DNA of 64,000 nucleotides from Ruminococcus sp. Its GTDB lineage: Bacteria > Bacillota > Clostridia > Oscillospirales > Ruminococcaceae. Positions 1-64,000 of the stretch are shown in pieces. A model generated the notes under the pieces. It worked only from the letters and a program-made list of their open reading frames with translations. It was not told where the DNA came from and searched no databases. The stretch is from NCBI GenBank assembly GCA_017542125.1, contig JAFXXU010000058.1, positions 124,001 through 188,000 on the forward strand, read 5' to 3'. The position numbers and the translations under genes were made by a program. Each line of letters opens with the position of its first letter. Position 1 is the first letter of the stretch.

Positions 1-23
1 CAGGAAGCTCCACGCACGATCTG

Positions 24-38
24 ATAGGCTTTGCCTAT
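24..38. promoter_or_regulatory. Operator-like inverted repeat at the leftward start
   Basis: ATAGGC and GCCTAT are separated by TTT, a perfect 6-bp dyad. It sits just downstream of the -10 box of the leftward promoter, around the expected transcription start. That position suits a repressor operator or a short hairpin at the 5' end of the leftward transcript. The binding protein is unknown; the HTH proteins next door are candidates. Confidence 0.4.
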
Positions 39-42
39 TTGT

Positions 43-71
43 ATTATAGCCGTTTTTGCGAAGTTTGTCAA
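43..71 (-). promoter_or_regulatory. Leftward consensus sigma-A promoter
   Basis: On the minus strand TTGACA (66-71) is followed by a 17-bp spacer and TATAAT (43-48), a perfect match to the vegetative consensus. It would transcribe out of the window to the left. Back to back with a small rightward HTH gene, it looks like the classic divergent repressor/cro switch of a temperate phage, with the lysogeny genes to the left. Confidence 0.8.
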
Positions 72-121
72 GGTTTTGTATGTGAGTAACGCTTTCGGAG
101 GTGATAGTTATTTCGGACAAT

Positions 122-322
122 ATGCTTGACTTCAAGGGTGAAGTCGAAAAGTACAAGAAAATACATCGGCTCACTAACGAGGATATAGCCAAAGCGACAG
201 GATATGCAAAGACTACGATTGACAAGTTTATGTGCGAGTCAAACAGCTCAAAGACTACGATCAATATAGCAGTTGCGATCTCGGTAGCTTTTTCTATTCC
301 GTTTGAGGTTACGCAGATGTAA
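122..322 (+). CDS. Small Cro/XRE-like HTH DNA-binding protein
   Basis: A 66-residue protein that is almost entirely one helix-turn-helix domain: about residues 7-60 carry the LTNEDIAKATGYAKTTIDKF pattern typical of phage Cro/XRE proteins. It is the first rightward gene opposite the leftward promoter, so a Cro-like role at the lysis/lysogeny switch is likely. The start is uncertain. The only good Shine-Dalgarno (GGAGG, 97-101) is about 8 nt before an ATT codon at 110 and 20 nt before the ATG used here; a GTG at 101 overlaps the SD itself. A rare ATT start is therefore possible. Confidence 0.7.
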   Translation: MLDFKGEVEKYKKIHRLTNEDIAKATGYAKTTIDKFMCESNSSKTTINIAVAISVAFSIPFEVTQM

Positions 323-363
323 TTCCCTTGTAGATATTATAACACGTGAAAGGTGGGAAAACA

Positions 364-861
364 ATGGCATCAGGTCAGATGAAATGCACAGAGAATGTGT
401 ATTATCAAGCAAGAAAAGAAGCTGCTTTATACAACGACAAACTTGGCAGCCGAGAAGGAGCAGCAGAACTTCTCGGAATATCGGTAAGCTCGCTTGCAGA
501 CTACGAGTTAGGAATGACAAAGTTCGTTCCTGTTGACAAGGTCCTTCTTATGGCAGAGCTTTACAAGGCGCCGCAACTCAAAAACGGATACTGCAAATAT
601 GAATGTCCGTTAGGACAGCACAGACCATTTCCTGTTAAGATCGACACGGTTGAGCTTGCAACAGTAAAGTTCGTGAACGCTCTCAACGAGATAGACTTGC
701 GAAAGATACAGAACAACCTCATGTCGATCTCCTCGGACGGAAAAATCGACGACAGCGAAAAGGACGCTTTTCTTTCAATCGTAAGGCAACTCGGAGTTAT
801 CCAAGAGCAAATTGAGAGTCTGAGGCTGCTTGCCGAAAAGATAGGAGGTAGCTGTTATTGA
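364..861 (+). CDS. XRE-family HTH protein with C-terminal helical region
   Basis: 165 residues. About residues 20-60 contain an HTH signature (GSREGAAELLGISVSSLADYE). A Cys-containing linker (GYCKYECPLG) and a C-terminal helical segment follow (about 95-160; repeated Leu/Ile spacing, probable oligomerisation). The ATG is chosen for its AAGGTGGG ribosome site; an upstream in-frame GTG (346) overlaps that site. It follows the Cro-like gene and is probably a second early regulator. The target operator is unknown. Confidence 0.75.
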   Translation: MASGQMKCTENVYYQARKEAALYNDKLGSREGAAELLGISVSSLADYELGMTKFVPVDKVLLMAELYKAPQLKNGYCKYECPLGQHRPFPVKIDTVELATVKFVNALNEIDLRKIQNNLMSISSDGKIDDSEKDAFLSIVRQLGVIQEQIESLRLLAEKIGGSCY

Positions 862-1007
862 TCTCAAAGGAAGAAATGATAAAGCTGCTTGCCGAAGAGT
901 ATGACATCCATAACGAGCAGCAGCTCAATGAAGCTCTCAAAAAGTCCATGGTCGATATCTCGATTTTCTGCAACAAGGAGGAAAGCAATGAACGAAAAGT
1001 CGTTTAA
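858..1007 (+). CDS. Small hypothetical phage protein, 49 aa
   Basis: A short ORF starting with TTG, preceded by a strong AGGAGGT site at good spacing and overlapping the stop of the HTH gene by 4 bp, which implies translational coupling. The product is charged and probably helical (EEMIKLLAEEYDIHNEQQ). The next gene starts inside its 3' end. No family recognised. Confidence 0.5.
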   Translation: MISKEEMIKLLAEEYDIHNEQQLNEALKKSMVDISIFCNKEESNERKVV

Positions 1008-1239
1008 CTGCTGTATGTGCGAGACAATTAAGTTCTCGATAAAGCACAATGTCGTTGTTCCTGTCGAGACATTCAAGGATGTTATGGTCACAACTCTTGC
1101 AAAGCTCGCAAGGATATCCAAGCAGATCGAGTGCAGTCCCGACGAGTACCTTCCGTTGCTCTTTGCAGATTGTCTCAAAGAACATTATATGTTCGAGCTC
1201 ACGATCAACGGAGTCAACATGACGAAAGCAGAGGAGTGA
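988..1239 (+). CDS. Hypothetical phage protein with N-terminal CCMC motif
   Basis: 83 residues, started at the ATG with an AAGGAGG site. The N-terminus carries a Cys cluster (FNCCMCETIKFS) that could bind metal; the rest is probably mixed helix/strand. It sits between the HTH genes and the exonuclease in the early operon. Function not recognised. Confidence 0.6.
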   Translation: MNEKSFNCCMCETIKFSIKHNVVVPVETFKDVMVTTLAKLARISKQIECSPDEYLPLLFADCLKEHYMFELTINGVNMTKAEE

Positions 1240-1243
1240 TTAA

Positions 1244-1852
1244 ATGGATTTGAAAGATCTCGAGTTCGACGAGGAAAAGCACATATACAAGTTGAGAGGA
1301 ACTATCATCCCCTCCGTAACAACAGTTATGCGCCCTCTCTCGAACAGCCTGTACAAGACCGTTGACGAGAAAGTGTTGAATAAGGCGGCAGCCAAAGGAA
1401 CCGCAGTTCACAACGCTATCGAGAATTTGATTAAGTTCGGTATAGACGATTGCCCGGAGGAGTATCACGGATATTTCGACGCATATCTCGCTTGGAGGAA
1501 TGAGTACAATCCCGAGATACTGTCCGCAGAACAGAAAGTCTATCATAAGACAATGCTTTACGCCGGGACAATAGACTGCGTATGCCGAATTGGAAGCGAC
1601 AAGATGATCGTTGACTATAAGACGTCGTATGCAATCAACGGTATGCTGACAGGAGTTCAGACAGAAGCCTATGCAAAGGCGTATGAGACCCACTACGACA
1701 GGATCGACAAGAAAGCTATCCTGCATCTCAAAAAGGACGGCACTTACGATTTTGTCAAGTACAAGAAAAACGACACGGAGTCGTGGAACGTGTTTATAGC
1801 GTTGCTCACGATACACAATCACATCGAAAAACATCTACATCAAGGAGGATAA
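1244..1852 (+). CDS. PD-(D/E)XK family nuclease (RecB/Cas4-like phage exonuclease)
   Basis: 202 residues. A conserved His/Glu segment (KGTAVHNAIENL, about 50-62) is followed by the catalytic pattern AGTIDCV...KMIVDYKTS (about 107-130), in which Asp, Asp and Lys form the PD-(D/E)XK metal site. This family supplies the 5'-3' resection step beside RecT/Bet annealases. Here the Bet-like gene lies two genes downstream in the same operon, so the pair probably forms a two-component recombination system acting on phage DNA ends. A repair nuclease role alone is the alternative. Confidence 0.85.
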   Translation: MDLKDLEFDEEKHIYKLRGTIIPSVTTVMRPLSNSLYKTVDEKVLNKAAAKGTAVHNAIENLIKFGIDDCPEEYHGYFDAYLAWRNEYNPEILSAEQKVYHKTMLYAGTIDCVCRIGSDKMIVDYKTSYAINGMLTGVQTEAYAKAYETHYDRIDKKAILHLKKDGTYDFVKYKKNDTESWNVFIALLTIHNHIEKHLHQGG

Positions 1853-1857
1853 TTAAA

Positions 1858-2562
1858 ATGGCAGAGAATGTTACAGCGGTACTGAATGTACCTATGGCAA
1901 AGGAAGAAACCGAGCTTTCGACAAAGGTAAGCGGCATCGAGTTCGAGGCAGAGAGCATTGTTGTCAACAGTCCCGAGTCTTTTGAGGAGGCAGGAAATCT
2001 GCTGAAACAGGTCAAGAAAATGGCTAAGAACGTAGTCGAGTTCTTCAAGCCTATGAAAGAGCAGGCTCACAAGGCTCACGCTGCTATCTGTGAGAGGGAG
2101 AACGAAATGAAGAAGCCCCTCACCAAGGCCGAGAAAGTCCTCAAAGAAAGCATGGGGCGTTTCGCAGAGGAGCAGGAGCGCAAGCGCAGAGAGGAAGCTG
2201 AAAGAGCGAGGCTTGAAGCCGAAAGGCTTGCCAAGGAGAAGCTCGCAGAGGCTATCGCAGCCGACGAGAACGGCGATGCAGAGGCGAGTGCAATGGCTAT
2301 GCTCGATGCAGAGTATGCAGAAAGAAGCGCATCGCAGCCGGTAGTCCTCACTCCTCAGACAAAGGTTGAGGGCATCAGCACCAAAAAAGATTATGAGATC
2401 GTTAGCATTGACGAAGACAAGGTTCCTTGCGACGTCAACGGAATGGTCATAAGGCCCGTCGATAAGGCAGCAGTTCTGAGACTTATTAAAGCCTCCAAGG
2501 GCAAGATCAAGATCGAGGGCGTGACATACAGAGAGACAGTTTCGCTGTCAGTAAGAACGTAA
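1858..2562 (+). CDS. Coiled-coil phage protein of the recombination module
   Basis: 234 residues. The centre (about 85-165) is a long, highly charged coiled coil rich in Glu, Arg and Ala (EEQERKRREEAERARLEAER). The C-terminal 60 residues look like a small folded domain. It lies between the exonuclease and the Bet annealase, a slot often filled by accessory recombination or nuclease-inhibitor proteins such as Gam-like factors; that role is inference from position. Start has an AAGGAGG site. Confidence 0.65.
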   Translation: MAENVTAVLNVPMAKEETELSTKVSGIEFEAESIVVNSPESFEEAGNLLKQVKKMAKNVVEFFKPMKEQAHKAHAAICERENEMKKPLTKAEKVLKESMGRFAEEQERKRREEAERARLEAERLAKEKLAEAIAADENGDAEASAMAMLDAEYAERSASQPVVLTPQTKVEGISTKKDYEIVSIDEDKVPCDVNGMVIRPVDKAAVLRLIKASKGKIKIEGVTYRETVSLSVRT

Positions 2563-2578
2563 TGGAGGTAATGCAGAA

Positions 2579-3412
2579 ATGGCAAATGCGCAGAACAATC
2601 AGATAGTGATTGCGCCTGTTTCGTATGAAACTGCGCTCGGTCCTATCACCTTAACCCCGGAGGATGTTGTCAATTTCCTCGCAAGAGGAAACAGCGATCT
2701 CACAGCAAAAGAGATCAAGATGTTTATGGAGCTCTGCAAGTTTCAGAGGCTCAACCCGTTCGTGAACGAAGCCTATCCTATCAAATTTGGTGGAGACTTC
2801 CAAATGGTAGTCGGTTACGAGGCATACAAGCGCAGAGCCGAAGAAGCCCCGACGTACAGAGGGAGGAAGTCAGGCATCGTTGTTCTCAGAGGGGACACCA
2901 TTGTTCAGAAAGAGGGAACGTGCCTCTATCCCGGCGAAAAGCTGATAGGCGGTTGGTGCAGGGTTTTCCGTGAACGCAACGGAAAAGAGGACGAGACCTT
3001 CAAGGAAGTCGGCTTCGACGAGTACAACAAGGGACAGGCTAACTGGAAGACCAAGCCTTGCACGATGATCGAAAAGGTAGCCGTTTCACAGGCCCTCAGA
3101 GCAGCGTACCCGAAAGACTATGAGGGAATGTATATCTCTGAGGAGATATCTCCCGTTCCCACGGTAGAGAGAGCCGACGGAACAGTTGAGATCATAGATG
3201 CCGAGATCATAGAGCCGCAGCGCATCACCCAAGAGCAGAGACAGGCTCTTTTCACCCTCGCGCAAGAGGGACTCGGAAAGGAGGAGGGCAACGCTCTTAT
3301 CAAGAAGATGATAGACTCCCGTGGGCTCACCTCAACCTCTGATATGACAGTCGATGTGTACGATGATATCGTTGCGGAGATCAGAACTATCATAGAGAGT
3401 ACCAAAGTATAA
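2579..3412 (+). CDS. bet: Bet/RecT-family single-strand annealing protein
   Basis: 277 residues, matching phage recombination protein Bet. The N-terminal two thirds carry the family pattern: LTAKEIKMFMELCKFQRLNPF at about 40-60, then FQMVVGYEAYKRRA, and a basic segment ending in KPCTMIEKVAVSQALRAAYP. The last ~75 residues are a variable acidic tail. The protein binds ssDNA and anneals complementary strands, working with the upstream PD-(D/E)XK exonuclease. Bet-type is preferred over classical RecT because of the QRLNPF and VGYEAY motifs. Confidence 0.9.
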   Translation: MANAQNNQIVIAPVSYETALGPITLTPEDVVNFLARGNSDLTAKEIKMFMELCKFQRLNPFVNEAYPIKFGGDFQMVVGYEAYKRRAEEAPTYRGRKSGIVVLRGDTIVQKEGTCLYPGEKLIGGWCRVFRERNGKEDETFKEVGFDEYNKGQANWKTKPCTMIEKVAVSQALRAAYPKDYEGMYISEEISPVPTVERADGTVEIIDAEIIEPQRITQEQRQALFTLAQEGLGKEEGNALIKKMIDSRGLTSTSDMTVDVYDDIVAEIRTIIESTKV

Positions 3413-3423
3413 GGAGTGATCTT

Positions 3424-4239
3424 GTGGCAGCTCCGATCAAAGACGGTCTTGACTATTTTCCCCTCGATTGCGATTTCTTCTACGACCCGAAGATAAAGAG
3501 CGTAAGAGTCAGATTGAAAAACGACGGGCTCGTTGTTTATCTGTATTTCATCAGCCTCATATACCGCGATCACGGGTATTATGTCGAATGTAATAAGTTT
3601 ACTATCCTCGGAGTCGCTGACACCGTTCACGTTTCCGAGGAGGATGTAATCAAGTTTTTGGAGTTCGCCGTAGATGACAGCTTGCTTTTCGACAATGACA
3701 TCTACCGGAGGTACGGCATCCTCACATCGAGAGCCGTTCAGAAGCGTTTCCAAAAAATTAAAAAAGTTGTCGGCGCAAAACGCAAGGTCAATGTTAGAGC
3801 CGATCTATGGCTGCTCTCAGATACAGATACAGAGCCGTATATCGAGATCATCGGAGAACGCTCACCGAAAGAAGCCGATAAATCCGAGAATAACGACAGT
3901 TTATCCTCGGATTTACCCGTAAAGGAAAGTAAAGTAAATAAAAGTAAAGTAAAGGATAATAAGAAGAAGTACGCAGACGCAGTTTTGATGACCGAAAAGG
4001 AGTACGATAAGCTCTTGGAGTCACGCCCGAAACCCTTTATAGACAAGTGCATAGAGGTGCTGAACAACTATAAGCTATCGTCCGGGAAGACATACAAGTC
4101 AGACTACCATGCTATCCTTAGTTGGGTATGCGACAAGGTCACGAAAGAACATCCCGACTTATTGAAGCAAAAGACTGCGCCTACAACAACCTCGTTTGAA
4201 AACCCGTGGAGTGATGAAATTGGAAAAGCCGGTGTTTAA
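3424..4239 (+). CDS. Replisome organiser / replication initiation protein (Lin1244/DUF4373-like N-terminus)
   Basis: 271 residues, GTG start with an AAGGAGTG site. Residues ~5-100 resemble the Lin1244/Lin1753-type winged-helix domain of phage initiators (DYFPLDCDFFYDPKIKSVR). A polar linker (about 140-180) is encoded by the origin-like repeats and reads as KESKVNKSKVKDNKKK. The C-terminal ~90 residues resemble the helicase-loader-interacting part of such initiators. It probably binds the iterons inside its own gene and recruits the DnaC-like loader encoded by the overlapping next gene. Role inferred from family and position. Confidence 0.8.
   Translation: MAAPIKDGLDYFPLDCDFFYDPKIKSVRVRLKNDGLVVYLYFISLIYRDHGYYVECNKFTILGVADTVHVSEEDVIKFLEFAVDDSLLFDNDIYRRYGILTSRAVQKRFQKIKKVVGAKRKVNVRADLWLLSDTDTEPYIEIIGERSPKEADKSENNDSLSSDLPVKESKVNKSKVKDNKKKYADAVLMTEKEYDKLLESRPKPFIDKCIEVLNNYKLSSGKTYKSDYHAILSWVCDKVTKEHPDLLKQKTAPTTTSFENPWSDEIGKAGV
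3879..3962. repeat. Probable phage replication origin inside the initiator gene
   Basis: A perfect 10-bp inverted repeat (TAAATCCGAG at 3879-3888, CTCGGATTTA at 3906-3915) is followed at once by an A-rich run of AAAGTAAAGT-type direct repeats (about 3918-3962). Phages of Gram-positive hosts often carry the origin as iterons in the linker part of the replisome organiser gene, which is where this lies. A degenerate copy in opposite orientation occurs at 38846-38935. Confidence 0.65.
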
Positions 4240-5077
4240 CGGAGTCATCGAAGGACTCGTCGCAAAGTCTCTCAAAGGAGTCCACCGCAGAGAGAACGAC
4301 TATGATGTTGACGGCCTCCTGCATTGTGGAACGTGTCACAAGCCTAAACAGATGTACGTCGATATGCTCAACAAGAGATTTACCGTAGGCATTATGTGTG
4401 ACTGCGAAAGGGAGGAATATAGGCTGAAAAAGGCAGAGGAAGAACGTATCGCTTTCGCTGAAATGGTGTCTGCCAATAGAAAGATATCCGGGCTCCCTCC
4501 GAGTGCGATAGCAAACTCATTCTTGACCACAGAGATCACGAACGATAACAAGACGCAGTTCATGTACTGCAAGAACTATGCTGAAAAGTTTGAAACATTC
4601 CTTGGAAACGGAAAGGGGCTCCTGCTTTATGGAGCCCCCGGTACTGGAAAATCTCATCTTGCCTCCTGCATAGCGAACAGGATCCTCGACAACGGATTTA
4701 GAGTAAAGTTTGTTTCGGCTATCAACCTTGCAAGCCTTATGAGCTTTCAGACCAAAGATGATTTTGAGAGATATCTGAACAGCTTCCTCGACCCGGAACT
4801 CCTTATAGTCGATGACCTCGGAGCAGAGAGGGACACGAGCTATGCTCTCGAAAGGGTACATGACATCATAGAATACAGAGTGAACACTGGAAAGCCGATG
4901 ATCGTCACCACGAACTATGACCTCGGAGAAATGAAGAATGAAACCGAGATCAGAAAGAGAAGGATGTTTGACAGACTGTTTGGATGCTGCTTTGCAATCT
5001 CGTTTCAAGGAGTATCGTACAGGCGCAAAATTGCAGGGACATCATTCTCGGAAATGAAAAAGCTATTGGAGGATTGA
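4214..5077 (+). CDS. DnaC/IstB-like AAA+ helicase loader
   Basis: 287 residues. An N-terminal Cys cluster (CGTCHKPK, then CDCEREEY) comes before the AAA+ core: Walker A GAPGTGKSH (about 142-150), Walker B LLIVDDLGAER (about 197-207), sensor-1 MIVTTNYD (about 236-243) and a Box VII-like arginine region. The family loads the replicative helicase at origins. The gene overlaps the initiator by 26 bp, which supports a joint job at the origin. The ATG with the GGAG site is preferred to an upstream TTG. Confidence 0.88.
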   Translation: MKLEKPVFNGVIEGLVAKSLKGVHRRENDYDVDGLLHCGTCHKPKQMYVDMLNKRFTVGIMCDCEREEYRLKKAEEERIAFAEMVSANRKISGLPPSAIANSFLTTEITNDNKTQFMYCKNYAEKFETFLGNGKGLLLYGAPGTGKSHLASCIANRILDNGFRVKFVSAINLASLMSFQTKDDFERYLNSFLDPELLIVDDLGAERDTSYALERVHDIIEYRVNTGKPMIVTTNYDLGEMKNETEIRKRRMFDRLFGCCFAISFQGVSYRRKIAGTSFSEMKKLLED

Positions 5078-5078
5078 G

Positions 5079-5249
5079 ATGAAGAAATTGATAGAACTTA
5101 AAGTTGCAAACGAAGCCGACAGACTTGCGATAGCAAGCATCCTCATCAAGAATGGCTATGTTTGCTCACAGGCAAAGACCAAAGACGAGAGCACGCAGAA
5201 AGCGACATACAAGCTGTTCGTCTATCAGCAGGAGGCGCCTGGAGAATGA
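5079..5249 (+). CDS. Small hypothetical phage protein, 56 aa
   Basis: Starts one base after the helicase-loader stop, with a GGAGG ribosome site inside that gene's end, and overlaps the next gene's start by 4 bp. The product (MKKLIELKVANEADRLAIA...) is predicted to be a small alpha/beta protein. Genes of this size often sit between DnaC and RusA in such phages. Function unknown. Confidence 0.6.
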   Translation: MKKLIELKVANEADRLAIASILIKNGYVCSQAKTKDESTQKATYKLFVYQQEAPGE

Positions 5250-5779
5250 TATACAGAGATTACGTTAGGTTTTCTGTTCTCGGACAGCCGATAGGAAAAG
5301 GCAGACCAAAGTTCACATCTTACGGCAAGTATCCGAGGGCATATACTCCTGAGAAGACTGCATCGTTTGAGAACCTTGTGAAAATGGAGTACCGTAGGCA
5401 ATGCAAAGATAAGCGTTTCGCCGACGACGCCATGATAGGAATAGTGATATATGCTTATTATGCTATCCCAAAATCCGCGTCGAAGAAGAAAAAAGAGGCT
5501 ATGCTCAGACGGCTCATAAGGCCCACTGTAAAGCCCGATTACGACAACATAGCGAAGATCGTCAGCGACGCCCTTAATGGGATAGCCTATGCAGATGACA
5601 AGAACATAGTTGACTCCGCTGTTCACAAGTTCTACTCATACACCCCCGGGATCTTCGTTGAGTTGTATAACGCCAAAGGCATAGCAATGAATTTGAGCTT
5701 TACATCTACCGAAGCAGCAATGACCGAGTCGCTTCTGAATTTGAAGTACCCCCACGAAGACCGCTTTTTCGGTATATAG
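5246..5779 (+). CDS. rusA: RusA-family Holliday-junction resolvase
   Basis: 177 residues. The N-terminus is the family pattern FSVLGQPIGKGRPKF, and the catalytic core shows KPDYDNIAKIVSDALNG followed by ADDKNIV, whose acidic residues bind the metal. RusA enzymes cut four-way junctions formed during recombination-dependent replication, which fits the adjoining Bet, exonuclease and helicase-loader genes. The ATG overlapping the previous stop matches the family N-terminus; an upstream ATG in the same frame would add a non-homologous 28 residues. Confidence 0.9.
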   Translation: MIYRDYVRFSVLGQPIGKGRPKFTSYGKYPRAYTPEKTASFENLVKMEYRRQCKDKRFADDAMIGIVIYAYYAIPKSASKKKKEAMLRRLIRPTVKPDYDNIAKIVSDALNGIAYADDKNIVDSAVHKFYSYTPGIFVELYNAKGIAMNLSFTSTEAAMTESLLNLKYPHEDRFFGI

Positions 5780-5793
5780 AAAGTGAGGCTCGA

Positions 5794-6030
5794 ATGAAAA
5801 CAGTTGACTGGTCGGAAGACCATTACGGAGAGGGAATAATAATTGCCGTATGCGACCAATGCGGTAAAGAGGCAGAGTCGGATCCATTCTTCGACAATGA
5901 CCCCGACTATAAAGCCTTTCAAGCAGAGCTCCGTAAGAAAGGGTGGACATCCACCCAAGTAAACTACCGTTGGAAAGATTTCTGCTGCGAGAGTTGCAGA
6001 AATCAGTTTATAAAGAGATTTGGAGGATAA
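5794..6030 (+). CDS. Small zinc-finger-like phage protein, 78 aa
   Basis: Two Cys pairs (CDQCGKE near residue 20 and CCESCRNQF near 66) are spaced as in a small treble-clef or zinc-ribbon fold. It lies between the resolvase and the SSB-like gene. Many such short zinc proteins occur in phage early operons; nucleic-acid binding is plausible but not shown. Confidence 0.65.
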   Translation: MKTVDWSEDHYGEGIIIAVCDQCGKEAESDPFFDNDPDYKAFQAELRKKGWTSTQVNYRWKDFCCESCRNQFIKRFGG

Positions 6031-6035
6031 TTCAA

Positions 6036-6560
6036 ATGGCAGAAAAAGTGTATGACCTCGACATCAACTCGGAAGCGTTCAACGCTTTCAAACTCGACTT
6101 TAATGCTATTCTCAAAGCCCTGCTCCACGCTATGAGTAAGAACGGCGCAGAGAATGGAGAAATCGCTGTTTCGTTGAAAGTCAACATCGAGGAGAAAGAC
6201 GTCATCGACAGAGGATATCAGAGAGCAGCGAATGTTCCCTCGTTCGACCACAAGATCACCTCAAAGATGCAGTTCAAGAACGAGAAGAAAGGCTCCCTCT
6301 CCGGCAACTTTGAACTTGTTTACGACGAAGAGAAGAACGAGTGGTGCATCAAGGAGATAAGAGACGATCAGATCTCGTTCTTCGATGACGGCTCGGAAGC
6401 GCAGGAGTGTGTTGACGCCGGCGAGATCATTGACGTCGAATGCTCAGAGTCCGATGATGACAAGTCGCTCGAAGGACCTGACAGGCTTATGCTTGGCGTT
6501 TCGGAGGACCCCGACGACTTCGACACGAGCGACATCTCAGAAGATGACTTGCCTTACTGA
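6036..6560 (+). CDS. Possible SSB-like protein with acidic C-terminal tail
   Basis: 174 residues. The first ~115 residues look like a beta-rich domain (FDHKITSKMQFKNEKKGSLSGNFELVYDEE). The last ~50 are strongly acidic and end in EDDLPY, close to the DDLPF/DIPF tip that bacterial SSB proteins use to recruit replication and repair partners. Its place in the replication operon supports ssDNA binding. The N-terminal domain is not recognisably a standard OB fold by eye, so the function is inferred from the tail and context. Confidence 0.5.
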   Translation: MAEKVYDLDINSEAFNAFKLDFNAILKALLHAMSKNGAENGEIAVSLKVNIEEKDVIDRGYQRAANVPSFDHKITSKMQFKNEKKGSLSGNFELVYDEEKNEWCIKEIRDDQISFFDDGSEAQECVDAGEIIDVECSESDDDKSLEGPDRLMLGVSEDPDDFDTSDISEDDLPY

Positions 6561-6751
6561 TGCTCAAAGTTAAAAAGAGTGACGGACGCTGCATCTGCTG
6601 TCGAAAGGCAGACGATAGGACGGCCCTCGGGCTTCTTCTCTGCACAAGATGCAGCAGCGTCTTGTCAAGCTCAATGAGAGAGAACAAGGTCGAAAAACAA
6701 AGAGAGAGGTCAAAACACTATGACGAACAGAAAGATAAAAGACTACCATAA
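6560..6751 (+). CDS. Small CxxC zinc-binding phage protein, 63 aa
   Basis: Starts on the last base of the previous stop (TGATG overlap). It has CICCRK near residue 11 and CTRC near 28, a four-cysteine zinc-knuckle pattern, followed by a charged helical tail. It overlaps the start of the next gene by 32 bp. Function unknown. Confidence 0.55.
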   Translation: MLKVKKSDGRCICCRKADDRTALGLLLCTRCSSVLSSSMRENKVEKQRERSKHYDEQKDKRLP

Positions 6752-7334
6752 GAACAAGCTGCTGCTCGACGTCCTCACCGATAATTTCAAAATGCTGTGT
6801 ACGCTCCTCATCATCCTGCACGAGTGCTATCCCAAGAAGTTTTACAAGCTCAATGTGCAGAGGTGGCTTGAAGAATACGTTGACACTTGCAATCAGATGA
6901 ACGAGTACGAGCGTGACGGAGCCTATGACTACAAGATGAAACAGCTCTGTGATGCTTGCGGCATAGATGATAGCAGATCAATGGCTATTGCAAAGAAGAA
7001 CGCATCTCAAAGCTACAACATCCCGAATATGATCGTCCTCCGGGACAATGTAAAGTTAGCTCTTGTCCACACCTCCCTCAGTTTTGGAATAGGCAGGCAG
7101 AGGCTCGAAAACGTCATCTCCCTTATGCTTGAACGCAGATACGATGATTGGAGAGACAGAGCTCATGAGTTAGGCATCGAGTTCAACGATGACCGAGACC
7201 GACTCGATTATAGGAAGCTGAAACCCAAAGAGGACAAGCCGGACACCTTCAAGGAACGCAACGAGGCTCTCGAAAAGTTGAACCAATACAGAGCATACGT
7301 CGAGTACCTTTCAACGCAGGAGCAGGAAGAATAA
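6720..7334 (+). CDS. Hypothetical phage protein, 204 aa
   Basis: A charged, mainly helical protein with no motif I can name. The middle part (QSYNIPNMIVLRDNVKLALVHTSLSFGIGRQRLENV) looks like a folded core and the C-terminus is Glu/Lys rich. It is the last gene before the small intergenic region that carries the minus-strand RNA, upstream of the late regulator. Start has a GAGAGGT site. Confidence 0.6.
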   Translation: MTNRKIKDYHKNKLLLDVLTDNFKMLCTLLIILHECYPKKFYKLNVQRWLEEYVDTCNQMNEYERDGAYDYKMKQLCDACGIDDSRSMAIAKKNASQSYNIPNMIVLRDNVKLALVHTSLSFGIGRQRLENVISLMLERRYDDWRDRAHELGIEFNDDRDRLDYRKLKPKEDKPDTFKERNEALEKLNQYRAYVEYLSTQEQEE

Positions 7335-7399
7335 AAAATAGACCCGCTGCCCGAAAGCAGCGAGTCCTCCGTTTGATCGAAAAACAAAACATCAAGGTC
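7333..7399 (-). ncRNA. Probable ~67-nt minus-strand small RNA (antisense to late-regulator leader)
   Basis: A perfect minus-strand promoter (7406-7434) would start a transcript near 7399. About 33 nt later it meets a 10-bp hairpin (7341-7366, loop CCGAAA on the plus strand) that is fully paired only in the minus-strand RNA, where a U-G wobble replaces a C-A mismatch. A UAUUUUUUAU tract follows: a typical rho-independent terminator. No start codon with a useful ribosome site is inside, so it is probably a regulatory RNA. It is complementary to the region just upstream of the ArpU-like gene. Expression is predicted, not shown. Confidence 0.65.
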
Positions 7400-7405
7400 A
7401 ATGAT

Positions 7406-7434
7406 ATTATAGCACGAGTTTCAAATTTTGTCAA
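7406..7434 (-). promoter_or_regulatory. Minus-strand consensus promoter for the small RNA
   Basis: TTGACA (7429-7434) and TATAAT (7406-7411) on the minus strand are separated by exactly 17 bp. This matches the vegetative consensus in an otherwise rightward-transcribed early region, and no leftward gene follows within reach. Confidence 0.75.
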
Positions 7435-7453
7435 GTGGAGGGCTGAAAGAAAA

Positions 7454-8026
7454 ATGGCAAACGCAGAGAAAAAGTCGAAAAAGATGACCTACGAAGAAAT
7501 AATCAGACTTGCAGCAAGCACCGGAGCAGAGGCAGGAGTCGAAAAGTACAAAGCAGAACTCGCAACGCATCAGAAAAGTGTGACCGATAAGAAGTTCAGA
7601 AACACAAAGGCCCTGCTCAAACAGTACAGAGCTTTGAGAGACTATGCCGAAAACGCAGTATTCTCTACTGAACAGCTCGAGAGCTTTCAGATAGCTGAAC
7701 TGATAAGCGGCATCACAGACTCCGACAAGTTCAAGGTGGAGTCCATTCAGAACCAAGTGGCGACCACCAAGACCATTATGATGCACGTTGAGACGATGCT
7801 CCAAGTGTATAAGAACAAGTGCCTCGCTTCCGAGAAAGACGAGGTTCGCAGGAGGTGGAGAGTCATCGAAAGAATGTATCTCTGCGGGGAATCACAGCCG
7901 GAGATATTCTCCATTGCGGAAAGCGAGAACATTGACGGCAGAACTGTATATAAGGACATAGACAAAGCGTGTGACGAACTGTCCAATTTGATATTCGGAT
8001 TGGACTTGAACAATTTTGTGATTTAG
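7454..8026 (+). CDS. ArpU-like phage late transcription regulator (sigma-region-4-like)
   Basis: 190 residues. The C-terminal ~70 residues carry a sigma-70-region-4-like HTH: RRWRVIERMYLCGESQPEIF then ENIDGRTVYKDIDKACDEL, ending in IFG. This is the layout of ArpU/RinA-type proteins that switch on packaging and lysis genes. The N-terminal half is helical. Its position at the end of the early region, before the late operon, agrees. A GGAGGG site lies 11 nt upstream of the ATG, and a CCTCC stretch in the leader (7363-7371) could pair with it, so translation may be controlled by leader structure and the antisense RNA. Confidence 0.75.
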   Translation: MANAEKKSKKMTYEEIIRLAASTGAEAGVEKYKAELATHQKSVTDKKFRNTKALLKQYRALRDYAENAVFSTEQLESFQIAELISGITDSDKFKVESIQNQVATTKTIMMHVETMLQVYKNKCLASEKDEVRRRWRVIERMYLCGESQPEIFSIAESENIDGRTVYKDIDKACDELSNLIFGLDLNNFVI

Positions 8027-8036
8027 GAGAATTGAT

Positions 8037-8600
8037 ATGAATGTAGCAATAATAATTGACAACAGCGGCAAACTCGAATTTGACCTCACCCACGACCAAG
8101 TGACTAAGATGCTTTCTTGCGCTTTCGGCAACGATCCCCGGCTTAACGGCATTCTTCCTGCCGTAAAGGAGACCGAGAAGCCTGTACAGCCCCCCCGTAT
8201 AGCAGAAAGAGCATTCTCTGCCTCCAACACCTCAGAAAGCAGGGTGAGCAGAATGTTCGGTAACGATTGGAGAAACAACGTTAGCAGGACATCCGAGCCG
8301 AGAAACGATATAGACGGAGTGAAAGGCTTCCTCCTCCTCGAGTGTCCGACTTGCAGAACTCGGAAAGCGTTCTGCACAAAGTCTCCTATCAAGACAAGCT
8401 ATTGCTCTTGTGGAGAGACCATAAAGATCGACGATCTCATACCTGTCGAGATCAAATGCAAGTGCGGCAGGACATGGAGATACAAGACGAACATCAAAGA
8501 TAGATACATCACCCATAATTGTCTTGACTGCGGCTCGCCGGTTGACCTCGAGTACAACTCGAGAAGAAACAGATACGAGACTATCGGAGGTGGCAGATAG
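8037..8600 (+). CDS. Zinc-ribbon phage protein, 187 aa
   Basis: The N-terminal half is a short hydrophobic/polar segment with a Ser-rich linker. The C-terminal ~90 residues hold four Cys pairs or near-pairs (CPTCRTRKAFC, YCSCGE, KCKCGRTW, CLDCGS), consistent with two zinc ribbons. Likely a nucleic-acid or protein binding factor; no specific family recognised. Confidence 0.6.
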   Translation: MNVAIIIDNSGKLEFDLTHDQVTKMLSCAFGNDPRLNGILPAVKETEKPVQPPRIAERAFSASNTSESRVSRMFGNDWRNNVSRTSEPRNDIDGVKGFLLLECPTCRTRKAFCTKSPIKTSYCSCGETIKIDDLIPVEIKCKCGRTWRYKTNIKDRYITHNCLDCGSPVDLEYNSRRNRYETIGGGR

Positions 8601-8601
8601 T

Positions 8602-8922
8602 ATGACATCGTTTGACAGAGCTTTGATATACACCTTCGGCTACATCGGATTTCTGATGCTGCAAGCAGGAGAAGACACTGACAGGATACATTTCATCTAC
8701 ATGACAGTTATCTATGCAGTCCTCATCATATCAGAAAACAGAGTAAGCGTTCACCGGGAAAAGGCAGAGTATTATAAGAGACTTTTCCTTGATCAGAACA
8801 GAAAATGCATGAAATACGTCAATCAGCTCGGAGGCTCCAATAATGACAGAAGGACAAGGATATTTCGCATCTTTCGTGTCGCAGGGCAAAAATCGGGCAT
8901 TGACAAGTCAAAATCGGCGTGA
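8602..8922 (+). CDS. Small putative membrane protein, 106 aa
   Basis: Two hydrophobic stretches (YTFGYIGFLML and FIYMTVIYAVLII) in the first 55 residues suggest two membrane helices. A basic C-terminal tail (RRTRIFRIFRVAGQKSG) would lie in the cytosol. A GGAGGTG site precedes the ATG. The promoter of the cargo cassette overlaps its last codons. Function unknown. Confidence 0.55.
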   Translation: MTSFDRALIYTFGYIGFLMLQAGEDTDRIHFIYMTVIYAVLIISENRVSVHREKAEYYKRLFLDQNRKCMKYVNQLGGSNNDRRTRIFRIFRVAGQKSGIDKSKSA

Positions 8923-8928
8923 TAAAAT
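8900..8928 (+). promoter_or_regulatory. Strong promoter at the head of the cargo cassette
   Basis: TTGACA (8900-8905), a 17-bp spacer and TAAAAT (8923-8928) make a near-perfect vegetative promoter. It overlaps the end of the preceding membrane-protein gene. The start site would be near 8935, only ~16 nt before the hairpin at 8951. Confidence 0.7.
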
Positions 8929-8950
8929 GTAACCTAACAAGTAATCCCAC

Positions 8951-8978
8951 AGGAGCCTCGATGACCGGGGCTCCTTTT
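8951..8978 (+). terminator. Terminator/attenuator between promoter and UDP-Galp mutase gene
   Basis: AGGAGCCTC pairs with GGGGCTCCT around a GATGACC loop, followed by TTTTCGTTT. It stops early-operon transcripts and sits directly after the promoter at 8900-8928, so cassette expression must depend on read-through or antitermination. Confidence 0.7.
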
Positions 8979-8994
8979 CGTTTGGAGAGATATA

Positions 8995-10092
8995 ATGAGA
9001 AAGTATGACTATCTTATCGTCGGAGCAGGCTTGTTCGGAGCTACGTTCGCTCACGAAATGACCAAAGCAGGAAGAACGTGTATTGCTGTTGAGAAAAAGC
9101 ATCACGTCGGAGGGCTGTGTGCCTCTGCTCGCGTAGAGGGCATCGACGTGCATCTGTACGGAGCCCACATCTTCAAGACTGATGACAAGGAAACATGGGA
9201 GTTCATCAATCAGTTCGGAGAGTTCAACAACTTTGTCAACACGCCGATTGCAATATGCGACGGAGAAGCGTACAATCTTCCGTTCAACATGAACACGTTT
9301 GCAAAGGTGTTCGGAGTGGTCACTCCCGAAGAAGCAAGAAAAGCCCTCAGCATCCCGAACATCGAAGCTCCCTCCAATCTTGAAGATTATGCGATCTCTA
9401 AAGTCGGAAAAAAGATTTATGATATGTTTATAAAAGGCTACACAGAGAAACAATGGGGGAAGCCTTGCTCACAGCTTCCTATGACGATTTTAAGCGACAT
9501 TCCCATTCGGTACACCTACAACAACAACTACTACAATAAACGCTTCCAAGGCGTTCCTATGTGCGGATATGACGAACTCATAAGAAAAATGTTTCGAGGC
9601 ATTTCAGTCATAACCGGAATATCGTACAAAGGTCTGAAAAGGAGCTGCGATATCAACGCAAAGAAGATCATCTACACCGGCCCGATAGACGAGTTCTTCG
9701 ATTATAAGTTCGGAGTCCTCAAATACCGTTCTTTGAAGTTTGAGCATAAAGTATTTGACTGTCCAAACAAGAACGGAGTTGCCGTCACAAATTACGTCGA
9801 TAAGAACATTCCCTACACAAGAGTCATAGAGCATAAGCATTTCTGCAATCACAACTCCGACAGCACTGTTTTGACATACGAGTTTCCTCAGAATTACGAA
9901 ATAGGAGGCGAGGCGTACTATCCTCTTAACGATGAAGAGAGCGATGAGATGTATGCCAAATATGTAGAGTACGCCAAGCGCGAATGCCCCGATATCATTT
10001 TCTGCGGAAGACTCGGTTCGTATAGATACGATGATATGGCAGAGTGCATCGAAAGAGCCCGAAAGCTCGCAAGAGAGGAGTTGTCAAAGTGA
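8995..10092 (+). CDS. glf: UDP-galactopyranose mutase
   Basis: 365 residues, the usual family length. It has the N-terminal FAD dinucleotide site VGAGLFGATFA, the family motifs YTEKQWGK and TGPIDEFFDYKFG, IPYTRVIEHKHF, and the C-terminal FAD segment GRLGSYRYDDM. The enzyme converts UDP-galactopyranose to UDP-galactofuranose in the cytosol using reduced FAD. It opens a cassette with a deacetylase, an amino-acid-type enzyme, an ATP-grasp ligase and a glycosyltransferase, so it probably supplies a furanose nucleotide sugar for a phage-specific glycoconjugate. GAGAG site upstream of the ATG. Confidence 0.93.
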   Translation: MRKYDYLIVGAGLFGATFAHEMTKAGRTCIAVEKKHHVGGLCASARVEGIDVHLYGAHIFKTDDKETWEFINQFGEFNNFVNTPIAICDGEAYNLPFNMNTFAKVFGVVTPEEARKALSIPNIEAPSNLEDYAISKVGKKIYDMFIKGYTEKQWGKPCSQLPMTILSDIPIRYTYNNNYYNKRFQGVPMCGYDELIRKMFRGISVITGISYKGLKRSCDINAKKIIYTGPIDEFFDYKFGVLKYRSLKFEHKVFDCPNKNGVAVTNYVDKNIPYTRVIEHKHFCNHNSDSTVLTYEFPQNYEIGGEAYYPLNDEESDEMYAKYVEYAKRECPDIIFCGRLGSYRYDDMAECIERARKLAREELSK

Positions 10093-10781
10093 AAGACGAG
10101 AGATATCTTATAGTTGTTGCTCACCCCGACGACGAGCTTCTCGGATGCGGAGCAACGATTTCCAAGCTGAAACGAAAAGGCTGCTATGTTGCGATCTGTG
10201 TATTGAGCTGTGAGAGCAGCACAAGAACAGACGACATCTTCCATACTATGCTCAAAACGCACGAGGCTCTCGGGGTTGACAAGACTCTCACGGCGAGCTT
10301 CGGATGTATGCGCTTCAAGGACGAAGATCATCACACTATGGTAAAGTTTATCGAAAAGGCTATCAAGAAGACGAAGCCCACTACGATCATAACGCACCAC
10401 CCGTGCGATCTCCATAACGATCATTACATTACCTCTATCGTTTGTCAAGAAGCCGCAAGACTTCCTCAAAGGCAGATAGGCTACGAGAAGACCTTAAAGA
10501 GGATAATGTTTATGGAGGTTCCCTCTGAAACAGACTTTGCCCTCAACCATGCATGGGGGAAGTTCACTCCGAATTACTATATAGGAGTCAAGAAATCCGA
10601 TGTGAAGAAGAAAATCGACTTGCTGAAAGAGTACGACTATGTTGTCAGAAAAGCCCCTCACCCTCGTTCCGAGGACAACATCAACGCACTGCCTATCGTA
10701 AGAGGCGCAGAAAGTGGATTGAAAAGAGCAGAGGCTTTTCAGATTGTGTTTGAAATAGGTGAAGCTGATGAAAAGGATTGA
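10089..10781 (+). CDS. PIG-L/LmbE-family deacetylase
   Basis: 230 residues. It carries the metal motif AHPDDELLGCG (about 11-21) and the second metal/histidine segment HHPCDLHNDH (about 113-122), both hallmarks of zinc N-acetylglucosaminyl deacetylases. The family removes N-acetyl groups from sugar amines, leaving a free amine. It overlaps glf by 4 bp (GTG start with a GAGAGGAG site), so the two enzymes are probably made together and act on the same sugar. The exact substrate cannot be read from sequence. Confidence 0.9.
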   Translation: MKDERYLIVVAHPDDELLGCGATISKLKRKGCYVAICVLSCESSTRTDDIFHTMLKTHEALGVDKTLTASFGCMRFKDEDHHTMVKFIEKAIKKTKPTTIITHHPCDLHNDHYITSIVCQEAARLPQRQIGYEKTLKRIMFMEVPSETDFALNHAWGKFTPNYYIGVKKSDVKKKIDLLKEYDYVVRKAPHPRSEDNINALPIVRGAESGLKRAEAFQIVFEIGEADEKD

Positions 10782-11358
10782 AGTCGTTGAGATGAAAGTC
10801 CGGGACCTCAAAAAGGATTTCGGAAACCCAAGAAAGATAAGCAAGAGGAAAAGAGACGAGCTTCGCAAGCACCTCGAGGAGCTTAACGATTTCGGGATTG
10901 TCCTCATAGACGAGAATGACAACATCATAGGAGGCAATCAGAGAGTCTCCGTCCTATATGAAATGGATCCTGATACAATCGTTCTCTGCAAGAGGCTCAT
11001 TGGATATACCAAGAGCGAGCTCAAAGCTATCAACATTATAGATAACACTCATGCAGGAGAATGGGATCTCGATGCCCTTGCAGACTGGAATGCAGACATT
11101 CAGCTCGATCTCGGATTTGAGACAGCATCTCAGAACGACTCGATGCAGGACAGGCGCACAAAGGAAATGGAACTCATCCACTATGAAAAGTACGACTATG
11201 TTATGATAGTCTGCAAGCACGAGACCGACTATCTCGACCTCTGTCGGAAGCTCGGCATTGAGGGAAAGAAGATTGCTATGACCAAGAAGCGCAAAATCAA
11301 AGCGAGAGCCATTTGGTACGACGATGTTCAATGCGATATACGAGCAAAGGAGGAATGA
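10768..11358 (+). CDS. ParB/Srx-fold protein
   Basis: 196 residues. The N-terminal ~75 residues match the ParB/sulfiredoxin fold: NPRKISKRKRDELRKHLEEL, then GIVLIDENDNIIGGNQRVSV, where the GG(N/H)xR loop is the nucleotide/DNA site. The C-terminal part is a probable DNA- or protein-binding extension. Such proteins often sit beside phage DNA-modification genes. Within this sugar/amine cassette it is the one gene that suggests DNA as the target. The ATG is preferred over a GTG 9 bp upstream because of the AGGTGA site. Confidence 0.8.
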   Translation: MKRIEVVEMKVRDLKKDFGNPRKISKRKRDELRKHLEELNDFGIVLIDENDNIIGGNQRVSVLYEMDPDTIVLCKRLIGYTKSELKAINIIDNTHAGEWDLDALADWNADIQLDLGFETASQNDSMQDRRTKEMELIHYEKYDYVMIVCKHETDYLDLCRKLGIEGKKIAMTKKRKIKARAIWYDDVQCDIRAKEE

Positions 11359-11363
11359 AAAAT

Positions 11364-12470
11364 ATGTATTCTAAGACCCCTATGTTCGTTTTCAACAGAG
11401 AAGCCTATAACATCAACCTATCGTACCTCAAAAACGCATTTAAGCAGCGTATGGATGGCTTTAAGGTTGGATATTCGTTCAAAACAAATCCTCACCCGCT
11501 TGTTTTGAAAGCTGCGCTCGAAAATGGGATGTATGCAGAGGTTGTGAGCCCCTACGAGTATAGCAAAGCCATTGAAGCGGGCTTTACTCCGAACAGAATT
11601 ATCTACAATGGAGTATGCAAGGACATGACGCAAGCATATTTCTGCTCCGCTTCCGGTGGAATTGTGAATGTAGACAGCACCGTTGAGCTCGTAGAGCTCG
11701 ATAAGCACAGTTCCGGAGAGTTGAACATAGGAGTTCGGCTCTCGTTTGAGGTTGGAAAAAGCCCTATCTCTCGCTTCGGCATCCCCATTCAGTCGAAAGA
11801 CTTTGAAGCCCTCCTCGATATTGACAGACACAACAGCAGAGTTCACATAAGAGGACTTAGCTGCCACCTCACCCATGCAAGGAGTGCAGATGAATGGAGA
11901 CTAAGGGCGAACATAATGGCAAATGCGGCACGGCAGTTCAAAGATGTCAAGTACATCGACTTGGGAGGGAATATGTACTCTCCAATGGACTGCGGATATT
12001 CTGCGAATTTCCCCGGGCACGTTTCGTTTGATGAATATGCAGCAGCAATATGCCCCGAACTCGCAGATTTCGACGGAGATCTCATTCTCGAAACCGGGAC
12101 ACCTCTTATAGCAAACGCTGTTGACTTGCGGTGCAACGTTACTGCTATCAAGAAGAACAAGGACAAGACCTTTATCGTTGTTGATGCAAGCTCCTATGAT
12201 ATAGGGATTGTGTGCAGACACACCCACCTCACATACGACGTAGAGCACAATCAATACTCTTGGAATAGTTCGTTTGCAGAGATAGAAGACGACAGCAAAG
12301 CCACGGTAGTAGGCTATACTTGCATCGAGGATGACGTCATCTGCACAGATTTCAAGGCTCCCGTATCTGTTGGTGACACTATTGTGTTCCACAACGTAGG
12401 AGCCTATTCTGTGTCGTTCGCATCCGATTTCATTATGCCAAAGATAGGCCTCGTCGAAAGAAAGGACTGA
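11364..12470 (+). CDS. PLP-dependent decarboxylase/racemase-fold enzyme (Orn/DAP/Arg decarboxylase group)
   Basis: 368 residues with fold-type III layout. The probable PLP lysine is in VGYSFKTNPHP (about residue 38). A barrel His follows in LSCHLTHARS, a glycine loop in DLGGNMYS, and the C-terminal beta-barrel motif VGAYSVSFASDF corresponds to the substrate/PLP-binding GAY region of diaminopimelate and ornithine decarboxylases. It would decarboxylate or racemise a basic amino acid, or act on a carrier-bound form. A neighbouring ATP-grasp ligase suggests its product is joined to something. AAGGAGG precedes the chosen ATG. Confidence 0.85.
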   Translation: MYSKTPMFVFNREAYNINLSYLKNAFKQRMDGFKVGYSFKTNPHPLVLKAALENGMYAEVVSPYEYSKAIEAGFTPNRIIYNGVCKDMTQAYFCSASGGIVNVDSTVELVELDKHSSGELNIGVRLSFEVGKSPISRFGIPIQSKDFEALLDIDRHNSRVHIRGLSCHLTHARSADEWRLRANIMANAARQFKDVKYIDLGGNMYSPMDCGYSANFPGHVSFDEYAAAICPELADFDGDLILETGTPLIANAVDLRCNVTAIKKNKDKTFIVVDASSYDIGIVCRHTHLTYDVEHNQYSWNSSFAEIEDDSKATVVGYTCIEDDVICTDFKAPVSVGDTIVFHNVGAYSVSFASDFIMPKIGLVERKD

Positions 12471-12474
12471 TACA

Positions 12475-13545
12475 ATGTTACCGTCATCGTATATCAGAAA
12501 AGACAGCCCCCTCCGTGTTCTGATAACTTGCGCTCTCGGAGACTATGTCAGAAGCACTGTGCTTTCGTTAAAGCATAATTTTGATGACCGTAAGATATTC
12601 GTCATAGGAACAGATATAAGGGACGAAGACTATGATGCCGGTTATATCAACGGCTTCCGTAAGGTTCCTATGTGTAGCAGCCCGTATTACATTGACACTA
12701 TCCTTTCTATCTGCATCTCCGAGCACATCAACGTTGTCATTCCGACGAATACAATGGAGCTCGAGTCTTTCGATGCTCGCAGGAATGAGTTTGAGTATCA
12801 CGGGATCTCAGTCGCTTGCACATCAGGTTTCCTTTCAGATGTTAACTCCAAGGACAGCCTGCATAATCTCATGAAGAAGATCAACGTGAATTATCTCCCG
12901 TCTTCCGTCATCAACTCTGTCGAAGATGCAGAGAGGTTCATCAGAAGACAAGGACCCGATAAGACCTTTTGCGTTAAGCAGCTTCACAACTGCGGTGCAA
13001 GAGGTTTTCGCATTATAACGACATCTCCCCCTTCTTGCCCGACAGACAAAGGAACAAACCGCATCCCGGTATCTGCTCTCGATGACGTCCTCAAAGCAGA
13101 GGGATCTATGCTCATGCAGGAGTACCTCACCGGAGACGAATACTCTGCTGATATGTTCTGCGACAACGGAGAGATACTGTTCTTCGCTCTCCGAAAGAAC
13201 GAGGTTATGGTAAACGGCGTTGCTCAAAAAAGCGTTGTCGTTCGAGAGATACCCGAAATCACCTATATGTGCGAAAAGGTTGTGTATGCCGCAAAGCTAT
13301 GCGGAGTAGTAGGTTTCGATATCAAGTGCAGTTCTGACGGACAGCCGTATATTATAGACTGTAACCCTCGCTTGACTGCGACAGTATCTGTTGTTGCCTA
13401 TGCAGGGCTCAATCTCCCATATCTCGCTGTAAAATATGCTCTCAAAGAGCCTTTGCCTCGTGAGTCTGTAAAGCTAAGATACGGAGCAGCTTGCAGGAGA
13501 GTTATGACAGACATCTTCTACAACGGCGGGAGCGTGAAATGGTAA
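12475..13545 (+). CDS. ATP-grasp ligase (carbamoyl-phosphate-synthase/PylC-like)
   Basis: 356 residues. An N-terminal Rossmann-like domain (RVLITCALGDYVRS, then VVIPTNTMELESF) comes first. The ATP-grasp core follows, with KQLHNCGARGFR (ATP lysine region), MQEYLTGDEYSADMF and the metal-binding segment YIIDCNPRLTAT. ATP-grasp enzymes activate a carboxylate as an acyl phosphate and join it to an amine. With the deacetylase (free sugar amine) and the PLP enzyme (amino acid or amine) next to it, an amide-forming step is the natural inference. Overlaps the next gene by 7 bp. Confidence 0.88.
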   Translation: MLPSSYIRKDSPLRVLITCALGDYVRSTVLSLKHNFDDRKIFVIGTDIRDEDYDAGYINGFRKVPMCSSPYYIDTILSICISEHINVVIPTNTMELESFDARRNEFEYHGISVACTSGFLSDVNSKDSLHNLMKKINVNYLPSSVINSVEDAERFIRRQGPDKTFCVKQLHNCGARGFRIITTSPPSCPTDKGTNRIPVSALDDVLKAEGSMLMQEYLTGDEYSADMFCDNGEILFFALRKNEVMVNGVAQKSVVVREIPEITYMCEKVVYAAKLCGVVGFDIKCSSDGQPYIIDCNPRLTATVSVVAYAGLNLPYLAVKYALKEPLPRESVKLRYGAACRRVMTDIFYNGGSVKW

Positions 13546-14264
13546 TGGAAGAAGCTACATTTGCTATCTATGTACCCTCATACAAGCGAGCCAACAGAAT
13601 ACTCACTTATCGCCTTTTTGAGAAATGCAAGTACCTCGTCAGAGAGTCTGAAAAGGCAGCATACATCGAAGCAGGAATAGCAGAAGATGATGTTTGGGCC
13701 GTCGATGACGAGCTTATAAACTCCGGCTCGAAAGCATATCAGTACATCATGGACAATGCTCCCGAAGATGTCTTTGCAATAGCAGATGATGATATCGAGG
13801 ATATGAAGTATATGCTTTCTGAATGCAGAGACATAGGAAAAAACGTTGAGATTATCACCTCTGAAATGGAGAGGATAGCTCAACTGATGCTTGATCTCGA
13901 CATAGGTTTCGGCTTTGTTGGGGTAAATGCTATCCCATACAACTATGACCGTGAGTTTTGTTGGAAACAGATCCCCGGGGCGATAAAGTGGTTCAACCGT
14001 AAGAAGTTTGTTGCAAGGAGAGATGAACGAGTTACCGAAAACTTTGACATTGATCTCGTATTGCAGGAGCTTGCCGTCAACCGCATCTGTCTGAGTCCCA
14101 AGTATTTCTATGACAAAGGTGTCATCGACAAAAATGCAGGAGGCAACAGTGAGAGGAAGCGTGCCGATCAGATAGCCTCTATCAATAATATGAAAGCGAA
14201 ATGGGGCAAGTATTTCGATTACAATTTCGCAAAGAATAAGCCGATAATCAACGTGAAACGATAG
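13539..14264 (+). CDS. GT-A-type glycosyltransferase (resembles phage TET-associated GT family)
   Basis: 241 residues. FAIYVPSYKRANRILTY (about 7-23) is the nucleotide-sugar entry strand, WAVDDELINSGSKAYQYIMD follows, and FAIADDDIEDM (about 79-89) holds the DxD-like metal site of GT-A enzymes. The PSYKRA...DDDIED layout resembles the glycosyltransferases found with phage base-hypermodification operons (TAGT type); this is recall, not a search. It overlaps the ATP-grasp gene, ends the cassette, and is the likely transfer step for the sugar made by the upstream enzymes. Acceptor (DNA base, protein or cell envelope) unknown. Confidence 0.72.
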   Translation: MVMEEATFAIYVPSYKRANRILTYRLFEKCKYLVRESEKAAYIEAGIAEDDVWAVDDELINSGSKAYQYIMDNAPEDVFAIADDDIEDMKYMLSECRDIGKNVEIITSEMERIAQLMLDLDIGFGFVGVNAIPYNYDREFCWKQIPGAIKWFNRKKFVARRDERVTENFDIDLVLQELAVNRICLSPKYFYDKGVIDKNAGGNSERKRADQIASINNMKAKWGKYFDYNFAKNKPIINVKR

Positions 14265-14309
14265 TTTTGTAAACTTTAAGTTAACTATGCCGATATGAGA
14301 ATATTATGC

Positions 14310-14338
14310 TTGCAAGCAGTGTGCTATGGTGGTAGAAT
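14310..14338 (+). promoter_or_regulatory. Promoter after the cargo cassette
   Basis: TTGCAA (14310-14315), 17-bp spacer, TAGAAT (14333-14338). Just upstream an imperfect dyad (ATAGTT...AACTAT, around 14263-14290) could be an operator. It would give the following single gene its own transcription unit. Confidence 0.5.
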
Positions 14339-14394
14339 TAAACTATACCCAAACCATATCCAAAAGAAATCAGAACATCAAGGAGGTCGATTTT

Positions 14395-15078
14395 ATGGGT
14401 TACACACCACGCACGAAGCACGGATACAGCTTGTTCGCTATGTCGAGTATGCTTCAAAAGGCAATCAGACGAGGAGATTTGCAGCACGCAGGGTATGCCG
14501 CAAATGAAATGTTCGGAGACTACCATTCCTATCTATGGAAAAGGCTCCTTACGATCTCGGCAGAGGATTGCTACGGCATAATGACAAAGGAGATCATAGC
14601 TCTCAAAGAAGCTGATGAAGCTGTGAACGGCAGAAAGAAAGGCTACGACAGAGATCAGCTTTTCGTCGCAAAGGCCCTCGTTCTTATGTGTCTTGCAAGA
14701 AAGAACAGGGACGGATGCTATGTCGCTTGCAATTTTATGGTTCCTGACAGAACGCTTGATCCCGAAAAGATACCAGGCTGTTATTCGCTCAAAGACTTTG
14801 ATTTCCCAGACGGCGACATTCCCGATTGGGTGTATGACATTCATACTCTCGAGGGCAGGAAGAAAGGCAAGACAGATCTCGATATGACAATAGACGAGCA
14901 GGAGGCCTTATATCCTAAACAGATGAGTCTTTTCGACGATGCCTCTTGGGGCTACTACTACGACGATCAGATCAAGAAAGGGAATATCAAGGACCCGAAG
15001 CAGATAAAAGACATCGAAAAATTTCAACAGGGTAAAGAGAATGACCCTACCCATTGCGGAGATAAGTTCCCCGGGTAA
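14395..15078 (+). CDS. Hypothetical protein resembling the RarA/MgsA C-terminal region
   Basis: 227 residues started at the ATG with an AAGGAGG site. About residues 12-60 (LFAMSSMLQKAIRRGDLQHAGYAANEM...WKRLLTISAEDC) resemble the C-terminal helical domain of RarA/MgsA/WRNIP1 proteins (MQKAIRRGD...WRRLLVIASED). The rest is unrecognised. There is no AAA+ domain. It has its own promoter and is followed by a terminator, so it is a one-gene unit between the cargo cassette and the terminase. A link to replication-fork or phage DNA handling is only a suggestion from the similarity. Confidence 0.6.
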   Translation: MGYTPRTKHGYSLFAMSSMLQKAIRRGDLQHAGYAANEMFGDYHSYLWKRLLTISAEDCYGIMTKEIIALKEADEAVNGRKKGYDRDQLFVAKALVLMCLARKNRDGCYVACNFMVPDRTLDPEKIPGCYSLKDFDFPDGDIPDWVYDIHTLEGRKKGKTDLDMTIDEQEALYPKQMSLFDDASWGYYYDDQIKKGNIKDPKQIKDIEKFQQGKENDPTHCGDKFPG

Positions 15079-15098
15079 ATGAATTGAATATCAAGAAC

Positions 15099-15128
15099 AG
15101 GGAGTCGATTTTCGGCTCCCTATTTTTG
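15099..15128 (+). terminator. Rho-independent terminator before the terminase genes
   Basis: AGGGAG (15099-15104) pairs with CTCCCT (15116-15121) around an 11-nt spacer, followed by ATTTTTGT. It closes the 14395 transcription unit and insulates the late packaging operon from the cargo region. Confidence 0.75.
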
Positions 15129-15146
15129 TAATTGGAAGGTGGTGCG

Positions 15147-15581
15147 ATGCCGAGAAAAGGAAAGCCCGAAAACCTCATACCTCTCAATAAGCGAACAAAG
15201 GAGGAACAAAAGAAAATCACCTCCAAAGGGGGTACGGCAAGCGGAGCTGCAAGACGCAAGAAAAGAGATGCAAAATCCGCTGCTCAGTTGATCCTCAATC
15301 TCCCTGCTCTCGATAACGTAAGGAAGAACCTTAAAGCAATGGGAGTCAAAGATGCTGATGATATGACCAACCTTATCGCTATCATGGCAAGGGCATTTGA
15401 AAAGAGTATGACGGGCGACGTTGGAGCTATGCGCTTCCTCCTTGAAATGGCTAACATCACCCCTGCACAGAAGTTTGCCGAGAAGCAATACAAGGACAAG
15501 ATGAAGAAGCCTCAGACCGAGAAAGACGAGGCTATTCAGAAATTGGAGGAGGTATTGGAGGAGATCAAGAGTGGCTTTTAG
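15147..15581 (+). CDS. Terminase small subunit (putative)
   Basis: 144 residues, very basic N-terminus (PRKGKPENLIPLNKRTKEEQ...AARRKKRDAK), helical centre and an acidic C-terminal helix. It lies directly upstream of the large terminase and overlaps it by 11 bp, the standard place for the DNA-recognition subunit. The sequence is of the type often annotated as a small terminase or HTH-like phage protein. Assignment rests on position and charge pattern. Confidence 0.65.
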   Translation: MPRKGKPENLIPLNKRTKEEQKKITSKGGTASGAARRKKRDAKSAAQLILNLPALDNVRKNLKAMGVKDADDMTNLIAIMARAFEKSMTGDVGAMRFLLEMANITPAQKFAEKQYKDKMKKPQTEKDEAIQKLEEVLEEIKSGF

Positions 15582-16806
15582 TGAGATGCAGCAAGAGTTC
15601 TTTATGAACGCAACGCACAGGTGGAACGTCAAGACCGGGGCGACTCGTTCCGGCAAGACCTACATGGACTATTTCGTTATCCCAAAGCGAATAAGGAAGT
15701 GTACAGGCAAAGGCCACATCGTCATAATGGGGAACACTCGGCAGACAGCCGAGAGAAACATCATAGAGCCTCTCCGCAGTATTTGGGGGGAGGCTTTTGT
15801 AGGTCCTTTAAGGCAGAACGGAAGCATAATGCTATTCGGAAAGAAATGTTATGTTTTCGGAGCTTGCGTGAAAGCATACCTCGTACAGCTTCAAGGTATG
15901 TCGATAGAGTATGCCTATGGAGACGAGGTTTCCACTTGGAATGAAGCCGTATTCAATATGCTGAAATCTCGTCTTGACAGGCCGAACAGTTGCTTTGACG
16001 GAACGTGCAACCCCGACAACCCCTCCCATTGGTTCAAGAAGTTCCTTGAAAGCGGAGCAGACATCTATCAGCAAGCATACACGATAGACGACAACCCTTT
16101 CAACGACCCGACTTTTGTAAAAGAGCTGAAAAAGGAGTATTCCGGTACAGTTTACTATGAACGGTTCATTCTCGGTAAATGGGTAGCCGCAGAGGGCATC
16201 ATCTATCGAAAGTTTGCGGACAACCCGGACAGCTTTGTTATAGACTATTGCAAGTTTCGGGATCTCGTAAATAAGAACGGAGTCGAGGAGATCAATGCAG
16301 GAATTGATTTCGGAGGCACCAAGTCCGGGACGTCGTTTGTTGTCACAGTCATTCTCGGAGGTTACGAGGGCATAGTCGTCCTCTGCTCAAAGAGGATCAT
16401 CTTTGAACTCACTCCCGATACTCTCGGAAGCGAATTCGTTAAGTTTGTACGATATGTCGAAGACACATACAACGTCGTCGTGGATAAGGCTCTCTGCGAC
16501 AGTGCAGAGCAGATCCTTATAAGAGGCGTGAGAGAGGCGGTTTTCAATGCAGGACACTCCATGCGAGTAAAGAATGCTTTGAAAAGCAGCATTAAGGACA
16601 GAATAAGGCTCACTAATGCCCTCCTCGGCAGAGGGACCTTATATCTCACCCCGGACAATGAAACGCTCTCAAATGCGTTCTCAAAGGCTCTATGGAAGGA
16701 TGATGCTATTGAGGATATAAGGCTCGATGACGGCACTACCGACATCGACACCCTCGATGCATTTGAATACACGATAGAGCAGCACTTGAAAAAGTTTATA
16801 AGTTAG
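15571..16806 (+). CDS. Terminase large subunit (PBSX-type)
   Basis: 411 residues, GTG start. The ATPase domain shows Walker A VKTGATRSGKTYMDY (about 20-34), a coupling segment, and AYGDEVSTWNEAVF (Walker B, about 111-124). The nuclease half begins near residue 240 with AGIDFGGTKSGTSF and continues to a terminal acidic cluster DIDTLDAFEY. This is the motor and headful nuclease that packages phage DNA into the prohead. Full length for the PBSX/T4-like family. Confidence 0.93.
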   Translation: MAFSEMQQEFFMNATHRWNVKTGATRSGKTYMDYFVIPKRIRKCTGKGHIVIMGNTRQTAERNIIEPLRSIWGEAFVGPLRQNGSIMLFGKKCYVFGACVKAYLVQLQGMSIEYAYGDEVSTWNEAVFNMLKSRLDRPNSCFDGTCNPDNPSHWFKKFLESGADIYQQAYTIDDNPFNDPTFVKELKKEYSGTVYYERFILGKWVAAEGIIYRKFADNPDSFVIDYCKFRDLVNKNGVEEINAGIDFGGTKSGTSFVVTVILGGYEGIVVLCSKRIIFELTPDTLGSEFVKFVRYVEDTYNVVVDKALCDSAEQILIRGVREAVFNAGHSMRVKNALKSSIKDRIRLTNALLGRGTLYLTPDNETLSNAFSKALWKDDAIEDIRLDDGTTDIDTLDAFEYTIEQHLKKFIS

Positions 16807-16816
16807 GAGGGCTACT

Positions 16817-18316
16817 GTGCTTGACAGACTTAAAAATTATGTAAGAAAGGTGGTTGGCGGCTTGCTTGGGATAAACAGCGTTGTCAAGACATCAAAGGTA
16901 ATCACGCCTGAAATGAGCAATTCCATTGAGAAATGGTTCGAGATGTATGAGGACAGAGGGTACTGGCTTAACGGCAGCGGAGACACACTCTCTTTACCGA
17001 GCGCTATCTCTTCTGAAATCGCAAGGCTTGTCACCCTCGAATTTCAGTTCATCGTTTCGAGTTCAGAAAACGGATCTGATGTAGTCGATAACCCGAACAC
17101 GCGAGCAGCTTTCTTGCAGAAATGCATTAACAGCGTTACTGCTGAGATATGGAAGCACGTTGAATACTGCTGCGCAGGAGGCGGCATCGTATTCAAACCG
17201 TACATAGACGGAGACAAGATATCCCTCTCCGTAGTGCAGGCAGACTGCTTCTTCCCAACAAGTTTCGACAGCTCCGGAGACGTTATTTCCGGCGAGTTTT
17301 ACGAGATCATAGCAGAGGACAACGAGTATTACACGAGGCGTGAGATACACGAATGGAGAAAGAATGACGATACCGGCACAAGCGCATACGTCATTCGGAA
17401 TATCGCCTACCGTTCCTCGAACAAGGAGTCTATAGGAACAGAAGTTCCTCTCACAAGTGTTGAAAAATGGGCTGACATCGAACCAGTTGTGACTATCGAC
17501 AACGTAGATACCCCTCTGTTTGCATACATGAAGATACCCCTCGGAAACACCACCGACAGGACAAGTCCTATCGGTGTTTCTGTTTATGCAAATGCCGTAA
17601 AGCTGATTGCCAACGCTGACCAACAGTATCAAAGGCTGCTGTGGGAGTTTGAAAGCGGAGAGAGAGCTATCGACGCAAGCGTAGATGCTTTCGTCAAGAA
17701 CAAGGACACAAATAAGTATGAGCTCCCGGTAGGTAGAGAAAGGTTGTACCGCCTCAATCAGCTCGATATGCAGAGCTCAAACGGCAAAGGCTTGTTCGAC
17801 ATATTCAGTCCCGAGTTCAGAGACGCAGCTATCAAAAGTGGTCTGAATGTCATCCTCCAAAAGATCGAGTTCGCTTGCGGACTTGCATACGGAACGATAA
17901 GCGATCCCCTCGTAGTCGATAAGACTGCGGAGGAAATAAAGACCTCAAAGCAGCGTTCCTACTCCACCGTAAAGCTGATACAGTTACAGCTTGAAAAAGC
18001 TCTCAACGCCTACACAAAGGCTTGCGATAATCTCGCAACGCTGTATAATCTCGCTCCCCTCGGAGGCTACTCCACAAGAACCTCTCTCGATGATAGCATA
18101 ATCGTTGACGCAGAGTCCGAAAGAGCAAGGGATATGCAGGAGGTATCGCAGGGCTTGATGAAAAAGTGGGAGTACAGAGTCAAGTGGTATGGGGAAACTC
18201 CCGACAAAGCGAAAGAAATGGTCGGTGACGAAATGACCGACGAAGAAATCCTGTTCGGAGACAGAAAGAAGAAAGAACCCGAGAGCGACAATGGCGAGGC
18301 TGATGTGAATGCTTGA
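16817..18316 (+). CDS. Portal protein
   Basis: 499 residues, GTG start, between large terminase and minor capsid gene. It contains the long helical clip and crown pattern of SPP1-type portals, a FACGLAYGTISDP segment (about 352-364) and TAEEIKTSKQRSYSTVKLIQ (about 370-389), typical of the conserved portal core. Acidic C-terminal tail. It forms the dodecameric ring at one capsid vertex through which DNA enters. Confidence 0.88.
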   Translation: MLDRLKNYVRKVVGGLLGINSVVKTSKVITPEMSNSIEKWFEMYEDRGYWLNGSGDTLSLPSAISSEIARLVTLEFQFIVSSSENGSDVVDNPNTRAAFLQKCINSVTAEIWKHVEYCCAGGGIVFKPYIDGDKISLSVVQADCFFPTSFDSSGDVISGEFYEIIAEDNEYYTRREIHEWRKNDDTGTSAYVIRNIAYRSSNKESIGTEVPLTSVEKWADIEPVVTIDNVDTPLFAYMKIPLGNTTDRTSPIGVSVYANAVKLIANADQQYQRLLWEFESGERAIDASVDAFVKNKDTNKYELPVGRERLYRLNQLDMQSSNGKGLFDIFSPEFRDAAIKSGLNVILQKIEFACGLAYGTISDPLVVDKTAEEIKTSKQRSYSTVKLIQLQLEKALNAYTKACDNLATLYNLAPLGGYSTRTSLDDSIIVDAESERARDMQEVSQGLMKKWEYRVKWYGETPDKAKEMVGDEMTDEEILFGDRKKKEPESDNGEADVNA

Positions 18317-19496
18317 CCCGACCTACCTTGACGGATGTGCAGATGACATCGTTGACATCTTCATTGAGACCGAAAGAGAGATACTCAACGACGTTGTTCG
18401 CAGGATCATCAAGAATAACGGACTCTCAGATACGGCAAGGTGGCAGATACAGAAATCGAAAGCCATAGGGCTCCTCAACGGAGACCTCAAAAAGTACCTA
18501 TCAGCAGCTTTGCAAGACGCATCCGTAGATGTAGATGAAGTTTTTAGAGACGCTTCCGTAAAGGCAATAGCAGCAGATGACGCTATATATGCCCTCAATG
18601 GCGTAAAGCCTGTCAGCGTTCTCGAGTCTGACAACATGAAGTCCATTATACTGCAAGGAACCAAGGAGACGAAGCTTCTGCTTCGCAACTTCACAAAGAC
18701 GACAGCGAATGTAGCTGATATGTCGCTGTATAACTCCCTCGATAAAGCCTACCTCTTGACGCAGATAGGAGCGTATGACTATAACAGCGCAATCAGAAAG
18801 GCCGTCAACGAACTTGCTTCTCTCGGAATGACAAAGGTTGCCTATCCTTCCGGCCACGTTGACAAGACAGACGTTGCCGTAAGGAGAGCAGTTCTCACCG
18901 GGCTCAATCAGACTTGTGGAAACCTCCAACTCTACAGAGCAGACGATGTCGGATGCGATCTTGTTGAGGTTACTGCACACATGGGAGCTCGTCCCTCTCA
19001 CGCATTGTGGCAAGGAAAGATATACAGTCTCTCCGGCAAAACGAGAGGTTATGATAATTTCTATGATGCTACCGGATATGGAACAGGAGACGGGCTGTGC
19101 GGTTGGAATTGCCGACACAGCTTTTTCCCGTACTACGAGGGCATCTCCGGAAGAACGTTCACGGCGTTCACCACAAGAGAGAGTATCAAGGAGAACGAAA
19201 AGATCTATGAACTCACTCAGAAGCAACGGTACTATGAGCGAAGAATAAGAGCAGCAAAGACCGAGTGTGTAGCTCTCAATCAAGCCGTACTCTCTGCAAC
19301 AGACGATCAGCAGGAAAAGATGTTCAGAGAAGATTTTGCCTCTGCCTCCGTAAAGTTGAAACGCAGAGAGGCTGCTCTAAAGGCGTTTATAAGTCAGAAC
19401 CCGATCCTCAATAGACAGCCCGAGAGGGAATGGAAAAGCGGATTTAACCGTTCTGTTTCCGCAAAGGCTGTTTGGGCTAACAGAAAATCAAAGTGA
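18309..19496 (+). CDS. Phage minor capsid protein 2 / MuF-like head protein
   Basis: 395 residues, overlapping the portal gene by 8 bp. The middle holds a conserved block VEVTAHMGARPSHALWQGKIYSL (about 216-238), followed by CGWNCRHSFFPYYEG, the signature of minor capsid protein 2 (the HxxxxP/CxxxC region related to MuF). A helical C-terminal segment follows. It is a low-copy head protein assembled with the portal. Confidence 0.88.
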   Translation: MLDPTYLDGCADDIVDIFIETEREILNDVVRRIIKNNGLSDTARWQIQKSKAIGLLNGDLKKYLSAALQDASVDVDEVFRDASVKAIAADDAIYALNGVKPVSVLESDNMKSIILQGTKETKLLLRNFTKTTANVADMSLYNSLDKAYLLTQIGAYDYNSAIRKAVNELASLGMTKVAYPSGHVDKTDVAVRRAVLTGLNQTCGNLQLYRADDVGCDLVEVTAHMGARPSHALWQGKIYSLSGKTRGYDNFYDATGYGTGDGLCGWNCRHSFFPYYEGISGRTFTAFTTRESIKENEKIYELTQKQRYYERRIRAAKTECVALNQAVLSATDDQQEKMFREDFASASVKLKRREAALKAFISQNPILNRQPEREWKSGFNRSVSAKAVWANRKSK

Positions 19497-19513
19497 AAGG
19501 GGGTGCCTCGATA

Positions 19514-19591
19514 ATGATTTGTTGCGTTTCCTCAAAGTGCAGCGGAAAGTCGAAAGGAAAGAACAAGAAGTCGAGAGGAGGTGGTCCCTAA
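19514..19591 (+). CDS. Tiny basic cysteine-containing peptide, 25 aa
   Basis: An ATG behind an AAAGGGGG site encodes a 25-residue peptide with CC and SKCSGK, then a Lys/Arg/Gly-rich tail ending GGGP. It lies between the minor capsid and scaffold genes. Its codon use looks like the neighbours' and the ribosome site is good, but the length makes this tentative. Confidence 0.35.
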   Translation: MICCVSSKCSGKSKGKNKKSRGGGP

Positions 19592-19713
19592 CATCTCGTT
19601 TGGCTGATGCGTTAATTCGGCTGTCTCGTCCGAGCCTACGACGTAAAACTAAGGATAGGTGCGAGGACGCGACCTCGTAAAAAAGCGTAACTGAATGAAA
19701 GGAATGATTATCA
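19592..19713 (+). other. 122-nt gap with hairpins between minor capsid and scaffold genes
   Basis: This is unusual space for a late operon where genes otherwise touch. A clear hairpin (CGAGG, loop ACGCGA, CCTCG, about 19660-19676) is followed by TAAAAAAG. Upstream, GGCT/AGCC around 19630-19648 could form a second stem. It could be an RNA processing or translational element for the abundant scaffold and capsid products. No known RNA family was recognised. Confidence 0.35.
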
Positions 19714-20355
19714 ATGAAAAGAGATTTTTTAGAGGGACTCACCAACGGTGACGGTCAGAAGATACTTGACAAGGCGACTATCGACTCGATAATGACCGAA
19801 TACGGCAAGGAACTCAATGGATTGAAGGACGACCACAAGAAAGCCATAGAAGCTCTCGAAAAAGAGCGTGACGGCTTTAGCACCCAGCTCGACGATGCGC
19901 AGAAGAAGCTCAAAGGCTTCGACGGTGTCGATGTGAACGAGTTACAGGGCAAGGTTGCGCAGCTCACTCAGGACATTGAAGACAGCAAGAAAAAGTACGA
20001 GGCAGAGATCGCAGATATCAAGTTCGCAAATCTTCTCGACAGCAAGATCACACAGTCCGGCGCGAAGAACAACAAAGCTGTTCTTGCGCTTCTTGATATT
20101 GATGCTCTGAAACAGAGCAAGAACCAAGAGCAGGATATTCTTGCTGCGATCACCGCTGTAAAGGCAAGTGACGATTATCTGTTCGCCTCAACGAACAGCA
20201 ATCCCGCAGAGGGCAATGCCCCCGAGGGACAGGAAGGACAGCAGCCCCTCCCGAATTTCTCTAATGGTAATCTCCAGACTGGCAACCGCAACGAAAGCGG
20301 AAACACAGGTTTCGACTTCGGGTTTATCGGAGTCAGACCCCACGATACCAAGTAA
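19714..20355 (+). CDS. Scaffolding protein (GP20-like)
   Basis: 213 residues. Residues ~30-105 are a coiled coil (KKAIEALEKERDGFSTQLDD, then LTQDIEDSKKKYEAEIADIK). A helical segment and a Gly/Asn/Gln-rich flexible C-terminus follow. This matches minor structural GP20/scaffold proteins encoded just before the major capsid gene, which guide prohead assembly and then leave. AAAGGAATG site upstream. Confidence 0.85.
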   Translation: MKRDFLEGLTNGDGQKILDKATIDSIMTEYGKELNGLKDDHKKAIEALEKERDGFSTQLDDAQKKLKGFDGVDVNELQGKVAQLTQDIEDSKKKYEAEIADIKFANLLDSKITQSGAKNNKAVLALLDIDALKQSKNQEQDILAAITAVKASDDYLFASTNSNPAEGNAPEGQEGQQPLPNFSNGNLQTGNRNESGNTGFDFGFIGVRPHDTK

Positions 20356-20369
20356 AGGAGAAATGAAAG

Positions 20370-21266
20370 ATGCCTAACTCTATCAACTATGCAGTCGATT
20401 ATTCGAGAGCCCTTGCTCAGGCTTATCCGTATGCTCTGTACTTTGGCGACCTCTACAACACCCCTAACAACGGCAGATACAAGTGGATCAATTCCAAGAC
20501 TATCGCCATTCCGAGCATCTCTACCACCGGCAGAGTGAACGGCAACCGTGATCAGATCAGCGGCATTTCGAGGAACTACGATAACGCATGGGAGCAGAAA
20601 GAGCTCACCAACCACAGAAAGTGGTCCACGCTCGTACACCCCGAAGACATAGATCAGACCAACATGGTTGCGTCTATCACCAACATCACTCGAGTCTTCA
20701 ACGAGGAGAACAAGTTCCCCGAAATGGATGCCTACACCATTTCCAAGTTCTACGCTCTGTGGACAGCACAGTCCAAGACTGCGAACACCACCGCGCTCAC
20801 TGCTGCGAACGTTCTTACCGTCTTCGACACCATGATGAAGGCGATGACCGATGCTCGCGTTCCCGAGACCGGCAGAATTCTGTATGTTACCACCGGCGTT
20901 AAGGACCTTATCAAGAACGCACAGCAGATACAGAGAACGTTCAATGTTCAGAACGGCAGCAATCAGCTTAAAATGGCTATCGACTCTATCGACCTTGTGA
21001 AGATCGTTCCCGTACCCGATGCACTTATGAAGACGGCTTACGATTTCACCACCGGTTGGGCGGTTGGTCAGTCTGCAAAGCAGATCAATATGTTCCTTGT
21101 TCATCCGTCCGCTGTCATCACTCCTATCTCGTATCAGTTCTCCAAGCTCGACGAGCCCTCTGCCGGTTCCGAGGGCAAGTACATTTACTTTGAGGAGTCG
21201 TTTGAGGATGTTTTCATTCTCAACAGGCGTGTTAACGGCTTACAGTTCAACATCACAAACCCTTAA
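20370..21266 (+). CDS. Major capsid protein
   Basis: 298 residues, strong AAAGGAG site, directly after the scaffold gene. About residues 40-115 carry SKTIAIPSISTTGRVNGNRD and the long-helix segment seen in HK97-fold capsids of this Firmicutes phage group. The C-terminal part includes VKIVPVPDALM and ITPISYQFSKLDEP. The HK97 fold is inferred from family resemblance and context. The stop codon sits on a canonical -1 slippery heptamer (see 21257-21263), so a minority product is probably longer. Confidence 0.88.
   Translation: MPNSINYAVDYSRALAQAYPYALYFGDLYNTPNNGRYKWINSKTIAIPSISTTGRVNGNRDQISGISRNYDNAWEQKELTNHRKWSTLVHPEDIDQTNMVASITNITRVFNEENKFPEMDAYTISKFYALWTAQSKTANTTALTAANVLTVFDTMMKAMTDARVPETGRILYVTTGVKDLIKNAQQIQRTFNVQNGSNQLKMAIDSIDLVKIVPVPDALMKTAYDFTTGWAVGQSAKQINMFLVHPSAVITPISYQFSKLDEPSAGSEGKYIYFEESFEDVFILNRRVNGLQFNITNP
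21257..21263 (+). other. Probable programmed -1 frameshift site at the capsid stop codon
   Basis: The capsid gene ends A AAC CCT TAA. The heptamer A-AAC-CCT has the X-XXY-YYZ form and is followed at once by the zero-frame stop. A -1 slip continues as TTA AAC GAC TTG into the downstream 128-residue reading frame, which has no ATG and no ribosome site of its own. The fusion would be about 429 residues with a C-terminal extension of ~131. Several Listeria phages extend structural proteins by frameshifting near the stop. Y = C is not the most efficient slippery type. Confidence 0.6.
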
Positions 21267-21271
21267 ACGAC

Positions 21272-21658
21272 TTGTCTGTTGACGCTGACATACAGGCAAG
21301 TCTTAGTCTGCTCGGCAAAAGCGTAACAGATTTGCAAAGCGGCGTACAGGTCAGCGGAGATAGCATCTCCGGCACTCTGAAATATGTTACAGGATATACA
21401 GGTTTCAGCGGCGATGCTTCCGAGCAGAGTGGCAACTACCTTGCTATTCATTGTGATGTTGCATCTGCTCCCGATGCAAAAATAGACGTTGAGGTAGTAG
21501 GAGGTCATCACGGACCCACGACACTTGACTCTGACAGGATCATAATTCTCAAAATAGAGAGTACCACTCAGAAAGTCAAGGTAACTGCAAGCAGAAACGG
21601 AGACGTTACTGTTGAGAGGGTATTTAGTCTGACCAGCCTCACTCTCAACGACAGTTGA
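21272..21658 (+). CDS. Ig-like capsid extension domain, probably made by -1 frameshift
   Basis: A 128-residue frame that can only begin with TTG, has no Shine-Dalgarno, and starts 5 nt after the capsid stop. It is beta-rich with Thr/Val/Gly (ASAPDAKIDVEVVGG, KVKVTASRNGDVTVERVFSL), like the immunoglobulin-type domains that decorate capsids. The frame is open back through the slippery heptamer, so it is best read as the C-terminal extension of a minor capsid form. A separately translated decoration protein is the alternative. Confidence 0.65.
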   Translation: MSVDADIQASLSLLGKSVTDLQSGVQVSGDSISGTLKYVTGYTGFSGDASEQSGNYLAIHCDVASAPDAKIDVEVVGGHHGPTTLDSDRIIILKIESTTQKVKVTASRNGDVTVERVFSLTSLTLNDS

Positions 21659-21668
21659 GGAGGACACT

Positions 21669-22031
21669 ATGGCAAAGGTTAAGAAACTCAATGTAGAACT
21701 TACCGTTGCCGACAATCTTGTGGAGGAGTATCTCGAAAAGGGATACTCCTTGCTTGATGAAAAAGGCAATGTTGTTCGCAAAAAAGAAACCGCAGAGGAT
21801 AAAGTCATAAGACTTAACGAGGAGCTTGCTGCTATTCTCGCACAGAATGAGTACCTCGCAGCAGAGAACAAAGAGCTTTCTGCTGAAAATGCAGAGCTTA
21901 TTGAAGCTGTAAACAAACTTACAGCAGATAACAACGCTCTCAAACAGTCTCACATCAATTCTAACGCACTTTCAGACCCTAACCCCTCAAATACCCCTAC
22001 GAAAAATACAAGGGCTAAAAAGGGCGTTTAA
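21669..22031 (+). CDS. Coiled-coil structural protein, 120 aa
   Basis: Residues 40-95 form a coiled coil (EDKVIRLNEELAAILAQNEY...AENKELSAENAELIEAVNKL). The N-terminus has a small beta segment (KLNVELTVADNLVEEYLEKGY) and the C-terminus is a disordered basic tail. It lies between the capsid and head-tail connector genes, so it is a probable head-associated or head-fibre protein. GGAGGA site. Exact function unknown. Confidence 0.6.
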   Translation: MAKVKKLNVELTVADNLVEEYLEKGYSLLDEKGNVVRKKETAEDKVIRLNEELAAILAQNEYLAAENKELSAENAELIEAVNKLTADNNALKQSHINSNALSDPNPSNTPTKNTRAKKGV

Positions 22032-22056
22032 GTCGCTTACAAGGCAGGTGATATAA

Positions 22057-22476
22057 ATGTCATATATAGACTACGCATATTACACCGACGTTTACGGAGG
22101 CAAGAATGTCCCCCCTGATGAATTTGACCGTCTCTCAGAGATAGCTTCAATGGCTGTGGATGCAGCAGTTTACTGCGATATCGACGTCGAAGCAGACTAT
22201 ATGGATGACGTCAAGCGAGCAACAGCTTATGAGGTTGACACTGTCTATGCTTACGGAGGTGAGTCCGTAGCCTACGGAGAGTCATCAGCCAACATCGTCT
22301 CCGAGGGGCTCGATGATTACAGTTATCACCTCAGCTCTGCCCCAAGCGCAGCGTCTGGAGGCGTTGTGTTCTGCAACGGAATACCGATCTCACCTATCGT
22401 TCTCTCCCTACTGTCAAAGGCAGGGCTGAGAAACAGGTGGGTACACGCTTATGACGGAGATGATGCTGATGTATAG
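22057..22476 (+). CDS. Head-tail connector protein (gp6-like)
   Basis: 139 residues. It starts SYIDYAYYTDVYGGKNVPPDEF, with helical bundles and an acidic composition typical of gp6/gp15-type adaptors that dock beneath the portal. The order after it (head closure, minor capsid/HK97-gp10-like, tail terminator, tail tube) is the canonical siphovirus neck order, which supports the call. Specific residues are not diagnostic. Confidence 0.7.
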   Translation: MSYIDYAYYTDVYGGKNVPPDEFDRLSEIASMAVDAAVYCDIDVEADYMDDVKRATAYEVDTVYAYGGESVAYGESSANIVSEGLDDYSYHLSSAPSAASGGVVFCNGIPISPIVLSLLSKAGLRNRWVHAYDGDDADV

Positions 22477-22894
22477 CAGGAAACTCATATTCAAAGACAC
22501 CGTAACCCTTTATAACTTCATCGGCGAGGTTGACGGAAACGCAACCTACGCTAAAGCTATCATCAAGCACGTTAAGTTCGTAAAGCATATCGGAAAGTCC
22601 AAGAATGGCAACGGAAGATCTCCCGACTCTACTGCGACCCTCCACATTTTCGACAGCGTTGCAGAGATCACAGATGTAAACGGCAAGTGCAAGGCCTATC
22701 TCCACCCTGAACAGTTCAAGACCACGGACAGGCCCGACTCGTTCTTCACGTTCCGTAACGGGAACGATTATGTTGTCGAGGGTGTTTGTCAGAGCAAAAC
22801 CCCTAAAGGTGAAGATGCGTTCAGAGTAGTTCTTGCATCAAGGTTTACCTCGGGGACAAAGAGGATGCATCATTGGAGGTGTGACTGCAAGTGA
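22469..22894 (+). CDS. Head closure / minor capsid protein
   Basis: 141 residues, overlapping the connector gene. Beta-rich (KLIFKDTVTLYNFIG...FFTFRNGNDYVVEGVC), fitting small barrel-like head-completion proteins. Several in-frame ATGs precede; this one is 9 nt after a GGAG site. It follows the connector gene in canonical neck order. Confidence 0.6.
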   Translation: MYSRKLIFKDTVTLYNFIGEVDGNATYAKAIIKHVKFVKHIGKSKNGNGRSPDSTATLHIFDSVAEITDVNGKCKAYLHPEQFKTTDRPDSFFTFRNGNDYVVEGVCQSKTPKGEDAFRVVLASRFTSGTKRMHHWRCDCK

Positions 22895-23241
22895 GCTTTT
22901 CGTTTCGCTTTGTTTTCAACCCGTTCGGAGTCATAAATCGCTTTGACCCAAAGGTCAAGTCTGCGCAGAAATGGCTCGACAACGAGGTCGTCAAGGACAC
23001 TACGCCCTACGTTCCTATGAGAACCGGGCAGCTCTACCGTTCCGGTATAACCGGCACTAACTACGGCAGCGGCGTTGTTGAGTACACAGCGCCGTATGCT
23101 CATAGATGCTATTACGGCTTCAATATGCATTTCAGCAAACTCGCACACCCGCAAGCCTGTGCGCAATGGTTCGAGCCTTCAAAGGCTGCGAACAAGAAGA
23201 AATGGGTAGCAGGAGTCAGAAAAATCGTAAGGGGAGGATAG
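22891..23241 (+). CDS. Minor capsid protein, HK97-gp10-like
   Basis: 116 residues, GTG start overlapping the previous stop. TPYVPMRTGQLYRSG (about 39-53) followed by EYTAPYAHRCYYG is the conserved block of phage minor capsid/gp10-type neck proteins. It lies in the head-to-tail joining module. Confidence 0.75.
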   Translation: MSFSFRFVFNPFGVINRFDPKVKSAQKWLDNEVVKDTTPYVPMRTGQLYRSGITGTNYGSGVVEYTAPYAHRCYYGFNMHFSKLAHPQACAQWFEPSKAANKKKWVAGVRKIVRGG

Positions 23242-23242
23242 T

Positions 23243-23686
23243 ATGGATAATCAGCAGAGAACCACGAACGACGGACTTTACATCGTCAATGTTATGTTGC
23301 AGTTCGTCAACACGTTCGAGAACAAGCCTGTTGATATCAAGCTCGAGGAGTTCAGCGATGCCTCACCCGCAATGATAATTCAGCAGTTGAGTTCTGCCGT
23401 AATCGAAAAGCAGTACATTCAGAAAGGAAGATACATCGGCAATTGGGCGTTTGCTATGTACATTCGTATCGAAAACCCCGACACGAATGACCGCATATCT
23501 GCAAGCGGAGTCCTCACAGACTTAGCTTGTTGGTTCGAGCAAGGCAATCTGCCCGACTTGTCGAGTATCAACAAGGAAGCTATCAACATAGAGATGACAG
23601 CATCCCCTCACAAGTCTGCCGTATATGAAGACGGTACTGAGGAATGGCAAGTAGTGTTTATGTTGAGATACAAGAATAACGGATAA
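23243..23686 (+). CDS. Probable tail terminator / minor capsid protein
   Basis: 147 residues, starting one base after the previous stop. Its order before the tail tube gene and its mixed alpha/beta pattern (MIIQQLSSAVIEKQYIQKGR...VVFMLRYKNNG) match tail terminator proteins that cap the tail tube. No diagnostic motif; assignment from gene order. Confidence 0.6.
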   Translation: MDNQQRTTNDGLYIVNVMLQFVNTFENKPVDIKLEEFSDASPAMIIQQLSSAVIEKQYIQKGRYIGNWAFAMYIRIENPDTNDRISASGVLTDLACWFEQGNLPDLSSINKEAINIEMTASPHKSAVYEDGTEEWQVVFMLRYKNNG

Positions 23687-23701
23687 TGGAGGTTGATTTA
23701 T

Positions 23702-24199
23702 ATGTCTGATACACCGAGCATTAACGAACTCGTAACGAGAGATCAGTTTCAGTCTTTTATGAAAGTCGGCGGGTCTTCCGGATCCTATGCCCTTATCGGT
23801 GACGGCTTCACCAACTTCAAGGAGTCGAAGAACCCGAAAGAGTACACAAGAAAGTACGTCAACATGAAGACCGAGATCACCGATGTCATCGGATATGCTC
23901 CGAGCATCGACTACACTCTCGACACCTACACCGATAACGATGTCGTGAACGATATTATCGCTATCACCGACGAGGAGAAGATCGGCACCGACGCAGTAAG
24001 AGAGATCGTTCATGTCAACTGTTGGGACACCGACGCAAATGGCAAGTGCAAAGCTATGCAGCGCAGCTATGCTGTCATTCCTTCCGAAAAGGCTGACGGC
24101 ACAGATGCTCTTATCTATTCCGGCTCAATGAAAGCCGTTAGCGACGTTGTTCTCGGAAAGTTTGATCTTGAGAACTTGACCTTTACTGCAAATTCATAA
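23702..24199 (+). CDS. Major tail (tube) protein
   Basis: 165 residues. IGDGFTNFKESKNPKEYTRKY (about 34-54) and GYAPSIDYTLDTYTDNDVV are characteristic of tail tube subunits in phages of Clostridia. The tape-measure chaperones and tape measure follow. Start chosen at the ATG behind GGAGG; an in-frame TTG lies 9 bp upstream. Confidence 0.82.
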   Translation: MSDTPSINELVTRDQFQSFMKVGGSSGSYALIGDGFTNFKESKNPKEYTRKYVNMKTEITDVIGYAPSIDYTLDTYTDNDVVNDIIAITDEEKIGTDAVREIVHVNCWDTDANGKCKAMQRSYAVIPSEKADGTDALIYSGSMKAVSDVVLGKFDLENLTFTANS

Positions 24200-24223
24200 T
24201 TTCAGAACGGAGGAAATGAGCCT

Positions 24224-24616
24224 ATGAGCCACGAGATTAACGACAGCATCACCACATGGAACGTGAACGGGAAAGAATTTCACTTTGACGTTTACGACGC
24301 TGAACAGAACGAGATGTTTGAAAACGCTATCGAGATACTCAGAAAGAGCGAGAATTTCCCGAGGGTCGGCAAACAGAGCGAGATCATTAGGAAATACTGC
24401 TCACTGTTCAGAGAGTTCTTCGATAACATCTTCGGCAAAGACAGTCACAAGGATATCGGCATCGTCGATAACGTGAGAGTCTGCAACCGGATATACCTTG
24501 ACTTTCTCGAGTTCGTAAACAGACAGAAAGACGAGGAGGCAAACATTTTGTCGAACAGCTCCATATCCTCTGCGAACCGTCAGCAGAGACGTATTTCTGC
24601 AAAAGGTAAGAAATGA
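24224..24616 (+). CDS. Tail assembly chaperone (gpG-like)
   Basis: 130 residues, helical and acidic, with a C-terminal polar tail (NRQQRRISAKGKK). The gene lies between tail tube and Gp15-type gene, overlapping the latter by 4 bp (ATGATG at the stop). This is the slot of the tape-measure chaperones. In many phages the two are linked by frameshifting; here the overlap looks like simple coupling. Confidence 0.75.
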   Translation: MSHEINDSITTWNVNGKEFHFDVYDAEQNEMFENAIEILRKSENFPRVGKQSEIIRKYCSLFREFFDNIFGKDSHKDIGIVDNVRVCNRIYLDFLEFVNRQKDEEANILSNSSISSANRQQRRISAKGKK

Positions 24617-25233
24617 TGTTCAGCATCATCACCGACAATCTGCCGTCGTCGATTGATATTGGCGACGGCGTTTTCGTCCCTATCAACACGAGCTTTAAGC
24701 GCTGCATCAAGTTTGAAAACATAATGTTCGGAGCGAACGACCTCTCCAACAGAGACAAGGTCATTCAATCTTTTGAACTGTTCGGAATTCCCGACAAGTT
24801 GATTAGGAACAACGCAAAGTCTGTTATGGACGGCATTATTGATTTCTACCGATGCTTCAAGCCCGTGAGAAAACTTAACAAGAGAGTCGCTGAAAAGATG
24901 AAGGGCGTAAGGCAGCCAAAGTATTTTGACTTCACCTATGATGCGCCCTACATCTACGCAGCGTTTATGCATGATTACGGCATTGACCTCGTCGATACCG
25001 ATCTGCATTGGTTCAAGTTCAAGGCTCTGTTCGATGCCTTGTCTGCTGAAACGCAGTTTGCAAAGATCATCAGTTACCGAGGCACAGATGTTTCGCAGAT
25101 AAAGGACGCAAAGGAAAAGGCTCGGATCACAAAGCTCCAATTCCTGTACGCTCTGCCGAGAACAATGACCGAAGAACAGAAAGCCGCAGAAATCGGAATG
25201 GCTTTTCAGAAGATCGAGGGGAACATCAAATGA
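24613..25233 (+). CDS. Gp15-family tail assembly protein
   Basis: 206 residues. It matches the Gp15 pattern: VFVPINTSFKRCIKFENIMF near the N-terminus, FDFTYDAPYIYAAFMHDYGID in the middle, LHWFKFKALFDALSAET and a C-terminal KLQFLYALP. It is the second tape-measure chaperone, just before the tape measure gene. Confidence 0.85.
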   Translation: MMFSIITDNLPSSIDIGDGVFVPINTSFKRCIKFENIMFGANDLSNRDKVIQSFELFGIPDKLIRNNAKSVMDGIIDFYRCFKPVRKLNKRVAEKMKGVRQPKYFDFTYDAPYIYAAFMHDYGIDLVDTDLHWFKFKALFDALSAETQFAKIISYRGTDVSQIKDAKEKARITKLQFLYALPRTMTEEQKAAEIGMAFQKIEGNIK

Positions 25234-25421
25234 AATATCCCGTTTACGAGAAGAAATGGGTCCGTTGTCCATACTGCGGAGCCAAGGTCTGCATTTACGA
25301 CAACAATGCAGAGTGCAAAGGAGTTTATCTCAAATGCACGAGAGGATGCAGGAGAGAATTTGAACTCAAAATAAGCAAAGGCGAGCAGGAGCCTCGTCTG
25401 ATAATCAAAGAAAATAAGTGA
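25230..25421 (+). CDS. Small Com-like zinc-finger protein, 63 aa
   Basis: CPYCGAKVC near residue 14 and CTRGCRREFELK near 36 form a four-cysteine zinc site like that of the Mu Com regulator family. It overlaps the Gp15 gene's stop by 4 bp and precedes the tape measure. In Mu, Com controls translation of mom; here only the fold likeness is seen. Confidence 0.65.
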   Translation: MKYPVYEKKWVRCPYCGAKVCIYDNNAECKGVYLKCTRGCRREFELKISKGEQEPRLIIKENK

Positions 25422-25480
25422 TAGCATAGAGTACATTTGAGCCGTTGAGCCGTACTACCTTAACCGAAAGGAGTGGTATT

Positions 25481-28400
25481 ATGGCTGACGGTTCAGTAAT
25501 TATCGACACCAAAATAGATCAGTCCGGCATGAAGACGGGGTTAGCTGAAATGGCATCCCTCGTTTCCGGCGGTGTCACAAAGGCGTTGGAAGCCGCTACC
25601 GCTGCTCTTGCTGCGTTTGGCACATACGCTATCAAGGTAGGCTCTGACTTTGAGTCTGCGTTCGCAGGAGTAAAGAAAACGGTAGATGCTACCACCGAGC
25701 AGCTCACGCAGCTTCGTACAGATATACTCGAGATGTCAAAGACGATGCCGATAACAGCGTCTGAGATAGCCGGTATTGCAGAAGCAGCAGGACAGCTCGG
25801 AATTGAAACTGACAATATCGCAGCGTTCACAGAGGTAATGGCAAACTTGGGCGTTGCAACAAATATGTCTGCCGAAGATGCTGCTACCTCGCTTGCGAGG
25901 ATAGCCAACATCACAGGAATGTCGCAGACTGACTTTGACCGTCTCGGTTCAACCGTTGTTGCCCTCGGAAACAACCTTGCTACAACAGAGTCTGAGATAG
26001 TCGATATGGCTTTAAGACTTGCAGGAGCAGGGAAACAGGTAGGCTTAACCGAAGATCAGATACTCTCGCTCGCCGGCGGCCTTTCGTCTCTCGGCTTAAC
26101 AGCAGAGCAGGGTGGCAGCGGCTTTTCAAGAGTCTTCTCCGCAATGCAAGTTGCAGTTGACAGTGACGCAGACGCTCTGAAACAGCTTGCAGACATCTCC
26201 GGCATGACATCCGAAAAGTTTGCTGCTCTGTTCAAAAGCGACCCCACAAAGGCTGTCAATGCTTTTGTGGCAGGGCTTGGCAAAGCAGAGGAAAGCGGAA
26301 CATCTGCAATAGCTGTCCTCGACGGATTTAGACAAAGCACAACCCTCTCTGTTCTGAACACGCTCACTGTCCGTGACGCTCTGCTAAGAGCAGCAGGAGC
26401 AGGAGACGTTCTCACTAACGCCCTCGAGATAGGAGCGAATGCTTGGAACGACAACACAGCTCTCGTCAAGGAGGCTGAACAGAGATACGGTACGTTTGAG
26501 AGCCAAGTGCAGATAATGAAGAACAACCTTGCCGACCTTGGCATAGCTGTTTACGACAATATCAGAGACGCTCTTGTTGAGTCTGTATCTACCGCTACCG
26601 AGTATCTGCGTAGGCTTCGTTCTGCATTTGACGAGGGAGGCTTTGCAGGACTCGTAAGCACTCTCGGAGACGTTCTTGCTGACGCTGTATCGTCCATAGC
26701 AGAGAAAGCTCCCGAGTTTATATCTGCTGCGCAAAACCTCATAATGTCCTTTATAGGCGGTCTGAAATCTAATCTCCCTGCTGTATCGAAAGCGGCAACT
26801 GAGATTTTTTCGTCTATCGTAAAGGCTCGGCTTGAAATACTGCCTGAGCTCATAGAGTGCGGCATCGAGCTTATAGCCGGAATAGCAGAGGGCATTGCAC
26901 AGAACGCATACAGTCTTGCAGATGCAGTTTTCAACGCTATTGATAAGGTAGCGAACTCGATATCGAAAGCTCTCCCTCGAGTCGCCAAAGCAGGAGCACA
27001 GATTATTCAAGCGGTATGCACGAAGATAATTGAAGCTGCTCCTATGCTCCTCGATGCAGCCATAGAGCTTTTAAGCTCCGTAGGAGATGCAGTTCAAGAA
27101 AACCTGCCTGTCATCCTTTCAAGCATTGTCAACACGATCAAGGACGTTGGCACGACGATAATAGCCAAAGCTCCTAACATCATCTCGCAGGTAGTGAAGA
27201 TAATCAAGTCTGTTGCTACCTCTATCTTGTCTAACGCCCCGCTTATTATCGACGCTGTCACAAAGCTCATTTCGTCTGCTATCGAAGAGCTGCCTAAATG
27301 CGTTGACGTCCTCTTGGATCTCGTGTCAAGCTTGTTTAACGAGATTGTAAGCTATCTTCCTACTCTTGTCCCGAAACTGATAGAGGGAGTTATCGCATTG
27401 ATTGAGGGCTTGGTTGAAGCCTTACCCGACATCCTCGATGCACTATGCGACTTTGTTTCACAGATCATGGACTCTGTCGTAGAGTACCTCCCGGAGCTTC
27501 TCGACAAGCTCATAGAGGGAGTCTCAACGCTGATAGACGGCATAGTCGATGCTTTGCCGTCTATCATAGAAAAGATATGCGACGTTCTTCCAAAGCTCGT
27601 TGACAGTATTGTATCTGCATTAGTTGAGCTCGCCCCCAAAGTAGTAGAGGCAGGAGTTAAGCTGCTCACATCCCTCATAAAAGACCTTCCGAAGATCATA
27701 GAGGCTATATGCAGTAAGCTCCCTGACATCATCACCTCGATTATAAGGACCCTTGTTGACAACATTCCGCTTATCATTGAATGCGGTGTTGAGGTATTGA
27801 TGTCTCTTATCGAGAACTTGCCGCAAATCATACTTGACATAGTCAAAGAGATGCCCCGCATCGTTATCTCGATCGTAAAGGCTCTCCTCGACTGCATCCC
27901 TGAGATAGTCAAGTGTGGACTTGACTTGCTGTGCGAGCTTATAACAGATCTTCCCAATATCATAGCAACTATCGTAAAGTCTATGCCTAAGATCATAGCC
28001 GGTATTGTAGGCGGCTTGTTGGAGGGCGTAGGAGAAATAATCAAATGCGGCAAGGACTTGATTGTCAATCTTGCTGACGGCATCGTAGAAAATCTTGCGT
28101 TCATAGGTACAGCAGTTGGGAAGATATGGGACACCATAACAGGATTTTTCAGCGGAGTGTATGAAGAAGCCAAACGAATAGGCGAGAACATCATAAGCGG
28201 TATCGTTGACGGCTTTACGTCCATGTGGGACACGTTGAGCGGAGCTCTTACTGATGATTTCTTCGATAACTGGATGATAGGCTTCAAGGATATATTCGGC
28301 ATCAGTTCACCGTCAAAGGTGATGCGTGACGAAATCGGTAAGTACCTTGCTTTAGGTATTGCGGAGGGTGTTAAGGACTCTGCTCACGCTGTCACCGACG

Positions 28401-28714
28401 AGGTGAACAACATAGCTGATGATCTCTCCGGCAAGAAAGTCGAATATGACGTAGGAAGCAACCTCGACGAAATAGACTTCGATGACATCTATGCGAAAGC
28501 ATACTATGCAGTTGAAGCCGAAAACGCAAGGATAGGAGATGCTGTATTCGCAGGAACTGCATCTACATACACCGATACAAGCACGAGCGACAGTGACGGA
28601 GGCTCCGATGCTCCTCAGTACATGGTACACGCGACGTTTATCATAAACGACAGAGAAGCAGCGCAGGCTCTTGCTCCTGCTTTACTCGAAGAATTAGAAT
28701 GGGAGGGTAAGTAA
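25481..28714 (+). CDS. Tail tape measure protein
   Basis: 1077 residues. After a short N-terminal segment there is the conserved TP901-type block (FESAFAGVKKTVDATTEQL, SEIAGIAEAAGQLGI, AEDAATSLARIANITG, GFSRVFSAMQVAVDSD). A very long stretch (about 400-890) of amphipathic hydrophobic repeats follows, with LP(x)II(x)xI spacing, then GISSPSKVMRDEIGKYLALG near 955, a block common in tape measures. The length sets the tail length. Start is the ATG behind AAAGGAG. Confidence 0.92.
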   Translation: MADGSVIIDTKIDQSGMKTGLAEMASLVSGGVTKALEAATAALAAFGTYAIKVGSDFESAFAGVKKTVDATTEQLTQLRTDILEMSKTMPITASEIAGIAEAAGQLGIETDNIAAFTEVMANLGVATNMSAEDAATSLARIANITGMSQTDFDRLGSTVVALGNNLATTESEIVDMALRLAGAGKQVGLTEDQILSLAGGLSSLGLTAEQGGSGFSRVFSAMQVAVDSDADALKQLADISGMTSEKFAALFKSDPTKAVNAFVAGLGKAEESGTSAIAVLDGFRQSTTLSVLNTLTVRDALLRAAGAGDVLTNALEIGANAWNDNTALVKEAEQRYGTFESQVQIMKNNLADLGIAVYDNIRDALVESVSTATEYLRRLRSAFDEGGFAGLVSTLGDVLADAVSSIAEKAPEFISAAQNLIMSFIGGLKSNLPAVSKAATEIFSSIVKARLEILPELIECGIELIAGIAEGIAQNAYSLADAVFNAIDKVANSISKALPRVAKAGAQIIQAVCTKIIEAAPMLLDAAIELLSSVGDAVQENLPVILSSIVNTIKDVGTTIIAKAPNIISQVVKIIKSVATSILSNAPLIIDAVTKLISSAIEELPKCVDVLLDLVSSLFNEIVSYLPTLVPKLIEGVIALIEGLVEALPDILDALCDFVSQIMDSVVEYLPELLDKLIEGVSTLIDGIVDALPSIIEKICDVLPKLVDSIVSALVELAPKVVEAGVKLLTSLIKDLPKIIEAICSKLPDIITSIIRTLVDNIPLIIECGVEVLMSLIENLPQIILDIVKEMPRIVISIVKALLDCIPEIVKCGLDLLCELITDLPNIIATIVKSMPKIIAGIVGGLLEGVGEIIKCGKDLIVNLADGIVENLAFIGTAVGKIWDTITGFFSGVYEEAKRIGENIISGIVDGFTSMWDTLSGALTDDFFDNWMIGFKDIFGISSPSKVMRDEIGKYLALGIAEGVKDSAHAVTDEVNNIADDLSGKKVEYDVGSNLDEIDFDDIYAKAYYAVEAENARIGDAVFAGTASTYTDTSTSDSDGGSDAPQYMVHATFIINDREAAQALAPALLEELEWEGK

Positions 28715-29416
28715 ATGGCTATTGAGATCAACGGTGTTCCTCTCGGGACATACAATGCAAATCTTCTTGATTTCAGCGTTGGTACTCCCGGACCGGACGT
28801 TAAGTATTTTGCCTCGCCCTCAACGCTGTTCTTCAAACAGTTAAGAGTGAGACAGTCGCTCAGAACAATATCCTTGAAGATAGAGTTTATGGCAGAGGAG
28901 GAACACAAGGTCGCAAGATCTATAAGCGATCTCACCTCGAAACTCATAGGCGACGTAGAGCTTATGTTGCCCGACGGATATTATTACATCTGTATGCTCA
29001 AAAAAGTCTCAGCGCCGGTGAGGGTTTACGAGATGATCTATACGGCTACGTTCACGTTCATAGGATACCGCGCAGGGAGAGAAGAAAAGCACAGTGCAGA
29101 CTTGAATAACTCAGGCATCCCCGAAAGCACGTCACTCACGGTCAAAGGCAATTACATTGCTCCTGCTACGATAACCGTAACAGCTTTCCCCGACGCAGCG
29201 ATATCCTACGGCAGTGTTCAATACACCTTCGACGTAAGCTCCGAAACCGTAATCTGCATCGACGGAGTGAACAAGAAAGTCACAGACGGATACGGATATA
29301 ATGCTTTCAAGAAAGTTGATATAACTGATTTCCCGATCCTCCCCCCGGGAAAAGTGAGTATATACTGTCTGAACATTTCTCACATAGATGTTTCGTACAG
29401 ACCGATCTATTGGTAA
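28715..29416 (+). CDS. Distal tail protein (Dit-like)
   Basis: 233 residues, starting directly after the tape measure stop, with GGGAGGG upstream. It is beta-rich with a two-domain look: an N-terminal hub-ring part (VPLGTYNANLLDFSVGTPGP) and a galectin-like C-terminal part (NYIAPATITVTAFPDAAISYG). Position between tape measure and tail-tip protein is that of Dit, which forms the hub of the baseplate. Confidence 0.75.
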   Translation: MAIEINGVPLGTYNANLLDFSVGTPGPDVKYFASPSTLFFKQLRVRQSLRTISLKIEFMAEEEHKVARSISDLTSKLIGDVELMLPDGYYYICMLKKVSAPVRVYEMIYTATFTFIGYRAGREEKHSADLNNSGIPESTSLTVKGNYIAPATITVTAFPDAAISYGSVQYTFDVSSETVICIDGVNKKVTDGYGYNAFKKVDITDFPILPPGKVSIYCLNISHIDVSYRPIYW

Positions 29417-29433
29417 GGCAGGAGGTGATCTGA

Positions 29434-32400
29434 TTGCTTTGCTATTACAGCTTTTCAAGATGTTTCAAGTACCCGTTGCAGGATATCGTATCGAATTACT
29501 ATATCCTGCACAAGTACGACGGCAACGACACGCTTGCATTCACTCTCGACTCCGAGACAGATGATTACAAGCGCATCAAAGCAGAGACCCTTGTTGAAGC
29601 AGCAGGAAACCGTTGGCTCGTGAAGAAGATAAACGGCTCGAAGATAGAGTGCAGCCTTGACTTTGATTTTCTCCGAGAGAATTTCCACGTTAACTTCAAC
29701 TCCGGCAGCAAGACTCTTTCGCAGATGCTTGCTACATATCTTCCGAACGACTGGACTGTTTTAGGCGGCAACCTAAGCACGATAAGCAGAACGATAAAGT
29801 TTGACTACTGCACAGACTATGATATCGTTCAGCAATGTATGTCAACCTACGACGTGTGCTTCGTTTGGAGCATACTCAACAAGACCGTGACTGTTTACAA
29901 GCCCGAGCTTGCGCAGGTAACAGGAGAATACCTCACAGACGAGCTGAACTTGAAGAAAGTTTCCTATAAGTCCGAGACAACGAAATTCGTGTCTCGGCTT
30001 TATGCTTATGGTAAAGACGGCCTCAGCTTCGCTGACATCAACAACGGCAAAGCATACGTTGAGAATACATCGTATGCAGGAAAAGTTGTTTGCAGCTATT
30101 GGGCAGATAACCGATACACCGTAAAGGCCAATCTGCTCGAAGCGGCGCAGAAGAAAGTTAACGAGATCAGCTCCCCGGTGACTTCATACGAATGTGACGT
30201 AGTTGACCTTGCGAAGCAAAATCCCGAAAAATACAGCTTTCTCGATTTCTCGATGCACAAGATAGTCACGCTCATTGACCGGGACCGAGGATTGACAGTC
30301 AATCATCATATAGTGCAGTACAAGGAGTACCCTGACGAGCCTGACCGTAACGTAGTCACGCTGTCTGTTGTCCCCGAAACTATCGTCAGCACTACCGAAA
30401 GAGTCGAGAGTGATCTCAAAGACCTCATAGATCAAGTCGAGTTTTCCCTCGATGCCGAGATCACAAGGGCGACAGATCTGATTAACTACAATATGCAAGG
30501 TCACGTTACCTTGCGTCACAACGAACTCCTCATTATGGACACCGAAGACGTTGCAACAGCAACCGGAGTATGGAGGTGGACATACGGAGGCCTCGGTTTC
30601 TCCCCGAACGGGTATTCAGGACCCTACAACCTCGCCCTCACCAACGACGGACACATCGTTGCAGACCTAATAACAGTAGGAGAGCTCGACGGCGTTGTTA
30701 TAAAAGCCGGAACCGTATCTGCGACAGCCCTCTCGACAGAGTATAAAAACTCTGTAACGAGCGAGATAAGCGGAGCAACGACAGCTCTGTATCAGTCAAT
30801 GATTGCGAGCGACGGAGAGTTCAGGAGCACGATACGTCAATACGACATAACCCCCGCAATCAGCACAGCTCTCAGTGATTACTACACGAAGACAGAGACA
30901 AGTTCGCTGATATCCCAGTCCGCAAGCGGCATCATGCTTCAAGTCTACACGAAAACCGAAACAAGTGACTTGATTACAGGAGCCGTGACAACAGCAGAGA
31001 GCTACACTGACAGCTCTCTGCTTAATTACTACACGCAGTCTGAGACTACTGCTGCTATTGAGGTCTCCTCGAATAGTATAAAGCAAATAGTTTCTTCGTC
31101 GTTTAACAAGTACGACGAAACCGGAGTCACCCACCCTATAAATTATCGAGGCTTTGGAGGTGCTGCGAGCAACGGCTATCCGGCAACTGGCAACACCGGT
31201 AAGTTTTACCTCGATCAGAACACAGGAAAAATGTATGTTTCAGACGGAAACACTTGGTCGTATATAAGCGGTGGAGATTTGCCTCTTATCACAACTGAAC
31301 TGCAAACGCAGATAGCTCAGAACTCGACAGACATAGCTCTTAGAGTAATCAAGGGAGACCGTACAGTAGGAGGCTCCACTGTAAACGACGTCATTTCTGA
31401 AATCAATGCAAGCGCAAAGGGCATAACCCTCTCAACAGCCGGACGGCTTATAATCACAGCAGGGAACTTTCGGCTTGACTCCAACGGAACCTTGACGGCG
31501 ACAAACGCTATCCTCTACGGAACGTTTCAAACATCCACATCTCAGACTGGATATTATACTAAGATTTTTAACGGCATCATCGAAACATATTTGACCAACA
31601 AGAGAGTAGGATATATCGCTCCCGTTATCGGTTCCTATACTCACCTCGGAATAATAGCAGATGTCGAAAATTACGAGGGAATTACTTTCGGAACAGAGGG
31701 AAGAAGCGGGACCATTACCACTTACTACGAGATTTGTGCAAATAATGCGTACAACACAATAGGTTGCAGGCATCATTTCAGTGGTACAGTAAAATTCGAT
31801 GATAGGTTCAAGTCAAATATAGACTTTGACAATGATCTTGGTATTTGTTGGGGAGGAGACATTGGAATAAGATATGCGACTACATCCGCCGGAGTTTCTC
31901 ACGCCGGAATATGGGTTGGCAACGGCTCGAAAAATCTGTTTTTCAATGGTTCAACAGTTGCCGCAACATCAGATTTCTATGTTACAAATAAACTGAAATT
32001 CCTTAATTTCAGCGGTTGGACTGCGAAAGATGCCATTTGGTACGATTGGGGTAATGGCGGTCTCGATGTAGGCGCTACATCGTATAAGCTGTGGCTCAAC
32101 GGCTCCACAATTTACGCAGACGGAACGACTATTGCCACGACATCCGACAGTAGGAAGAAGAACACGATATCAGACCTCGACAGCAAGTACCTTGCTTTCA
32201 TCAAGTCTGTCAAGCCCGTTGGATTTAAGTACAACGACGGAGCAAGCGGAAGAATACATACCGGCTTTATAGCGCAGGATGTTCTTCAAGCTCTTACCGC
32301 TGCCGGAATAAGCACGCAGGATTTTGCCGGGTTCGTTGATATGAACAACGACGGCGCAGAGTATGCGCTCCGATATGACGAGTTCATCTCTCCGCTTCTG

Positions 32401-32457
32401 ATGTACGTTCAGCATCTCGAGCAGAGGATAAAAGTTTTGGAAGAAAGGGCGAGTTAA
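29434..32457 (+). CDS. Tail-tip/spike protein with peptidase-S74 C-terminal chaperone
   Basis: 1007 residues, TTG start behind AGGAGGTGAT. The N-terminal ~330 residues resemble the minor structural N-terminal region of Tal proteins (baseplate hub). The middle has repeated YYTKTETS-type segments (trimeric fibre region, about 475-540). Residues ~900-1005 are an S74 intramolecular chaperone: SDSRKKNTISDL, GFIAQDV and a terminal coiled coil (YVQHLEQRIKVLEE). The chaperone normally cuts itself off at a Ser after fibre trimerisation. It contacts or penetrates the host surface. Confidence 0.88.
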   Translation: MLCYYSFSRCFKYPLQDIVSNYYILHKYDGNDTLAFTLDSETDDYKRIKAETLVEAAGNRWLVKKINGSKIECSLDFDFLRENFHVNFNSGSKTLSQMLATYLPNDWTVLGGNLSTISRTIKFDYCTDYDIVQQCMSTYDVCFVWSILNKTVTVYKPELAQVTGEYLTDELNLKKVSYKSETTKFVSRLYAYGKDGLSFADINNGKAYVENTSYAGKVVCSYWADNRYTVKANLLEAAQKKVNEISSPVTSYECDVVDLAKQNPEKYSFLDFSMHKIVTLIDRDRGLTVNHHIVQYKEYPDEPDRNVVTLSVVPETIVSTTERVESDLKDLIDQVEFSLDAEITRATDLINYNMQGHVTLRHNELLIMDTEDVATATGVWRWTYGGLGFSPNGYSGPYNLALTNDGHIVADLITVGELDGVVIKAGTVSATALSTEYKNSVTSEISGATTALYQSMIASDGEFRSTIRQYDITPAISTALSDYYTKTETSSLISQSASGIMLQVYTKTETSDLITGAVTTAESYTDSSLLNYYTQSETTAAIEVSSNSIKQIVSSSFNKYDETGVTHPINYRGFGGAASNGYPATGNTGKFYLDQNTGKMYVSDGNTWSYISGGDLPLITTELQTQIAQNSTDIALRVIKGDRTVGGSTVNDVISEINASAKGITLSTAGRLIITAGNFRLDSNGTLTATNAILYGTFQTSTSQTGYYTKIFNGIIETYLTNKRVGYIAPVIGSYTHLGIIADVENYEGITFGTEGRSGTITTYYEICANNAYNTIGCRHHFSGTVKFDDRFKSNIDFDNDLGICWGGDIGIRYATTSAGVSHAGIWVGNGSKNLFFNGSTVAATSDFYVTNKLKFLNFSGWTAKDAIWYDWGNGGLDVGATSYKLWLNGSTIYADGTTIATTSDSRKKNTISDLDSKYLAFIKSVKPVGFKYNDGASGRIHTGFIAQDVLQALTAAGISTQDFAGFVDMNNDGAEYALRYDEFISPLLMYVQHLEQRIKVLEERAS

Positions 32458-32835
32458 ATGAAGATCACCAAGAAAAACGGAGAATGGGTAATCATAATCA
32501 AAGCTATCAGCAGAATGGCAGAGGAGAAAGTGACTCTCCCCGCAAAGGTAGGCTATCTGTTCACCAAGAACAAGTTGGCTATATCTGCCGCTTTGGAAGC
32601 CTATGAGGAGGAGAGAAAGAAGATCATCTCCAAGTATTCGGACGGAGGTGAAAACCTCACCGTCAACAAGAATGATGACCCCGATAAGTTTAACGAGGTC
32701 ATCAATGCTTTCAACGAGATAGCAGACATTGAGACCGAGATCGAGATAACGCCAGTCAGCCTCGATGCTCTCGAAGGCCGTGACATTCCTATGAGCGTTA
32801 TGCTTGACCTCGACTGTATGTTCAAGGAGGATTGA
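32458..32835 (+). CDS. Hypothetical tail-region protein, 125 aa
   Basis: Starts right after the tail-spike stop. Mixed alpha/beta with a charged helix (AISAALEAYEEERKKIISKYSD) and no motif I can name. By position it is a baseplate or tail accessory protein. Confidence 0.6.
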   Translation: MKITKKNGEWVIIIKAISRMAEEKVTLPAKVGYLFTKNKLAISAALEAYEEERKKIISKYSDGGENLTVNKNDDPDKFNEVINAFNEIADIETEIEITPVSLDALEGRDIPMSVMLDLDCMFKED

Positions 32836-32839
32836 GAGT

Positions 32840-33484
32840 ATGAGTATGGTCACGATCACAACCGATATCACAGTCCCTACAAGCGGAGAGACAACATATC
32901 TTCGTGTGTTCGCAAAACAGCACGATGCCGCCTCCCGTTTTCTCCGTGTAAGGCTCACAGACGGAGACGGCAATGGCATAACCGTAAACGGCGACGGGAT
33001 AGATGTCGTAATCAGGGCGACCAAACCGGACAAGACTCAGATCCTCGATGAGTGTACGATAGATCAGCAAGGACGCATCATAGCTCCTCTCTCTGAACAA
33101 TTCCTTGCTTGTGCAGGAGTTGTTAAGACCGATATAGCTATCTACTCCAACAACGAGGAGCTGCTTTCGAGTTCGGCTTTTGACGTTGAGGTAGTCAAAT
33201 GTGCCTACGATGAAGATGCTGTCATATCGACGAATGAGTTTTCAGCTCTCACCGCTGCGCTGTCACAGGCGCAGAATGCGACAGGGATAGCTACCGAGGC
33301 TGCTACTGCTGCTCAGACCGCTACCGAAGCGGCAGATACAGCTACCTCGGCTGCTAACTCTGCTGCATCTGACGCTCGAGACGCAATAGACGCTATTTAT
33401 CACGACAAGAACTTCCTGCTCACCGTAAATGAAGATACAAGTCTAACGCTGACCTACGACCCGGACGAGTTGGAAGAAACTTAA
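32840..33484 (+). CDS. BppU-like baseplate upper protein
   Basis: 214 residues. The N-terminal ~115 residues are beta-rich with RVRLTDGDGNGITVNGDGID and VVIRATKPDKT, like BppU/phage baseplate N-terminal domains. An Ala/Thr-rich coiled-coil stalk follows (about 135-180), then a C-terminal ~27-residue tag, DAIYHDKNFLLTVNEDTSL onward. The same tag ends the gene at 33719, which suggests a shared docking element. Confidence 0.7.
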   Translation: MSMVTITTDITVPTSGETTYLRVFAKQHDAASRFLRVRLTDGDGNGITVNGDGIDVVIRATKPDKTQILDECTIDQQGRIIAPLSEQFLACAGVVKTDIAIYSNNEELLSSSAFDVEVVKCAYDEDAVISTNEFSALTAALSQAQNATGIATEAATAAQTATEAADTATSAANSAASDARDAIDAIYHDKNFLLTVNEDTSLTLTYDPDELEET

Positions 33485-33502
33485 TGTAAAGGAGGGATTG
33501 CA

Positions 33503-33715
33503 TTGATCACTTTAATTGAGACCAAGAACAGAGATATCAATGGAAATGCCGTATTTGAGCTGCGCGGCAAGTCCACCGATACAAAACCGACTGTCTCTTT
33601 CGGAGGCAGCACTATCGGCAACGGCTCGTCGTTTTTTGAGATAGACACATTTAAGCTGTTTATGTACGACGGCGAGACCGGAACTTGGATGACCGGTGAT
33701 ACTGAGGAGGTGTAG
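33503..33715 (+). CDS. Small baseplate-region protein, 70 aa
   Basis: TTG start with an AAAGGAGG site at good spacing. Beta-rich and Gly/Thr-rich (VSFGGSTIGNGSSFFEID, then MYDGETGTWMTGD), ending in EEV. It lies between two genes that share a C-terminal tag, just before the DGR target. Function unknown; probably part of the adhesion module. Confidence 0.55.
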   Translation: MITLIETKNRDINGNAVFELRGKSTDTKPTVSFGGSTIGNGSSFFEIDTFKLFMYDGETGTWMTGDTEEV

Positions 33716-33718
33716 TCA

Positions 33719-33907
33719 ATGGACATCGAAACTTATGGAGCTTGCAGACATCTTGTAGGAAGAGCAGAGACAGCAGCAGACGCAGCGGAAAAAGCTGCTT
33801 CCGATGCGAACGAGGCTATCGACGCTATTTTCCACGACAAGAACTTTCTGCTTACCGTGAACGAGGACAACAGCCTTACACTCACTTATGACCCGGACGC
33901 AGAATAA
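33719..33907 (+). CDS. Small tail protein sharing the C-terminal tag of the BppU-like protein
   Basis: 62 residues: a short Ala-rich coiled coil (ETAADAAEKAASDANEAID) and then AIFHDKNFLLTVNEDNSL onward, nearly identical to the end of the 32840 protein. It looks like a mini version of that protein's stalk and tag. It comes directly before the DGR target gene and may help mount it. Confidence 0.6.
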   Translation: MDIETYGACRHLVGRAETAADAAEKAASDANEAIDAIFHDKNFLLTVNEDNSLTLTYDPDAE

Positions 33908-33925
33908 ATTGAGGAGGAATGAAAA

Positions 33926-35335
33926 ATGTCAGTATCATCCATTGACCTTGTCAAAGACTCGACTATGGCGGGTGGGCTCGACAAGCTCGCAATCTACCTT
34001 GCAGCCATAGCAAAGAACACAGGCGGCGTTGATATGAACGGTTGGAAATACGTTCAGTCTCTCGTTCGCACAGGTCTTCACAAGGAGTTGATCAAAGTAG
34101 GTGACATCTTCGTCATCGAGAAAGAGACAGCTATGACCGTAAGAGTCGGCACCACAGAAGCTGAGGGCACACCAGGCATTACCGCAGCATCTGTTGTAGC
34201 TCTCACATTCATTGGCAAGATAGGTACTGCTCATAGCGGAGACTATGAGTTCGAGTACGACGGTGCAGAGTGGCACTACGGCGGCTCTGCTGTCGATCTC
34301 GCAGAGTATGGAATATCCGTGACAGGTACACCCGCACACGGAGACGTTGTTATCGTTCACGAAACTGCTGCACAGATGCCCTACATCGTACTCGGTATAG
34401 ATCAGGACACCCCCTCTGACTCACAGTTTACTCACAGCCTCACCCTCGGCGCTGTTGATGTCTATGCAGAGATGCAGTTTGACGCTCCTGAGGCGTTCTA
34501 CTATGCAAAGAACGGACTCGCTGCCGGAGATTACTATTTCACCATAGATCCTACGTATGACGCCTCCTACAACACATACAAGGATACCGGATATCAGTTC
34601 ACCCTCACGCAGGACGTTCCTGCGGGAGGCGTTCTCACGTTCCCGTGGGGTTCCAACGCGCAGGCAAGCGGAGTTAAGGTATCTGCTTACGCTTCTCGTT
34701 CTGCAACGACAGCGACTGAAAGCGTTTCCGTATCTTCCGGCACTACCGGAACAAACCTCGGTCAGCTCACGACAGCGGGAGACCCGGAGAACAACCTCAA
34801 CTCCATTCAGAGAGTTCGCTACGGCTCCAACAACTGGAAGCAGTCTGCTATGAGGCAGTATCTCAACAGCGACAAAGCAGCCGGAAACTTCTGGACCCCG
34901 CAGACGAAGTTTGACAGACCGCCCTCTTGGAACGCATCCGCTGACGGATTTCTCAGGGGAGTTGATCCCGATTTCGTTTCCGTACTCGGAAAGGTAAACA
35001 AGATCACAGGCCTGAATACCGTCACCGACGGAGGCGGCACCGAGACCACGAGCGAAAAGGTGTTCCTGCTCTCCCATACCGAAGCATACTGCGGAGGCTC
35101 AGAGGGTACTGCCTACGATTACTACAAGAATTACAGCGACCTCTCCGCAGCCGGAAGCGGTGCAGATACCAACCGTATCAAGTATCGCAACGGTACGGCG
35201 AAATACTGGTGGCTTCGTTCCCCGTCCCCCTCGTACGCCTACGTCGTGCGCTACATCCATCCGTCCGGCACGTTGAACTACATCAGCCTCGCCAGCAGTG
35301 CTTTCGGCGTCGTCCCCGCTTGCGTAATCGTATAA
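33926..35335 (+). CDS. DGR target protein 1: tail adhesin with C-terminal lectin-like variable domain
   Basis: 469 residues. The N-terminal ~250 residues are a beta-rich tail-attachment and spacer region. The C-terminal ~190 form a DUF6273/formylglycine-enzyme-like C-type lectin domain: WKQSAMRQYLNS and KVFLLSHTEA, then YWWLRSPSPS and GVVPACVIV at the end. Residues ~428-466 are encoded by VR1, where Asn codons of the template have become Tyr, Val, His, Ser, Leu, Ile and Phe. It closes the tail module, so it is probably the receptor-binding tip diversified by the adjoining DGR. Confidence 0.92.
   Translation: MSVSSIDLVKDSTMAGGLDKLAIYLAAIAKNTGGVDMNGWKYVQSLVRTGLHKELIKVGDIFVIEKETAMTVRVGTTEAEGTPGITAASVVALTFIGKIGTAHSGDYEFEYDGAEWHYGGSAVDLAEYGISVTGTPAHGDVVIVHETAAQMPYIVLGIDQDTPSDSQFTHSLTLGAVDVYAEMQFDAPEAFYYAKNGLAAGDYYFTIDPTYDASYNTYKDTGYQFTLTQDVPAGGVLTFPWGSNAQASGVKVSAYASRSATTATESVSVSSGTTGTNLGQLTTAGDPENNLNSIQRVRYGSNNWKQSAMRQYLNSDKAAGNFWTPQTKFDRPPSWNASADGFLRGVDPDFVSVLGKVNKITGLNTVTDGGGTETTSEKVFLLSHTEAYCGGSEGTAYDYYKNYSDLSAAGSGADTNRIKYRNGTAKYWWLRSPSPSYAYVVRYIHPSGTLNYISLASSAFGVVPACVIV
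35207..35324 (+). repeat. DGR variable repeat 1 (VR1)
   Basis: 118 nt aligned with the template repeat at 35829-35943. All 16 substitutions fall on template adenines (A to T, G or C); no non-A base differs. One extra codon (CTC) follows the Asn-codon run, where the template has four AAC codons and VR1 has five codons. The GC-rich 3' end (GGCGTCGTCCCC) is the likely initiation-of-mutagenic-homing region. Confidence 0.93.
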
Positions 35336-35345
35336 TCCATAATCA

Positions 35346-35359
35346 GCCGCGACAGCGGC
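35346..35359 (+). other. GACA-loop hairpin after VR1
   Basis: GCCGC-GACA-GCGGC, a 5-bp stem with a GRNA-type tetraloop, 21 nt after the end of VR1. DGRs such as that of Bordetella phage BPP-1 need a hairpin/cruciform with a GRNA loop just after VR for target recognition. The same loop occurs after VR2. Confidence 0.75.
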
Positions 35360-35383
35360 GTTACTGAAAGGAGCACAAAGAAT

Positions 35384-35803
35384 ATGTCCAAACCGCTTTT
35401 ACAGCGAGAACAGCGAGATTTGATGCTGATAACCAAAGCTCACGAGCTTGCGTCTTACACTTGCAAGATATGCACGAACGAGAAAAACTTTCCGAAGCGT
35501 TACCGTTGGTGCATCACGAACAAGATAGTCGAGAGCGCAGTAGACATTGACCGTTTTCTTAACGCTGCCAATGCCGTAAACTGTGAGAACGACTCCGACG
35601 GTATGCTTTATCGGCTGAGACTGTATTATCAGAAGCGAGCTCTCGCAGAGACATATTCTTTGATTGCCTCTATTGAGGTGGCAAAGTTCACTTTCGGTAT
35701 TCCTACCGACAGACTCGAGTATTGGTCGAAGATGATTTACGCTGTTCAGAATTATACGAGAGCGTGGATAAAGTCCGACAAAGAAAGATTTGGTAAGAAA
35801 TAG
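35384..35803 (+). CDS. avd: DGR accessory variability determinant (Avd-like four-helix protein)
   Basis: 139 residues, all helical and basic, with FPKRYRWCITNKIVESAVDI (about 34-53), YRLRLYYQKRALAETYSLI and a basic end, matching bAvd/four-helix-bundle proteins. Avd forms a pentamer that binds the reverse transcriptase and the template RNA and is required for cDNA synthesis. It lies between target 1 and the template repeat, the usual place. Confidence 0.9.
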   Translation: MSKPLLQREQRDLMLITKAHELASYTCKICTNEKNFPKRYRWCITNKIVESAVDIDRFLNAANAVNCENDSDGMLYRLRLYYQKRALAETYSLIASIEVAKFTFGIPTDRLEYWSKMIYAVQNYTRAWIKSDKERFGKK

Positions 35804-35828
35804 GGTGAACGCTGTATTTCTGTTCCGT

Positions 35829-35943
35829 TGGTGGCTTCGTTCCCCGAACCCCTCGAACGCCAACAACGTGCGCAACATCAATCCGTCCGGCACGTTGAAC
35901 AACAACAACGCCAACAATGCTAACGGCGTCGTCCCCGATTGCG
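35829..35943 (+). repeat. DGR template repeat (TR)
   Basis: 115 nt with 13 AAC/AAT codons in the frame matching the target, including a run of four AAC. It ends in GGCGTCGTCCCCGATTGCG; both variable repeats have GCT where TR has GAT. The template lies 26 nt after avd and about 150 nt before the RT start. It is transcribed and copied with adenine mutagenesis into VR1 and VR2. Confidence 0.94.
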
Positions 35944-36096
35944 AGAAAAGCCCGAATAAAGTAAGCCCGAAAAGCCGAAATCTGTGCGCTCGCGCAAGGA
36001 GCGTTTATCCTAACCCTAAAGAGGTGAAACTATAACGTCGATGCTGCTTACTTCGCAAAGCAAGTAATTGCAGCTATACACGGCGTTTTGAGTGTA
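35944..36096 (+). ncRNA. TR-RNA 3' spacer region
   Basis: In the model DGR the ~140-nt stretch between template and RT gene is part of the template RNA, binds RT-Avd and primes cDNA synthesis. Here the equivalent 153 nt hold a small hairpin (CGCTC...GAGCG, about 35986-36003) and no gene with a good ribosome site. The role is by analogy. Confidence 0.55.
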
Positions 36097-37149
36097 ATGA
36101 ATGACATAACCATAAGAGAGCTTGTGTGCAGCTATGACAGCCTATATCATGCCTTGCAAAAGTGCAAGAAAGGCGTTATGTGGAAGGACTCTGTAGCGGG
36201 CTTCGTGAAGAACGGACTCATAAACTGTCTGCTCCTCAAAGAAGATCTCGACAGCGGACGGTACAAGTTAGGCAAGTATTCCGTCTTCGAGATCACCGAA
36301 CCCAAGCGCAGAGTCATTGTCTCTACGAGGATAAAAGACAGAGTATTCCAAAGGAGCCTCTGTGACAACTATCTCACCGAGGCATTGTCAAAGTCGTTCA
36401 TCTATGACAACTGCGCCTGTCAAGTCGGCAAAGGTACTGATTTCGCACGAAAGCGTCTGAAAGTACATCTGCAACGGTTTTACAGGAAGCACGGTCTCAA
36501 CGGTTATGTATTAAAATGCGACATAAAGAGCTTTTTCGGCTCCACGCCGCACGATGTAGCAATATCAGCGGTAGCCAAACGAGCAAAGGATCAATGGGCT
36601 GTGAGCGAGGTTGCAAGGATAGTCAACAGCTTTACGCAAGGCGAAGACCCTGCTATCGGTATGGGCTTAGGCTCGCAGGTGACTCAGCTTATAGAGCTGT
36701 CAGTCCTTGATACCCTCGATCACATCATCAAGGAGCGTCTGCATATCCAGCATTACGTCAGATATATGGACGACTTCATTCTTATTCACGAGGACAAGCA
36801 TTATCTCCGCTGCTGTTTGTCCGTCATCGAAGAAGAGATCCGCAAGCTCGGTCTGCGTCTCAGCGAAAAGAAGACGCAGATTTTCCCTGTTAAACAGCAG
36901 ATACATTTTCTCGGCTTCTCATACCGTCTCACCTCCACCGGAAAGGTCCTTTTGAAGCTCCTTCCGTGCAAAGTTGTGAGAGAGCGCCGAAAGCTAAAGA
37001 AGCTCGTTCAGCTCTGCCGTAAAGGGATAATGACTAAAGAACACGCCGATTTCTGCTTCACGAGTTGGAAAGCTCATGCAAGCAAAGGAAATTGTTACAA
37101 GCTCATTCAAAGTATGACCCAATATTACAACGATTTATGGAGGTACTGA
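36097..37149 (+). CDS. brt: DGR reverse transcriptase
   Basis: 350 residues. Motif A CDIKSFF holds the catalytic Asp (about 142). The DGR-specific motif IGMGLGSQVTQL has its SQ at about 193-194 (group II intron and retroviral RTs have QG here), and YMDD is at 223-226, followed by the thumb segment IHFLGF. It copies the template RNA with errors at adenine. The ATG at 36097 is used; a TTG three codons earlier is possible, and neither has a clear ribosome site. Confidence 0.95.
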   Translation: MNDITIRELVCSYDSLYHALQKCKKGVMWKDSVAGFVKNGLINCLLLKEDLDSGRYKLGKYSVFEITEPKRRVIVSTRIKDRVFQRSLCDNYLTEALSKSFIYDNCACQVGKGTDFARKRLKVHLQRFYRKHGLNGYVLKCDIKSFFGSTPHDVAISAVAKRAKDQWAVSEVARIVNSFTQGEDPAIGMGLGSQVTQLIELSVLDTLDHIIKERLHIQHYVRYMDDFILIHEDKHYLRCCLSVIEEEIRKLGLRLSEKKTQIFPVKQQIHFLGFSYRLTSTGKVLLKLLPCKVVRERRKLKKLVQLCRKGIMTKEHADFCFTSWKAHASKGNCYKLIQSMTQYYNDLWRY

Positions 37150-37151
37150 AT

Positions 37152-37331
37152 ATGTTTAAGTATATCCCTCTCGAGAAGCAGATAGCCGAGGAGCGCAAGA
37201 AGAATGCGAAGCTCACGGCAGAGAACAATCAGCTCAGAGGCGACGTTGACTTTCTTGCTATGATGACCGACGTTGACCTTGACAATGATGAAATAGAGGA
37301 AAGCGAGGTGGATGAAGATGACGCACAGTAA
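37152..37331 (+). CDS. Small coiled-coil phage protein, 59 aa
   Basis: Starts 2 nt after the RT stop and overlaps the XkdX-like gene. A short coiled coil (EKQIAEERKKNAKLTAENNQL) is followed by an acidic tail. Such small proteins often lie between tail-fibre genes and XkdX/holin genes. Function unknown. Confidence 0.6.
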   Translation: MFKYIPLEKQIAEERKKNAKLTAENNQLRGDVDFLAMMTDVDLDNDEIEESEVDEDDAQ

Positions 37332-37476
37332 GAAATTTGCAAAGGTAAAATCCTATTATGACAATGGCATTTGGGCTATCAACCGTGTGTACGAAGCCGT
37401 AGGTCACGGTTGGATCACCGCAGAGGAGTACAAGGAAATCACAGGCTTCGACTACGACAGCGGAGAGGAGACCTAA
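37312..37476 (+). CDS. xkdX: XkdX-family protein, 54 aa
   Basis: It matches the XkdX pattern: VKSYYDNGIWAINRVYEAV, then GWITAEEYKEITGFDY. These short proteins of PBSX-type phages sit between tail and lysis genes; their job is unknown. It overlaps the preceding gene by 20 bp. Its stop shares a base with the holin start. Confidence 0.8.
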   Translation: MKMTHSKKFAKVKSYYDNGIWAINRVYEAVGHGWITAEEYKEITGFDYDSGEET

Positions 37477-37868
37477 TGAAGTACATCATTATGATGCTGA
37501 TAGTCTTGGGCTTGATTATCGCTGATTATCTCACAGGCGTAATCAAGGCGTATGTAGCAGAGGATCTTTCGAGTCGCAAGATGCGGCTCGGAGGCCTCAA
37601 CAAGTTTTCGGAGATGCTTGTAATGGGCGTCTCCGTTGGCTTCGAGGTAGGAATGGACAAGCTCGGAGAGTTCGCCAACACTCCTGAACTCGCAGGAGTT
37701 GTCGGTTCCGTAACCGCAACAGGAGTTTTTGCCTACATAGCCTTAATGGAGATCATCTCGATATTTGAAAACTACTCCGAGATCAATCCTGACGCCAAGT
37801 GGATAAAGAAATTCGTCAAGCGTTTGAAAATCAGCAATGAAAATGAAGACGAAGACGAGGAGGAATGA
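37476..37868 (+). CDS. Phage holin (toxin secretion/phage lysis family)
   Basis: 130 residues. IIMMLIVLGLIIADYLTGVIKAY (about 3-25) is a membrane helix with the DYLTG motif of the phage_holin_4 family. RKMRLGGLNKFSEML and two further hydrophobic segments (VMGVSVGFEVG, VTATGVFAYIALMEIISIF) follow, with a charged C-tail. It makes the membrane lesion that lets the endolysin reach the wall. Endolysin gene follows after 3 nt. Confidence 0.9.
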   Translation: MKYIIMMLIVLGLIIADYLTGVIKAYVAEDLSSRKMRLGGLNKFSEMLVMGVSVGFEVGMDKLGEFANTPELAGVVGSVTATGVFAYIALMEIISIFENYSEINPDAKWIKKFVKRLKISNENEDEDEEE

Positions 37869-37871
37869 TAT

Positions 37872-38813
37872 ATGGCTTATTCGAGCTTAGTCAACTATGT
37901 AAGCAACAAGAAGACGAACAACTTCAACTACCCGAGAAATCATGTCATCGACAGGATCACCATTCATCACGCTGCGAACGGGTCCGGCTGCAACAGAGGG
38001 TATGCAGCCAATACCTTACAAGCCATATTCGACTCTGTCGGCAGAAACGGCTCCTGCAACTATGCTATTGACTCGAATGGTAACATCGGACTTATGCTCG
38101 AGGAGCAGTACAGATCGTGGTGTACCAACTCGCAGTCGAATGACTATCGAGCTATCACGATAGAGTGCGCAAACGACGGAGGAGACCCCGATTGGCACGT
38201 TTCCGACAAAGCTCTTGCCTCGATTATCAAGCTCTGCGCAGACATCTGCAAGAGGAACAACATCAAGGAGTTAAGATATACCGGCGACCTTACAGGTAAT
38301 CTCACGCTCCACAAGTGGTTTGCCGCTACCGGCTGTCCCGGTCCGTACCTCATCTCCAAGATGACGTACATAGCCTCCGAGGTGAACAAGCTCATCAAGA
38401 GCAGTTCTACTCCTGCTGCTACGCCGTCAAGCGGAACAAACACAAAGCCCGCTGCCGATAAGATTTACAGGGTCCGTAAGTCGTGGACTGATGCAAAGTC
38501 GCAGATCGGAGCATATAAGACTTTAGCCAACGCAAAGAAAGTTTGCAAAGAGGGCTATAAGGTGTTCGACTCCTCCGGCAACGTCGTTTACGAGCCCGCT
38601 GCTGCTTTTCAGCCTTATCTCATTAAGGTCGTATGTGAAGCTCTCAATATCAGAAAAGGAGCAGGGACAGGCTATGCTGTTGTTTCGACAATAGCGAAGA
38701 ACGGAGTTTATACCATTGTTGCCGAGAAAAAGGTTGCTGGACAAATGTGGGGAAAGCTGAAATCCGGTGCCGGTTGGATATGTGTTGAGCCACAGTTCGT
38801 AAAGAAAGTATGA
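37872..38813 (+). CDS. N-acetylmuramoyl-L-alanine amidase endolysin with C-terminal SH3 domain
   Basis: 313 residues. The amidase_2/PGRP-type catalytic domain (about 5-180) has the zinc residues in ITIHHAANGSG and LHKWFAATGCPG. A Ser/Thr/Pro linker follows, then a SPOR/DUF-like piece (about 196-240), then a bacterial SH3 domain (LNIRKGAGTGYAVVSTI...AGWICVEPQFVKKV). It cleaves the wall at the end of infection. Directly after the holin. Confidence 0.92.
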   Translation: MAYSSLVNYVSNKKTNNFNYPRNHVIDRITIHHAANGSGCNRGYAANTLQAIFDSVGRNGSCNYAIDSNGNIGLMLEEQYRSWCTNSQSNDYRAITIECANDGGDPDWHVSDKALASIIKLCADICKRNNIKELRYTGDLTGNLTLHKWFAATGCPGPYLISKMTYIASEVNKLIKSSSTPAATPSSGTNTKPAADKIYRVRKSWTDAKSQIGAYKTLANAKKVCKEGYKVFDSSGNVVYEPAAAFQPYLIKVVCEALNIRKGAGTGYAVVSTIAKNGVYTIVAEKKVAGQMWGKLKSGAGWICVEPQFVKKV

Positions 38814-38845
38814 TGAATTTTTCGCCGTCTGATGCGTATATATAT

Positions 38846-38935
38846 TCCCTTTACTTTCCTTTACTTTACTTTACTTTACTTTAGGGATAAATCCAAAGAA
38901 AAACCATAGTTTATCCGAGATTTACTATCGTTTTT
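38846..38935. repeat. Degenerate inverted copy of the origin iterons
   Basis: A run of CTTTACTTTA repeats (about 38848-38884) precedes GGGATAAATCC and then TTATCCGAGATTTA. Read on the minus strand it gives the same order as the initiator-gene origin (GGATTTA-CC then AAAGTAAAGT iterons). It fills most of the gap between endolysin and the next gene. Secondary origin or remnant. Confidence 0.5.
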
Positions 38936-38967
38936 CCAAGAATAACTGAAAATGGAGGTGTTTTGCT

Positions 38968-39336
38968 ATGGAACACGATACAAGAGAGTTAGTGACCATT
39001 CAGAGAAGACACAATCTCAACAAGGTCTTTGCCGTTGACGGAGAGAACGTCGGCGAATGTGGAGCCAATCACGCTTACCTCATTATGTGCGACGACGAAC
39101 CTGTGCTGATCTACTTTCAGAACGGTCCTCGCAATGTGGAGGGCAGCGAGAGGGGGATCCTCGATGTCGATCTTCTCGAAATTGTCAGAGACAGACTCAA
39201 AGGCTTTCAGAGTGGCAAGTTCTCTTGCAGAGAAAACGCTTGTGCTCTCACTCACATTGAGGAAGCTCTTATGTGGATGAACAAGAGAGTCGAAGACAGA
39301 GCAGCAAGAAACGTTCTCGGAACCAACGAGAAATAA
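38968..39336 (+). CDS. Phage protein with Acb2/Tad1-like C-terminal hairpin (candidate anti-defence sponge)
   Basis: 122 residues. The N-terminal part ([34 protein letters not shown]) is a conserved phage domain. The C-terminal helical hairpin has [19 protein letters not shown], which resembles the LTHLEEAxMW(A/N)K motif of Acb2/Tad1-type proteins that bind cyclic nucleotides or Thoeris signals. It is the last gene of the late transcript, a common spot for anti-defence genes. The family is often labelled "ABC transporter ATPase" in databases, which its sequence does not support. Function is inference. Confidence 0.6.
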
Positions 39337-39341
39337 AGACT

Positions 39342-39386
39342 AAGCCCGGATGCGGAGAAATAACCGCAGTCCGGGCTTTTCTTTTT
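39342..39386 (+). terminator. Late-operon terminator 1
   Basis: AAGCCCGGA.TGCGG pairs with CCGCA.GTCCGGGCTT (14 bp with one bulge) around an 8-nt loop, followed by TTCTTTTTT. One of two strong terminators in a row after the late operon. Confidence 0.88.
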
Positions 39387-39401
39387 TGAATAAGAATAGT
39401 T

Positions 39402-39446
39402 GAGCCCGGTTGCGATCAAAACGCAATTCGGGCTCTTTTTGCGTTT
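39402..39446 (+). terminator. Late-operon terminator 2
   Basis: GAGCCCGG...GCG pairs with CGC...TTCGGGCTC, followed by TTTTTGCGTTTT. Lies 15 nt after the first terminator and insulates the accessory unit. Confidence 0.85.
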
Positions 39447-39468
39447 TATGTGAACTCATAGTGTATAT

Positions 39469-39667
39469 TGTGAACAAATAGTAGTAAATTTGTTCTATGG
39501 CACGGAAAGAGACTGCCTAATACAATTACACCTTTTGCTCTATCGCGTCTTATGGAGGCGTTTATGTTGCTCTATGGCTGGATCATCGAAGAAGAAATGA
39601 CGATCTTCGTTTTTTGGATAGCAAACTGATAGTTTTGTTAATATTTAGTTAAATATCTCAAATTTGC
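39469..39667 (+). repeat. Conserved regulatory element, copy 1 (upstream of accessory unit A)
   Basis: It begins with a 20-bp stretch identical to copy 2 (46300) and contains a perfect dyad GAACAAAT...ATTTGTTC (39472-39495). It shares AATACAATT, a TTAT-loop stem region and a GCTCTA motif with copy 2. The promoter box comes 199 bp after the element start (200 bp in copy 2). A weak hairpin with TTTTTT (39587-39615) may end a short transcript. No ORF of note. With the promoter and untranslated leader this explains the ~400-nt gene-free stretch. Confidence 0.65.
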
Positions 39668-39696
39668 TTGTATGTTACGGCTATGTGTGTTAGAAT
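39668..39696 (+). promoter_or_regulatory. Promoter of accessory unit A with flanking dyad
   Basis: TTGTAT (39668-39673), 17-bp spacer ending TGT, TAGAAT (39691-39696): an extended -10 promoter. TATGTGT before the -10 and ACACATA about 30 bp later form an inverted repeat over the start site, a likely repressor operator. The promoter at 46500 has the same design. Confidence 0.6.
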
Positions 39697-39744
39697 TAAA
39701 ATACGGAATAAAATTACACATACGCAAGGCAAGGAGGAATGGCT

Positions 39745-39951
39745 ATGAAGAAATACGCAGCACTCGTCAAAGATGAAAACGGCAACGAAATGTTCTTCGG
39801 AGAAACGCCCGGCGAATGCCAAAGGTGGTGTAAGGAACACGGAGTTACAGGAGAGAATGGAGAGTACATCGCAGAAGGAACATTCGACACCGAAAGCAGA
39901 TACTTCGATGTTGAAGATTACGCAGATATCAACACTAATTGGATATGGTAA
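39745..39951 (+). CDS. Small hypothetical protein, 68 aa
   Basis: First gene of accessory unit A. The ATG 8 nt after AAGGAGG is chosen; an ATG 6 bp upstream is too close to it. Acidic, with a Cys/Trp segment (GECQRWCKEHG) and a terminal DINTNWIW. No family recognised. Confidence 0.55.
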   Translation: MKKYAALVKDENGNEMFFGETPGECQRWCKEHGVTGENGEYIAEGTFDTESRYFDVEDYADINTNWIW

Positions 39952-39966
39952 AAGGAGGAATTGATT

Positions 39967-40416
39967 ATGATGATGTCAGAGTTTATTGAAAGAACAGGCT
40001 TCGAGCCCACAGTAGAAGAGTACAGAGCAATCGAGGACGAGTACATGGGCGGCAACGATGACAAGGACACGTTCTGCAAGGCTTGGAAAAAGAACGGCGG
40101 CATTCAGAGGCTCACGAGGGCGAGAAAGACAAGGATCGAGAACCTCGAAAGCAACGTCAGGATCCTCGAAAAAGAAAAGGCAGAGATCAAGGAAGAAAGA
40201 AACAGGATCAGAGGAGTTTTCAACGACTCGAAGAAAATGATAGAGGACCTTGAAAAAGAGAATGCATCGCTGAAAGCGAACCTTGAATACAGGACTGCTA
40301 AGGCTGAACACATAGAGAAAGAGATAGAGGAGCTTAAAGCTCGGATCGCTGAATACGAGAAGATCAAAGAACAGCTCGACGCAGTAAAGAACCTGATAGC
40401 AGTCCTCTCGAAGTAA
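39967..40416 (+). CDS. Coiled-coil hypothetical protein, 149 aa
   Basis: N-terminal ~45 residues (FIERTGFEPTVEEYRAIEDEY) look like a small domain found in several phage proteins. Residues ~55-140 are one long coiled coil (NLESNVRILEKEKAEIKEER...EEIEELKARIAEYEK-type). AAGGAGG site. Probably forms a rod or dimer. Function unknown. Confidence 0.6.
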   Translation: MMMSEFIERTGFEPTVEEYRAIEDEYMGGNDDKDTFCKAWKKNGGIQRLTRARKTRIENLESNVRILEKEKAEIKEERNRIRGVFNDSKKMIEDLEKENASLKANLEYRTAKAEHIEKEIEELKARIAEYEKIKEQLDAVKNLIAVLSK

Positions 40417-40513
40417 GCAGATGTTTTGCCGGAGGCAGGGGGTCAACGCTCCTGCTTCTGACAAAGCACCTGAAAGGTGCTGAAAATATAAAAAACGAAA
40501 CGGAGGTCGTATT

Positions 40514-40978
40514 ATGGCAAATTTACAAAGAAGTCTTGATGAAATGAAAGCGATATGTTCGAGAAGAGGAAGTTATTACTTTGAACCTGATACTGTAAGG
40601 TTTTGGGGTGGTAAAGTACATGATCCTGCAAACAAATACGGGCTTTTCATAGAAAGTTATGACAACTTCGACAGAAGTAGAAAGCTCTTTGCAGTTAAGT
40701 TCTTCGGTCCCGACGGTTATATTATGGCAGTAGAGCCCGCTGAAATTGGCAGATCCTATGAACACTTTTGCTCATACAAGGATGCAAAACAGTTTAGGCA
40801 CAAACTGACTATAGCCTTGAACGGAGCAGCGAAAAATTTCAGAGAGGGGAAAGTTCTCAATAACCTTTACAGCATAGAGGAAGAGGGTCTGCACACCGGG
40901 ATCTACATTCTTTCAGACAATGAAGGAGACAGTATCAAGATCAACACAAATAATTTCGACCGTTTTATTTGCGGTTGA
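40514..40978 (+). CDS. Hypothetical protein, 154 aa
   Basis: ATG behind CGGAGG. A mixed alpha/beta single domain (GSYYFEPDTVRFWGGKVHDP, then LFAVKFFGPDGYIMAVEP) with a C-terminal IKINTNNFDRFICG. No signal or membrane segment, no known motif. Part of accessory unit A. Confidence 0.55.
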   Translation: MANLQRSLDEMKAICSRRGSYYFEPDTVRFWGGKVHDPANKYGLFIESYDNFDRSRKLFAVKFFGPDGYIMAVEPAEIGRSYEHFCSYKDAKQFRHKLTIALNGAAKNFREGKVLNNLYSIEEEGLHTGIYILSDNEGDSIKINTNNFDRFICG

Positions 40979-41013
40979 TGAATGATGAGCGGCGACTTAT
41001 AAGGAGATAGGTT

Positions 41014-41154
41014 ATGTATCAGAATAAAGAACACGGAAACATCCTTACCTACGAGCAGATGCTTGTTGAGGCATCAGAACTTTACGACTACGGAGATCCG
41101 ACAAACTGCATCGGTTTAGACGAGTATTACATCAAGGTCAATGAGGAGGAATGA
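41014..41154 (+). CDS. Small hypothetical protein, 46 aa
   Basis: ATG behind AAGGAGA, ending 3 nt before the next start. Acidic and Tyr-rich (LYDYGDPTNCIGLDEYYIK). The spacing and ribosome site support it as a real gene although it is short. Function unknown. Confidence 0.5.
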   Translation: MYQNKEHGNILTYEQMLVEASELYDYGDPTNCIGLDEYYIKVNEEE

Positions 41155-41157
41155 TCT

Positions 41158-41652
41158 ATGAGAGACAGCACGGTAGTTTTCAAGGAGCTTGAACAAGCAA
41201 AGGCACAGCATAAGGCAGCGCTCGAAGAACTGTTCAAGGACACCTACAACCCCACGAAAGAGCAGTACAAGGGCATCCACGAACTTGACAGAAGAATTGA
41301 CGATCTCGAATTTGAGCTTATCAAGGAGCGCAGGAGAGAGATCAAGGTCGGAGACGGCTGCACGCTCGTCCTGTGGACTGATAAAGAGGCCTATACCGTT
41401 ATCAGAAAGGGCAAGAAAATGATCGTGATGCAGAGAGACAAGGCTATCAAGGACCCGAGCTTCAAGCCCGAATGGATCACAGGAGGCTTCTCTGCAATCT
41501 GCACCAACAATTCCGATCAGAGCTACACCTACGAGAGAGACCCCAACGGCTCGACCATAAGAGCTTTTTGGAGCGAAGTCAATGGATGCTATATGCACAG
41601 CGGCTGCAAGGTCATCAACGGCAGGCACGAGTTCTATGATTATAATTTCTGA
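41158..41652 (+). CDS. Hypothetical protein, 164 aa
   Basis: A helical N-terminal half (ELEQAKAQHKAALEELF...RIDDLEFELIKERRRE) is followed by a beta-rich half (VGDGCTLVLWTDKEAYTVIR, FWSEVNGCYMHSGCK). The second half resembles small phage domains of unknown role. Part of accessory unit A; GAGGAG site. Confidence 0.55.
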   Translation: MRDSTVVFKELEQAKAQHKAALEELFKDTYNPTKEQYKGIHELDRRIDDLEFELIKERRREIKVGDGCTLVLWTDKEAYTVIRKGKKMIVMQRDKAIKDPSFKPEWITGGFSAICTNNSDQSYTYERDPNGSTIRAFWSEVNGCYMHSGCKVINGRHEFYDYNF

Positions 41653-41666
41653 AAGGAGGCTTTAGT

Positions 41667-41813
41667 ATGTCAGACGCAGAAAAACTGAAAAGGAGAATAC
41701 AAGAGTTCGTTAAGAACGATCTCGCTGTGTTCGGTAAAGTATCTGCCTCAACGATTGCTATGGCGCAAGCGTATGGCTTCAAGATCAAGAAGAACAAGGT
41801 GGTGAAGAAATGA
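41667..41813 (+). CDS. Small basic hypothetical protein, 48 aa
   Basis: ATG behind AAAGGAGG; its stop overlaps the next gene's start by 4 bp. Lys-rich and helical (EKLKRRIQEFVKNDLAVFG...), ending IKKNKVVKK. Such small basic proteins could bind nucleic acid; nothing specific is recognised. Confidence 0.5.
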   Translation: MSDAEKLKRRIQEFVKNDLAVFGKVSASTIAMAQAYGFKIKKNKVVKK

Positions 41814-42340
41814 ACAGCATCAGATTTACTCCCGAGGCGAAGAAGCAGATAGACGAAGCCTATAAAAAGTACATCTCCCTCGATGCAGTCTCCAAGAGGA
41901 AGATTAGGTTTTCGGACTATCTTTCCGAGTTCGTGGGAGGTTCCGACGTAGGACAGCTCACAGAGGTTCAGAAAGGCATATTTGCTTATGCTTTGGAAAA
42001 AGGAGACGTTGAGAGAACGTTCGCATATATGGTGTGCAACGGAAGAATAAGCCTCATAGCAGATATCGAGCAACTCCGCTTAAACACGATGATGTTCGAG
42101 TTTCCTGACAACGTGTCGAAGATGTCGCTTCTTGACTGCTCTCTCAAAGTCAAAGAGTATTACACCGGAAAAGCCAACCCCTCTGTTTATGGTAACAGAG
42201 ACGATCTTATCGAGTCGTATGTTAATATGTACGGCGGCCTTATTACGAGGTACTATCTCGCAGAGGGAAATGTAGAAAATGAAGAACTGCGTAGGCAGAA
42301 AGACGGCATAGCCTATGTTTATTTTCAGAAGGAGGACTAA
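41810..42340 (+). CDS. Hypothetical protein upstream of DGR target 2, 176 aa
   Basis: Mostly helical (FTPEAKKQIDEAYKKYISLD...TEVQKGIFAYALEKGDVER). Contains two short Cys-bearing segments (YMVCNGRISLI, LLDCSLKVKEYY). It ends 4 nt before the DGR target and overlaps the gene before it, so it is co-translated with target 2 and may be its partner. No known family. Confidence 0.55.
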   Translation: MNSIRFTPEAKKQIDEAYKKYISLDAVSKRKIRFSDYLSEFVGGSDVGQLTEVQKGIFAYALEKGDVERTFAYMVCNGRISLIADIEQLRLNTMMFEFPDNVSKMSLLDCSLKVKEYYTGKANPSVYGNRDDLIESYVNMYGGLITRYYLAEGNVENEELRRQKDGIAYVYFQKED

Positions 42341-42344
42341 GAAA

Positions 42345-42959
42345 ATGACCATTTTTGAAAAGATTTTCGCAGAACACAAAGATGAGATTGAGGAGTACAT
42401 CAAAGGAGTCATCAAGTCTGCTGTTGACGACATTAAGACAGAGTTCGCCCCCGGAGACCATTTCTCCTACAAAGGAGTCGAGTTCGTTGTTCTTGATGTG
42501 AACGAAGAACGGAACGAGCTGTTTGCTGTAACAGCGAACATAGTTCGCACTATGCTCTTTAGCGAAGATAACTGCAACGATTGGAGGAAGTCCGATGTAA
42601 GAGATTGGCTGAACACGGAGTTTCTCTATCAGATAGGAGAGGAAGACCTTATTGAGCAAGTTTCCGACCTCGTGGCAGACAATGGAGACAAAGCATACGG
42701 AGAATGCAAAGACTATGTGTCGCTTCTCTCCTGCGATCAGTACAGAAAGTACAGAGAGTTCATCCCTCGATACAAAGAAGATTGGGTGTGGACTCTTACT
42801 CCGTATAGCTGTGACCCCTCGTACGCCAACAGCGTGCGCGTCATCAATCCGTCCGGCACGTTGTACTACAACTACGCCTACGGTGCTCGCGGCGTCGTCC
42901 CCGCTTGTATGTATAATCTTAATAATCTTAAATCGCGCCGACAGGCGCATAAAGTCTGA
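42345..42959 (+). CDS. DGR target protein 2: small cytosolic-type lectin-fold protein with VR2
   Basis: 204 residues. N-terminal ~40 residues helical (FEKIFAEHKDEIEEYIKGVI). The rest is a DUF6273-like C-type lectin domain: YKGVEFVVLDVNEERNELFA, DWRKSDVRDWLN, CDQYRKYREFIP and the C-terminal GARGVVPACM. Residues ~157-188 are the variable repeat. There is no signal peptide, membrane segment or tail-attachment domain, and it lies in an accessory operon 7 kb from its RT, so it may be a second adhesin or an intracellular or secreted-by-lysis binder. The ATG behind AAGGAGG is used. Confidence 0.88.
   Translation: MTIFEKIFAEHKDEIEEYIKGVIKSAVDDIKTEFAPGDHFSYKGVEFVVLDVNEERNELFAVTANIVRTMLFSEDNCNDWRKSDVRDWLNTEFLYQIGEEDLIEQVSDLVADNGDKAYGECKDYVSLLSCDQYRKYREFIPRYKEDWVWTLTPYSCDPSYANSVRVINPSGTLYYNYAYGARGVVPACMYNLNNLKSRRQAHKV
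42813..42907 (+). repeat. DGR variable repeat 2 (VR2)
   Basis: 95 nt aligned without gaps to 35847-35941 of the template. All 14 differences are at template adenines, including AAC to GTC, CGC and TAC, AAT to GGT, and GAT to GCT in the homing region. It is not a duplicate of VR1: the two differ at many of the same adenine positions, so VR2 was written independently from the same template. Homology starts later than in VR1, at the ACCCCTCG segment. Confidence 0.92.
42935..42948 (+). other. GACA-loop hairpin after VR2
   Basis: GCGCC-GACA-GGCGC, 27 nt after the end of VR2. The stem sequence differs from that after VR1 but the loop is identical, which is what a conserved target-recognition cruciform would show. 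It lies inside the coding sequence (last codons of target 2). Confidence 0.75.
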
Positions 42960-42973
42960 AAGGAGTGCCTGAA

Positions 42974-43300
42974 ATGGAATATTCTTTGAGCAAGAAGTGT
43001 GCTGCAATAGCCTTGCATTACGGAGAAACACCGCAGCTGAAAATGATGATCGAAGAGAGCGCGGAGCTTACACAGTCTATCTGCAAGATGTTCAGATCTG
43101 TAAAAGGATCTGACGGAAAGTTGCCTGTTGAAGTTAGAAACCATTACATCGAGGAGCTTGCGGACGTACTGATAATGGCAGAACAGCTGATGATCCTGCT
43201 CGACGCAAGAGAGTCCACTTACCTTTACAACACTATGCGCTTCAAACTGCGCCGTCAGCTTGATAGGATAGAAAAAGAGGCGATAGCGAATGGCGAATAG
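42974..43300 (+). CDS. MazG-like nucleotide pyrophosphohydrolase-type protein
   Basis: 108 residues. IEESAELTQSICKMFR (about 29-44) and IEELADVLIMAEQLM (about 62-76) are the EExxE and ExxD halves of the MazG/dUTPase-like metal site on an all-helical scaffold. Phage MazG proteins hydrolyse NTPs/dNTPs and may lower alarmone or signal nucleotides. The ATG is 8 nt after AAAGGAG. Follows DGR target 2 directly. Confidence 0.75.
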   Translation: MEYSLSKKCAAIALHYGETPQLKMMIEESAELTQSICKMFRSVKGSDGKLPVEVRNHYIEELADVLIMAEQLMILLDARESTYLYNTMRFKLRRQLDRIEKEAIANGE

Positions 43301-43598
43301 TGATCTGAAAAAACTCGACGAAGGGCAGCTCGATCTGATGTGGAGCTTCCTTCGTGCGGGAATGGTCAAGCCGAATGTCGAGGCATTGAAAGAGATGTGC
43401 GATCAGCTGCGACAGGCTATGATACAAAAGACAGCAGGGCAACGTACTGATGATCCGTCTCGATATATCAGCTTTGAAGATCTCGGAACGATAATCAATA
43501 GCATTGTTATAGAAACAATGGCTCTGTTTTTGAGTGGCGACCTTGATTTGATATGCAAGCATAGAAAGGATGAAAACAATGGACAAAACCAAAATTGA
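43290..43598 (+). CDS. Hypothetical protein, 102 aa
   Basis: Overlaps the MazG-like gene by 11 bp and the next gene by 20 bp. Helical, Leu-rich (LDEGQLDLMWSFLRAGM, INSIVIETMALFLSGDLDLI). May be a partner of the MazG-like protein; no family recognised. Confidence 0.5.
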   Translation: MANSDLKKLDEGQLDLMWSFLRAGMVKPNVEALKEMCDQLRQAMIQKTAGQRTDDPSRYISFEDLGTIINSIVIETMALFLSGDLDLICKHRKDENNGQNQN

Positions 43599-44346
43599 AT
43601 GGTGCGACGCATCGTGGAACCCAATCACAGGATGTTATCACGGATGTGAATACTGCTACGCGAGGAAAATGGCAAAGCGTTTCGGAGAGAGCGCAAACTG
43701 CTATACTGTTGACGGAAATCACATCAAGTTTGGTGTGTGCGACGACAAGCCCATATACGAGATAGACAGAAAGCTGAACACTCCATACCCATTTGGATTT
43801 ACGCCGACGCTCCACAGGCATAAACTCTCGCAGCCTATAAAGTGGACAAGACCGAGAACTATCTTCGTTTGTTCAATGGCTGATCTGTTCGGTCAATGGG
43901 TGCCTGACAGATGGATTGAACTTGTATTCGATTTTTGTGCGTCTGCTCCGCAGCACAGATACCTGTTTCTTACGAAAAACCCTGACCGTTATGTCAGCCT
44001 CGCTCAAAGAAAGATGCTGCCGACAGGCGAGAACTTTTGGTATGGCTCGACCATAACAGACGCAGACACGCCGTATTTCTTTGATAGGTCGAAGAACAAA
44101 GAGTACAACACCTTCATAAGCGCAGAGCCTCTGCTCAAAGATACCGGCTACGGAGAATGTCACTCCGATTGGCTTATTTTAGGAGCAGAGACAGGGAACA
44201 GAAAAGGCAAGGTTGTTCCCGAAAAGACTTGGATTGATAATATATGCTATGCAGCCGACATCGAAAGGATCCCTGTGTTTATGAAAGATAGCCTCATACC
44301 TATTGTCGGAGAAGAGAATATGAGGCGAGAATTTCCGTGGAGGTGA
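43579..44346 (+). CDS. DUF5131 / phage Gp37-Gp68 family protein (radical-SAM-like)
   Basis: 255 residues. It starts IEWCDASWNPITGCYHGCEYCYA, whose C-x3-C-x2-C spacing matches a radical-SAM [4Fe-4S] site. FVCSMADLFGQWVPD, YLFLTKNPDRY, WYGSTI and WLILGAETGNRKGK follow, the usual block order of this phage family. The reaction is unknown; the family is common in phages and defence-linked regions. An in-frame ATG 9 bp upstream is possible. Confidence 0.85.
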   Translation: MDKTKIEWCDASWNPITGCYHGCEYCYARKMAKRFGESANCYTVDGNHIKFGVCDDKPIYEIDRKLNTPYPFGFTPTLHRHKLSQPIKWTRPRTIFVCSMADLFGQWVPDRWIELVFDFCASAPQHRYLFLTKNPDRYVSLAQRKMLPTGENFWYGSTITDADTPYFFDRSKNKEYNTFISAEPLLKDTGYGECHSDWLILGAETGNRKGKVVPEKTWIDNICYAADIERIPVFMKDSLIPIVGEENMRREFPWR

Positions 44347-44352
44347 AATATA

Positions 44353-44625
44353 GTGATACAGATTTCAGAAGAATTCTTCGGATCATTGGCTATCTGTGCT
44401 GTTAGATATTGTCAAGGCAGAATGACGTATATGCCTGAATGGGTGCGGGAAATAGTTAGACCGCATCTCAGAGAGCTTACCGACAAAGACCTCGCTGTGC
44501 TTATCAACGACTGCGAAGATCAGAGCAGGCGCAACTCCTATGGTGACGAGAAGATTGACAAGCCAGGCTGGATAAAGTGGGAGCAAGAGCTTAAAGCTGA
44601 GAGGGAGAGAAGGAGCAAACATTGA
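44353..44625 (+). CDS. Hypothetical phage protein, 90 aa
   Basis: GTG start with GGAGGTG at good spacing. Helical, with AVRYCQGRMTYMPEWVREIV and LTDKDLAVLINDCEDQ, a pattern I have seen in other phage small proteins without a known job. Basic C-terminus. Overlaps the next gene by 4 bp. Confidence 0.55.
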   Translation: MIQISEEFFGSLAICAVRYCQGRMTYMPEWVREIVRPHLRELTDKDLAVLINDCEDQSRRNSYGDEKIDKPGWIKWEQELKAERERRSKH

Positions 44626-44840
44626 GCGAAAAAACGAAAAATAGAATGCCCGATAGTGTTCCGTCCACAGAGTTTATTTCAGAATACACAGAAGTCAAAT
44701 GCAAGAAGTGCGGAAAAAAGTATAGCGATGAAATATACTATATGGCTTTTTGCAGTGATGACCATGGAATACACTATTGTCCCAACTGCGGAAGATTTAT
44801 TGTTTATAGCGAGTTTACCGGGACGAGCAGCAAGAATTGA
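44622..44840 (+). CDS. Small zinc-ribbon protein, 72 aa
   Basis: CKKCGKKY near residue 27 and YCPNCGRF near 52 make a classic zinc ribbon. TTG start overlapping the previous stop. Probably binds nucleic acid or a protein partner. Function unknown. Confidence 0.55.
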   Translation: MSEKTKNRMPDSVPSTEFISEYTEVKCKKCGKKYSDEIYYMAFCSDDHGIHYCPNCGRFIVYSEFTGTSSKN

Positions 44841-44899
44841 AACTGAAATTGAGATTTGTTTCAATCCTGTTGCAATCAATTAGGAAAGGATGATGAACA

Positions 44900-45241
44900 A
44901 TGACACGCGATGAAGTCATAGACTTGTTTCTTGTCAAACTCTGCGAGCATAGAAAAGCGGTCATAAACTTTATGAAAACTCATGATTGCGAACTGTGTTA
45001 TTACGAGGTTGGATGCAGAAATGATCGTGTCTTTCTGACCATTCACTTCAAGTCTAATTATGTAAACGAGTTTTACGGTGCGGAAGACTCCTTCAACGTT
45101 TCTTTTCTTGCTGACGAAGAAGACGAGAATGTGCAAATGAGCACCGTTGAAACAAGCTCCAATTATATCAGACATCGTGTTCTCCAAAACGCAGTCAGAG
45201 TTCTTAAAAGCAAGGAGGGAAAACGAAATGACACGCGATGA
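44900..45241 (+). CDS. Hypothetical protein, 113 aa
   Basis: ATG behind AAAGGATG. N-terminal MTRDEVIDLFLVKL recalls the start of the next gene (MTRDDIETLAWQGD), so the two may share a short N-terminal motif. The middle is alpha/beta (YEVGCRNDRVFLTIHFKS). Overlaps the next gene by 14 bp. Function unknown. Confidence 0.5.
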   Translation: MTRDEVIDLFLVKLCEHRKAVINFMKTHDCELCYYEVGCRNDRVFLTIHFKSNYVNEFYGAEDSFNVSFLADEEDENVQMSTVETSSNYIRHRVLQNAVRVLKSKEGKRNDTR

Positions 45242-45614
45242 CATAGAAACCCTTGCTTGGCAAGGCGACGTTCTTCCCGCAGGATCCTCTGATGATGAAA
45301 CACTGTATTTCTACATCGTCTGCAAGGTCTATGACGATCTCCGTAAGGAAGCCCTCGGGAGGTCGGAAGCAAGGTCCCTAAAAACAAAGATCAGGATGCT
45401 CTTCGAGAGAGTTGAGCGCTTGGAGCCAATAGCAAAGAGCAACACGAAGCTCGTCATAGAGCTCAACAAGCTCACAGCTCCAAGAGCAGACCTCGTTAAA
45501 ATGGATAAGGAGCAGCTCCTGAACGTCATTCACAAAATGGAAGGACTTGTCTGTGGACTGATTAAAAGCATCGAAGATGAAGTGCCTGAATTTCTTAAAC
45601 AGGAGGTGACATAG
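45228..45614 (+). CDS. Hypothetical protein, 128 aa
   Basis: ATG behind AAGGAGGG. Helical: a charged N-terminal half and a coiled-coil-like part (KTKIRMLFERVERLEPIAKS, then MDKEQLLNVIHKMEGL). It lies just before the promoter of the HTH gene. Function unknown. Confidence 0.5.
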   Translation: MTRDDIETLAWQGDVLPAGSSDDETLYFYIVCKVYDDLRKEALGRSEARSLKTKIRMLFERVERLEPIAKSNTKLVIELNKLTAPRADLVKMDKEQLLNVIHKMEGLVCGLIKSIEDEVPEFLKQEVT

Positions 45615-45631
45615 TGATACACAAGAAAGAT

Positions 45632-45660
45632 TTGACATTCTCCGACTCGTGTGTTATAAT
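45632..45660 (+). promoter_or_regulatory. Perfect-consensus promoter for the HTH regulator
   Basis: TTGACA (45632-45637), 17-bp spacer ending GTGTGT, TATAAT (45655-45660). It places the start of transcription near 45667, about 20 nt before the ATG of the HTH gene, so this regulator can be expressed independently of the unit it sits in, for example in the lysogen. Confidence 0.8.
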
Positions 45661-45685
45661 TGACAAAACGAATGGGAGTGATGAT

Positions 45686-46156
45686 ATGGAGCCGGTAGGC
45701 GAGATCATACGCAGAGCTATGAAGCAGAAAGGCGTTACCGTCAATGAGCTTGCAAGGAGAGTAGGCAAGGCTCAGAACACGATCTCAATGGCTTTGAAGA
45801 AATCGAATATGAGCTACGAAACCTTTGCTTCGTACATGGAAGCTCTCGGCTACAAGATAGTCTATACCGACTCCGAAGACGAGGTTCTCAGAGACGAGAA
45901 GCACAGAGAGGCTCCTCCGACGAAGATAGTCATAGACAGAGTTCAGTATGACAGCAGAACTGCTGAGCCGATCATTTGTGCAGAGCAGACAGACGGACTC
46001 TATGCGGAGCTTTATCGGAAAACATCTCGAGAGTATTTCATCGTGTACTTTGAGAAAGGCAGACGAGGAACTATCAACCCGGTCAGCGAGGATGCTGCAA
46101 GGTCCTTTTTGTACAAGTATAAATCCTCTGACGATATAGACTTACTGCTCGATTAA
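45686..46156 (+). CDS. XRE-family HTH regulator of the accessory region
   Basis: 156 residues. Residues ~5-55 are an HTH domain (GEIIRRAMKQKGVTVNELA, then GKAQNTISMALKKSNMSYE). The C-terminal ~80 residues form a beta-rich domain (YAELYRKTSREYFIVYFEKG). Its own perfect promoter and a terminator right after it make a single-gene unit. It lies between the two accessory units with matching operator-like repeats, so it is the best candidate for the repressor acting on those repeats. That link is inference. Confidence 0.78.
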   Translation: MEPVGEIIRRAMKQKGVTVNELARRVGKAQNTISMALKKSNMSYETFASYMEALGYKIVYTDSEDEVLRDEKHREAPPTKIVIDRVQYDSRTAEPIICAEQTDGLYAELYRKTSREYFIVYFEKGRRGTINPVSEDAARSFLYKYKSSDDIDLLLD

Positions 46157-46225
46157 GCGGGCATAAGAGGCTGTACAAGCGTTTCAAAGCAAAGCAACCT
46201 AAAATCCACCACCGAACAAGTAATT

Positions 46226-46272
46226 GAGCCATAAGCGCGTCTATGATGCGCCTATGGCTCTTTTGTTTTTAC
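46226..46272 (+). terminator. Terminator after the HTH regulator
   Basis: GAGCCATA-GCGC pairs with GCGC-TATGGCTC (each arm with one unpaired base) around a 9-nt loop, followed by TTTTGTTTTT. It closes accessory unit A. Confidence 0.85.
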
Positions 46273-46299
46273 GAGCATTTGTTTCTTAATTGTTTCAAC

Positions 46300-46499
46300 T
46301 GTGAACAAATAGTAGTAAAACTGTTCTAAGCGATTTTCAGCGACGTACCAATACAATTTCATTACTTTGCAAAACGTTGCTTATGCAGCGTTCTATGTAG
46401 CTCTAAGTATTGGTCTCCTGCTATGAACGATCCCATTGTGCAGAATATCGCACATAAAAGAGATAATTGTATATAAATTGTAAAATATCCCATATTTGC
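46300..46499 (+). repeat. Conserved regulatory element, copy 2 (upstream of accessory unit B)
   Basis: Its first 20 bp are identical to copy 1 at 39469. Further on it shares AATACAATT, a strong hairpin (AACGTTGC-TTAT-GCAGCGTT, about 46373-46392) and GCTCTA. The promoter begins 200 bp after the element start. The dyad GAACA...TGTTC is kept. With promoter and leader this accounts for the ~480-nt gene-free stretch. Confidence 0.65.
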
Positions 46500-46528
46500 T
46501 TGTAAGTTACGTTCTTGTGTGATAGAAT
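46500..46528 (+). promoter_or_regulatory. Promoter of accessory unit B with flanking dyad
   Basis: TTGTAA (46500-46505), 17-bp spacer with TG, TAGAAT (46523-46528). CTTGTGTG upstream of the -10 and CACACAAG about 30 bp later form a perfect 8-bp inverted repeat over the start site. Same design as the promoter at 39668. The ~110-nt leader to the first gene contains a CCGAG...CTCGG stem. Confidence 0.65.
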
Positions 46529-46641
46529 ATATATAACAGGAAAAATTACACACAAGAAAGTCAAAGACCACATAGCGAAACGGTGTAGCGACCGAGGACG
46601 CGAGGCTGTAACGCTCGGCAAAAAGCAAGGAGGAAAAGACC

Positions 46642-46866
46642 ATGACGATGTTTGAAAAATACTGGGGCTTCACAAATGAATTTTGGACCGAAGCAGAAGA
46701 AAGAATTAACAATGTTTCTGCCAAAATGGGAATTGATTTCTACTCTGAAACGAAGACAGATGAAAAGTATATCGAATGTATGGTTGAACTTTTCGAGAAC
46801 GGTGAGTATGAGCCTACAGACGATGAGATAGCCGAGTACATCAAGGAGGTAAGAGCATGGCTGTAA
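46642..46866 (+). CDS. Small acidic hypothetical protein, 74 aa
   Basis: First gene of accessory unit B, ATG behind AAGGAGG. Acidic and helical (FEKYWGFTNEFWTEAEERIN, YEPTDDEIAEYIKEVRAWL). Very acidic small phage proteins sometimes mimic DNA, but nothing specific is seen. Overlaps the next gene by 10 bp. Confidence 0.55.
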   Translation: MTMFEKYWGFTNEFWTEAEERINNVSAKMGIDFYSETKTDEKYIECMVELFENGEYEPTDDEIAEYIKEVRAWL

Positions 46867-47084
46867 AAAAGACAGATCAAGTAAAGCGCCTTATAGAGCA
46901 TGGCGATTACAAAGCAGCCCTCCGAATGGCAAAGGATTTTAGGATCAATGTCACGAAAGCTCAAAGAGACACGATGACAAGAGGGTATGAGTGCATCGTA
47001 AATCCCCGCTTCTACAAGAGCATCGGAACAGACACGGAAAAAGCAATAGCGGACGGCATAGCCGTTCTGACGCAGATAGTTTGA
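46857..47084 (+). CDS. Small basic hypothetical protein, 75 aa
   Basis: Starts inside the end of the previous gene. Basic helical protein (KKTDQVKRLIEHGDYKAALR, RMAKDFRINVTKAQRDTM). The acidic/basic pair encoded by these two overlapping genes could form a complex. Function unknown. Confidence 0.55.
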   Translation: MAVKKTDQVKRLIEHGDYKAALRMAKDFRINVTKAQRDTMTRGYECIVNPRFYKSIGTDTEKAIADGIAVLTQIV

Positions 47085-47097
47085 GGAGGTAATGAAT

Positions 47098-47382
47098 ATG
47101 ACAAAGGCGCAGATCAAAGCAGCTATCCAAAAGGTCGTTACAAGAGTGTTCGACAAGAAGTACAACGACACTACGATCACCAAGTTAATGGATCTCAACG
47201 AACAGTTCGGAAGCGGAACAAGGTGGTGCTCGTATCGCCAAAACCTTATCGAGATCATCAAAGGCGGCGACAAAAATGCTATAGACAAGGCTTTCAACCT
47301 CTACGAAGAGTATTACAAAACTGACGGAGCGCAGAGGGTGTTGGACGAGATAGTCGGGTCCACCAACTATCTGAACTTCTGA
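47098..47382 (+). CDS. Hypothetical protein, 94 aa
   Basis: ATG 7 nt after GAGGAGGT; another ATG 6 bp upstream is too close to that site. Helical (KAQIKAAIQKVVTRVFDKKY) with a GTRWCSYRQNLIEII segment in the middle. No family recognised. Confidence 0.5.
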   Translation: MTKAQIKAAIQKVVTRVFDKKYNDTTITKLMDLNEQFGSGTRWCSYRQNLIEIIKGGDKNAIDKAFNLYEEYYKTDGAQRVLDEIVGSTNYLNF

Positions 47383-47396
47383 AAGGAGTGAAGAAT

Positions 47397-47582
47397 ATGA
47401 AATGCAAAGATTGTCCGTACTGTTGGAAAGACGAAACAGACCGTTTTGCAAGATGCCATTTTGAAGAAAGAGGTCCCGGAGATCAGGCTCCTTGCGAGTA
47501 CGAAGATGACTACGAAGAGAACGATTGCTACGGAGGTGATTACGAAGAAGAGTATTGGAAGCAGATACAGGAGTTCGTATGA
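47397..47582 (+). CDS. Small cysteine-rich acidic protein, 61 aa
   Basis: CKDCPYCW near the N-terminus, then RCHFEERGPGDQAPCEYE, so five to six cysteines/histidines able to bind zinc, followed by a very acidic Tyr-rich tail (DDYEENDCYGGDYEEEY). ATG 8 nt after AAAGGAG. Function unknown. Confidence 0.55.
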   Translation: MKCKDCPYCWKDETDRFARCHFEERGPGDQAPCEYEDDYEENDCYGGDYEEEYWKQIQEFV

Positions 47583-47584
47583 TA

Positions 47585-47605
47585 GAGGGAGGTCTATCCT
47601 CCCTC
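47585..47605 (+). other. Strong intercistronic hairpin
   Basis: GAGGGAGG and CCTCCCTC pair perfectly (8 bp) around TCTAT, directly after a stop codon. There is no U tract, so it is more likely an RNA stability or processing element than a terminator. It hides a GGAGG sequence. The next gene has its own separate ribosome site. Confidence 0.45.
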
Positions 47606-47627
47606 CTACAAGTGAGAGGTGATTGAT

Positions 47628-47840
47628 ATGACGAAGAGCAAGGCTGCAAAGATCAAGAGATGTGTCGAGAGGCACGGTAGTTACCGCTTTAAAAACGGAT
47701 GCGAGATATGCGTCCGCGAGGCGTATGGTCCTTCCAAAGAGTACGTCCTGTACGGCTCGGATCACTCGCTGTTTCATCACAACGTCATTGACGTTTGTTC
47801 AAGCATAGATGAGATACTTGACTATCTCTCCGATGATTAG
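47628..47840 (+). CDS. Small hypothetical protein, 70 aa
   Basis: ATG behind GAGAGGTG. Basic N-terminus (KSKAAKIKRCVERHGSYR), then a beta-like stretch (GCEICVREAYGPSKEYVLYG) and an acidic helix. Unrecognised. Confidence 0.5.
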   Translation: MTKSKAAKIKRCVERHGSYRFKNGCEICVREAYGPSKEYVLYGSDHSLFHHNVIDVCSSIDEILDYLSDD

Positions 47841-47857
47841 AGAAAGGAGGAACAGAT

Positions 47858-48043
47858 ATGAGAGATTACATTGTAGTATTCATGTTCAATGGCTTGCCCT
47901 TCCACGAAAGAACGAGAGTTTACGGCGTGAATAACCGCAGCGAGGCTATTCAGGTAGTCAAGGATCACTATGGAAGCAGAGCCGTAAAGATAATCAGCGC
48001 AAAGGCAATCAAGTATGACGAAAACGGTTTGGAGGTGTGTTGA
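47858..48043 (+). CDS. Small hypothetical protein, 61 aa
   Basis: ATG behind AAAGGAGG. Beta-alpha-beta look (DYIVVFMFNGLPFHERTRVY, then AIQVVKDHYGSRAVKIISAK), similar in style to small DpnD/PcfM-type domains nearby. Its stop touches the next start. Confidence 0.5.
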   Translation: MRDYIVVFMFNGLPFHERTRVYGVNNRSEAIQVVKDHYGSRAVKIISAKAIKYDENGLEVC

Positions 48044-48355
48044 ATGGCTAAGAAAAAGAGACGTTGGTACTACGTCAGTTATTATGAGGAGTACCCGATC
48101 TACGAACCCGCAGAGGGCGGCTACTATTATGCAGGAAACCATTGTCAGGTGACTCACCGCTACGGATCCCTGAAAAGAGCAAGAAAGGCGTTTAAGACTT
48201 GGCTTAAAGAGTTTGAGGAGTATCATCAGCCACTCCCGAAAGTTTGCAAGAACGTAGCCTATGACATAGGAACCGATTACGTCGGAACAGGCAGAACACT
48301 CAGGATCGAGACCGTCCCCGGCATACAGAACAGGGGATATGTGCCGTATGAATAG
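48044..48355 (+). CDS. Hypothetical protein, 103 aa
   Basis: Basic and aromatic-rich (KKKRRWYYVSYYEEYPIYEP, GGYYYAGNHCQVTHRYGSLK). Starts at the base after the previous stop (TGAATGG). Single small domain, unrecognised. Confidence 0.5.
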   Translation: MAKKKRRWYYVSYYEEYPIYEPAEGGYYYAGNHCQVTHRYGSLKRARKAFKTWLKEFEEYHQPLPKVCKNVAYDIGTDYVGTGRTLRIETVPGIQNRGYVPYE

Positions 48356-48367
48356 GAGGCGCGCTGA

Positions 48368-48622
48368 ATGGAGTTTATTCATATCAGAGACGGAGATTAT
48401 ACCTGTCAGCAATGGTTTGATAAGCTGAACGAACTTGAAAGAGGAAGCTCTAACGGAGAAGAAGTAACTGTCGTAAGAACTGATAGCGGCTTCGCCACCA
48501 AGCTCTATGAAAATGGAAAGTTCATAGAGGACGTTGCAATCCACCTGCATATAGCGGAGGCTTACGATTACGTTAGGTGCTATTTGAAGAGACATCCTGA
48601 TATCGGATTTTACATCGTATAA
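48368..48622 (+). CDS. Hypothetical protein, 84 aa
   Basis: ATG 8 nt after an AGGAGGCG site. Mixed alpha/beta (IHIRDGDYTCQQWFDKLNEL, GEEVTVVRTDSGFATKLYEN). No motif recognised; part of accessory unit B. Confidence 0.5.
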   Translation: MEFIHIRDGDYTCQQWFDKLNELERGSSNGEEVTVVRTDSGFATKLYENGKFIEDVAIHLHIAEAYDYVRCYLKRHPDIGFYIV

Positions 48623-48639
48623 GTTGGAGGTGGAGAAAA

Positions 48640-48870
48640 ATGCCAAAGTTCAAGGTTGAAGTCAGAGAAGTCCTCATAAAGCACGTTTTGGTTGAAGCAG
48701 ATGACAGAGCAGAAGCAGAAGAAAAGGTAGAGAGAGCATACAATGCAGAAAAGATAGTGCTTGATTACAGAGATTTCGACGGTGCCGAGTTCAGCGCAGA
48801 CGATATAGACGAGTCGGAGTACGAGGAGCTTGCAGATCTCGACGGACTCGACATCATAGAAGAAGAGTGA
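48640..48870 (+). CDS. DpnD/PcfM-like small protein, 76 aa
   Basis: KFKVEVREVLIKHVLVEAD, then AEAEEKVERAYNAEKIVLDY and FDGAEF match the DpnD/PcfM domain seen in phages, plasmids and conjugative elements. The rest is a strongly acidic tail (DIDESEYEELADLDGLDIIE). Biochemical role of the family is not known. GGAGGTGG site. Confidence 0.75.
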   Translation: MPKFKVEVREVLIKHVLVEADDRAEAEEKVERAYNAEKIVLDYRDFDGAEFSADDIDESEYEELADLDGLDIIEEE

Positions 48871-48874
48871 GGCG

Positions 48875-49057
48875 ATGAAAGTGAAAGTCACATACCGCGA
48901 GAGGATGTTCATAGGCGACTACCGCTGCATTGACCACGAAAGGACAATCAGCGTTGAAAGAACTTTCAGAAATGGGAACATCCTGTATTGCTGTCTTGAC
49001 AGGTTCAATGTAATTGCAATAAGCAATGAAGACATAATCAGGATAGGAGATGATTGA
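48875..49057 (+). CDS. Small hypothetical protein, 60 aa
   Basis: Beta-rich (VKVTYRERMFIGDYRCIDHE, NILYCCLDRFNVIAISNEDI). Starts 4 nt after the DpnD/PcfM-like stop and ends just before the next start. Unrecognised. Confidence 0.5.
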   Translation: MKVKVTYRERMFIGDYRCIDHERTISVERTFRNGNILYCCLDRFNVIAISNEDIIRIGDD

Positions 49058-49255
49058 ATGAAAAAGGTGTTTTACAGCGTAACGACAGTTTTTCACGATA
49101 ACGGATCTGTAAACGCTATCATCACAAGCACAAAGGCGGCAGAAGAGAAGCCTGAAAGAAGTTTTGCAAGTTTAAGCGACAAGGACCTTTACGTCGATTG
49201 GTTCGACACTTACGAGGAAGCAGAAAAGTTTGCAGAGGAAGCAAAGAAAGCATAA
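49058..49255 (+). CDS. Small hypothetical protein, 65 aa
   Basis: A beta segment (KKVFYSVTTVFHDNGSVNAI), a linker and a helix (TYEEAEKFAEEAKKA), like short phage domains that add a beta strand plus helix. It starts at the base after the previous stop. Unrecognised. Confidence 0.5.
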   Translation: MKKVFYSVTTVFHDNGSVNAIITSTKAAEEKPERSFASLSDKDLYVDWFDTYEEAEKFAEEAKKA

Positions 49256-49268
49256 GGAGGAATGATTT

Positions 49269-49703
49269 ATGCCAAACGCATACGCAGAAATGAAAGCAAG
49301 GCAGCAGAAAGAGTTTGACGCTTTCCCTCTCGGGGCAGCGTTCAGTGACGAACAGTTCGTCGAGATGATGAACAAGTGGGGTCTGACTGAAAAGGACACC
49401 GACAAGATAGTTACCGTGTTCAACGGATGCTTTGTAAGAAAGATTGATCTTGCCGAGTTCCACAGGCTCCTCGATAAGTTCGACAAGGAGAAAGAGGAAG
49501 CTATCAAGGCAGACACGACAGGCGAGGGCTTCATCAAGGATATGTTCTATCACGAGCTTTGCAACCACGAGTACAGTTATACAATGGATCCCGGAGACAC
49601 GTTCGACGCTCTCGGCTACACGGCAGAACAGATACTCGCAGATGCAAGGCTTAGCAGAGGCTTTTGCCTTGCAGAGACAGAAGCAAGGGAGGTCGGTTGG
49701 TAA
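49269..49703 (+). CDS. Hypothetical protein, 144 aa
   Basis: Helical, with conserved-looking blocks: LGAAFSDEQFVEMMNKWGL, YHELCNHEYSYTMDPGDTFD and LGYTAEQILADARL. Similar proteins are common in gut Firmicutes phages, function unknown. AAGGAGG site. Overlaps the next gene by one base. Confidence 0.6.
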   Translation: MPNAYAEMKARQQKEFDAFPLGAAFSDEQFVEMMNKWGLTEKDTDKIVTVFNGCFVRKIDLAEFHRLLDKFDKEKEEAIKADTTGEGFIKDMFYHELCNHEYSYTMDPGDTFDALGYTAEQILADARLSRGFCLAETEAREVGW

Positions 49704-49888
49704 TGCCCTACGTCAAAGACAGACATTACAAGAACCTCTGCGAGCGACACGGAGTCAGCGAAGCGCAGATCAAAGACGGAGTTGATACCATAAGCAAGAG
49801 CCTTGACAAGATAGTTGAGCCCGATGTCCTCGTTGCGATATGCGAGCTTTTGCTTTATGGAGATATTGATTATGAGAGAGGTGAGTGA
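49703..49888 (+). CDS. Small hypothetical protein, 61 aa
   Basis: Starts on the last base of the previous stop (TAATG overlap). PYVKDRHYKNLCERHGVSEA then a helical DTISKSLDKIVEPDVLVAI. Unrecognised; next to last gene of the prophage. Confidence 0.5.
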   Translation: MPYVKDRHYKNLCERHGVSEAQIKDGVDTISKSLDKIVEPDVLVAICELLLYGDIDYERGE

Positions 49889-49889
49889 A

Positions 49890-50075
49890 ATGGCTTACAA
49901 GAGAAGGACCCGTGATGAATACGAGCTTTACGGTTGGTACGACGGAGAGTGGTCGTATGTTCTCACCGAGGACTCATTGTCGTTGATAAAAAAGCGCAGA
50001 CGTGAGTACATCGAAAACGAGCCCGGGGTTCCTTTCAAGATCATCAAGAGGAGAATACCGCTTGACAAAGGCTAA
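49890..50075 (+). CDS. Small basic hypothetical protein, 61 aa (last prophage gene)
   Basis: ATG behind GAGAGGTG. AYKRRTRDEYELYGWYDGEW, a Trp/Tyr-rich start, then a basic helix and strand (KKRRREYIENEPGVPFKIIK). The promoter of the next chromosomal gene overlaps its 3' end, so the phage/host junction lies at or just after its stop. Confidence 0.55.
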   Translation: MAYKRRTRDEYELYGWYDGEWSYVLTEDSLSLIKKRRREYIENEPGVPFKIIKRRIPLDKG

Positions 50076-50090
50076 AGAAAAGTGTATCAT
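50062..50090 (+). promoter_or_regulatory. Promoter for the first chromosomal gene
   Basis: TTGACA (50062-50067), 17-bp spacer, TATCAT (50085-50090). The -35 lies inside the last small phage gene, so if the junction is after 50,075 the host PAS gene would be driven from a phage-provided promoter. Confidence 0.65.
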
Positions 50091-50123
50091 AAGTATGAAC
50101 GAGAAAAAAGACGTTTGACTCGC

Positions 50124-50149
50124 ATCAGCATAGCAGATTGTATGCTGAT
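50124..50149. promoter_or_regulatory. 9-bp inverted repeat near the prophage/host junction
   Basis: ATCAGCATA and TATGCTGAT are perfectly complementary around GCAGATTG. It lies in the leader of the PAS gene, 14 nt before its ribosome site. It could be an operator, a leader hairpin, or part of the attachment site where the prophage ends. Confidence 0.45.
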
Positions 50150-50168
50150 AGTTTAGGAGGTCGCTTCT

Positions 50169-50894
50169 ATGGAGTTCAAGCAAGACCTGGGCTGGAAAGC
50201 CTGTTACGATGAAGAAAGAGAGATCTATACCGCAGAGACCAGCTGGAGAGGGGCGTATCATCTTTATGAGATAAATAAGGAGACCTATGATAAGCTCGGT
50301 GCGGAGTGTGAGAACGCCAGTCGGCTAATTCATGAAGGCCGTTGTCTGTTTGAAGCCGACGACGATTATTACACCATGCCCTACTATATTGCTCACGACA
50401 ATGACTATGCCACGATCGCACCCTGGGCTGACGCCAAGAGGCGTGCCGATGCCATGGAGGAGTACTTCAGAAAGAAAGAAGAGGAGGAGGCTGCCCGCAA
50501 AGCAAAGAATAATAAGCTCATTCAGATGGCGTCTTTGTATAAGGCAGTCCTCGACGCGGACAGAGCCCCGATAGTGGTCTGTGCATGGGGTCATGAGATA
50601 GTTTACATGAACCCTGCCGCCTGTGAGAAATACGCCAAGTGGGGCGGAGTTTCGCTTATCGGGAAGTCTCTGCTCGACTGCCACAATGAGGAGTCGCAGA
50701 AGAAGATATCCGATGTGCTTAATTGGTTTATGCTGTCTCACGACAACAACATTGTCTACACGTTCAGAAACGACAAGGAAAACAAGGACGTCTATATGGT
50801 CGCTCTGCGAAACGATGAGGGTGCTCTTATCGGCTACTACGAAAAGCATGAGTATCGCGATCATGAGACGATGAAGATGTATGATATCAAGTAA
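50169..50894 (+). CDS. PAS-domain protein
   Basis: 241 residues. The C-terminal ~120 residues are a PAS fold: LIQMASLYKAVLDADRAPIV, VYMNPAACEKYAKWGGVSLI-type core, GKSLLDCHNEES and YMVALRNDEGALIGYYEKHE. The N-terminal part is acidic and helical. No kinase or cyclase output domain is present, so it probably senses a small ligand and works with a partner. GC-richer codon use than the phage genes marks the start of chromosomal DNA. AGGAGG site. Confidence 0.8.
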   Translation: MEFKQDLGWKACYDEEREIYTAETSWRGAYHLYEINKETYDKLGAECENASRLIHEGRCLFEADDDYYTMPYYIAHDNDYATIAPWADAKRRADAMEEYFRKKEEEEAARKAKNNKLIQMASLYKAVLDADRAPIVVCAWGHEIVYMNPAACEKYAKWGGVSLIGKSLLDCHNEESQKKISDVLNWFMLSHDNNIVYTFRNDKENKDVYMVALRNDEGALIGYYEKHEYRDHETMKMYDIK

Positions 50895-51355
50895 TGACTA
50901 TGAAGATAATTGATTTCTATTCTTCCCCCGACCGTGAGCATTGGCTCTCACAGCTGAGGCTTTGCGATTGGTCGGCAGGTTATTGGATCGTTGAGCTGAT
51001 CGAAAAGGATTGGTTTTACGAAACTGTCGGCAGCAATTCAAAGCTGCTGCTCCTGACAGACGGAGATAAGCTGGTGAGCTTCTGCACTCTCTCCGAGCGT
51101 GATGACATCCCCGATACCACGCTTACCCCCTGGGTAGGATTTGTTTACACCTACCCCGAATACAGAAGGCAGCGCCGCTTCGGTCATCTGCTCGAAGAAG
51201 CCGAGAGGATAGCATCAGAACAGGGCTTTGAAGCTCTCTATATCTCCACCGACCATATAGGACTGTATGAAAAATACGGCTGCGAGCTGCTCGGCATAAT
51301 GACCGATATGCGCGGAGGGGATTCGCGGGTATATGTCAAGAGATTCAATAAATGA
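50894..51355 (+). CDS. GNAT-family N-acetyltransferase
   Basis: 153 residues. TPWVGFVYTYPEYRRQRRFGHLLEEAE (read as motif A around residues 75-100) has the R/Q-x-x-G/A-type acetyl-CoA loop, and LYISTDHIGLYEKYGCELLG is the usual C-terminal substrate/cofactor strand. Substrate unknown. It overlaps the PAS gene's stop, so the two are probably co-expressed. Confidence 0.85.
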   Translation: MTMKIIDFYSSPDREHWLSQLRLCDWSAGYWIVELIEKDWFYETVGSNSKLLLLTDGDKLVSFCTLSERDDIPDTTLTPWVGFVYTYPEYRRQRRFGHLLEEAERIASEQGFEALYISTDHIGLYEKYGCELLGIMTDMRGGDSRVYVKRFNK

Positions 51356-51370
51356 TCCGGGAGAAATGAT

Positions 51371-53084
<1,714 letters not shown>

Positions 53085-53123
53085 ACGAAAAGCTCTGAAA
53101 TAAGAATATCCGGAGGGATAACA

Positions 53124-53837
53124 ATGAATGAAAAAAAGGAAGAGTACAGTACAAAAGCCGGTATAATCCTTATCATTAACGCTTTGCTGTATGTGGTTTG
53201 GGCTGCCTCGCCTGTTCTGCTTCTGGGGATCCTGATGGCTCTGATCGTCAACGGCGAGTTTATAATGGTCCCTGTGCTGCTGGTCATGCTGGTAGGGTGG
53301 GTCATATTTACCAGGTTCTTTTTCAACCACGATGCCAAGCGCCGTGAAAAGGAAGAGCAGGATTACAGAGCCGCTAATATTACCCAATACACCGTCGATT
53401 GCGGCTGGCTCGGGACTTTGAGGTTCGATTACGACAAGAAGATCAATCGAAGCAAACTTGTTGACAAGCTGCCCGATATATTCGTTACTGAAGAAACCGC
53501 AGAGCTTTCCGCCGATACCCCGATGGTGGACGGAAAGGTCATAGAGATGATCATTAACCGGCTGTTCACCGACAGAGTGATGATCTTTCAGGAAACTGCT
53601 CAGCGCTTTGAACAGCTGGCAGATCGGCTGCCGGATCTGAGTATCCTGTTTGAAAGAGTACATCCCACAGCGCTGAGACTTCTGGAGATAAATATCGAAG
53701 GCAGCGATGTTCACTGTGAATTTGTGATCCTTGGGCTTGCCGAGGATGTATTTGCAACGGTCAGCTTTGTCAACGGATTTTTCGGATATAATTATGTACT
53801 GCGGAGTGGTGACTTTGAAATGCCTTGCGATCTTTGA
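53124..53837 (+). CDS. Membrane-anchored hypothetical protein, 237 aa
   Basis: Two hydrophobic helices at about residues 12-33 (GIILIINALLYVVWAASPVL) and 38-60 (MALIVNGEFIMVPVLLVMLV), then a ~175-residue cytosolic domain (YTVDCGWLGTLRFDYDKKIN, DRVMIFQETAQRFEQLADRL). No family recognised. CGGAGG site upstream. Overlaps the HAD gene. Confidence 0.6.
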   Translation: MNEKKEEYSTKAGIILIINALLYVVWAASPVLLLGILMALIVNGEFIMVPVLLVMLVGWVIFTRFFFNHDAKRREKEEQDYRAANITQYTVDCGWLGTLRFDYDKKINRSKLVDKLPDIFVTEETAELSADTPMVDGKVIEMIINRLFTDRVMIFQETAQRFEQLADRLPDLSILFERVHPTALRLLEINIEGSDVHCEFVILGLAEDVFATVSFVNGFFGYNYVLRSGDFEMPCDL

Positions 53838-54471
53838 TCTTGACGGGACACTTGTGAATTCAATATACGATCTGGCTGATGCTGTCAACACAGCTCTTGC
53901 CGAGAGGGGCTATCCTGTTCATTCTGTGGATGAATACAGGTTTTTTGTCGGCAACGGTGCCAAAAAGCTCTGTGAGCGGGCTCTCCCCGAGGCCAGACGC
54001 TCGGAGGAGGAGACAGTCTCCTTACAGGGCAGGTTTTCTGAGATATACCGAAAGAACTGCCTTGTTAAGACGCTCCCCTATGACGGCATCCCGGAGCTTA
54101 TCGACAGGCTTTCTGATGCAGGTATCAAATGTGCCGTTGCCTCAAACAAGCCCGATGAATTCTCGAAGGAGATAGTTGAGGCGCTCTTCGGCAAGGGACG
54201 CTTTGATCTGGTCGTAGGCAAGCGGGAGGGTGTGCCCACTAAGCCCGCACCGCAGATCGTAGAGCATATACTCGGAGAGCTGGGTGTCCCCAAGGAGGAC
54301 AGCATCTTCATCGGAGACAGCTATGTTGACGTTGAGACCGCTCACAATGCCGGATTGCCATGCATAGGCTGCGTCTGGGGCTTTCGGGGCGAGAATGAGC
54401 TAAAAGCCGCCGGCTGCGATCATATAGCTTATAAGCCCGGTGATATATTCGATATCCTTACTGCAAACTGA
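53815..54471 (+). CDS. HAD-superfamily phosphatase (Gph/phosphoglycolate phosphatase-like)
   Basis: 218 residues. The HAD motifs are present: I FDLDGTLVNS (about 7-15), II CAVASNKP, III KPAPQIVEHIL and IV FIGDSYVDVETAHNAG. It has a helical cap after motif I. Probably dephosphorylates phosphoglycolate or another small phosphate ester. TTG start at 8 nt from GGAG is preferred; ATG is not available at the family N-terminus. Overlaps the membrane gene by 23 bp. Confidence 0.9.
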   Translation: MKCLAIFDLDGTLVNSIYDLADAVNTALAERGYPVHSVDEYRFFVGNGAKKLCERALPEARRSEEETVSLQGRFSEIYRKNCLVKTLPYDGIPELIDRLSDAGIKCAVASNKPDEFSKEIVEALFGKGRFDLVVGKREGVPTKPAPQIVEHILGELGVPKEDSIFIGDSYVDVETAHNAGLPCIGCVWGFRGENELKAAGCDHIAYKPGDIFDILTAN

Positions 54472-54492
54472 TTCTGGGAAAGGAGACTGCTT

Positions 54493-55107
54493 ATGCTTCT
54501 ATATGAATATCCCCAAAAGCTGAACCGTGTTCAGAAGCAGCAGAAGGCTGTCTCCGACCTGGCTGAGCACAAGAAAATGAACAAGGCGCTTATCCGCAGT
54601 TTGCTGATAGGTACGGGCATTTTTGTGCTGGCTTTGTTTGTAGATCTGGTGATAGTGAAGATACTGCTTATCCTGCTCGCTGTGGGGAACATAGCTGTTT
54701 CGCTGCTTCTGTACCGTTTCTCGGCGATGATGTTTGATACCGATCTTTATACCCGTATTTATGACGATCATATTGAGCATCGGCAGGGAAGGATGTTCGG
54801 CAGAAAGCATATGGACGTTTCACTTGCCTATGAGGATATTGCCGGCTCGGAGCAGACCCCCCAGGGCAAAATGGTTTTTACGCTCAGAGACGATGCCTCT
54901 CCCTCTGTGGAGGGCGCGGACAAAAGGACTCTGGCGGAGCTTTCCCAGCATAAGCTCACCCTATATTTTCAGGATCTCAATGCCAAGCTGTATCTGATCA
55001 ATGAGCTGTATATCAAGATCAAGTATCACAAAAAGGAATATAACGTCATCGAGGATGAAGAGGATGAGGACGATCTCTGGGATCCTCTCCACAAGCACGG
55101 ATTGTAA
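54493..55107 (+). CDS. Membrane protein with two helices, 204 aa
   Basis: Hydrophobic helices at about 36-54 (SLLIGTGIFVLALFVDLVIV) and 55-77 (ILLILLAVGNIAVSLLLYRF), then a ~115-residue beta-rich cytosolic domain resembling PH-like/DUF membrane proteins (HMDVSLAYEDIAGSEQTPQG), ending in an acidic tail. GGAGA site. Function unknown. Confidence 0.6.
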   Translation: MLLYEYPQKLNRVQKQQKAVSDLAEHKKMNKALIRSLLIGTGIFVLALFVDLVIVKILLILLAVGNIAVSLLLYRFSAMMFDTDLYTRIYDDHIEHRQGRMFGRKHMDVSLAYEDIAGSEQTPQGKMVFTLRDDASPSVEGADKRTLAELSQHKLTLYFQDLNAKLYLINELYIKIKYHKKEYNVIEDEEDEDDLWDPLHKHGL

Positions 55108-55125
55108 ATTTTTTGTTACGGGGTC

Positions 55126-55154
55126 TTGCAAACTCCGGGCTTTTGTGATAGTAT
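55126..55154 (+). promoter_or_regulatory. Promoter upstream of the T-box leader
   Basis: TTGCAA (55126-55131), 17-bp spacer ending TGTGA, TAGTAT (55149-55154). Transcription would start about 55,161, at the base of the T-box structure. Confidence 0.6.
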
Positions 55155-55179
55155 ATAAAATGTATTGAATATCACTTAA

Positions 55180-55436
55180 ACACTGTGACCGAGAGAGTAA
55201 GCAGAAAACAATACTTTTCAGAGAGAGCCGCACGCCTCTGGCGCTGCTGAAAGCGGCTTACTGTATGATCTGCCGAAGTTCACTCGTGAGTGGCTGCACC
55301 GAAGGCTCCGGCTTGTAAGTGCGGACGCAGAAGCTGCGTTAAGGCTGCGGGAGTGTCGGCTCCTTTAGACGATAGGTGGTTTATAAGCAAGAGTTGTGTC
55401 TTGTCCTGTTATGTTGGGGCAAGATTTTTTTATTCG
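55180..55436 (+). promoter_or_regulatory. T-box riboswitch
   Basis: The expected elements occur in order: AGAGAG (about 55220), GCTGAAAGC (55245), a specifier region, GAA..CACTCGTGAGTGGC...GAAG (55275-55304), a CGGACGC..GCTGCGTTA stem (55322-55342), the antiterminator/T-box sequence TAGGTGGT (55373-55380), and a terminator CTTGTCC...GGGGCAAG plus ATTTTTTT (55400-55430). Uncharged tRNA would favour the antiterminator. The specifier is not certain: GCC before GAA fits the usual position (Ala), while the downstream pheS-pheT pair would predict TTC, which occurs a few bases later. It controls the GNAT-methyltransferase-pheST operon. It fills the ~380-nt gap here. Confidence 0.85.
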
Positions 55437-55488
55437 GCTTCTGCGCTGTGCAGATACGCTGATAAGAATGATCTGTGAGGTGATCTGT

Positions 55489-56121
55489 TTGGAATACACG
55501 ATCAGGAAAATGTCTCCCGAGCTTGCCGATGATTATTTCGATTTCTTTGAAAACAGGGCTTTCTCTGACGGGTCGCCCTTCTATCCTTGCTACTGCACCG
55601 CTTACAATATGAGCAAGGAACGCATTGATGAGGAATTTGTCGCCAGGTGCAAAGAATACGGCGGCGGTGACGAGGGCTGGAAACGCGCCCTCAGAGAGTG
55701 CGCTGATCGTATGGTCAGTGCCGGAGAGGTTCAGGGCTATCTTGTATATGACAGATGCATCGTAGTGGGTTGGTGCAATTCCAATGACAGGCTGAATTAT
55801 TACAGAGTCGCGGAGTTCGACCCCTCAAATGTCCCGGCTGACAAGAGCTGCAGCTATTGCAAGGAAAAGGGCTTCATCAAGTCGGTGGTGTGCTTTGAGA
55901 TCGCCCCGGGATACCGTGGAAAGGGTATTGCGTCGCTCCTTCTGAACAAAGTATGTGAGGACGCAAAGGATGAGGGCTATACCTACGTTGAGGGCTATCC
56001 CGTAAAGGACGGCGGCTATGACGGCATTGCCTTCACGGGTCCAATGAAGCTTTACGATAAGCTTGGTTTCGAGCTCTATGAGCAGAACAGGGACTATACC
56101 ATAGTCCGCAAAAAGCTGTAA
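55489..56121 (+). CDS. GNAT-family N-acetyltransferase
   Basis: 210 residues, TTG start behind GAGGTGA. VVCFEIAPGYRGKGIASLLLN (about 133-153; motif A with RGKG) binds acetyl-CoA. An N-terminal Cys-rich patch (YPCYCTAYN) and CSYCKEKG occur in a subgroup of clostridial acetyltransferases. First gene after the T-box, so its dose follows tRNA charging together with pheST. Substrate unknown. Confidence 0.82.
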   Translation: MEYTIRKMSPELADDYFDFFENRAFSDGSPFYPCYCTAYNMSKERIDEEFVARCKEYGGGDEGWKRALRECADRMVSAGEVQGYLVYDRCIVVGWCNSNDRLNYYRVAEFDPSNVPADKSCSYCKEKGFIKSVVCFEIAPGYRGKGIASLLLNKVCEDAKDEGYTYVEGYPVKDGGYDGIAFTGPMKLYDKLGFELYEQNRDYTIVRKKL

Positions 56122-56125
56122 GACC

Positions 56126-56881
56126 ATGGAATTCCGTCTGGTGTTTGATTCTATCCCGGAGCAGTTTGATAAGTACAGAGTGCGCTATTCCCGGGAGATA
56201 TTTGACTATCTTATAGATAAGGCTCATATCGGCAAGGGAACTAAGGTGCTTGAAATAGGCCCGGGCACCGGGCAGGCTACCGACCCGATACTTGATACGG
56301 GCTGTGATTACACAGCCATTGAGCTCGGAACAAACTTCGCAGAGGTGCTTCGGAAGAAATACGGGAGACGAGATAACTACGCTCTTATAAACGACGACTT
56401 CATCACTCACGATTTCGGTGATGAGCACTTTGACCTCATTTATTCCGCTGCGACGATACAGTGGATACCGGAGGATATAGCATTTGACAAGACCTTTGCT
56501 CTGCTCAAACGCGGCGGGATGCTGGCTATGATGTATCTGTACGGCGACTATAAGTCTCCTGACCCGGAGCTGTTTGCCGATATCCAGAAGGTCTATGATG
56601 AGTATTACTTACCCGCTAAGAAATACGAGCATGGGAAGTTTGTCTACGACAATGCCGTCCTGCATGGCTTCACCGAGCTGGAAACTAGCAGCTTTAAGGG
56701 CAGGCGGGAATATACCGCAGATGAGTATCTTATGTATATCGGCACCCACAGCGATCATATCGTTCTGGAGGAGCCCTACAGGACGCCGTTCTTTGAGGGC
56801 GTGAGAGAATCCGTTATCCGTCACGGAAACAAGGTCGTCTTTGACGATTCTTATATTATCAAAACAGTACGCAAACCGTAA
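56126..56881 (+). CDS. Class I SAM-dependent methyltransferase
   Basis: 251 residues. Motif I is VLEIGPGTGQAT (about 41-52), with acidic motif II at YTAIELGTNFA and the post-I/IV region FDLIYSAATIQWIP. C-terminal ~90 residues form a variable cap. Small-molecule methyltransferase by appearance; substrate unknown. Starts 4 nt after the GNAT stop in the T-box operon. Confidence 0.85.
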   Translation: MEFRLVFDSIPEQFDKYRVRYSREIFDYLIDKAHIGKGTKVLEIGPGTGQATDPILDTGCDYTAIELGTNFAEVLRKKYGRRDNYALINDDFITHDFGDEHFDLIYSAATIQWIPEDIAFDKTFALLKRGGMLAMMYLYGDYKSPDPELFADIQKVYDEYYLPAKKYEHGKFVYDNAVLHGFTELETSSFKGRREYTADEYLMYIGTHSDHIVLEEPYRTPFFEGVRESVIRHGNKVVFDDSYIIKTVRKP

Positions 56882-56911
56882 AACAGTCAATTCTGTATAG
56901 GAGGAATAATA

Positions 56912-57931
56912 ATGAAGGAACAGCTCAAAAGCATTGAAGAGCGTGCCAAGTCGGAGCTTCAGAATGTTTCCGACATCAAGCTGCTCGAGGAGATCAGAGT
57001 AAAATTCTTGGGCAAGAAGGGTGAGCTCACTGCTATACTGAAGCAGATGGGCGGCCTTTCCGCTGAGGAAAGACCTGTTATCGGTCAGCTGGCAAATACC
57101 GTCCGCGCCGACATCGAAAAGGCTATCGGTGAGAAGCAGGCACAGATGAAGGCGGAGATCGCCGAGAAGAAGCTGGCTGCCGAAACTCTCGATGTAACTC
57201 TCCCCGGAAGAACTCCCAAGGTGGGCAGACCCCATCCCCTCAACGCTGTACTTGCAGAGGTGGAGGAAGTATTCCTCGGTATGGGCTTTGATATCGTAGA
57301 AGGCCCCGAGGTCGAGACCGATCATTACTGCTTTGAGGCACTCAATATGCCAAAGCATCACCCCGCAAGAGATACTCAGGATACATTCTATATAAACGAG
57401 AACGTCCTGCTGAGAACTCAGACATCTTCCGTTCAGATCAGAACTATGGAGAAGATGAAGCCCCCCATCAGGATCATCTCCCCCGGCAGAGTTTACCGCT
57501 CCGATGCGGTGGATGCTACTCACTCGCCTCTGTTCCATCAGATCGAGGGCCTTGTTATCGACAAGGGCATCACGATGGCAGACCTCAAGGGTACGCTTGA
57601 ACTGCTTATGAAGCGCCTCTACGGTGAGGACACCCAGATCAGGCTCCGTCCTCATCACTTCCCATACACCGAGCCCTCGGCAGAGGTGGATCTTATGTGC
57701 TTCAACTGCCACGGCAAGGGCTGCTCAATGTGCAAGCAGGAGGGTTATGTAGAGCTTCTCGGCGCAGGTATGGTGCATCCCAAGGTGCTTGCCGACTGCG
57801 GCATTGATCCGGAGGTCTATTCCGGATTCGCATTCGGTATCGGTCTGGAGCGTATCACTATGGGACGCTACAACATCAACGATATGCGTCTGCTTTACGA
57901 AAACGACATGAGATTTTTGGAGCAGTTCTGA
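56912..57931 (+). CDS. pheS: Phenylalanyl-tRNA synthetase alpha subunit
   Basis: 339 residues, usual length. N-terminal coiled coil (about 1-80). The class II core follows: HPLNAVLAEVEEVFLGMGFD, NMPKHHPARDTQDTFY, RTQTSSVQIRTM, FHQIEGLVIDKG, the motif 2 and 3 regions and GFAFGIGLERITM. With PheT it forms the (alpha-beta)2 enzyme that charges tRNA-Phe. AGGAGG site; 36 nt before pheT. Confidence 0.97.
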   Translation: MKEQLKSIEERAKSELQNVSDIKLLEEIRVKFLGKKGELTAILKQMGGLSAEERPVIGQLANTVRADIEKAIGEKQAQMKAEIAEKKLAAETLDVTLPGRTPKVGRPHPLNAVLAEVEEVFLGMGFDIVEGPEVETDHYCFEALNMPKHHPARDTQDTFYINENVLLRTQTSSVQIRTMEKMKPPIRIISPGRVYRSDAVDATHSPLFHQIEGLVIDKGITMADLKGTLELLMKRLYGEDTQIRLRPHHFPYTEPSAEVDLMCFNCHGKGCSMCKQEGYVELLGAGMVHPKVLADCGIDPEVYSGFAFGIGLERITMGRYNINDMRLLYENDMRFLEQF

Positions 57932-57967
57932 TCTGTCTGAATTGAAGAATTACGGAGGTATAATTAT

Positions 57968-60379
57968 ATGGATCTTTCAATGAGATGGCTGAGAGACTAT
58001 GTTGATCTCAAAGCCGATGTAAAACAGTTCTGCTCGGATATCACTATCTCGGGCTCAAAGGTCGAGTGCTACAAGGAGGAGGGCGCATACCTTGAAAATG
58101 TCGTTGTCGGCAGGGTAGAGGCTATCGAGCGCCACCCCGACTCGGATCATATGTTTATCTGTCAGGTAAATGTGGGCGAGGAAGAGCTCACCCAGATAGT
58201 TACCGGCGCACAGAACGTAAATGCGGGCGACTATGTTCCTGTTGCCAAGCATAAGTCCACCGTACTCCACGAGGGCAAGGTTGTCAAGATAACCAAGGGC
58301 AAGCTCCGCGGTGTGGCTTCCAACGGTATGCTTTGCTCTCTTGCAGAGCTGGGTCTGACCGTTCATGATTTTCCCTATGCTATTGATGACGGCATCTTCA
58401 TCCTCGGCGACGATTGCGACAAGACCCTCGGTAAGGACATCCGTGAGGCTATCGGCTTCAACGACACTACCGTTGAATTTGAGATAACCTCTAACCGCCC
58501 CGATTGCCTTGCTGTTATCGGCCTCGCCAGAGAGACCGCCGCAACCTACAATATCCCCCTCAATGTAAAGAAGCCCGAATACAAGGGCGTTGACGGAGAC
58601 GTTAATGACTATCTTAAAGTGGCTATCCACAATACCGACCTCTGCAAGAGGTATATCGGCGCTATCGTCAAGAATGTTAAGATAGGCCCCTCTCCCCGCT
58701 GGATGAGAGAAAGACTCAGAGCAAGCGGCGTGCGTCCTATCAACAACTTCGTTGATATCACCAATTATGTAATGCTCGAATACGGCAGACCAATGCACGC
58801 TTTCGACCTCAGATACGTTGAGGGCGGTGAGATCAATGTCAGAAACGCCAAGGCAGGGGAGACCATCACCACTCTTGACGGTGTTGAGAGAACACTCTCC
58901 GAGGAAATGCTGGTCATTGCCGATGCCAAGAAGCCTGTTGCCGTTGCCGGTGTTATGGGAGGCGAGTACAGCGGCATTATGGACGATACGACCACCGTTG
59001 TTTTCGAGTCTGCCTGCTTCGACGGTGCTTCGGTTGCTACTACCGCCAAGAAGCTGAGGATGAGAACAGACGCTTCCTCCAGATACGATAAGGGTCTTGA
59101 TCCGCATGAGTGCTATGAGGCTCTTATGAGAGCCTGCCAGCTCGTTGAGGAGTTGGGTGCCGGTGAGGTCATCAGGAACTATATCGACTGCAACTATCAG
59201 TCCGAGGAGCCCAGGACTGTGGATTTCAATGCCGATTGGATCAATAGCTTCTTAGGCACCGAGATCCCCGAGGCTCAGATGATCGACTATCTCGGCAGAC
59301 TCGGCATTAAGGTGGAGAACGGCAAAGCAGTATCGCCCTGGTACAGAGTGGACCTTGGCGTTAAGGCTGATATCGCCGAGGAAGTAGCAAGACTCTATGA
59401 TTACAACAATATCCCCGACACGATAATTCGTGGTGTAGCAAAGGCACAGCTCACCGATAAGCAGAAGTTCGAACGCAGCATCAGAGAGGCTGTTATCGCT
59501 ATGGGAGTTAACGAAATCGCTACCTTCTCCTTCATCTCGCCCAAGTATTTCGATAAGATCAATCTTCCTGCCGATTCCAAGCTCAGAAAGACGGTAACTA
59601 TCTCCAATCCTCTGGGTGAGGACACCAGTGTTATGAGGACAACTGTTCTTCCATCTGTATGCGAGGTGCTTGCAAGGAACTACAATTACCGTAATCCCGA
59701 GGCTTATGTTTTTGAGATGGGCAACGAGTATATCCCCGTTCCCGGCAGTGAGCTTCCGGATGAGCCTGTAAGGCTTGGCATCGGTGTGTTCGATACCAAG
59801 GACAGCTTCGACTTCTTTGATCTTAAGGGTATCGTTGAGGGTATAATGAAGAAAGCCGGCGTAAGGGAGTACGAGATCACCCGTCCTGACGAGAACTGCA
59901 TTTTTGATGAGAAGTGTGCTTTCCACCCCGGCAGATGTGCCGTTATCATAGCTGACGGCGAGCAGCTTGGCATCTTCGGTGAGCTTCATCCCGCAGTTCT
60001 GGAAAACTACGGTATCGGCACCAGAGCCTACGCTGCCAAGGTCAATATCCCCGAGCTCATGGCTAAGGGCAGCACCGAAAGGATCTATACTCCTCTGCCC
60101 AAGTTTCCTGCGACCACCAGAGATATCTCCGTTGCCTGCGATGCCTCGCTGCCCGTAGCAGAGCTTGAAAAGGCTATCAGAAAGGCAGTAGGCTCCATAC
60201 TTGAGAAGGTAACTCTCTTCGATGTATATACCGGCGAGCAGATCGAGGCAGGCAAGAAATCTGTTTCCTATTCGATCTCAATGCGCTCTCACGAGGGCAC
60301 TCTTACCGATGAACAGGCTGACAAGACTATGGAAAAGGTTGTCAAGGCTCTCTCCGAGCTCGGCGCTGAGAGAAGATAA
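57968..60379 (+). CDS. pheT: Phenylalanyl-tRNA synthetase beta subunit
   Basis: 803 residues, full length. N-terminal start DLSMRWLRDYVDL, tRNA-binding OB domain (VVGRVEAIERHPDSDHMFIC), B3/B4 editing domain (IEVTSNRPDCL-type EITSNRPDCLAVIGLARE and RPINNFVDITNYVMLEYG), B5 region, and the C-terminal anticodon-binding ferredoxin-like domain (FPATTRDISVACDA...TLTDEQADKTMEKVV). Works with PheS and removes mischarged Tyr. Confidence 0.97.
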   Translation: MDLSMRWLRDYVDLKADVKQFCSDITISGSKVECYKEEGAYLENVVVGRVEAIERHPDSDHMFICQVNVGEEELTQIVTGAQNVNAGDYVPVAKHKSTVLHEGKVVKITKGKLRGVASNGMLCSLAELGLTVHDFPYAIDDGIFILGDDCDKTLGKDIREAIGFNDTTVEFEITSNRPDCLAVIGLARETAATYNIPLNVKKPEYKGVDGDVNDYLKVAIHNTDLCKRYIGAIVKNVKIGPSPRWMRERLRASGVRPINNFVDITNYVMLEYGRPMHAFDLRYVEGGEINVRNAKAGETITTLDGVERTLSEEMLVIADAKKPVAVAGVMGGEYSGIMDDTTTVVFESACFDGASVATTAKKLRMRTDASSRYDKGLDPHECYEALMRACQLVEELGAGEVIRNYIDCNYQSEEPRTVDFNADWINSFLGTEIPEAQMIDYLGRLGIKVENGKAVSPWYRVDLGVKADIAEEVARLYDYNNIPDTIIRGVAKAQLTDKQKFERSIREAVIAMGVNEIATFSFISPKYFDKINLPADSKLRKTVTISNPLGEDTSVMRTTVLPSVCEVLARNYNYRNPEAYVFEMGNEYIPVPGSELPDEPVRLGIGVFDTKDSFDFFDLKGIVEGIMKKAGVREYEITRPDENCIFDEKCAFHPGRCAVIIADGEQLGIFGELHPAVLENYGIGTRAYAAKVNIPELMAKGSTERIYTPLPKFPATTRDISVACDASLPVAELEKAIRKAVGSILEKVTLFDVYTGEQIEAGKKSVSYSISMRSHEGTLTDEQADKTMEKVVKALSELGAERR

Positions 60380-60436
60380 AATAGACAAAAATCGTTGTTT
60401 GAATTTGTGCACACTTACTATTTTTCATAAAAACCC

Positions 60437-60465
60437 TTGTTATTTATGCCGTAATGGTATATAAT
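60437..60465 (+). promoter_or_regulatory. Promoter of the ireB-like gene
   Basis: TTGTTA (60437-60442), 17-bp spacer, TATAAT (60460-60465), about 48 nt before the ATG. It gives this gene its own start separate from pheST. Confidence 0.65.
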
Positions 60466-60512
60466 AATTTTATGGTAGATCAATTGTACAGTTGGTCAAA
60501 GGAGATGAGCTT

Positions 60513-60758
60513 ATGCACGATCAGACAATGGAGTTTTCAGTCGTAAAGGATAATAAGGCAGAGATAAAGAAAAATCTGACGATCATTTACGATGCCCTTA
60601 AGGAAAAGGGCTACAATCCGATCAATCAGATAGTCGGTTATATACTGTCGGAGGATCCGACCTACATAACCACCTACAACAGCGCCCGCAGCCTTGTGCG
60701 TCATATTGACCGCGATGAGCTTTTGCAGGAGCTTGTAAGGTCTTATCTCGATGTCTGA
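60513..60758 (+). CDS. ireB: IreB-family regulatory phosphoprotein
   Basis: 81 residues. [28 protein letters not shown] (read in parts, about 19-46) and [12 protein letters not shown], then [16 protein letters not shown] match the IreB/DUF965 family of small Firmicutes proteins that are phosphorylated on Thr by the IreK/PrkC kinase in cell-wall stress control. The ATG behind AAAGGAG is used. Confidence 0.9.
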
Positions 60759-60778
60759 CAGCCTGGAATAAAAAAATA

Positions 60779-60813
60779 AACGGAACGAAAGCTTGGTTCT
60801 TTCGTTCCGTTTT
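60779..60813. terminator. Bidirectional terminator
   Basis: AACGGAACGAAAG and CTTTCGTTCCGTT form a 13-bp stem with a 7-nt loop; T-runs follow on the plus strand and A-runs precede it, so it serves both the ireB gene and the converging spoIVA gene. Confidence 0.9.
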
Positions 60814-60824
60814 TTCTTTTGTAT

Positions 60825-62300
60825 TCAGAGTATGAAGCAGATCAGCCCCGAGCAGCCCTCGTTTATCATACGTTCGATGGTCTCGCCCAGTTTACCTCTG
60901 GCAGAGGGGGAGAGCTTTGATAGCTTGGCATTCAACCCCTCGCTTACCAGCTCGTGCAGGCTCTTGCCGAATATGTTCGACTCCCAGATCTTCTCGGGAG
61001 CGTTCTCAAAATCGCTCATCATATACATGACCAGGTCTTCGGATTGCTTCTCAGAGCCCACGATAGGCGCCACCTCGGTGTTGATCACAGCCCGCATCAT
61101 ATGTATCGACGGTGCCTGCGCCCTCAAACGGATGCCGTACTTGCCGCCCTGCTTGATGACCTGGGGCTGTTCGAGGGTCAGCTCTTCCGTAGAGGGCATA
61201 ACTATACCGTAGCCGGTCTCTTCCACTTCATTGAGCGCCTGTGCGAATTTGCGGTATTTGTTCTTGATCCGCACCAGCTCGGTGATCTGGGGAAGAAGAT
61301 CGCTCTCACTGCTGATATCAAGCCCCGTTTCCTCACCGATGATCTTATAAAACAGCGAGCTGTTTACGGATATGCTGATAACTGCGCTGCCCGTTGCAAG
61401 ATCAATGGATCCGACCTTGCTTGCCTCGACGTACTCGCATTCACCCACAGCCTTGGCGAACTCGCCCACCTCCCGGAGGTTCCTGATCTCCTTTGCAGCA
61501 TTCCTGATGTAGGAGAATACAGCCGATTTGAGCCAATGTCCCTTTTCAAGGGTGTTTATCCACGAGGGCATCTCAAAGTCCAGCTCTCTTATCGGGAAGG
61601 AATAGAGCAGCTGCTCCAGTATACGCTTGATGTCATCCTCGGTGAGATCGATACAGCTGACAGGGATCACAGCGGAGCCGTATTTATCCGACAGGATCGC
61701 AGCAAGCTCCTTTGCTTCCTCGCTTTCCGGGTAGACGCTGTTCAGAAGAACGACAAAAGGCTTGTTTATGGCTTTCAGCTCAGCTATGACACGCTCTTCG
61801 CATTCCTCGTACTCTTCCCGGGGCAGCTCGGTGATTGAGCCGTCCGTGGTGATAACGAGCCCTACGGTGGAGTGCTCTGTGATTACCTTCTGTGTCCCCA
61901 CCTCAGCGGCCATATTGAAGGGTACCTCGCTGTCGAACCAGGGGGTCATGACCATACGCGGAGCTTCATTCTCGATGTATCCCGCCGCAGAGGGGATTAT
62001 GTAGCCTACGCAGTCTATCAGCCGCACGCTCATTGCGGTGCCGCCGTCAAGGGTGATATCGACAGCTTCCTCCGGGACGAATTTGGGCTCGGTGGTCATT
62101 ATTGTTCTCCCGCCTGCGGATTGGGGAAGCTCGTCAATGGCTCTTTCACGCCTGTATTCGCTGTCGATGTGGGGGATGACGAACTTCTCCATAAACTGCT
62201 TGATAAAGCTGGACTTACCAGTCCTTACAGGGCCTACTACCCCGATATAGATATCACCCTCTGTACGGGCAGCAATGTCGTTATAGATGTCAGTATTCAT
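60825..62300 (-). CDS. spoIVA: Stage IV sporulation protein A (spore coat morphogenetic ATPase)
   Basis: 491 residues, full length. IYIGVVGPVRTGKSSFIKQF is the Walker A region, followed by GGRTIMTTEPKFVP and LIDCVGYIIPSAAGY, then VITTDGSITELPREEY. The C-terminal half is the conserved assembly region. SpoIVA polymerises with ATP on the forespore outer membrane as the platform for the coat. It lies 14 nt after sipL on the minus strand, its direct partner. Confidence 0.97.
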   Translation of the reverse strand: MNTDIYNDIAARTEGDIYIGVVGPVRTGKSSFIKQFMEKFVIPHIDSEYRRERAIDELPQSAGGRTIMTTEPKFVPEEAVDITLDGGTAMSVRLIDCVGYIIPSAAGYIENEAPRMVMTPWFDSEVPFNMAAEVGTQKVITEHSTVGLVITTDGSITELPREEYEECEERVIAELKAINKPFVVLLNSVYPESEEAKELAAILSDKYGSAVIPVSCIDLTEDDIKRILEQLLYSFPIRELDFEMPSWINTLEKGHWLKSAVFSYIRNAAKEIRNLREVGEFAKAVGECEYVEASKVGSIDLATGSAVISISVNSSLFYKIIGEETGLDISSESDLLPQITELVRIKNKYRKFAQALNEVEETGYGIVMPSTEELTLEQPQVIKQGGKYGIRLRAQAPSIHMMRAVINTEVAPIVGSEKQSEDLVMYMMSDFENAPEKIWESNIFGKSLHELVSEGLNAKLSKLSPSARGKLGETIERMINEGCSGLICFIL

Positions 62301-62314
62301 TTTTCGCCCTCCGC

Positions 62315-63847
62315 TCAGTTTATAAGCGGGATAAGCAGCATCCCGCTCTCCTCCGTTTTGTCGGAGGTTAGATCGTTTTCCTCGATTATGGCCTTGATCG
62401 ATGTCCGGCAGCGCTTGGCTATATCCCAGAGAGTCTCTCCCGCAGATACGGCGCAGAGCTTAAGTGCGTAGCCGTCGGACGGTTTCTCGACAGTGTTTTC
62501 GTCGATCTCAAGCCCGGACAGGGGTATGATCCTACCGGCATCTGATGAAAGAGCCTTAACAGCTATATCAGCCTTGATCTCAACTGTGTTCCCGTCCGCA
62601 AGATGATAGGAGCAATCGGTAACAAAGGCTTCGGCATCTTCGCAGGTGCCGCCCTCAAGCTCGTATTCAAAAGGCAGCTCGTTTTCAAGATAAATTGCTG
62701 TCCCGGTGATATCGCTGCCGATGGCGCTCATCGTAATGCTCCCCGATACTACGCTTTTCCCATCGGATCCCCGGACGCTTACGCTTCCTGTCTCGCACCA
62801 CGCCGATGCGATGGAGGCTATCTCCTCTCCTGTGCTGTTCAGTGTGCCTTCAAGCCTGAAGCTTTCGTTCTGCCACACAGGCGTGCCGCCGATGTCAAAC
62901 CCGCACTGCTCGGTGGAATAGGCATATACTGTGGAGAATGCGTCCGTTACGGCTTCGCAGCTTTCGTATTTATAAGCCTCACAGCTGACCAGCATTACAA
63001 GCTCGCATTCCAGCTGCTCGGGAGCATTGGGCTTGGGGATGATCTCACAGCCTGCCGAGATGATATCTATGTTTACGGTATAGCTCTCGTCAATACCATC
63101 TATATCAATTATCTGGCTGTATGGCAGCCCGAAGCGCATAGCTTCGATTGACAGTGCCTCGCTCTCAGCCGGAGTATAGAGCAGATCAACTGTCGCCTCT
63201 CCTTTGGTTATAAGCTTTCCCTGGATGATCTTCTGCTCCTGCTGCTCAAACCTGCAAGCCGTTCTGAGAACAGCACCCACCGGCGGCTTGGCTCCGCCCA
63301 GCTCCAGATCCTCGACTACTGTTATCCGCTTGGCTGCGGTAAGACGCTTCGCGGGGTAAGATGTCTGCCGGCGCAAAAGCTGAACATTACAGCCCTGAGC
63401 ATCTGTGATGAACTGTGAGCGTTCCTCGCCGGTTACCTTTACACGGACAGAGAATGCCCCTCGCACATCCACTCTGCGCTGGCTTATCACCCGGCAGTTG
63501 ACATACTCCAGTCTCGGAACAGCGTTCACCGAGGGCGAGATACACTCCTTCGGAAGTTCAAATGATCTTGTGAAGCTGAGCTTCTGTTCAAGCAGATTGA
63601 CCCTGCCATTCCCTTCGCTCAGATACATCACCTTGATGACCGCTTCGGTATCAACGGTCATCCTGCCGCCGTTAATGCTCTGAGATGTCACTCTCGGGAT
63701 CACTCTGCATTTGAGTATCCTGAAAACATCGGGACAGTAGTCGGGCAGGACGAAATCCTTCTCGACCGATTGCTCAAAGGTGGTATCGAGCGCAGTACAG
63801 CATCGGATAAGGGTCTCCTTCGTGACCCGCAGTTGTGAAGCATTCAT
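62315..63847 (-). CDS. sipL: SipL-like spore coat protein (DUF3794 repeats plus LysM)
   Basis: 510 residues. The N-terminal and central parts contain DUF3794-type beta domains (FVLPDYCPDVFRILKCRVIP; QKIIQGKLITKGEATVDLLY). The C-terminus is a LysM domain (LCAVSAGETLWDIAKRCRTSI...ENDLT). This is the layout of SipL, which binds SpoIVA through its LysM domain and ties the coat to the forespore in clostridia. Adjacent spoIVA supports the call. Confidence 0.9.
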   Translation of the reverse strand: MNASQLRVTKETLIRCCTALDTTFEQSVEKDFVLPDYCPDVFRILKCRVIPRVTSQSINGGRMTVDTEAVIKVMYLSEGNGRVNLLEQKLSFTRSFELPKECISPSVNAVPRLEYVNCRVISQRRVDVRGAFSVRVKVTGEERSQFITDAQGCNVQLLRRQTSYPAKRLTAAKRITVVEDLELGGAKPPVGAVLRTACRFEQQEQKIIQGKLITKGEATVDLLYTPAESEALSIEAMRFGLPYSQIIDIDGIDESYTVNIDIISAGCEIIPKPNAPEQLECELVMLVSCEAYKYESCEAVTDAFSTVYAYSTEQCGFDIGGTPVWQNESFRLEGTLNSTGEEIASIASAWCETGSVSVRGSDGKSVVSGSITMSAIGSDITGTAIYLENELPFEYELEGGTCEDAEAFVTDCSYHLADGNTVEIKADIAVKALSSDAGRIIPLSGLEIDENTVEKPSDGYALKLCAVSAGETLWDIAKRCRTSIKAIIEENDLTSDKTEESGMLLIPLIN

Positions 63848-63887
63848 AGCATTGCCTTCCTCCCATTCTGTTTTAGCCTTGCTAAGA

Positions 63888-63918
63888 CAGTATATTCACC
63901 CTGACTCCCCGATATGCT
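63888..63918 (-). promoter_or_regulatory. Possible SigE-type promoter of sipL-spoIVA
   Basis: On the minus strand a GCATATC element (about 63911-63917) lies ~15 bp before GAATATACT (about 63888-63896), a loose match to the mother-cell SigE pattern. SigE control is what the function of these genes would predict. Weak evidence by sequence alone. Confidence 0.3.
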
Positions 63919-63936
63919 TTATTCTGCGGAAAAACA

Positions 63937-63966
63937 AAAAGCACCGCCGGATCACCGGCAGTGCCT
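63937..63966 (-). terminator. Minus-strand terminator of a gene beyond the right edge
   Basis: Read on the minus strand, GCAC-GCCGG-type arms (GCACTGCCGG and CCGGCGGTGC) close around TGAT and run into TTTTTGTTTTT. It marks the 3' end of a leftward gene outside the window. The remaining ~35 bases to the edge show only a possible coding end. Confidence 0.75.
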
Positions 63967-64000
63967 TGATGAGATATTAGGTTATCAGAGTATGGTGAGC

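Follow-up and report, generated by a model that had tools for sequence, protein, structure and literature searches.

A DGR with one template repeat and two variable repeats, in a tail-region gene and in a small-protein gene, in a Ruminococcus sp. prophage

A prophage in the 64,000-nucleotide stretch of Ruminococcus sp. DNA analysed here (the window) carries a DGR whose template repeat (TR) resembles two variable repeats, VR1 in the adjoining tail-region gene and VR2 in the gene of a small protein 7 kb off. This raises the question of whether a single TR wrote both and, if so, what the second target might be. The features are collected in Table 1. The locus shows an RT gene by the TR, TR/VR differences sited at adenines, an Avd gene, and a GRNA-loop hairpin after the VR with none after the TR. 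Target 1, whose gene is preceded by tape measure and tail genes, matched Pfam PF19789 (DUF6273; E=2.3e-22, 80.1 bits, cut-off 23.5 bits) and phrog_19280 (E=3e-51), and the match of Avd to Pfam bAvd (E=0.009) was under the cut-off. In viral contigs we found 50 relatives of the RT, and a scan for TR/VR pairs detected an adenine-biased one in 45 of the 50 loci. As the preliminary description had it, there is a single RT with its Avd: only one strong RT match was found in the prophage, and the DGR on contig C88 is separate, with its own TR and VR.

Table 1. Coordinates of the DGR, its two targets and neighbouring features in the window
Feature	Position	Strand	Remarks
Target gene 1	33926-35335	+	469 aa, tail region, DUF6273 at C-terminus
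VR1	35207-35324	+	inside target gene 1
Acceptor-like hairpin	35346-35359	+	GCCGC-GACA-GCGGC, starts 22 nt after VR1
Avd accessory protein	35384-35803	+	phrog_3206 'Avd protein of DGR' E=4e-17
TR	35829-35943	+	29 adenines, mostly in AAC/AAT codons
DGR reverse transcriptase (RT)	36088-37149	+	Pfam RVT_1 E=4e-19; phrog_1423 E=3e-86
Endolysin (amidase)	37872-38813	+	Amidase_2 E=4e-19; phrog_7698; between DGR and VR2 gene cluster
Long leader ahead of VR2 gene cluster	39337-39738	+	similar stretch at 46214-46578
Closely packed gene cluster with VR2 gene	39739-46156	+	from gene gaps; last gene HTH regulator
Target gene 2	42345-42959	+	small DUF6273 protein, 204 aa; AGGAGG 9 nt upstream of ATG
VR2	42814-42907	+	inside target gene 2
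Acceptor-like hairpin	42935-42948	+	GCGCC-GACA-GGCGC, starts 28 nt after VR2
MazG-like NTP pyrophosphohydrolase	42965-43300	+	directly 3' of target 2; phrog_2245 E=4e-21
DUF5131 protein	43570-44346	+	PF07505 E=9e-45; phrog_2045
HTH regulator	45614-46156		phrog_1373 E=1e-10

The core pattern of the TR, searched in the whole genome with up to three mismatches, matched only the TR, VR1 and VR2. The derivation of both VRs from this TR, as originally proposed, is supported. All 16 mismatches of the gapped TR/VR1 alignment (115 positions, 29 adenines) fell on adenines (hypergeometric P 4.5e-12), and so did all 13 of the ungapped TR/VR2 alignment (94 positions, 28 adenines; P 1.2e-8). The preliminary description had counted 16 and 14 substitutions, all at template adenines. 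The first count and the restriction to adenines were borne out, but the 14th change in VR2, at 35847, lies just beyond the clean match and adjoins a G-to-T difference at 35846, and a 3-nt insertion in VR1 relative to the TR, within an (AAC)4 run, had been missed; because of it, an ungapped TR/VR1 reading breaks past ~35907. Both VRs have the A-to-C change at 35938. Across 67 TR/VR pairs from the present and related loci, many of them close relatives, the 3'-most mismatch was A-to-C in 40, with a GA(T/C)T context in 39 of these (counted by eye). The change at 35938 looks like a fixed donor/acceptor base, and the mutagenised adenines would then be 15 in VR1 and 12 in VR2.

In the gapped register, with 35847 included among the 29 adenines, nine were changed in both VRs (five to different letters and four, 35938 among them, to the same), seven in VR1 only, five in VR2 only and eight in neither. 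The different letters and the changes confined to one VR support independent writing of VR1 and VR2, as had been suggested. They also bear on a possible origin of VR2 by gene conversion or recombination with another VR instead of reverse transcription of the TR: common substitutions at 35856, 35901 and 35917, besides 35938, would fit such an event, but the five adenines with different letters, the twelve changed in one VR only and the absence of the VR1 insertion from VR2 make it most improbable. Another reading takes VR2 for a copy that is dead or accidental, in a gene formerly written by the TR and no longer targeted. Changes at non-adenine sites had been named as its sign, and none was found at the 66 non-A positions of the 94-nt core, so that a pseudotarget is unlikely; moreover, the reading frame of target 2 is intact and preceded by a ribosome-binding site.

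Both VRs are followed by an acceptor-like hairpin. The pair was spotted by eye before the window was scanned for GRNA-loop hairpins (loop rule from PMC3240598) whose stems held five or more G/C; the scan returned only these two, against a mean of 0.1 and a maximum of 1 in 60 dinucleotide shuffles, and the downstream flank of the TR held no GC-stem, GRNA-loop hairpin. Among ten phages with the same layout (the window and the nine described below), hairpins followed both VRs in four (the window, L024, L025 and L026), with an identical loop in three, and a GNNA-loop hairpin was absent after either VR in six. Over the 45 nt past VR1 and VR2, the match within a phage exceeded that between phages and was the best one in seven of the ten; the within-phage sum was reached in none of 20,000 permutations, and in G019 and G020 the two flanks were not each other's best match. 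Flank scores of VR2 versus the TR were low (mean 3.25 vs 13.55, ten phages). Given its own hairpin, VR2 looks like a real acceptor. This hairpin and the recurrence of the layout in ten phages count against a dead copy, a reading to which the short, five-bp stem and the lack of turnover between the two identical prophage copies of G051 (whose VRs are identical and thus uninformative on VR turnover) lend something; we consider it improbable. As far as the sequence can tell, this is a case of one TR that wrote two VRs in separate genes, the adjoining tail-region target and the small protein 7 kb off.

Target 2 passed the DUF6273 cut-off of 23.5 bits (PF19789, 25.1 bits, E=1.8e-5) and matched phrog_9958 (E=2.4e-46); it had no membrane-grade segment (19-aa hydropathy peak 0.71) and no match in PADLOC. 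Its gene lies inside a closely packed cluster, drawn from a gene list set by hand; the earlier account of a remote second target is supported, the gene being in a different cluster. The leader ahead of this cluster and its similar stretch have in common a palindromic site, GAACA...TGTTC, read by eye from the alignment. The MazG-like protein matched Pfam MazG under the cut-off (E=0.029). In record G019, too, a family related to the DUF5131 protein occurs close to the VR2 gene (L085:4340-5212). Within the prophage, target 2 is outside the tail module, between the lysis genes and the right end, and not beside replication genes.

A remote second target had been called unusual, wrongly, because two-target DGRs of this kind are already in print (PMC10743442, PMC11792537, PMC8008677 and PMC12629997), and nine further phages showed a second VR at 6.6-37 kb from the TR, inside a small relative of target 2. 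Two of the nine, nd4 and nd12, had been published as two-target phages. Over the ten phages, the window included, 122 of 128 TR/VR2 mismatches were at adenines, and eight of the nine target-2 relatives were above the DUF6273 cut-off, the G020 copy failing with 13.8 bits. Twenty-six small-gene loci were examined. Left out of the remote count as cassette targets were seven where the TR has a pair of adjacent small VR genes next to it (L086-L091, L103) and L099, which has one; small genes for which no TR was proven were also excluded (neighbours: a methyltransferase in L164, a helicase and a polymerase in L165, unknown families in L081 and a phosphohydrolase-type family in L080). L085 and L093 yielded remote TR/VR pairs once the RT side was added, no remote pair was found for G021/L094 and G018/L083, and the rest of the 26 had no TR/VR pair for the small gene inside the locus. 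An RT match was absent in six of 16 records searched (G016, G017, G022, G023, G024 and G031), which may be fragments. L033, with two VRs within two adjacent large genes, was likewise excluded from the remote count.

In eight of the nine relatives the second-target gene had neighbours that act in DNA replication or recombination, or that code for methyltransferases. They included a helicase, a DNA polymerase, RecE/RecT, a replication initiation gene, a DNA methyltransferase and PolIII. The ninth is unannotated; the neighbour scan took selected larger genes, and the tally has no random-gene baseline. Target 2 could instead be a further virion protein for receptor binding or adhesion, Mtd-like and packaged though encoded off the tail genes, as proposed for the homologous target 2 of nd4 and nd12 in PMC10743442, and DUF6273 is indeed common to targets 1 and 2. 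However, these neighbours, the lack in the window's target 2 of any other Pfam domain above the cut-off and the fusion of the nd12 copy to DUF3310 render a virion protein rather unlikely, and because of gene position we favour an intracellular target 2; the place of the gene in the present prophage, away from replication genes, counts against this reading.

When target 2 alone was scanned against viral contigs, nine stretches fitted a pattern, none confirmed; Megablast of 33000-46000 against phages and the TR-pattern scan of viral contigs gave no match, and a shorter TR pattern hit 27 stretches of varied taxa in genome contigs. No near-identical relative of the prophage was found, nor target 2 in 15 other genomes of the genus. 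Compared with solved structures, target 2 matched an IgA protease region (E 3.5e-6) and then, weakly, 12 others (E 0.04-0.87), mostly S100 chains, and these candidates were discarded.

We believe that the prophage probably carries a two-target DGR serving a tail-region outer binder and a small variable binder of an intracellular ligand. The RT, together with Avd, would reverse-transcribe the TR transcript into a cDNA randomised at adenines, and this cDNA would replace the 3' part of any gene with a matching acceptor, namely VR1 and, in trans, VR2. VR2 would be recognised by an acceptor of its own, made up of the VR-type base at 35938, the GC hairpin, whose loop is GACA, and a flank that resembles the VR1 flank in being rich in AATC. 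The sequence itself shows the TR/VR relations, the hairpins and the gene context; from it we infer RT action in trans over several kb, as well as homing in trans, current activity, acceptor function and the fold, intracellular location and function of target 2. Target 1 most likely gives the phage a variable outer binding surface; target 2, presumably made in the cell alongside non-structural genes, would most likely act as a variable binding protein for a ligand inside the cell, and a role in counter-defence or towards a host factor is the leading guess. If so, its ligand should vary between hosts. A broader and rather doubtful extension is that in many phages one DGR may serve an outer binding protein plus an early, intracellular, lectin-like protein with a hypervariable face that tracks a variable opponent in the cell, for example a defence of the host or a factor of a rival phage. 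The second gene would be targeted through an acceptor flank that matches the VR1 flank of the same phage. With a second target recurring among DNA-metabolism genes, phages would spend targeted hypermutation also on an intracellular binder, beyond tail proteins, and matched acceptor flanks would help locate remote targets overlooked by cassette-centred surveys.

The best-studied phage DGR, that of Bordetella phage BPP-1, has one target and switches host tropism via a tail protein. The present DGR resembles it in TR, VR, Avd, RT and a GRNA-loop hairpin after the VR, although stems in the phage set of PMC3240598 are 7-10 bp and those here 5 bp. According to PMC12875486, the BPP-1 DGR placed on a plasmid acts on plasmid and chromosomal reporters. 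For remote targets, the literature proposes a receptor binder of the Mtd type or a part in an arms race. Among the closest known systems are nd4 and nd12 (PMC10743442), in which one TR writes two targets, one large and surface-type, the other a small DUF6273 protein (in their records 11.7 and 14 kb separate VR2 from the TR), but their large target is a tentaclin with the VR near the N-terminus, and they lack a GNNA-loop acceptor hairpin. The same paper reports a C-type-lectin fold for nd4_tgt2 and nd12_tgt2, all 21 VR2 adenines mutable among genomes of nd4-like phages, and both targets in 39 of 54 such genomes, so that target 2 can be absent. By description, the Faecalibacterium prophages Lelie and CP11 (PMC11792537) are alike in their large and small DUF6273 targets; both VRs of CP11 vary among cognate genomes, and read-level variation was absent in Lelie VRs and, in limited data, in CP11. 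Also by description, Quimbyvirus (PMC8008677) has, on the opposite strand, a second target termed non-structural; it lies far from the cassette, close to methyltransferase genes, and four cultured gut prophages (PMC12629997) have a distal second VR near methyltransferase genes. The two-target layout itself is already known from gut phages, and the present prophage is a further example of it.

Alignment of the template repeat (TR) with the two variable repeats indicates, at the level of the sequence, that the diversity-generating retroelement (DGR) has written two acceptors, VR1 in target 1 of the tail region and VR2 in target 2, a small protein; both targets match DUF6273. The preliminary description had counted 16 changes in VR1 and 14 in VR2, all at template adenines. 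The gapped TR/VR1 alignment likewise gave 16 mismatches, 16/16 at adenines, with three additional bases in VR1 within an AAC run. The ungapped TR/VR2 alignment (94 bases) gave 13 mismatches, all 13 at adenines; the fourteenth change (35847) has a G-to-T difference next to it at 35846, which places it where the homology runs out. Among the 29 TR adenines, nine were changed in both VRs, seven in VR1 only and five in VR2 only, and the nine shared ones had gone to different letters in five cases and to the same letter in four (35856, 35901, 35917 and 35938). Because the 3'-most mismatch was A-to-C in 40 of 67 TR/VR pairs from the window and related loci, we treated 35938 A-to-C as a presumably fixed donor/acceptor difference, which would leave 15 mutagenised adenines in VR1 and 12 in VR2. 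A whole-genome scan with the TR core pattern gave no match besides TR, VR1 and VR2. Within the AAC run, the VR exceeded its TR by exactly 3 nt in 4/67 pairs (window VR1, 35276-35290, and loci L036, L043 and L048) and was shorter in 0/67; PMC12875486 already mentions slippage as a model for three-base changes in AAC repeats.

Features of the DGR and of the surrounding prophage
Feature	Position	Remark
TR	35829-35943	
VR1	35207-35324	
VR2	42814-42907	
Serine recombinase	L073 16648-18393	just upstream of the window
Compact gene cluster with the VR2 gene	39739-46156	preceded by a 402-nt leader
Queuine tRNA-ribosyltransferase gene	51900	beyond the VR2 cluster; probably a host gene

The window belongs to a prophage. 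An exonuclease and a DnaC-type loader near its left end are followed by terminase, portal, capsid, tape measure and tail genes, and then by target 1, the accessory protein Avd, the TR, the reverse transcriptase (RT) and an endolysin. The target 2 cluster ends in an HTH regulator gene, and the VR2 gene adjoins a MazG-like gene, with a DUF5131 gene nearby, neighbours that fit a non-structural cluster and not replication. The DUF5131 protein (43570-44346) also matches the PADLOC candidate families PDC-M41B and PDC-M30B. Two long leaders (39388-39745 and 46214-46578), which precede consecutive gene clusters, are alike along about 360 nt and have in common a promoter-like end and a palindromic GAACA...TGTTC site that is perhaps a common phage operator. 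A 75% identical repeat (33362-33467 and 33794-33899) lies at the ends of two adjoining tail-region ORFs, and two genes at 56912-60379, which likely fall outside the prophage end, match the unknown families phrog_19793 and phrog_21682 almost full length. The same genome carries a second, distant DGR on contig C88 (locus L075) with its own TR/VR pair (9764-9874 and 10535-10645), and a DGR like it occurs in G006, of the same genus.

The RT protein scan led to 50 viral loci, 45 of them with a TR/VR pair; L024, L025 and L026 had a second VR in a small gene 6.6-10.7 kb downstream and L033 had two VRs in adjacent large genes, counts that are lower bounds because many loci are short. Searching by target 2 relatives added the phages nd4, nd12, FP_Toutatis, G019, G020 and G051. 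Over these six, L024, L025, L026 and the window, 122/128 TR/VR2 mismatches were at template adenines (each phage P below 1.6e-5); as the ten were picked for having a match, the figures describe them and estimate no frequency. The TR-to-VR2 distance was 6.6 to 37 kb in the linear order of the records, and 9/10 small proteins passed the DUF6273 cut-off, that of G020 failing. Target 2 relatives (E 1e-8) were present in 7/396 sampled genomes of the family, the window's own counted. Records G016, G017, G022, G023, G024 and G031 held such relatives with no RT match, which may reflect a lost DGR or fragmentary records. In L086-L091 and L103, two adjoining small VR genes lie right beside the TR, so that small targets occur within the cassette too. 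G051 carries two prophage copies on one contig (L160-L163), identical over 28 kb compared in three pieces that include the TR and both VRs; from small gene to RT, the second copy has about 8 kb of extra sequence.

Phage VRs have been described as being followed, at 4-34 bp, by GC-rich hairpins with stems of 7-10 bp and GRNA loops of 4 nt, which BPP-1 needs for efficient homing (PMC3240598). GACA-loop hairpins were spotted by eye after both VRs and the window was scanned afterwards: exactly two hairpins combined a GRNA loop with five or more G/C in the stem (35346-35359 and 42935-42948), with none after the TR or on the opposite strand, while 60 shuffles of the window gave a mean of 0.1 and a maximum of 1. 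Ten further window hairpins (stem at least 5, at least four G/C) had other 4-nt loops. The window stems are of 5 bp, in contrast to the 7-10 bp of those phages. Hairpins followed both VRs in four of the ten phages (loops GACA/GACA in the window and L024, GTCA/GTCA in L025, GACA/GGTA in L026); in the other six neither VR was followed by such a hairpin, and only nd4 had a stem, which lay 61 nt after VR2 and had a 6-nt loop. In the set of ten as a whole, the 45-nt stretches downstream of VR1 and VR2 were more alike within than between phages, being the best match in their own phage in 7/10 (ranks 2, 4 and 7 in L025, G019 and G020), and the observed sum was reached by 0/20,000 permutations, with flank starts set by hand, some flanks coding and kinship between some phages not modelled. 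VR2 flanks scored low against TR flanks. We found no description of matched acceptor flanks of two DGR targets in the parts of the literature searched.

The neighbours of target 2 were taken from deposited annotation for nd4, nd12 and FP_Toutatis, and from PHROG scans of selected larger ORFs for L024, L025, L026, G019 and G020 (20 proteins, five loci) and of four proteins of L160 for G051. PolIII alpha adjoins the target 2 gene in nd4, with ssb and dnaC 5-7 kb further on; gp24 of FP_Toutatis has methyltransferases on one side and replication initiation on the other; and DNA methyltransferase and replication initiation flank the gene in G019 and G051. It is flanked by helicase and endonuclease in L024, followed by helicase and DNA polymerase in L025 and by RecE, RecT and replication initiation in G020, and preceded by helicase in L026; in nd12 the surrounding genes are annotated hypothetical. 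Thus DNA-metabolism or methyltransferase genes were around target 2 in all eight informative relatives of nine, a count with no random-gene control behind it. The nd12 target 2 (L069 19734-20624) carries a fused DUF3310 domain (PF11753, E 2.5e-16), as PMC10743442 also notes. This gene context and the lack of any membrane segment in target 2 speak for a protein predicted to act inside the cell, early or in an accessory role; as to what it would bind, our guess is counter-defence or a host factor. Five of its changed residues went from Asn to Tyr and others to Ser, Val, Gly and Arg, which would suit a binding face. With the small-protein profile, a match was obtained to an IgA protease (PDB 9qa6, residues 175-260, E 3.5e-6), and a DUF6273 N-terminal domain is named in a gut IgA protease (PMC12402451).

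Remote DGR targets have precedents, and fragmented assemblies cause them to be missed (PMC8144416). DGRs had already been found in Toutatis (PMC5883640), and the BPP-1 DGR on a plasmid has been applied to separate reporters (PMC12875486). Phages nd4 and nd12 have two targets each, both being present in 39/54 nd4-like genomes, and target 2 was modelled as a C-type lectin with a suggested Mtd-like role (PMC10743442). Lelie and CP11 carry large and small DUF6273 targets; both CP11 VRs vary among cognate genomes, and read-level variation was absent for Lelie, with none for CP11 in limited data (PMC11792537). Quimbyvirus has a distal second target near methyltransferases and a nuclease, for which a non-structural role was suggested (PMC8008677).
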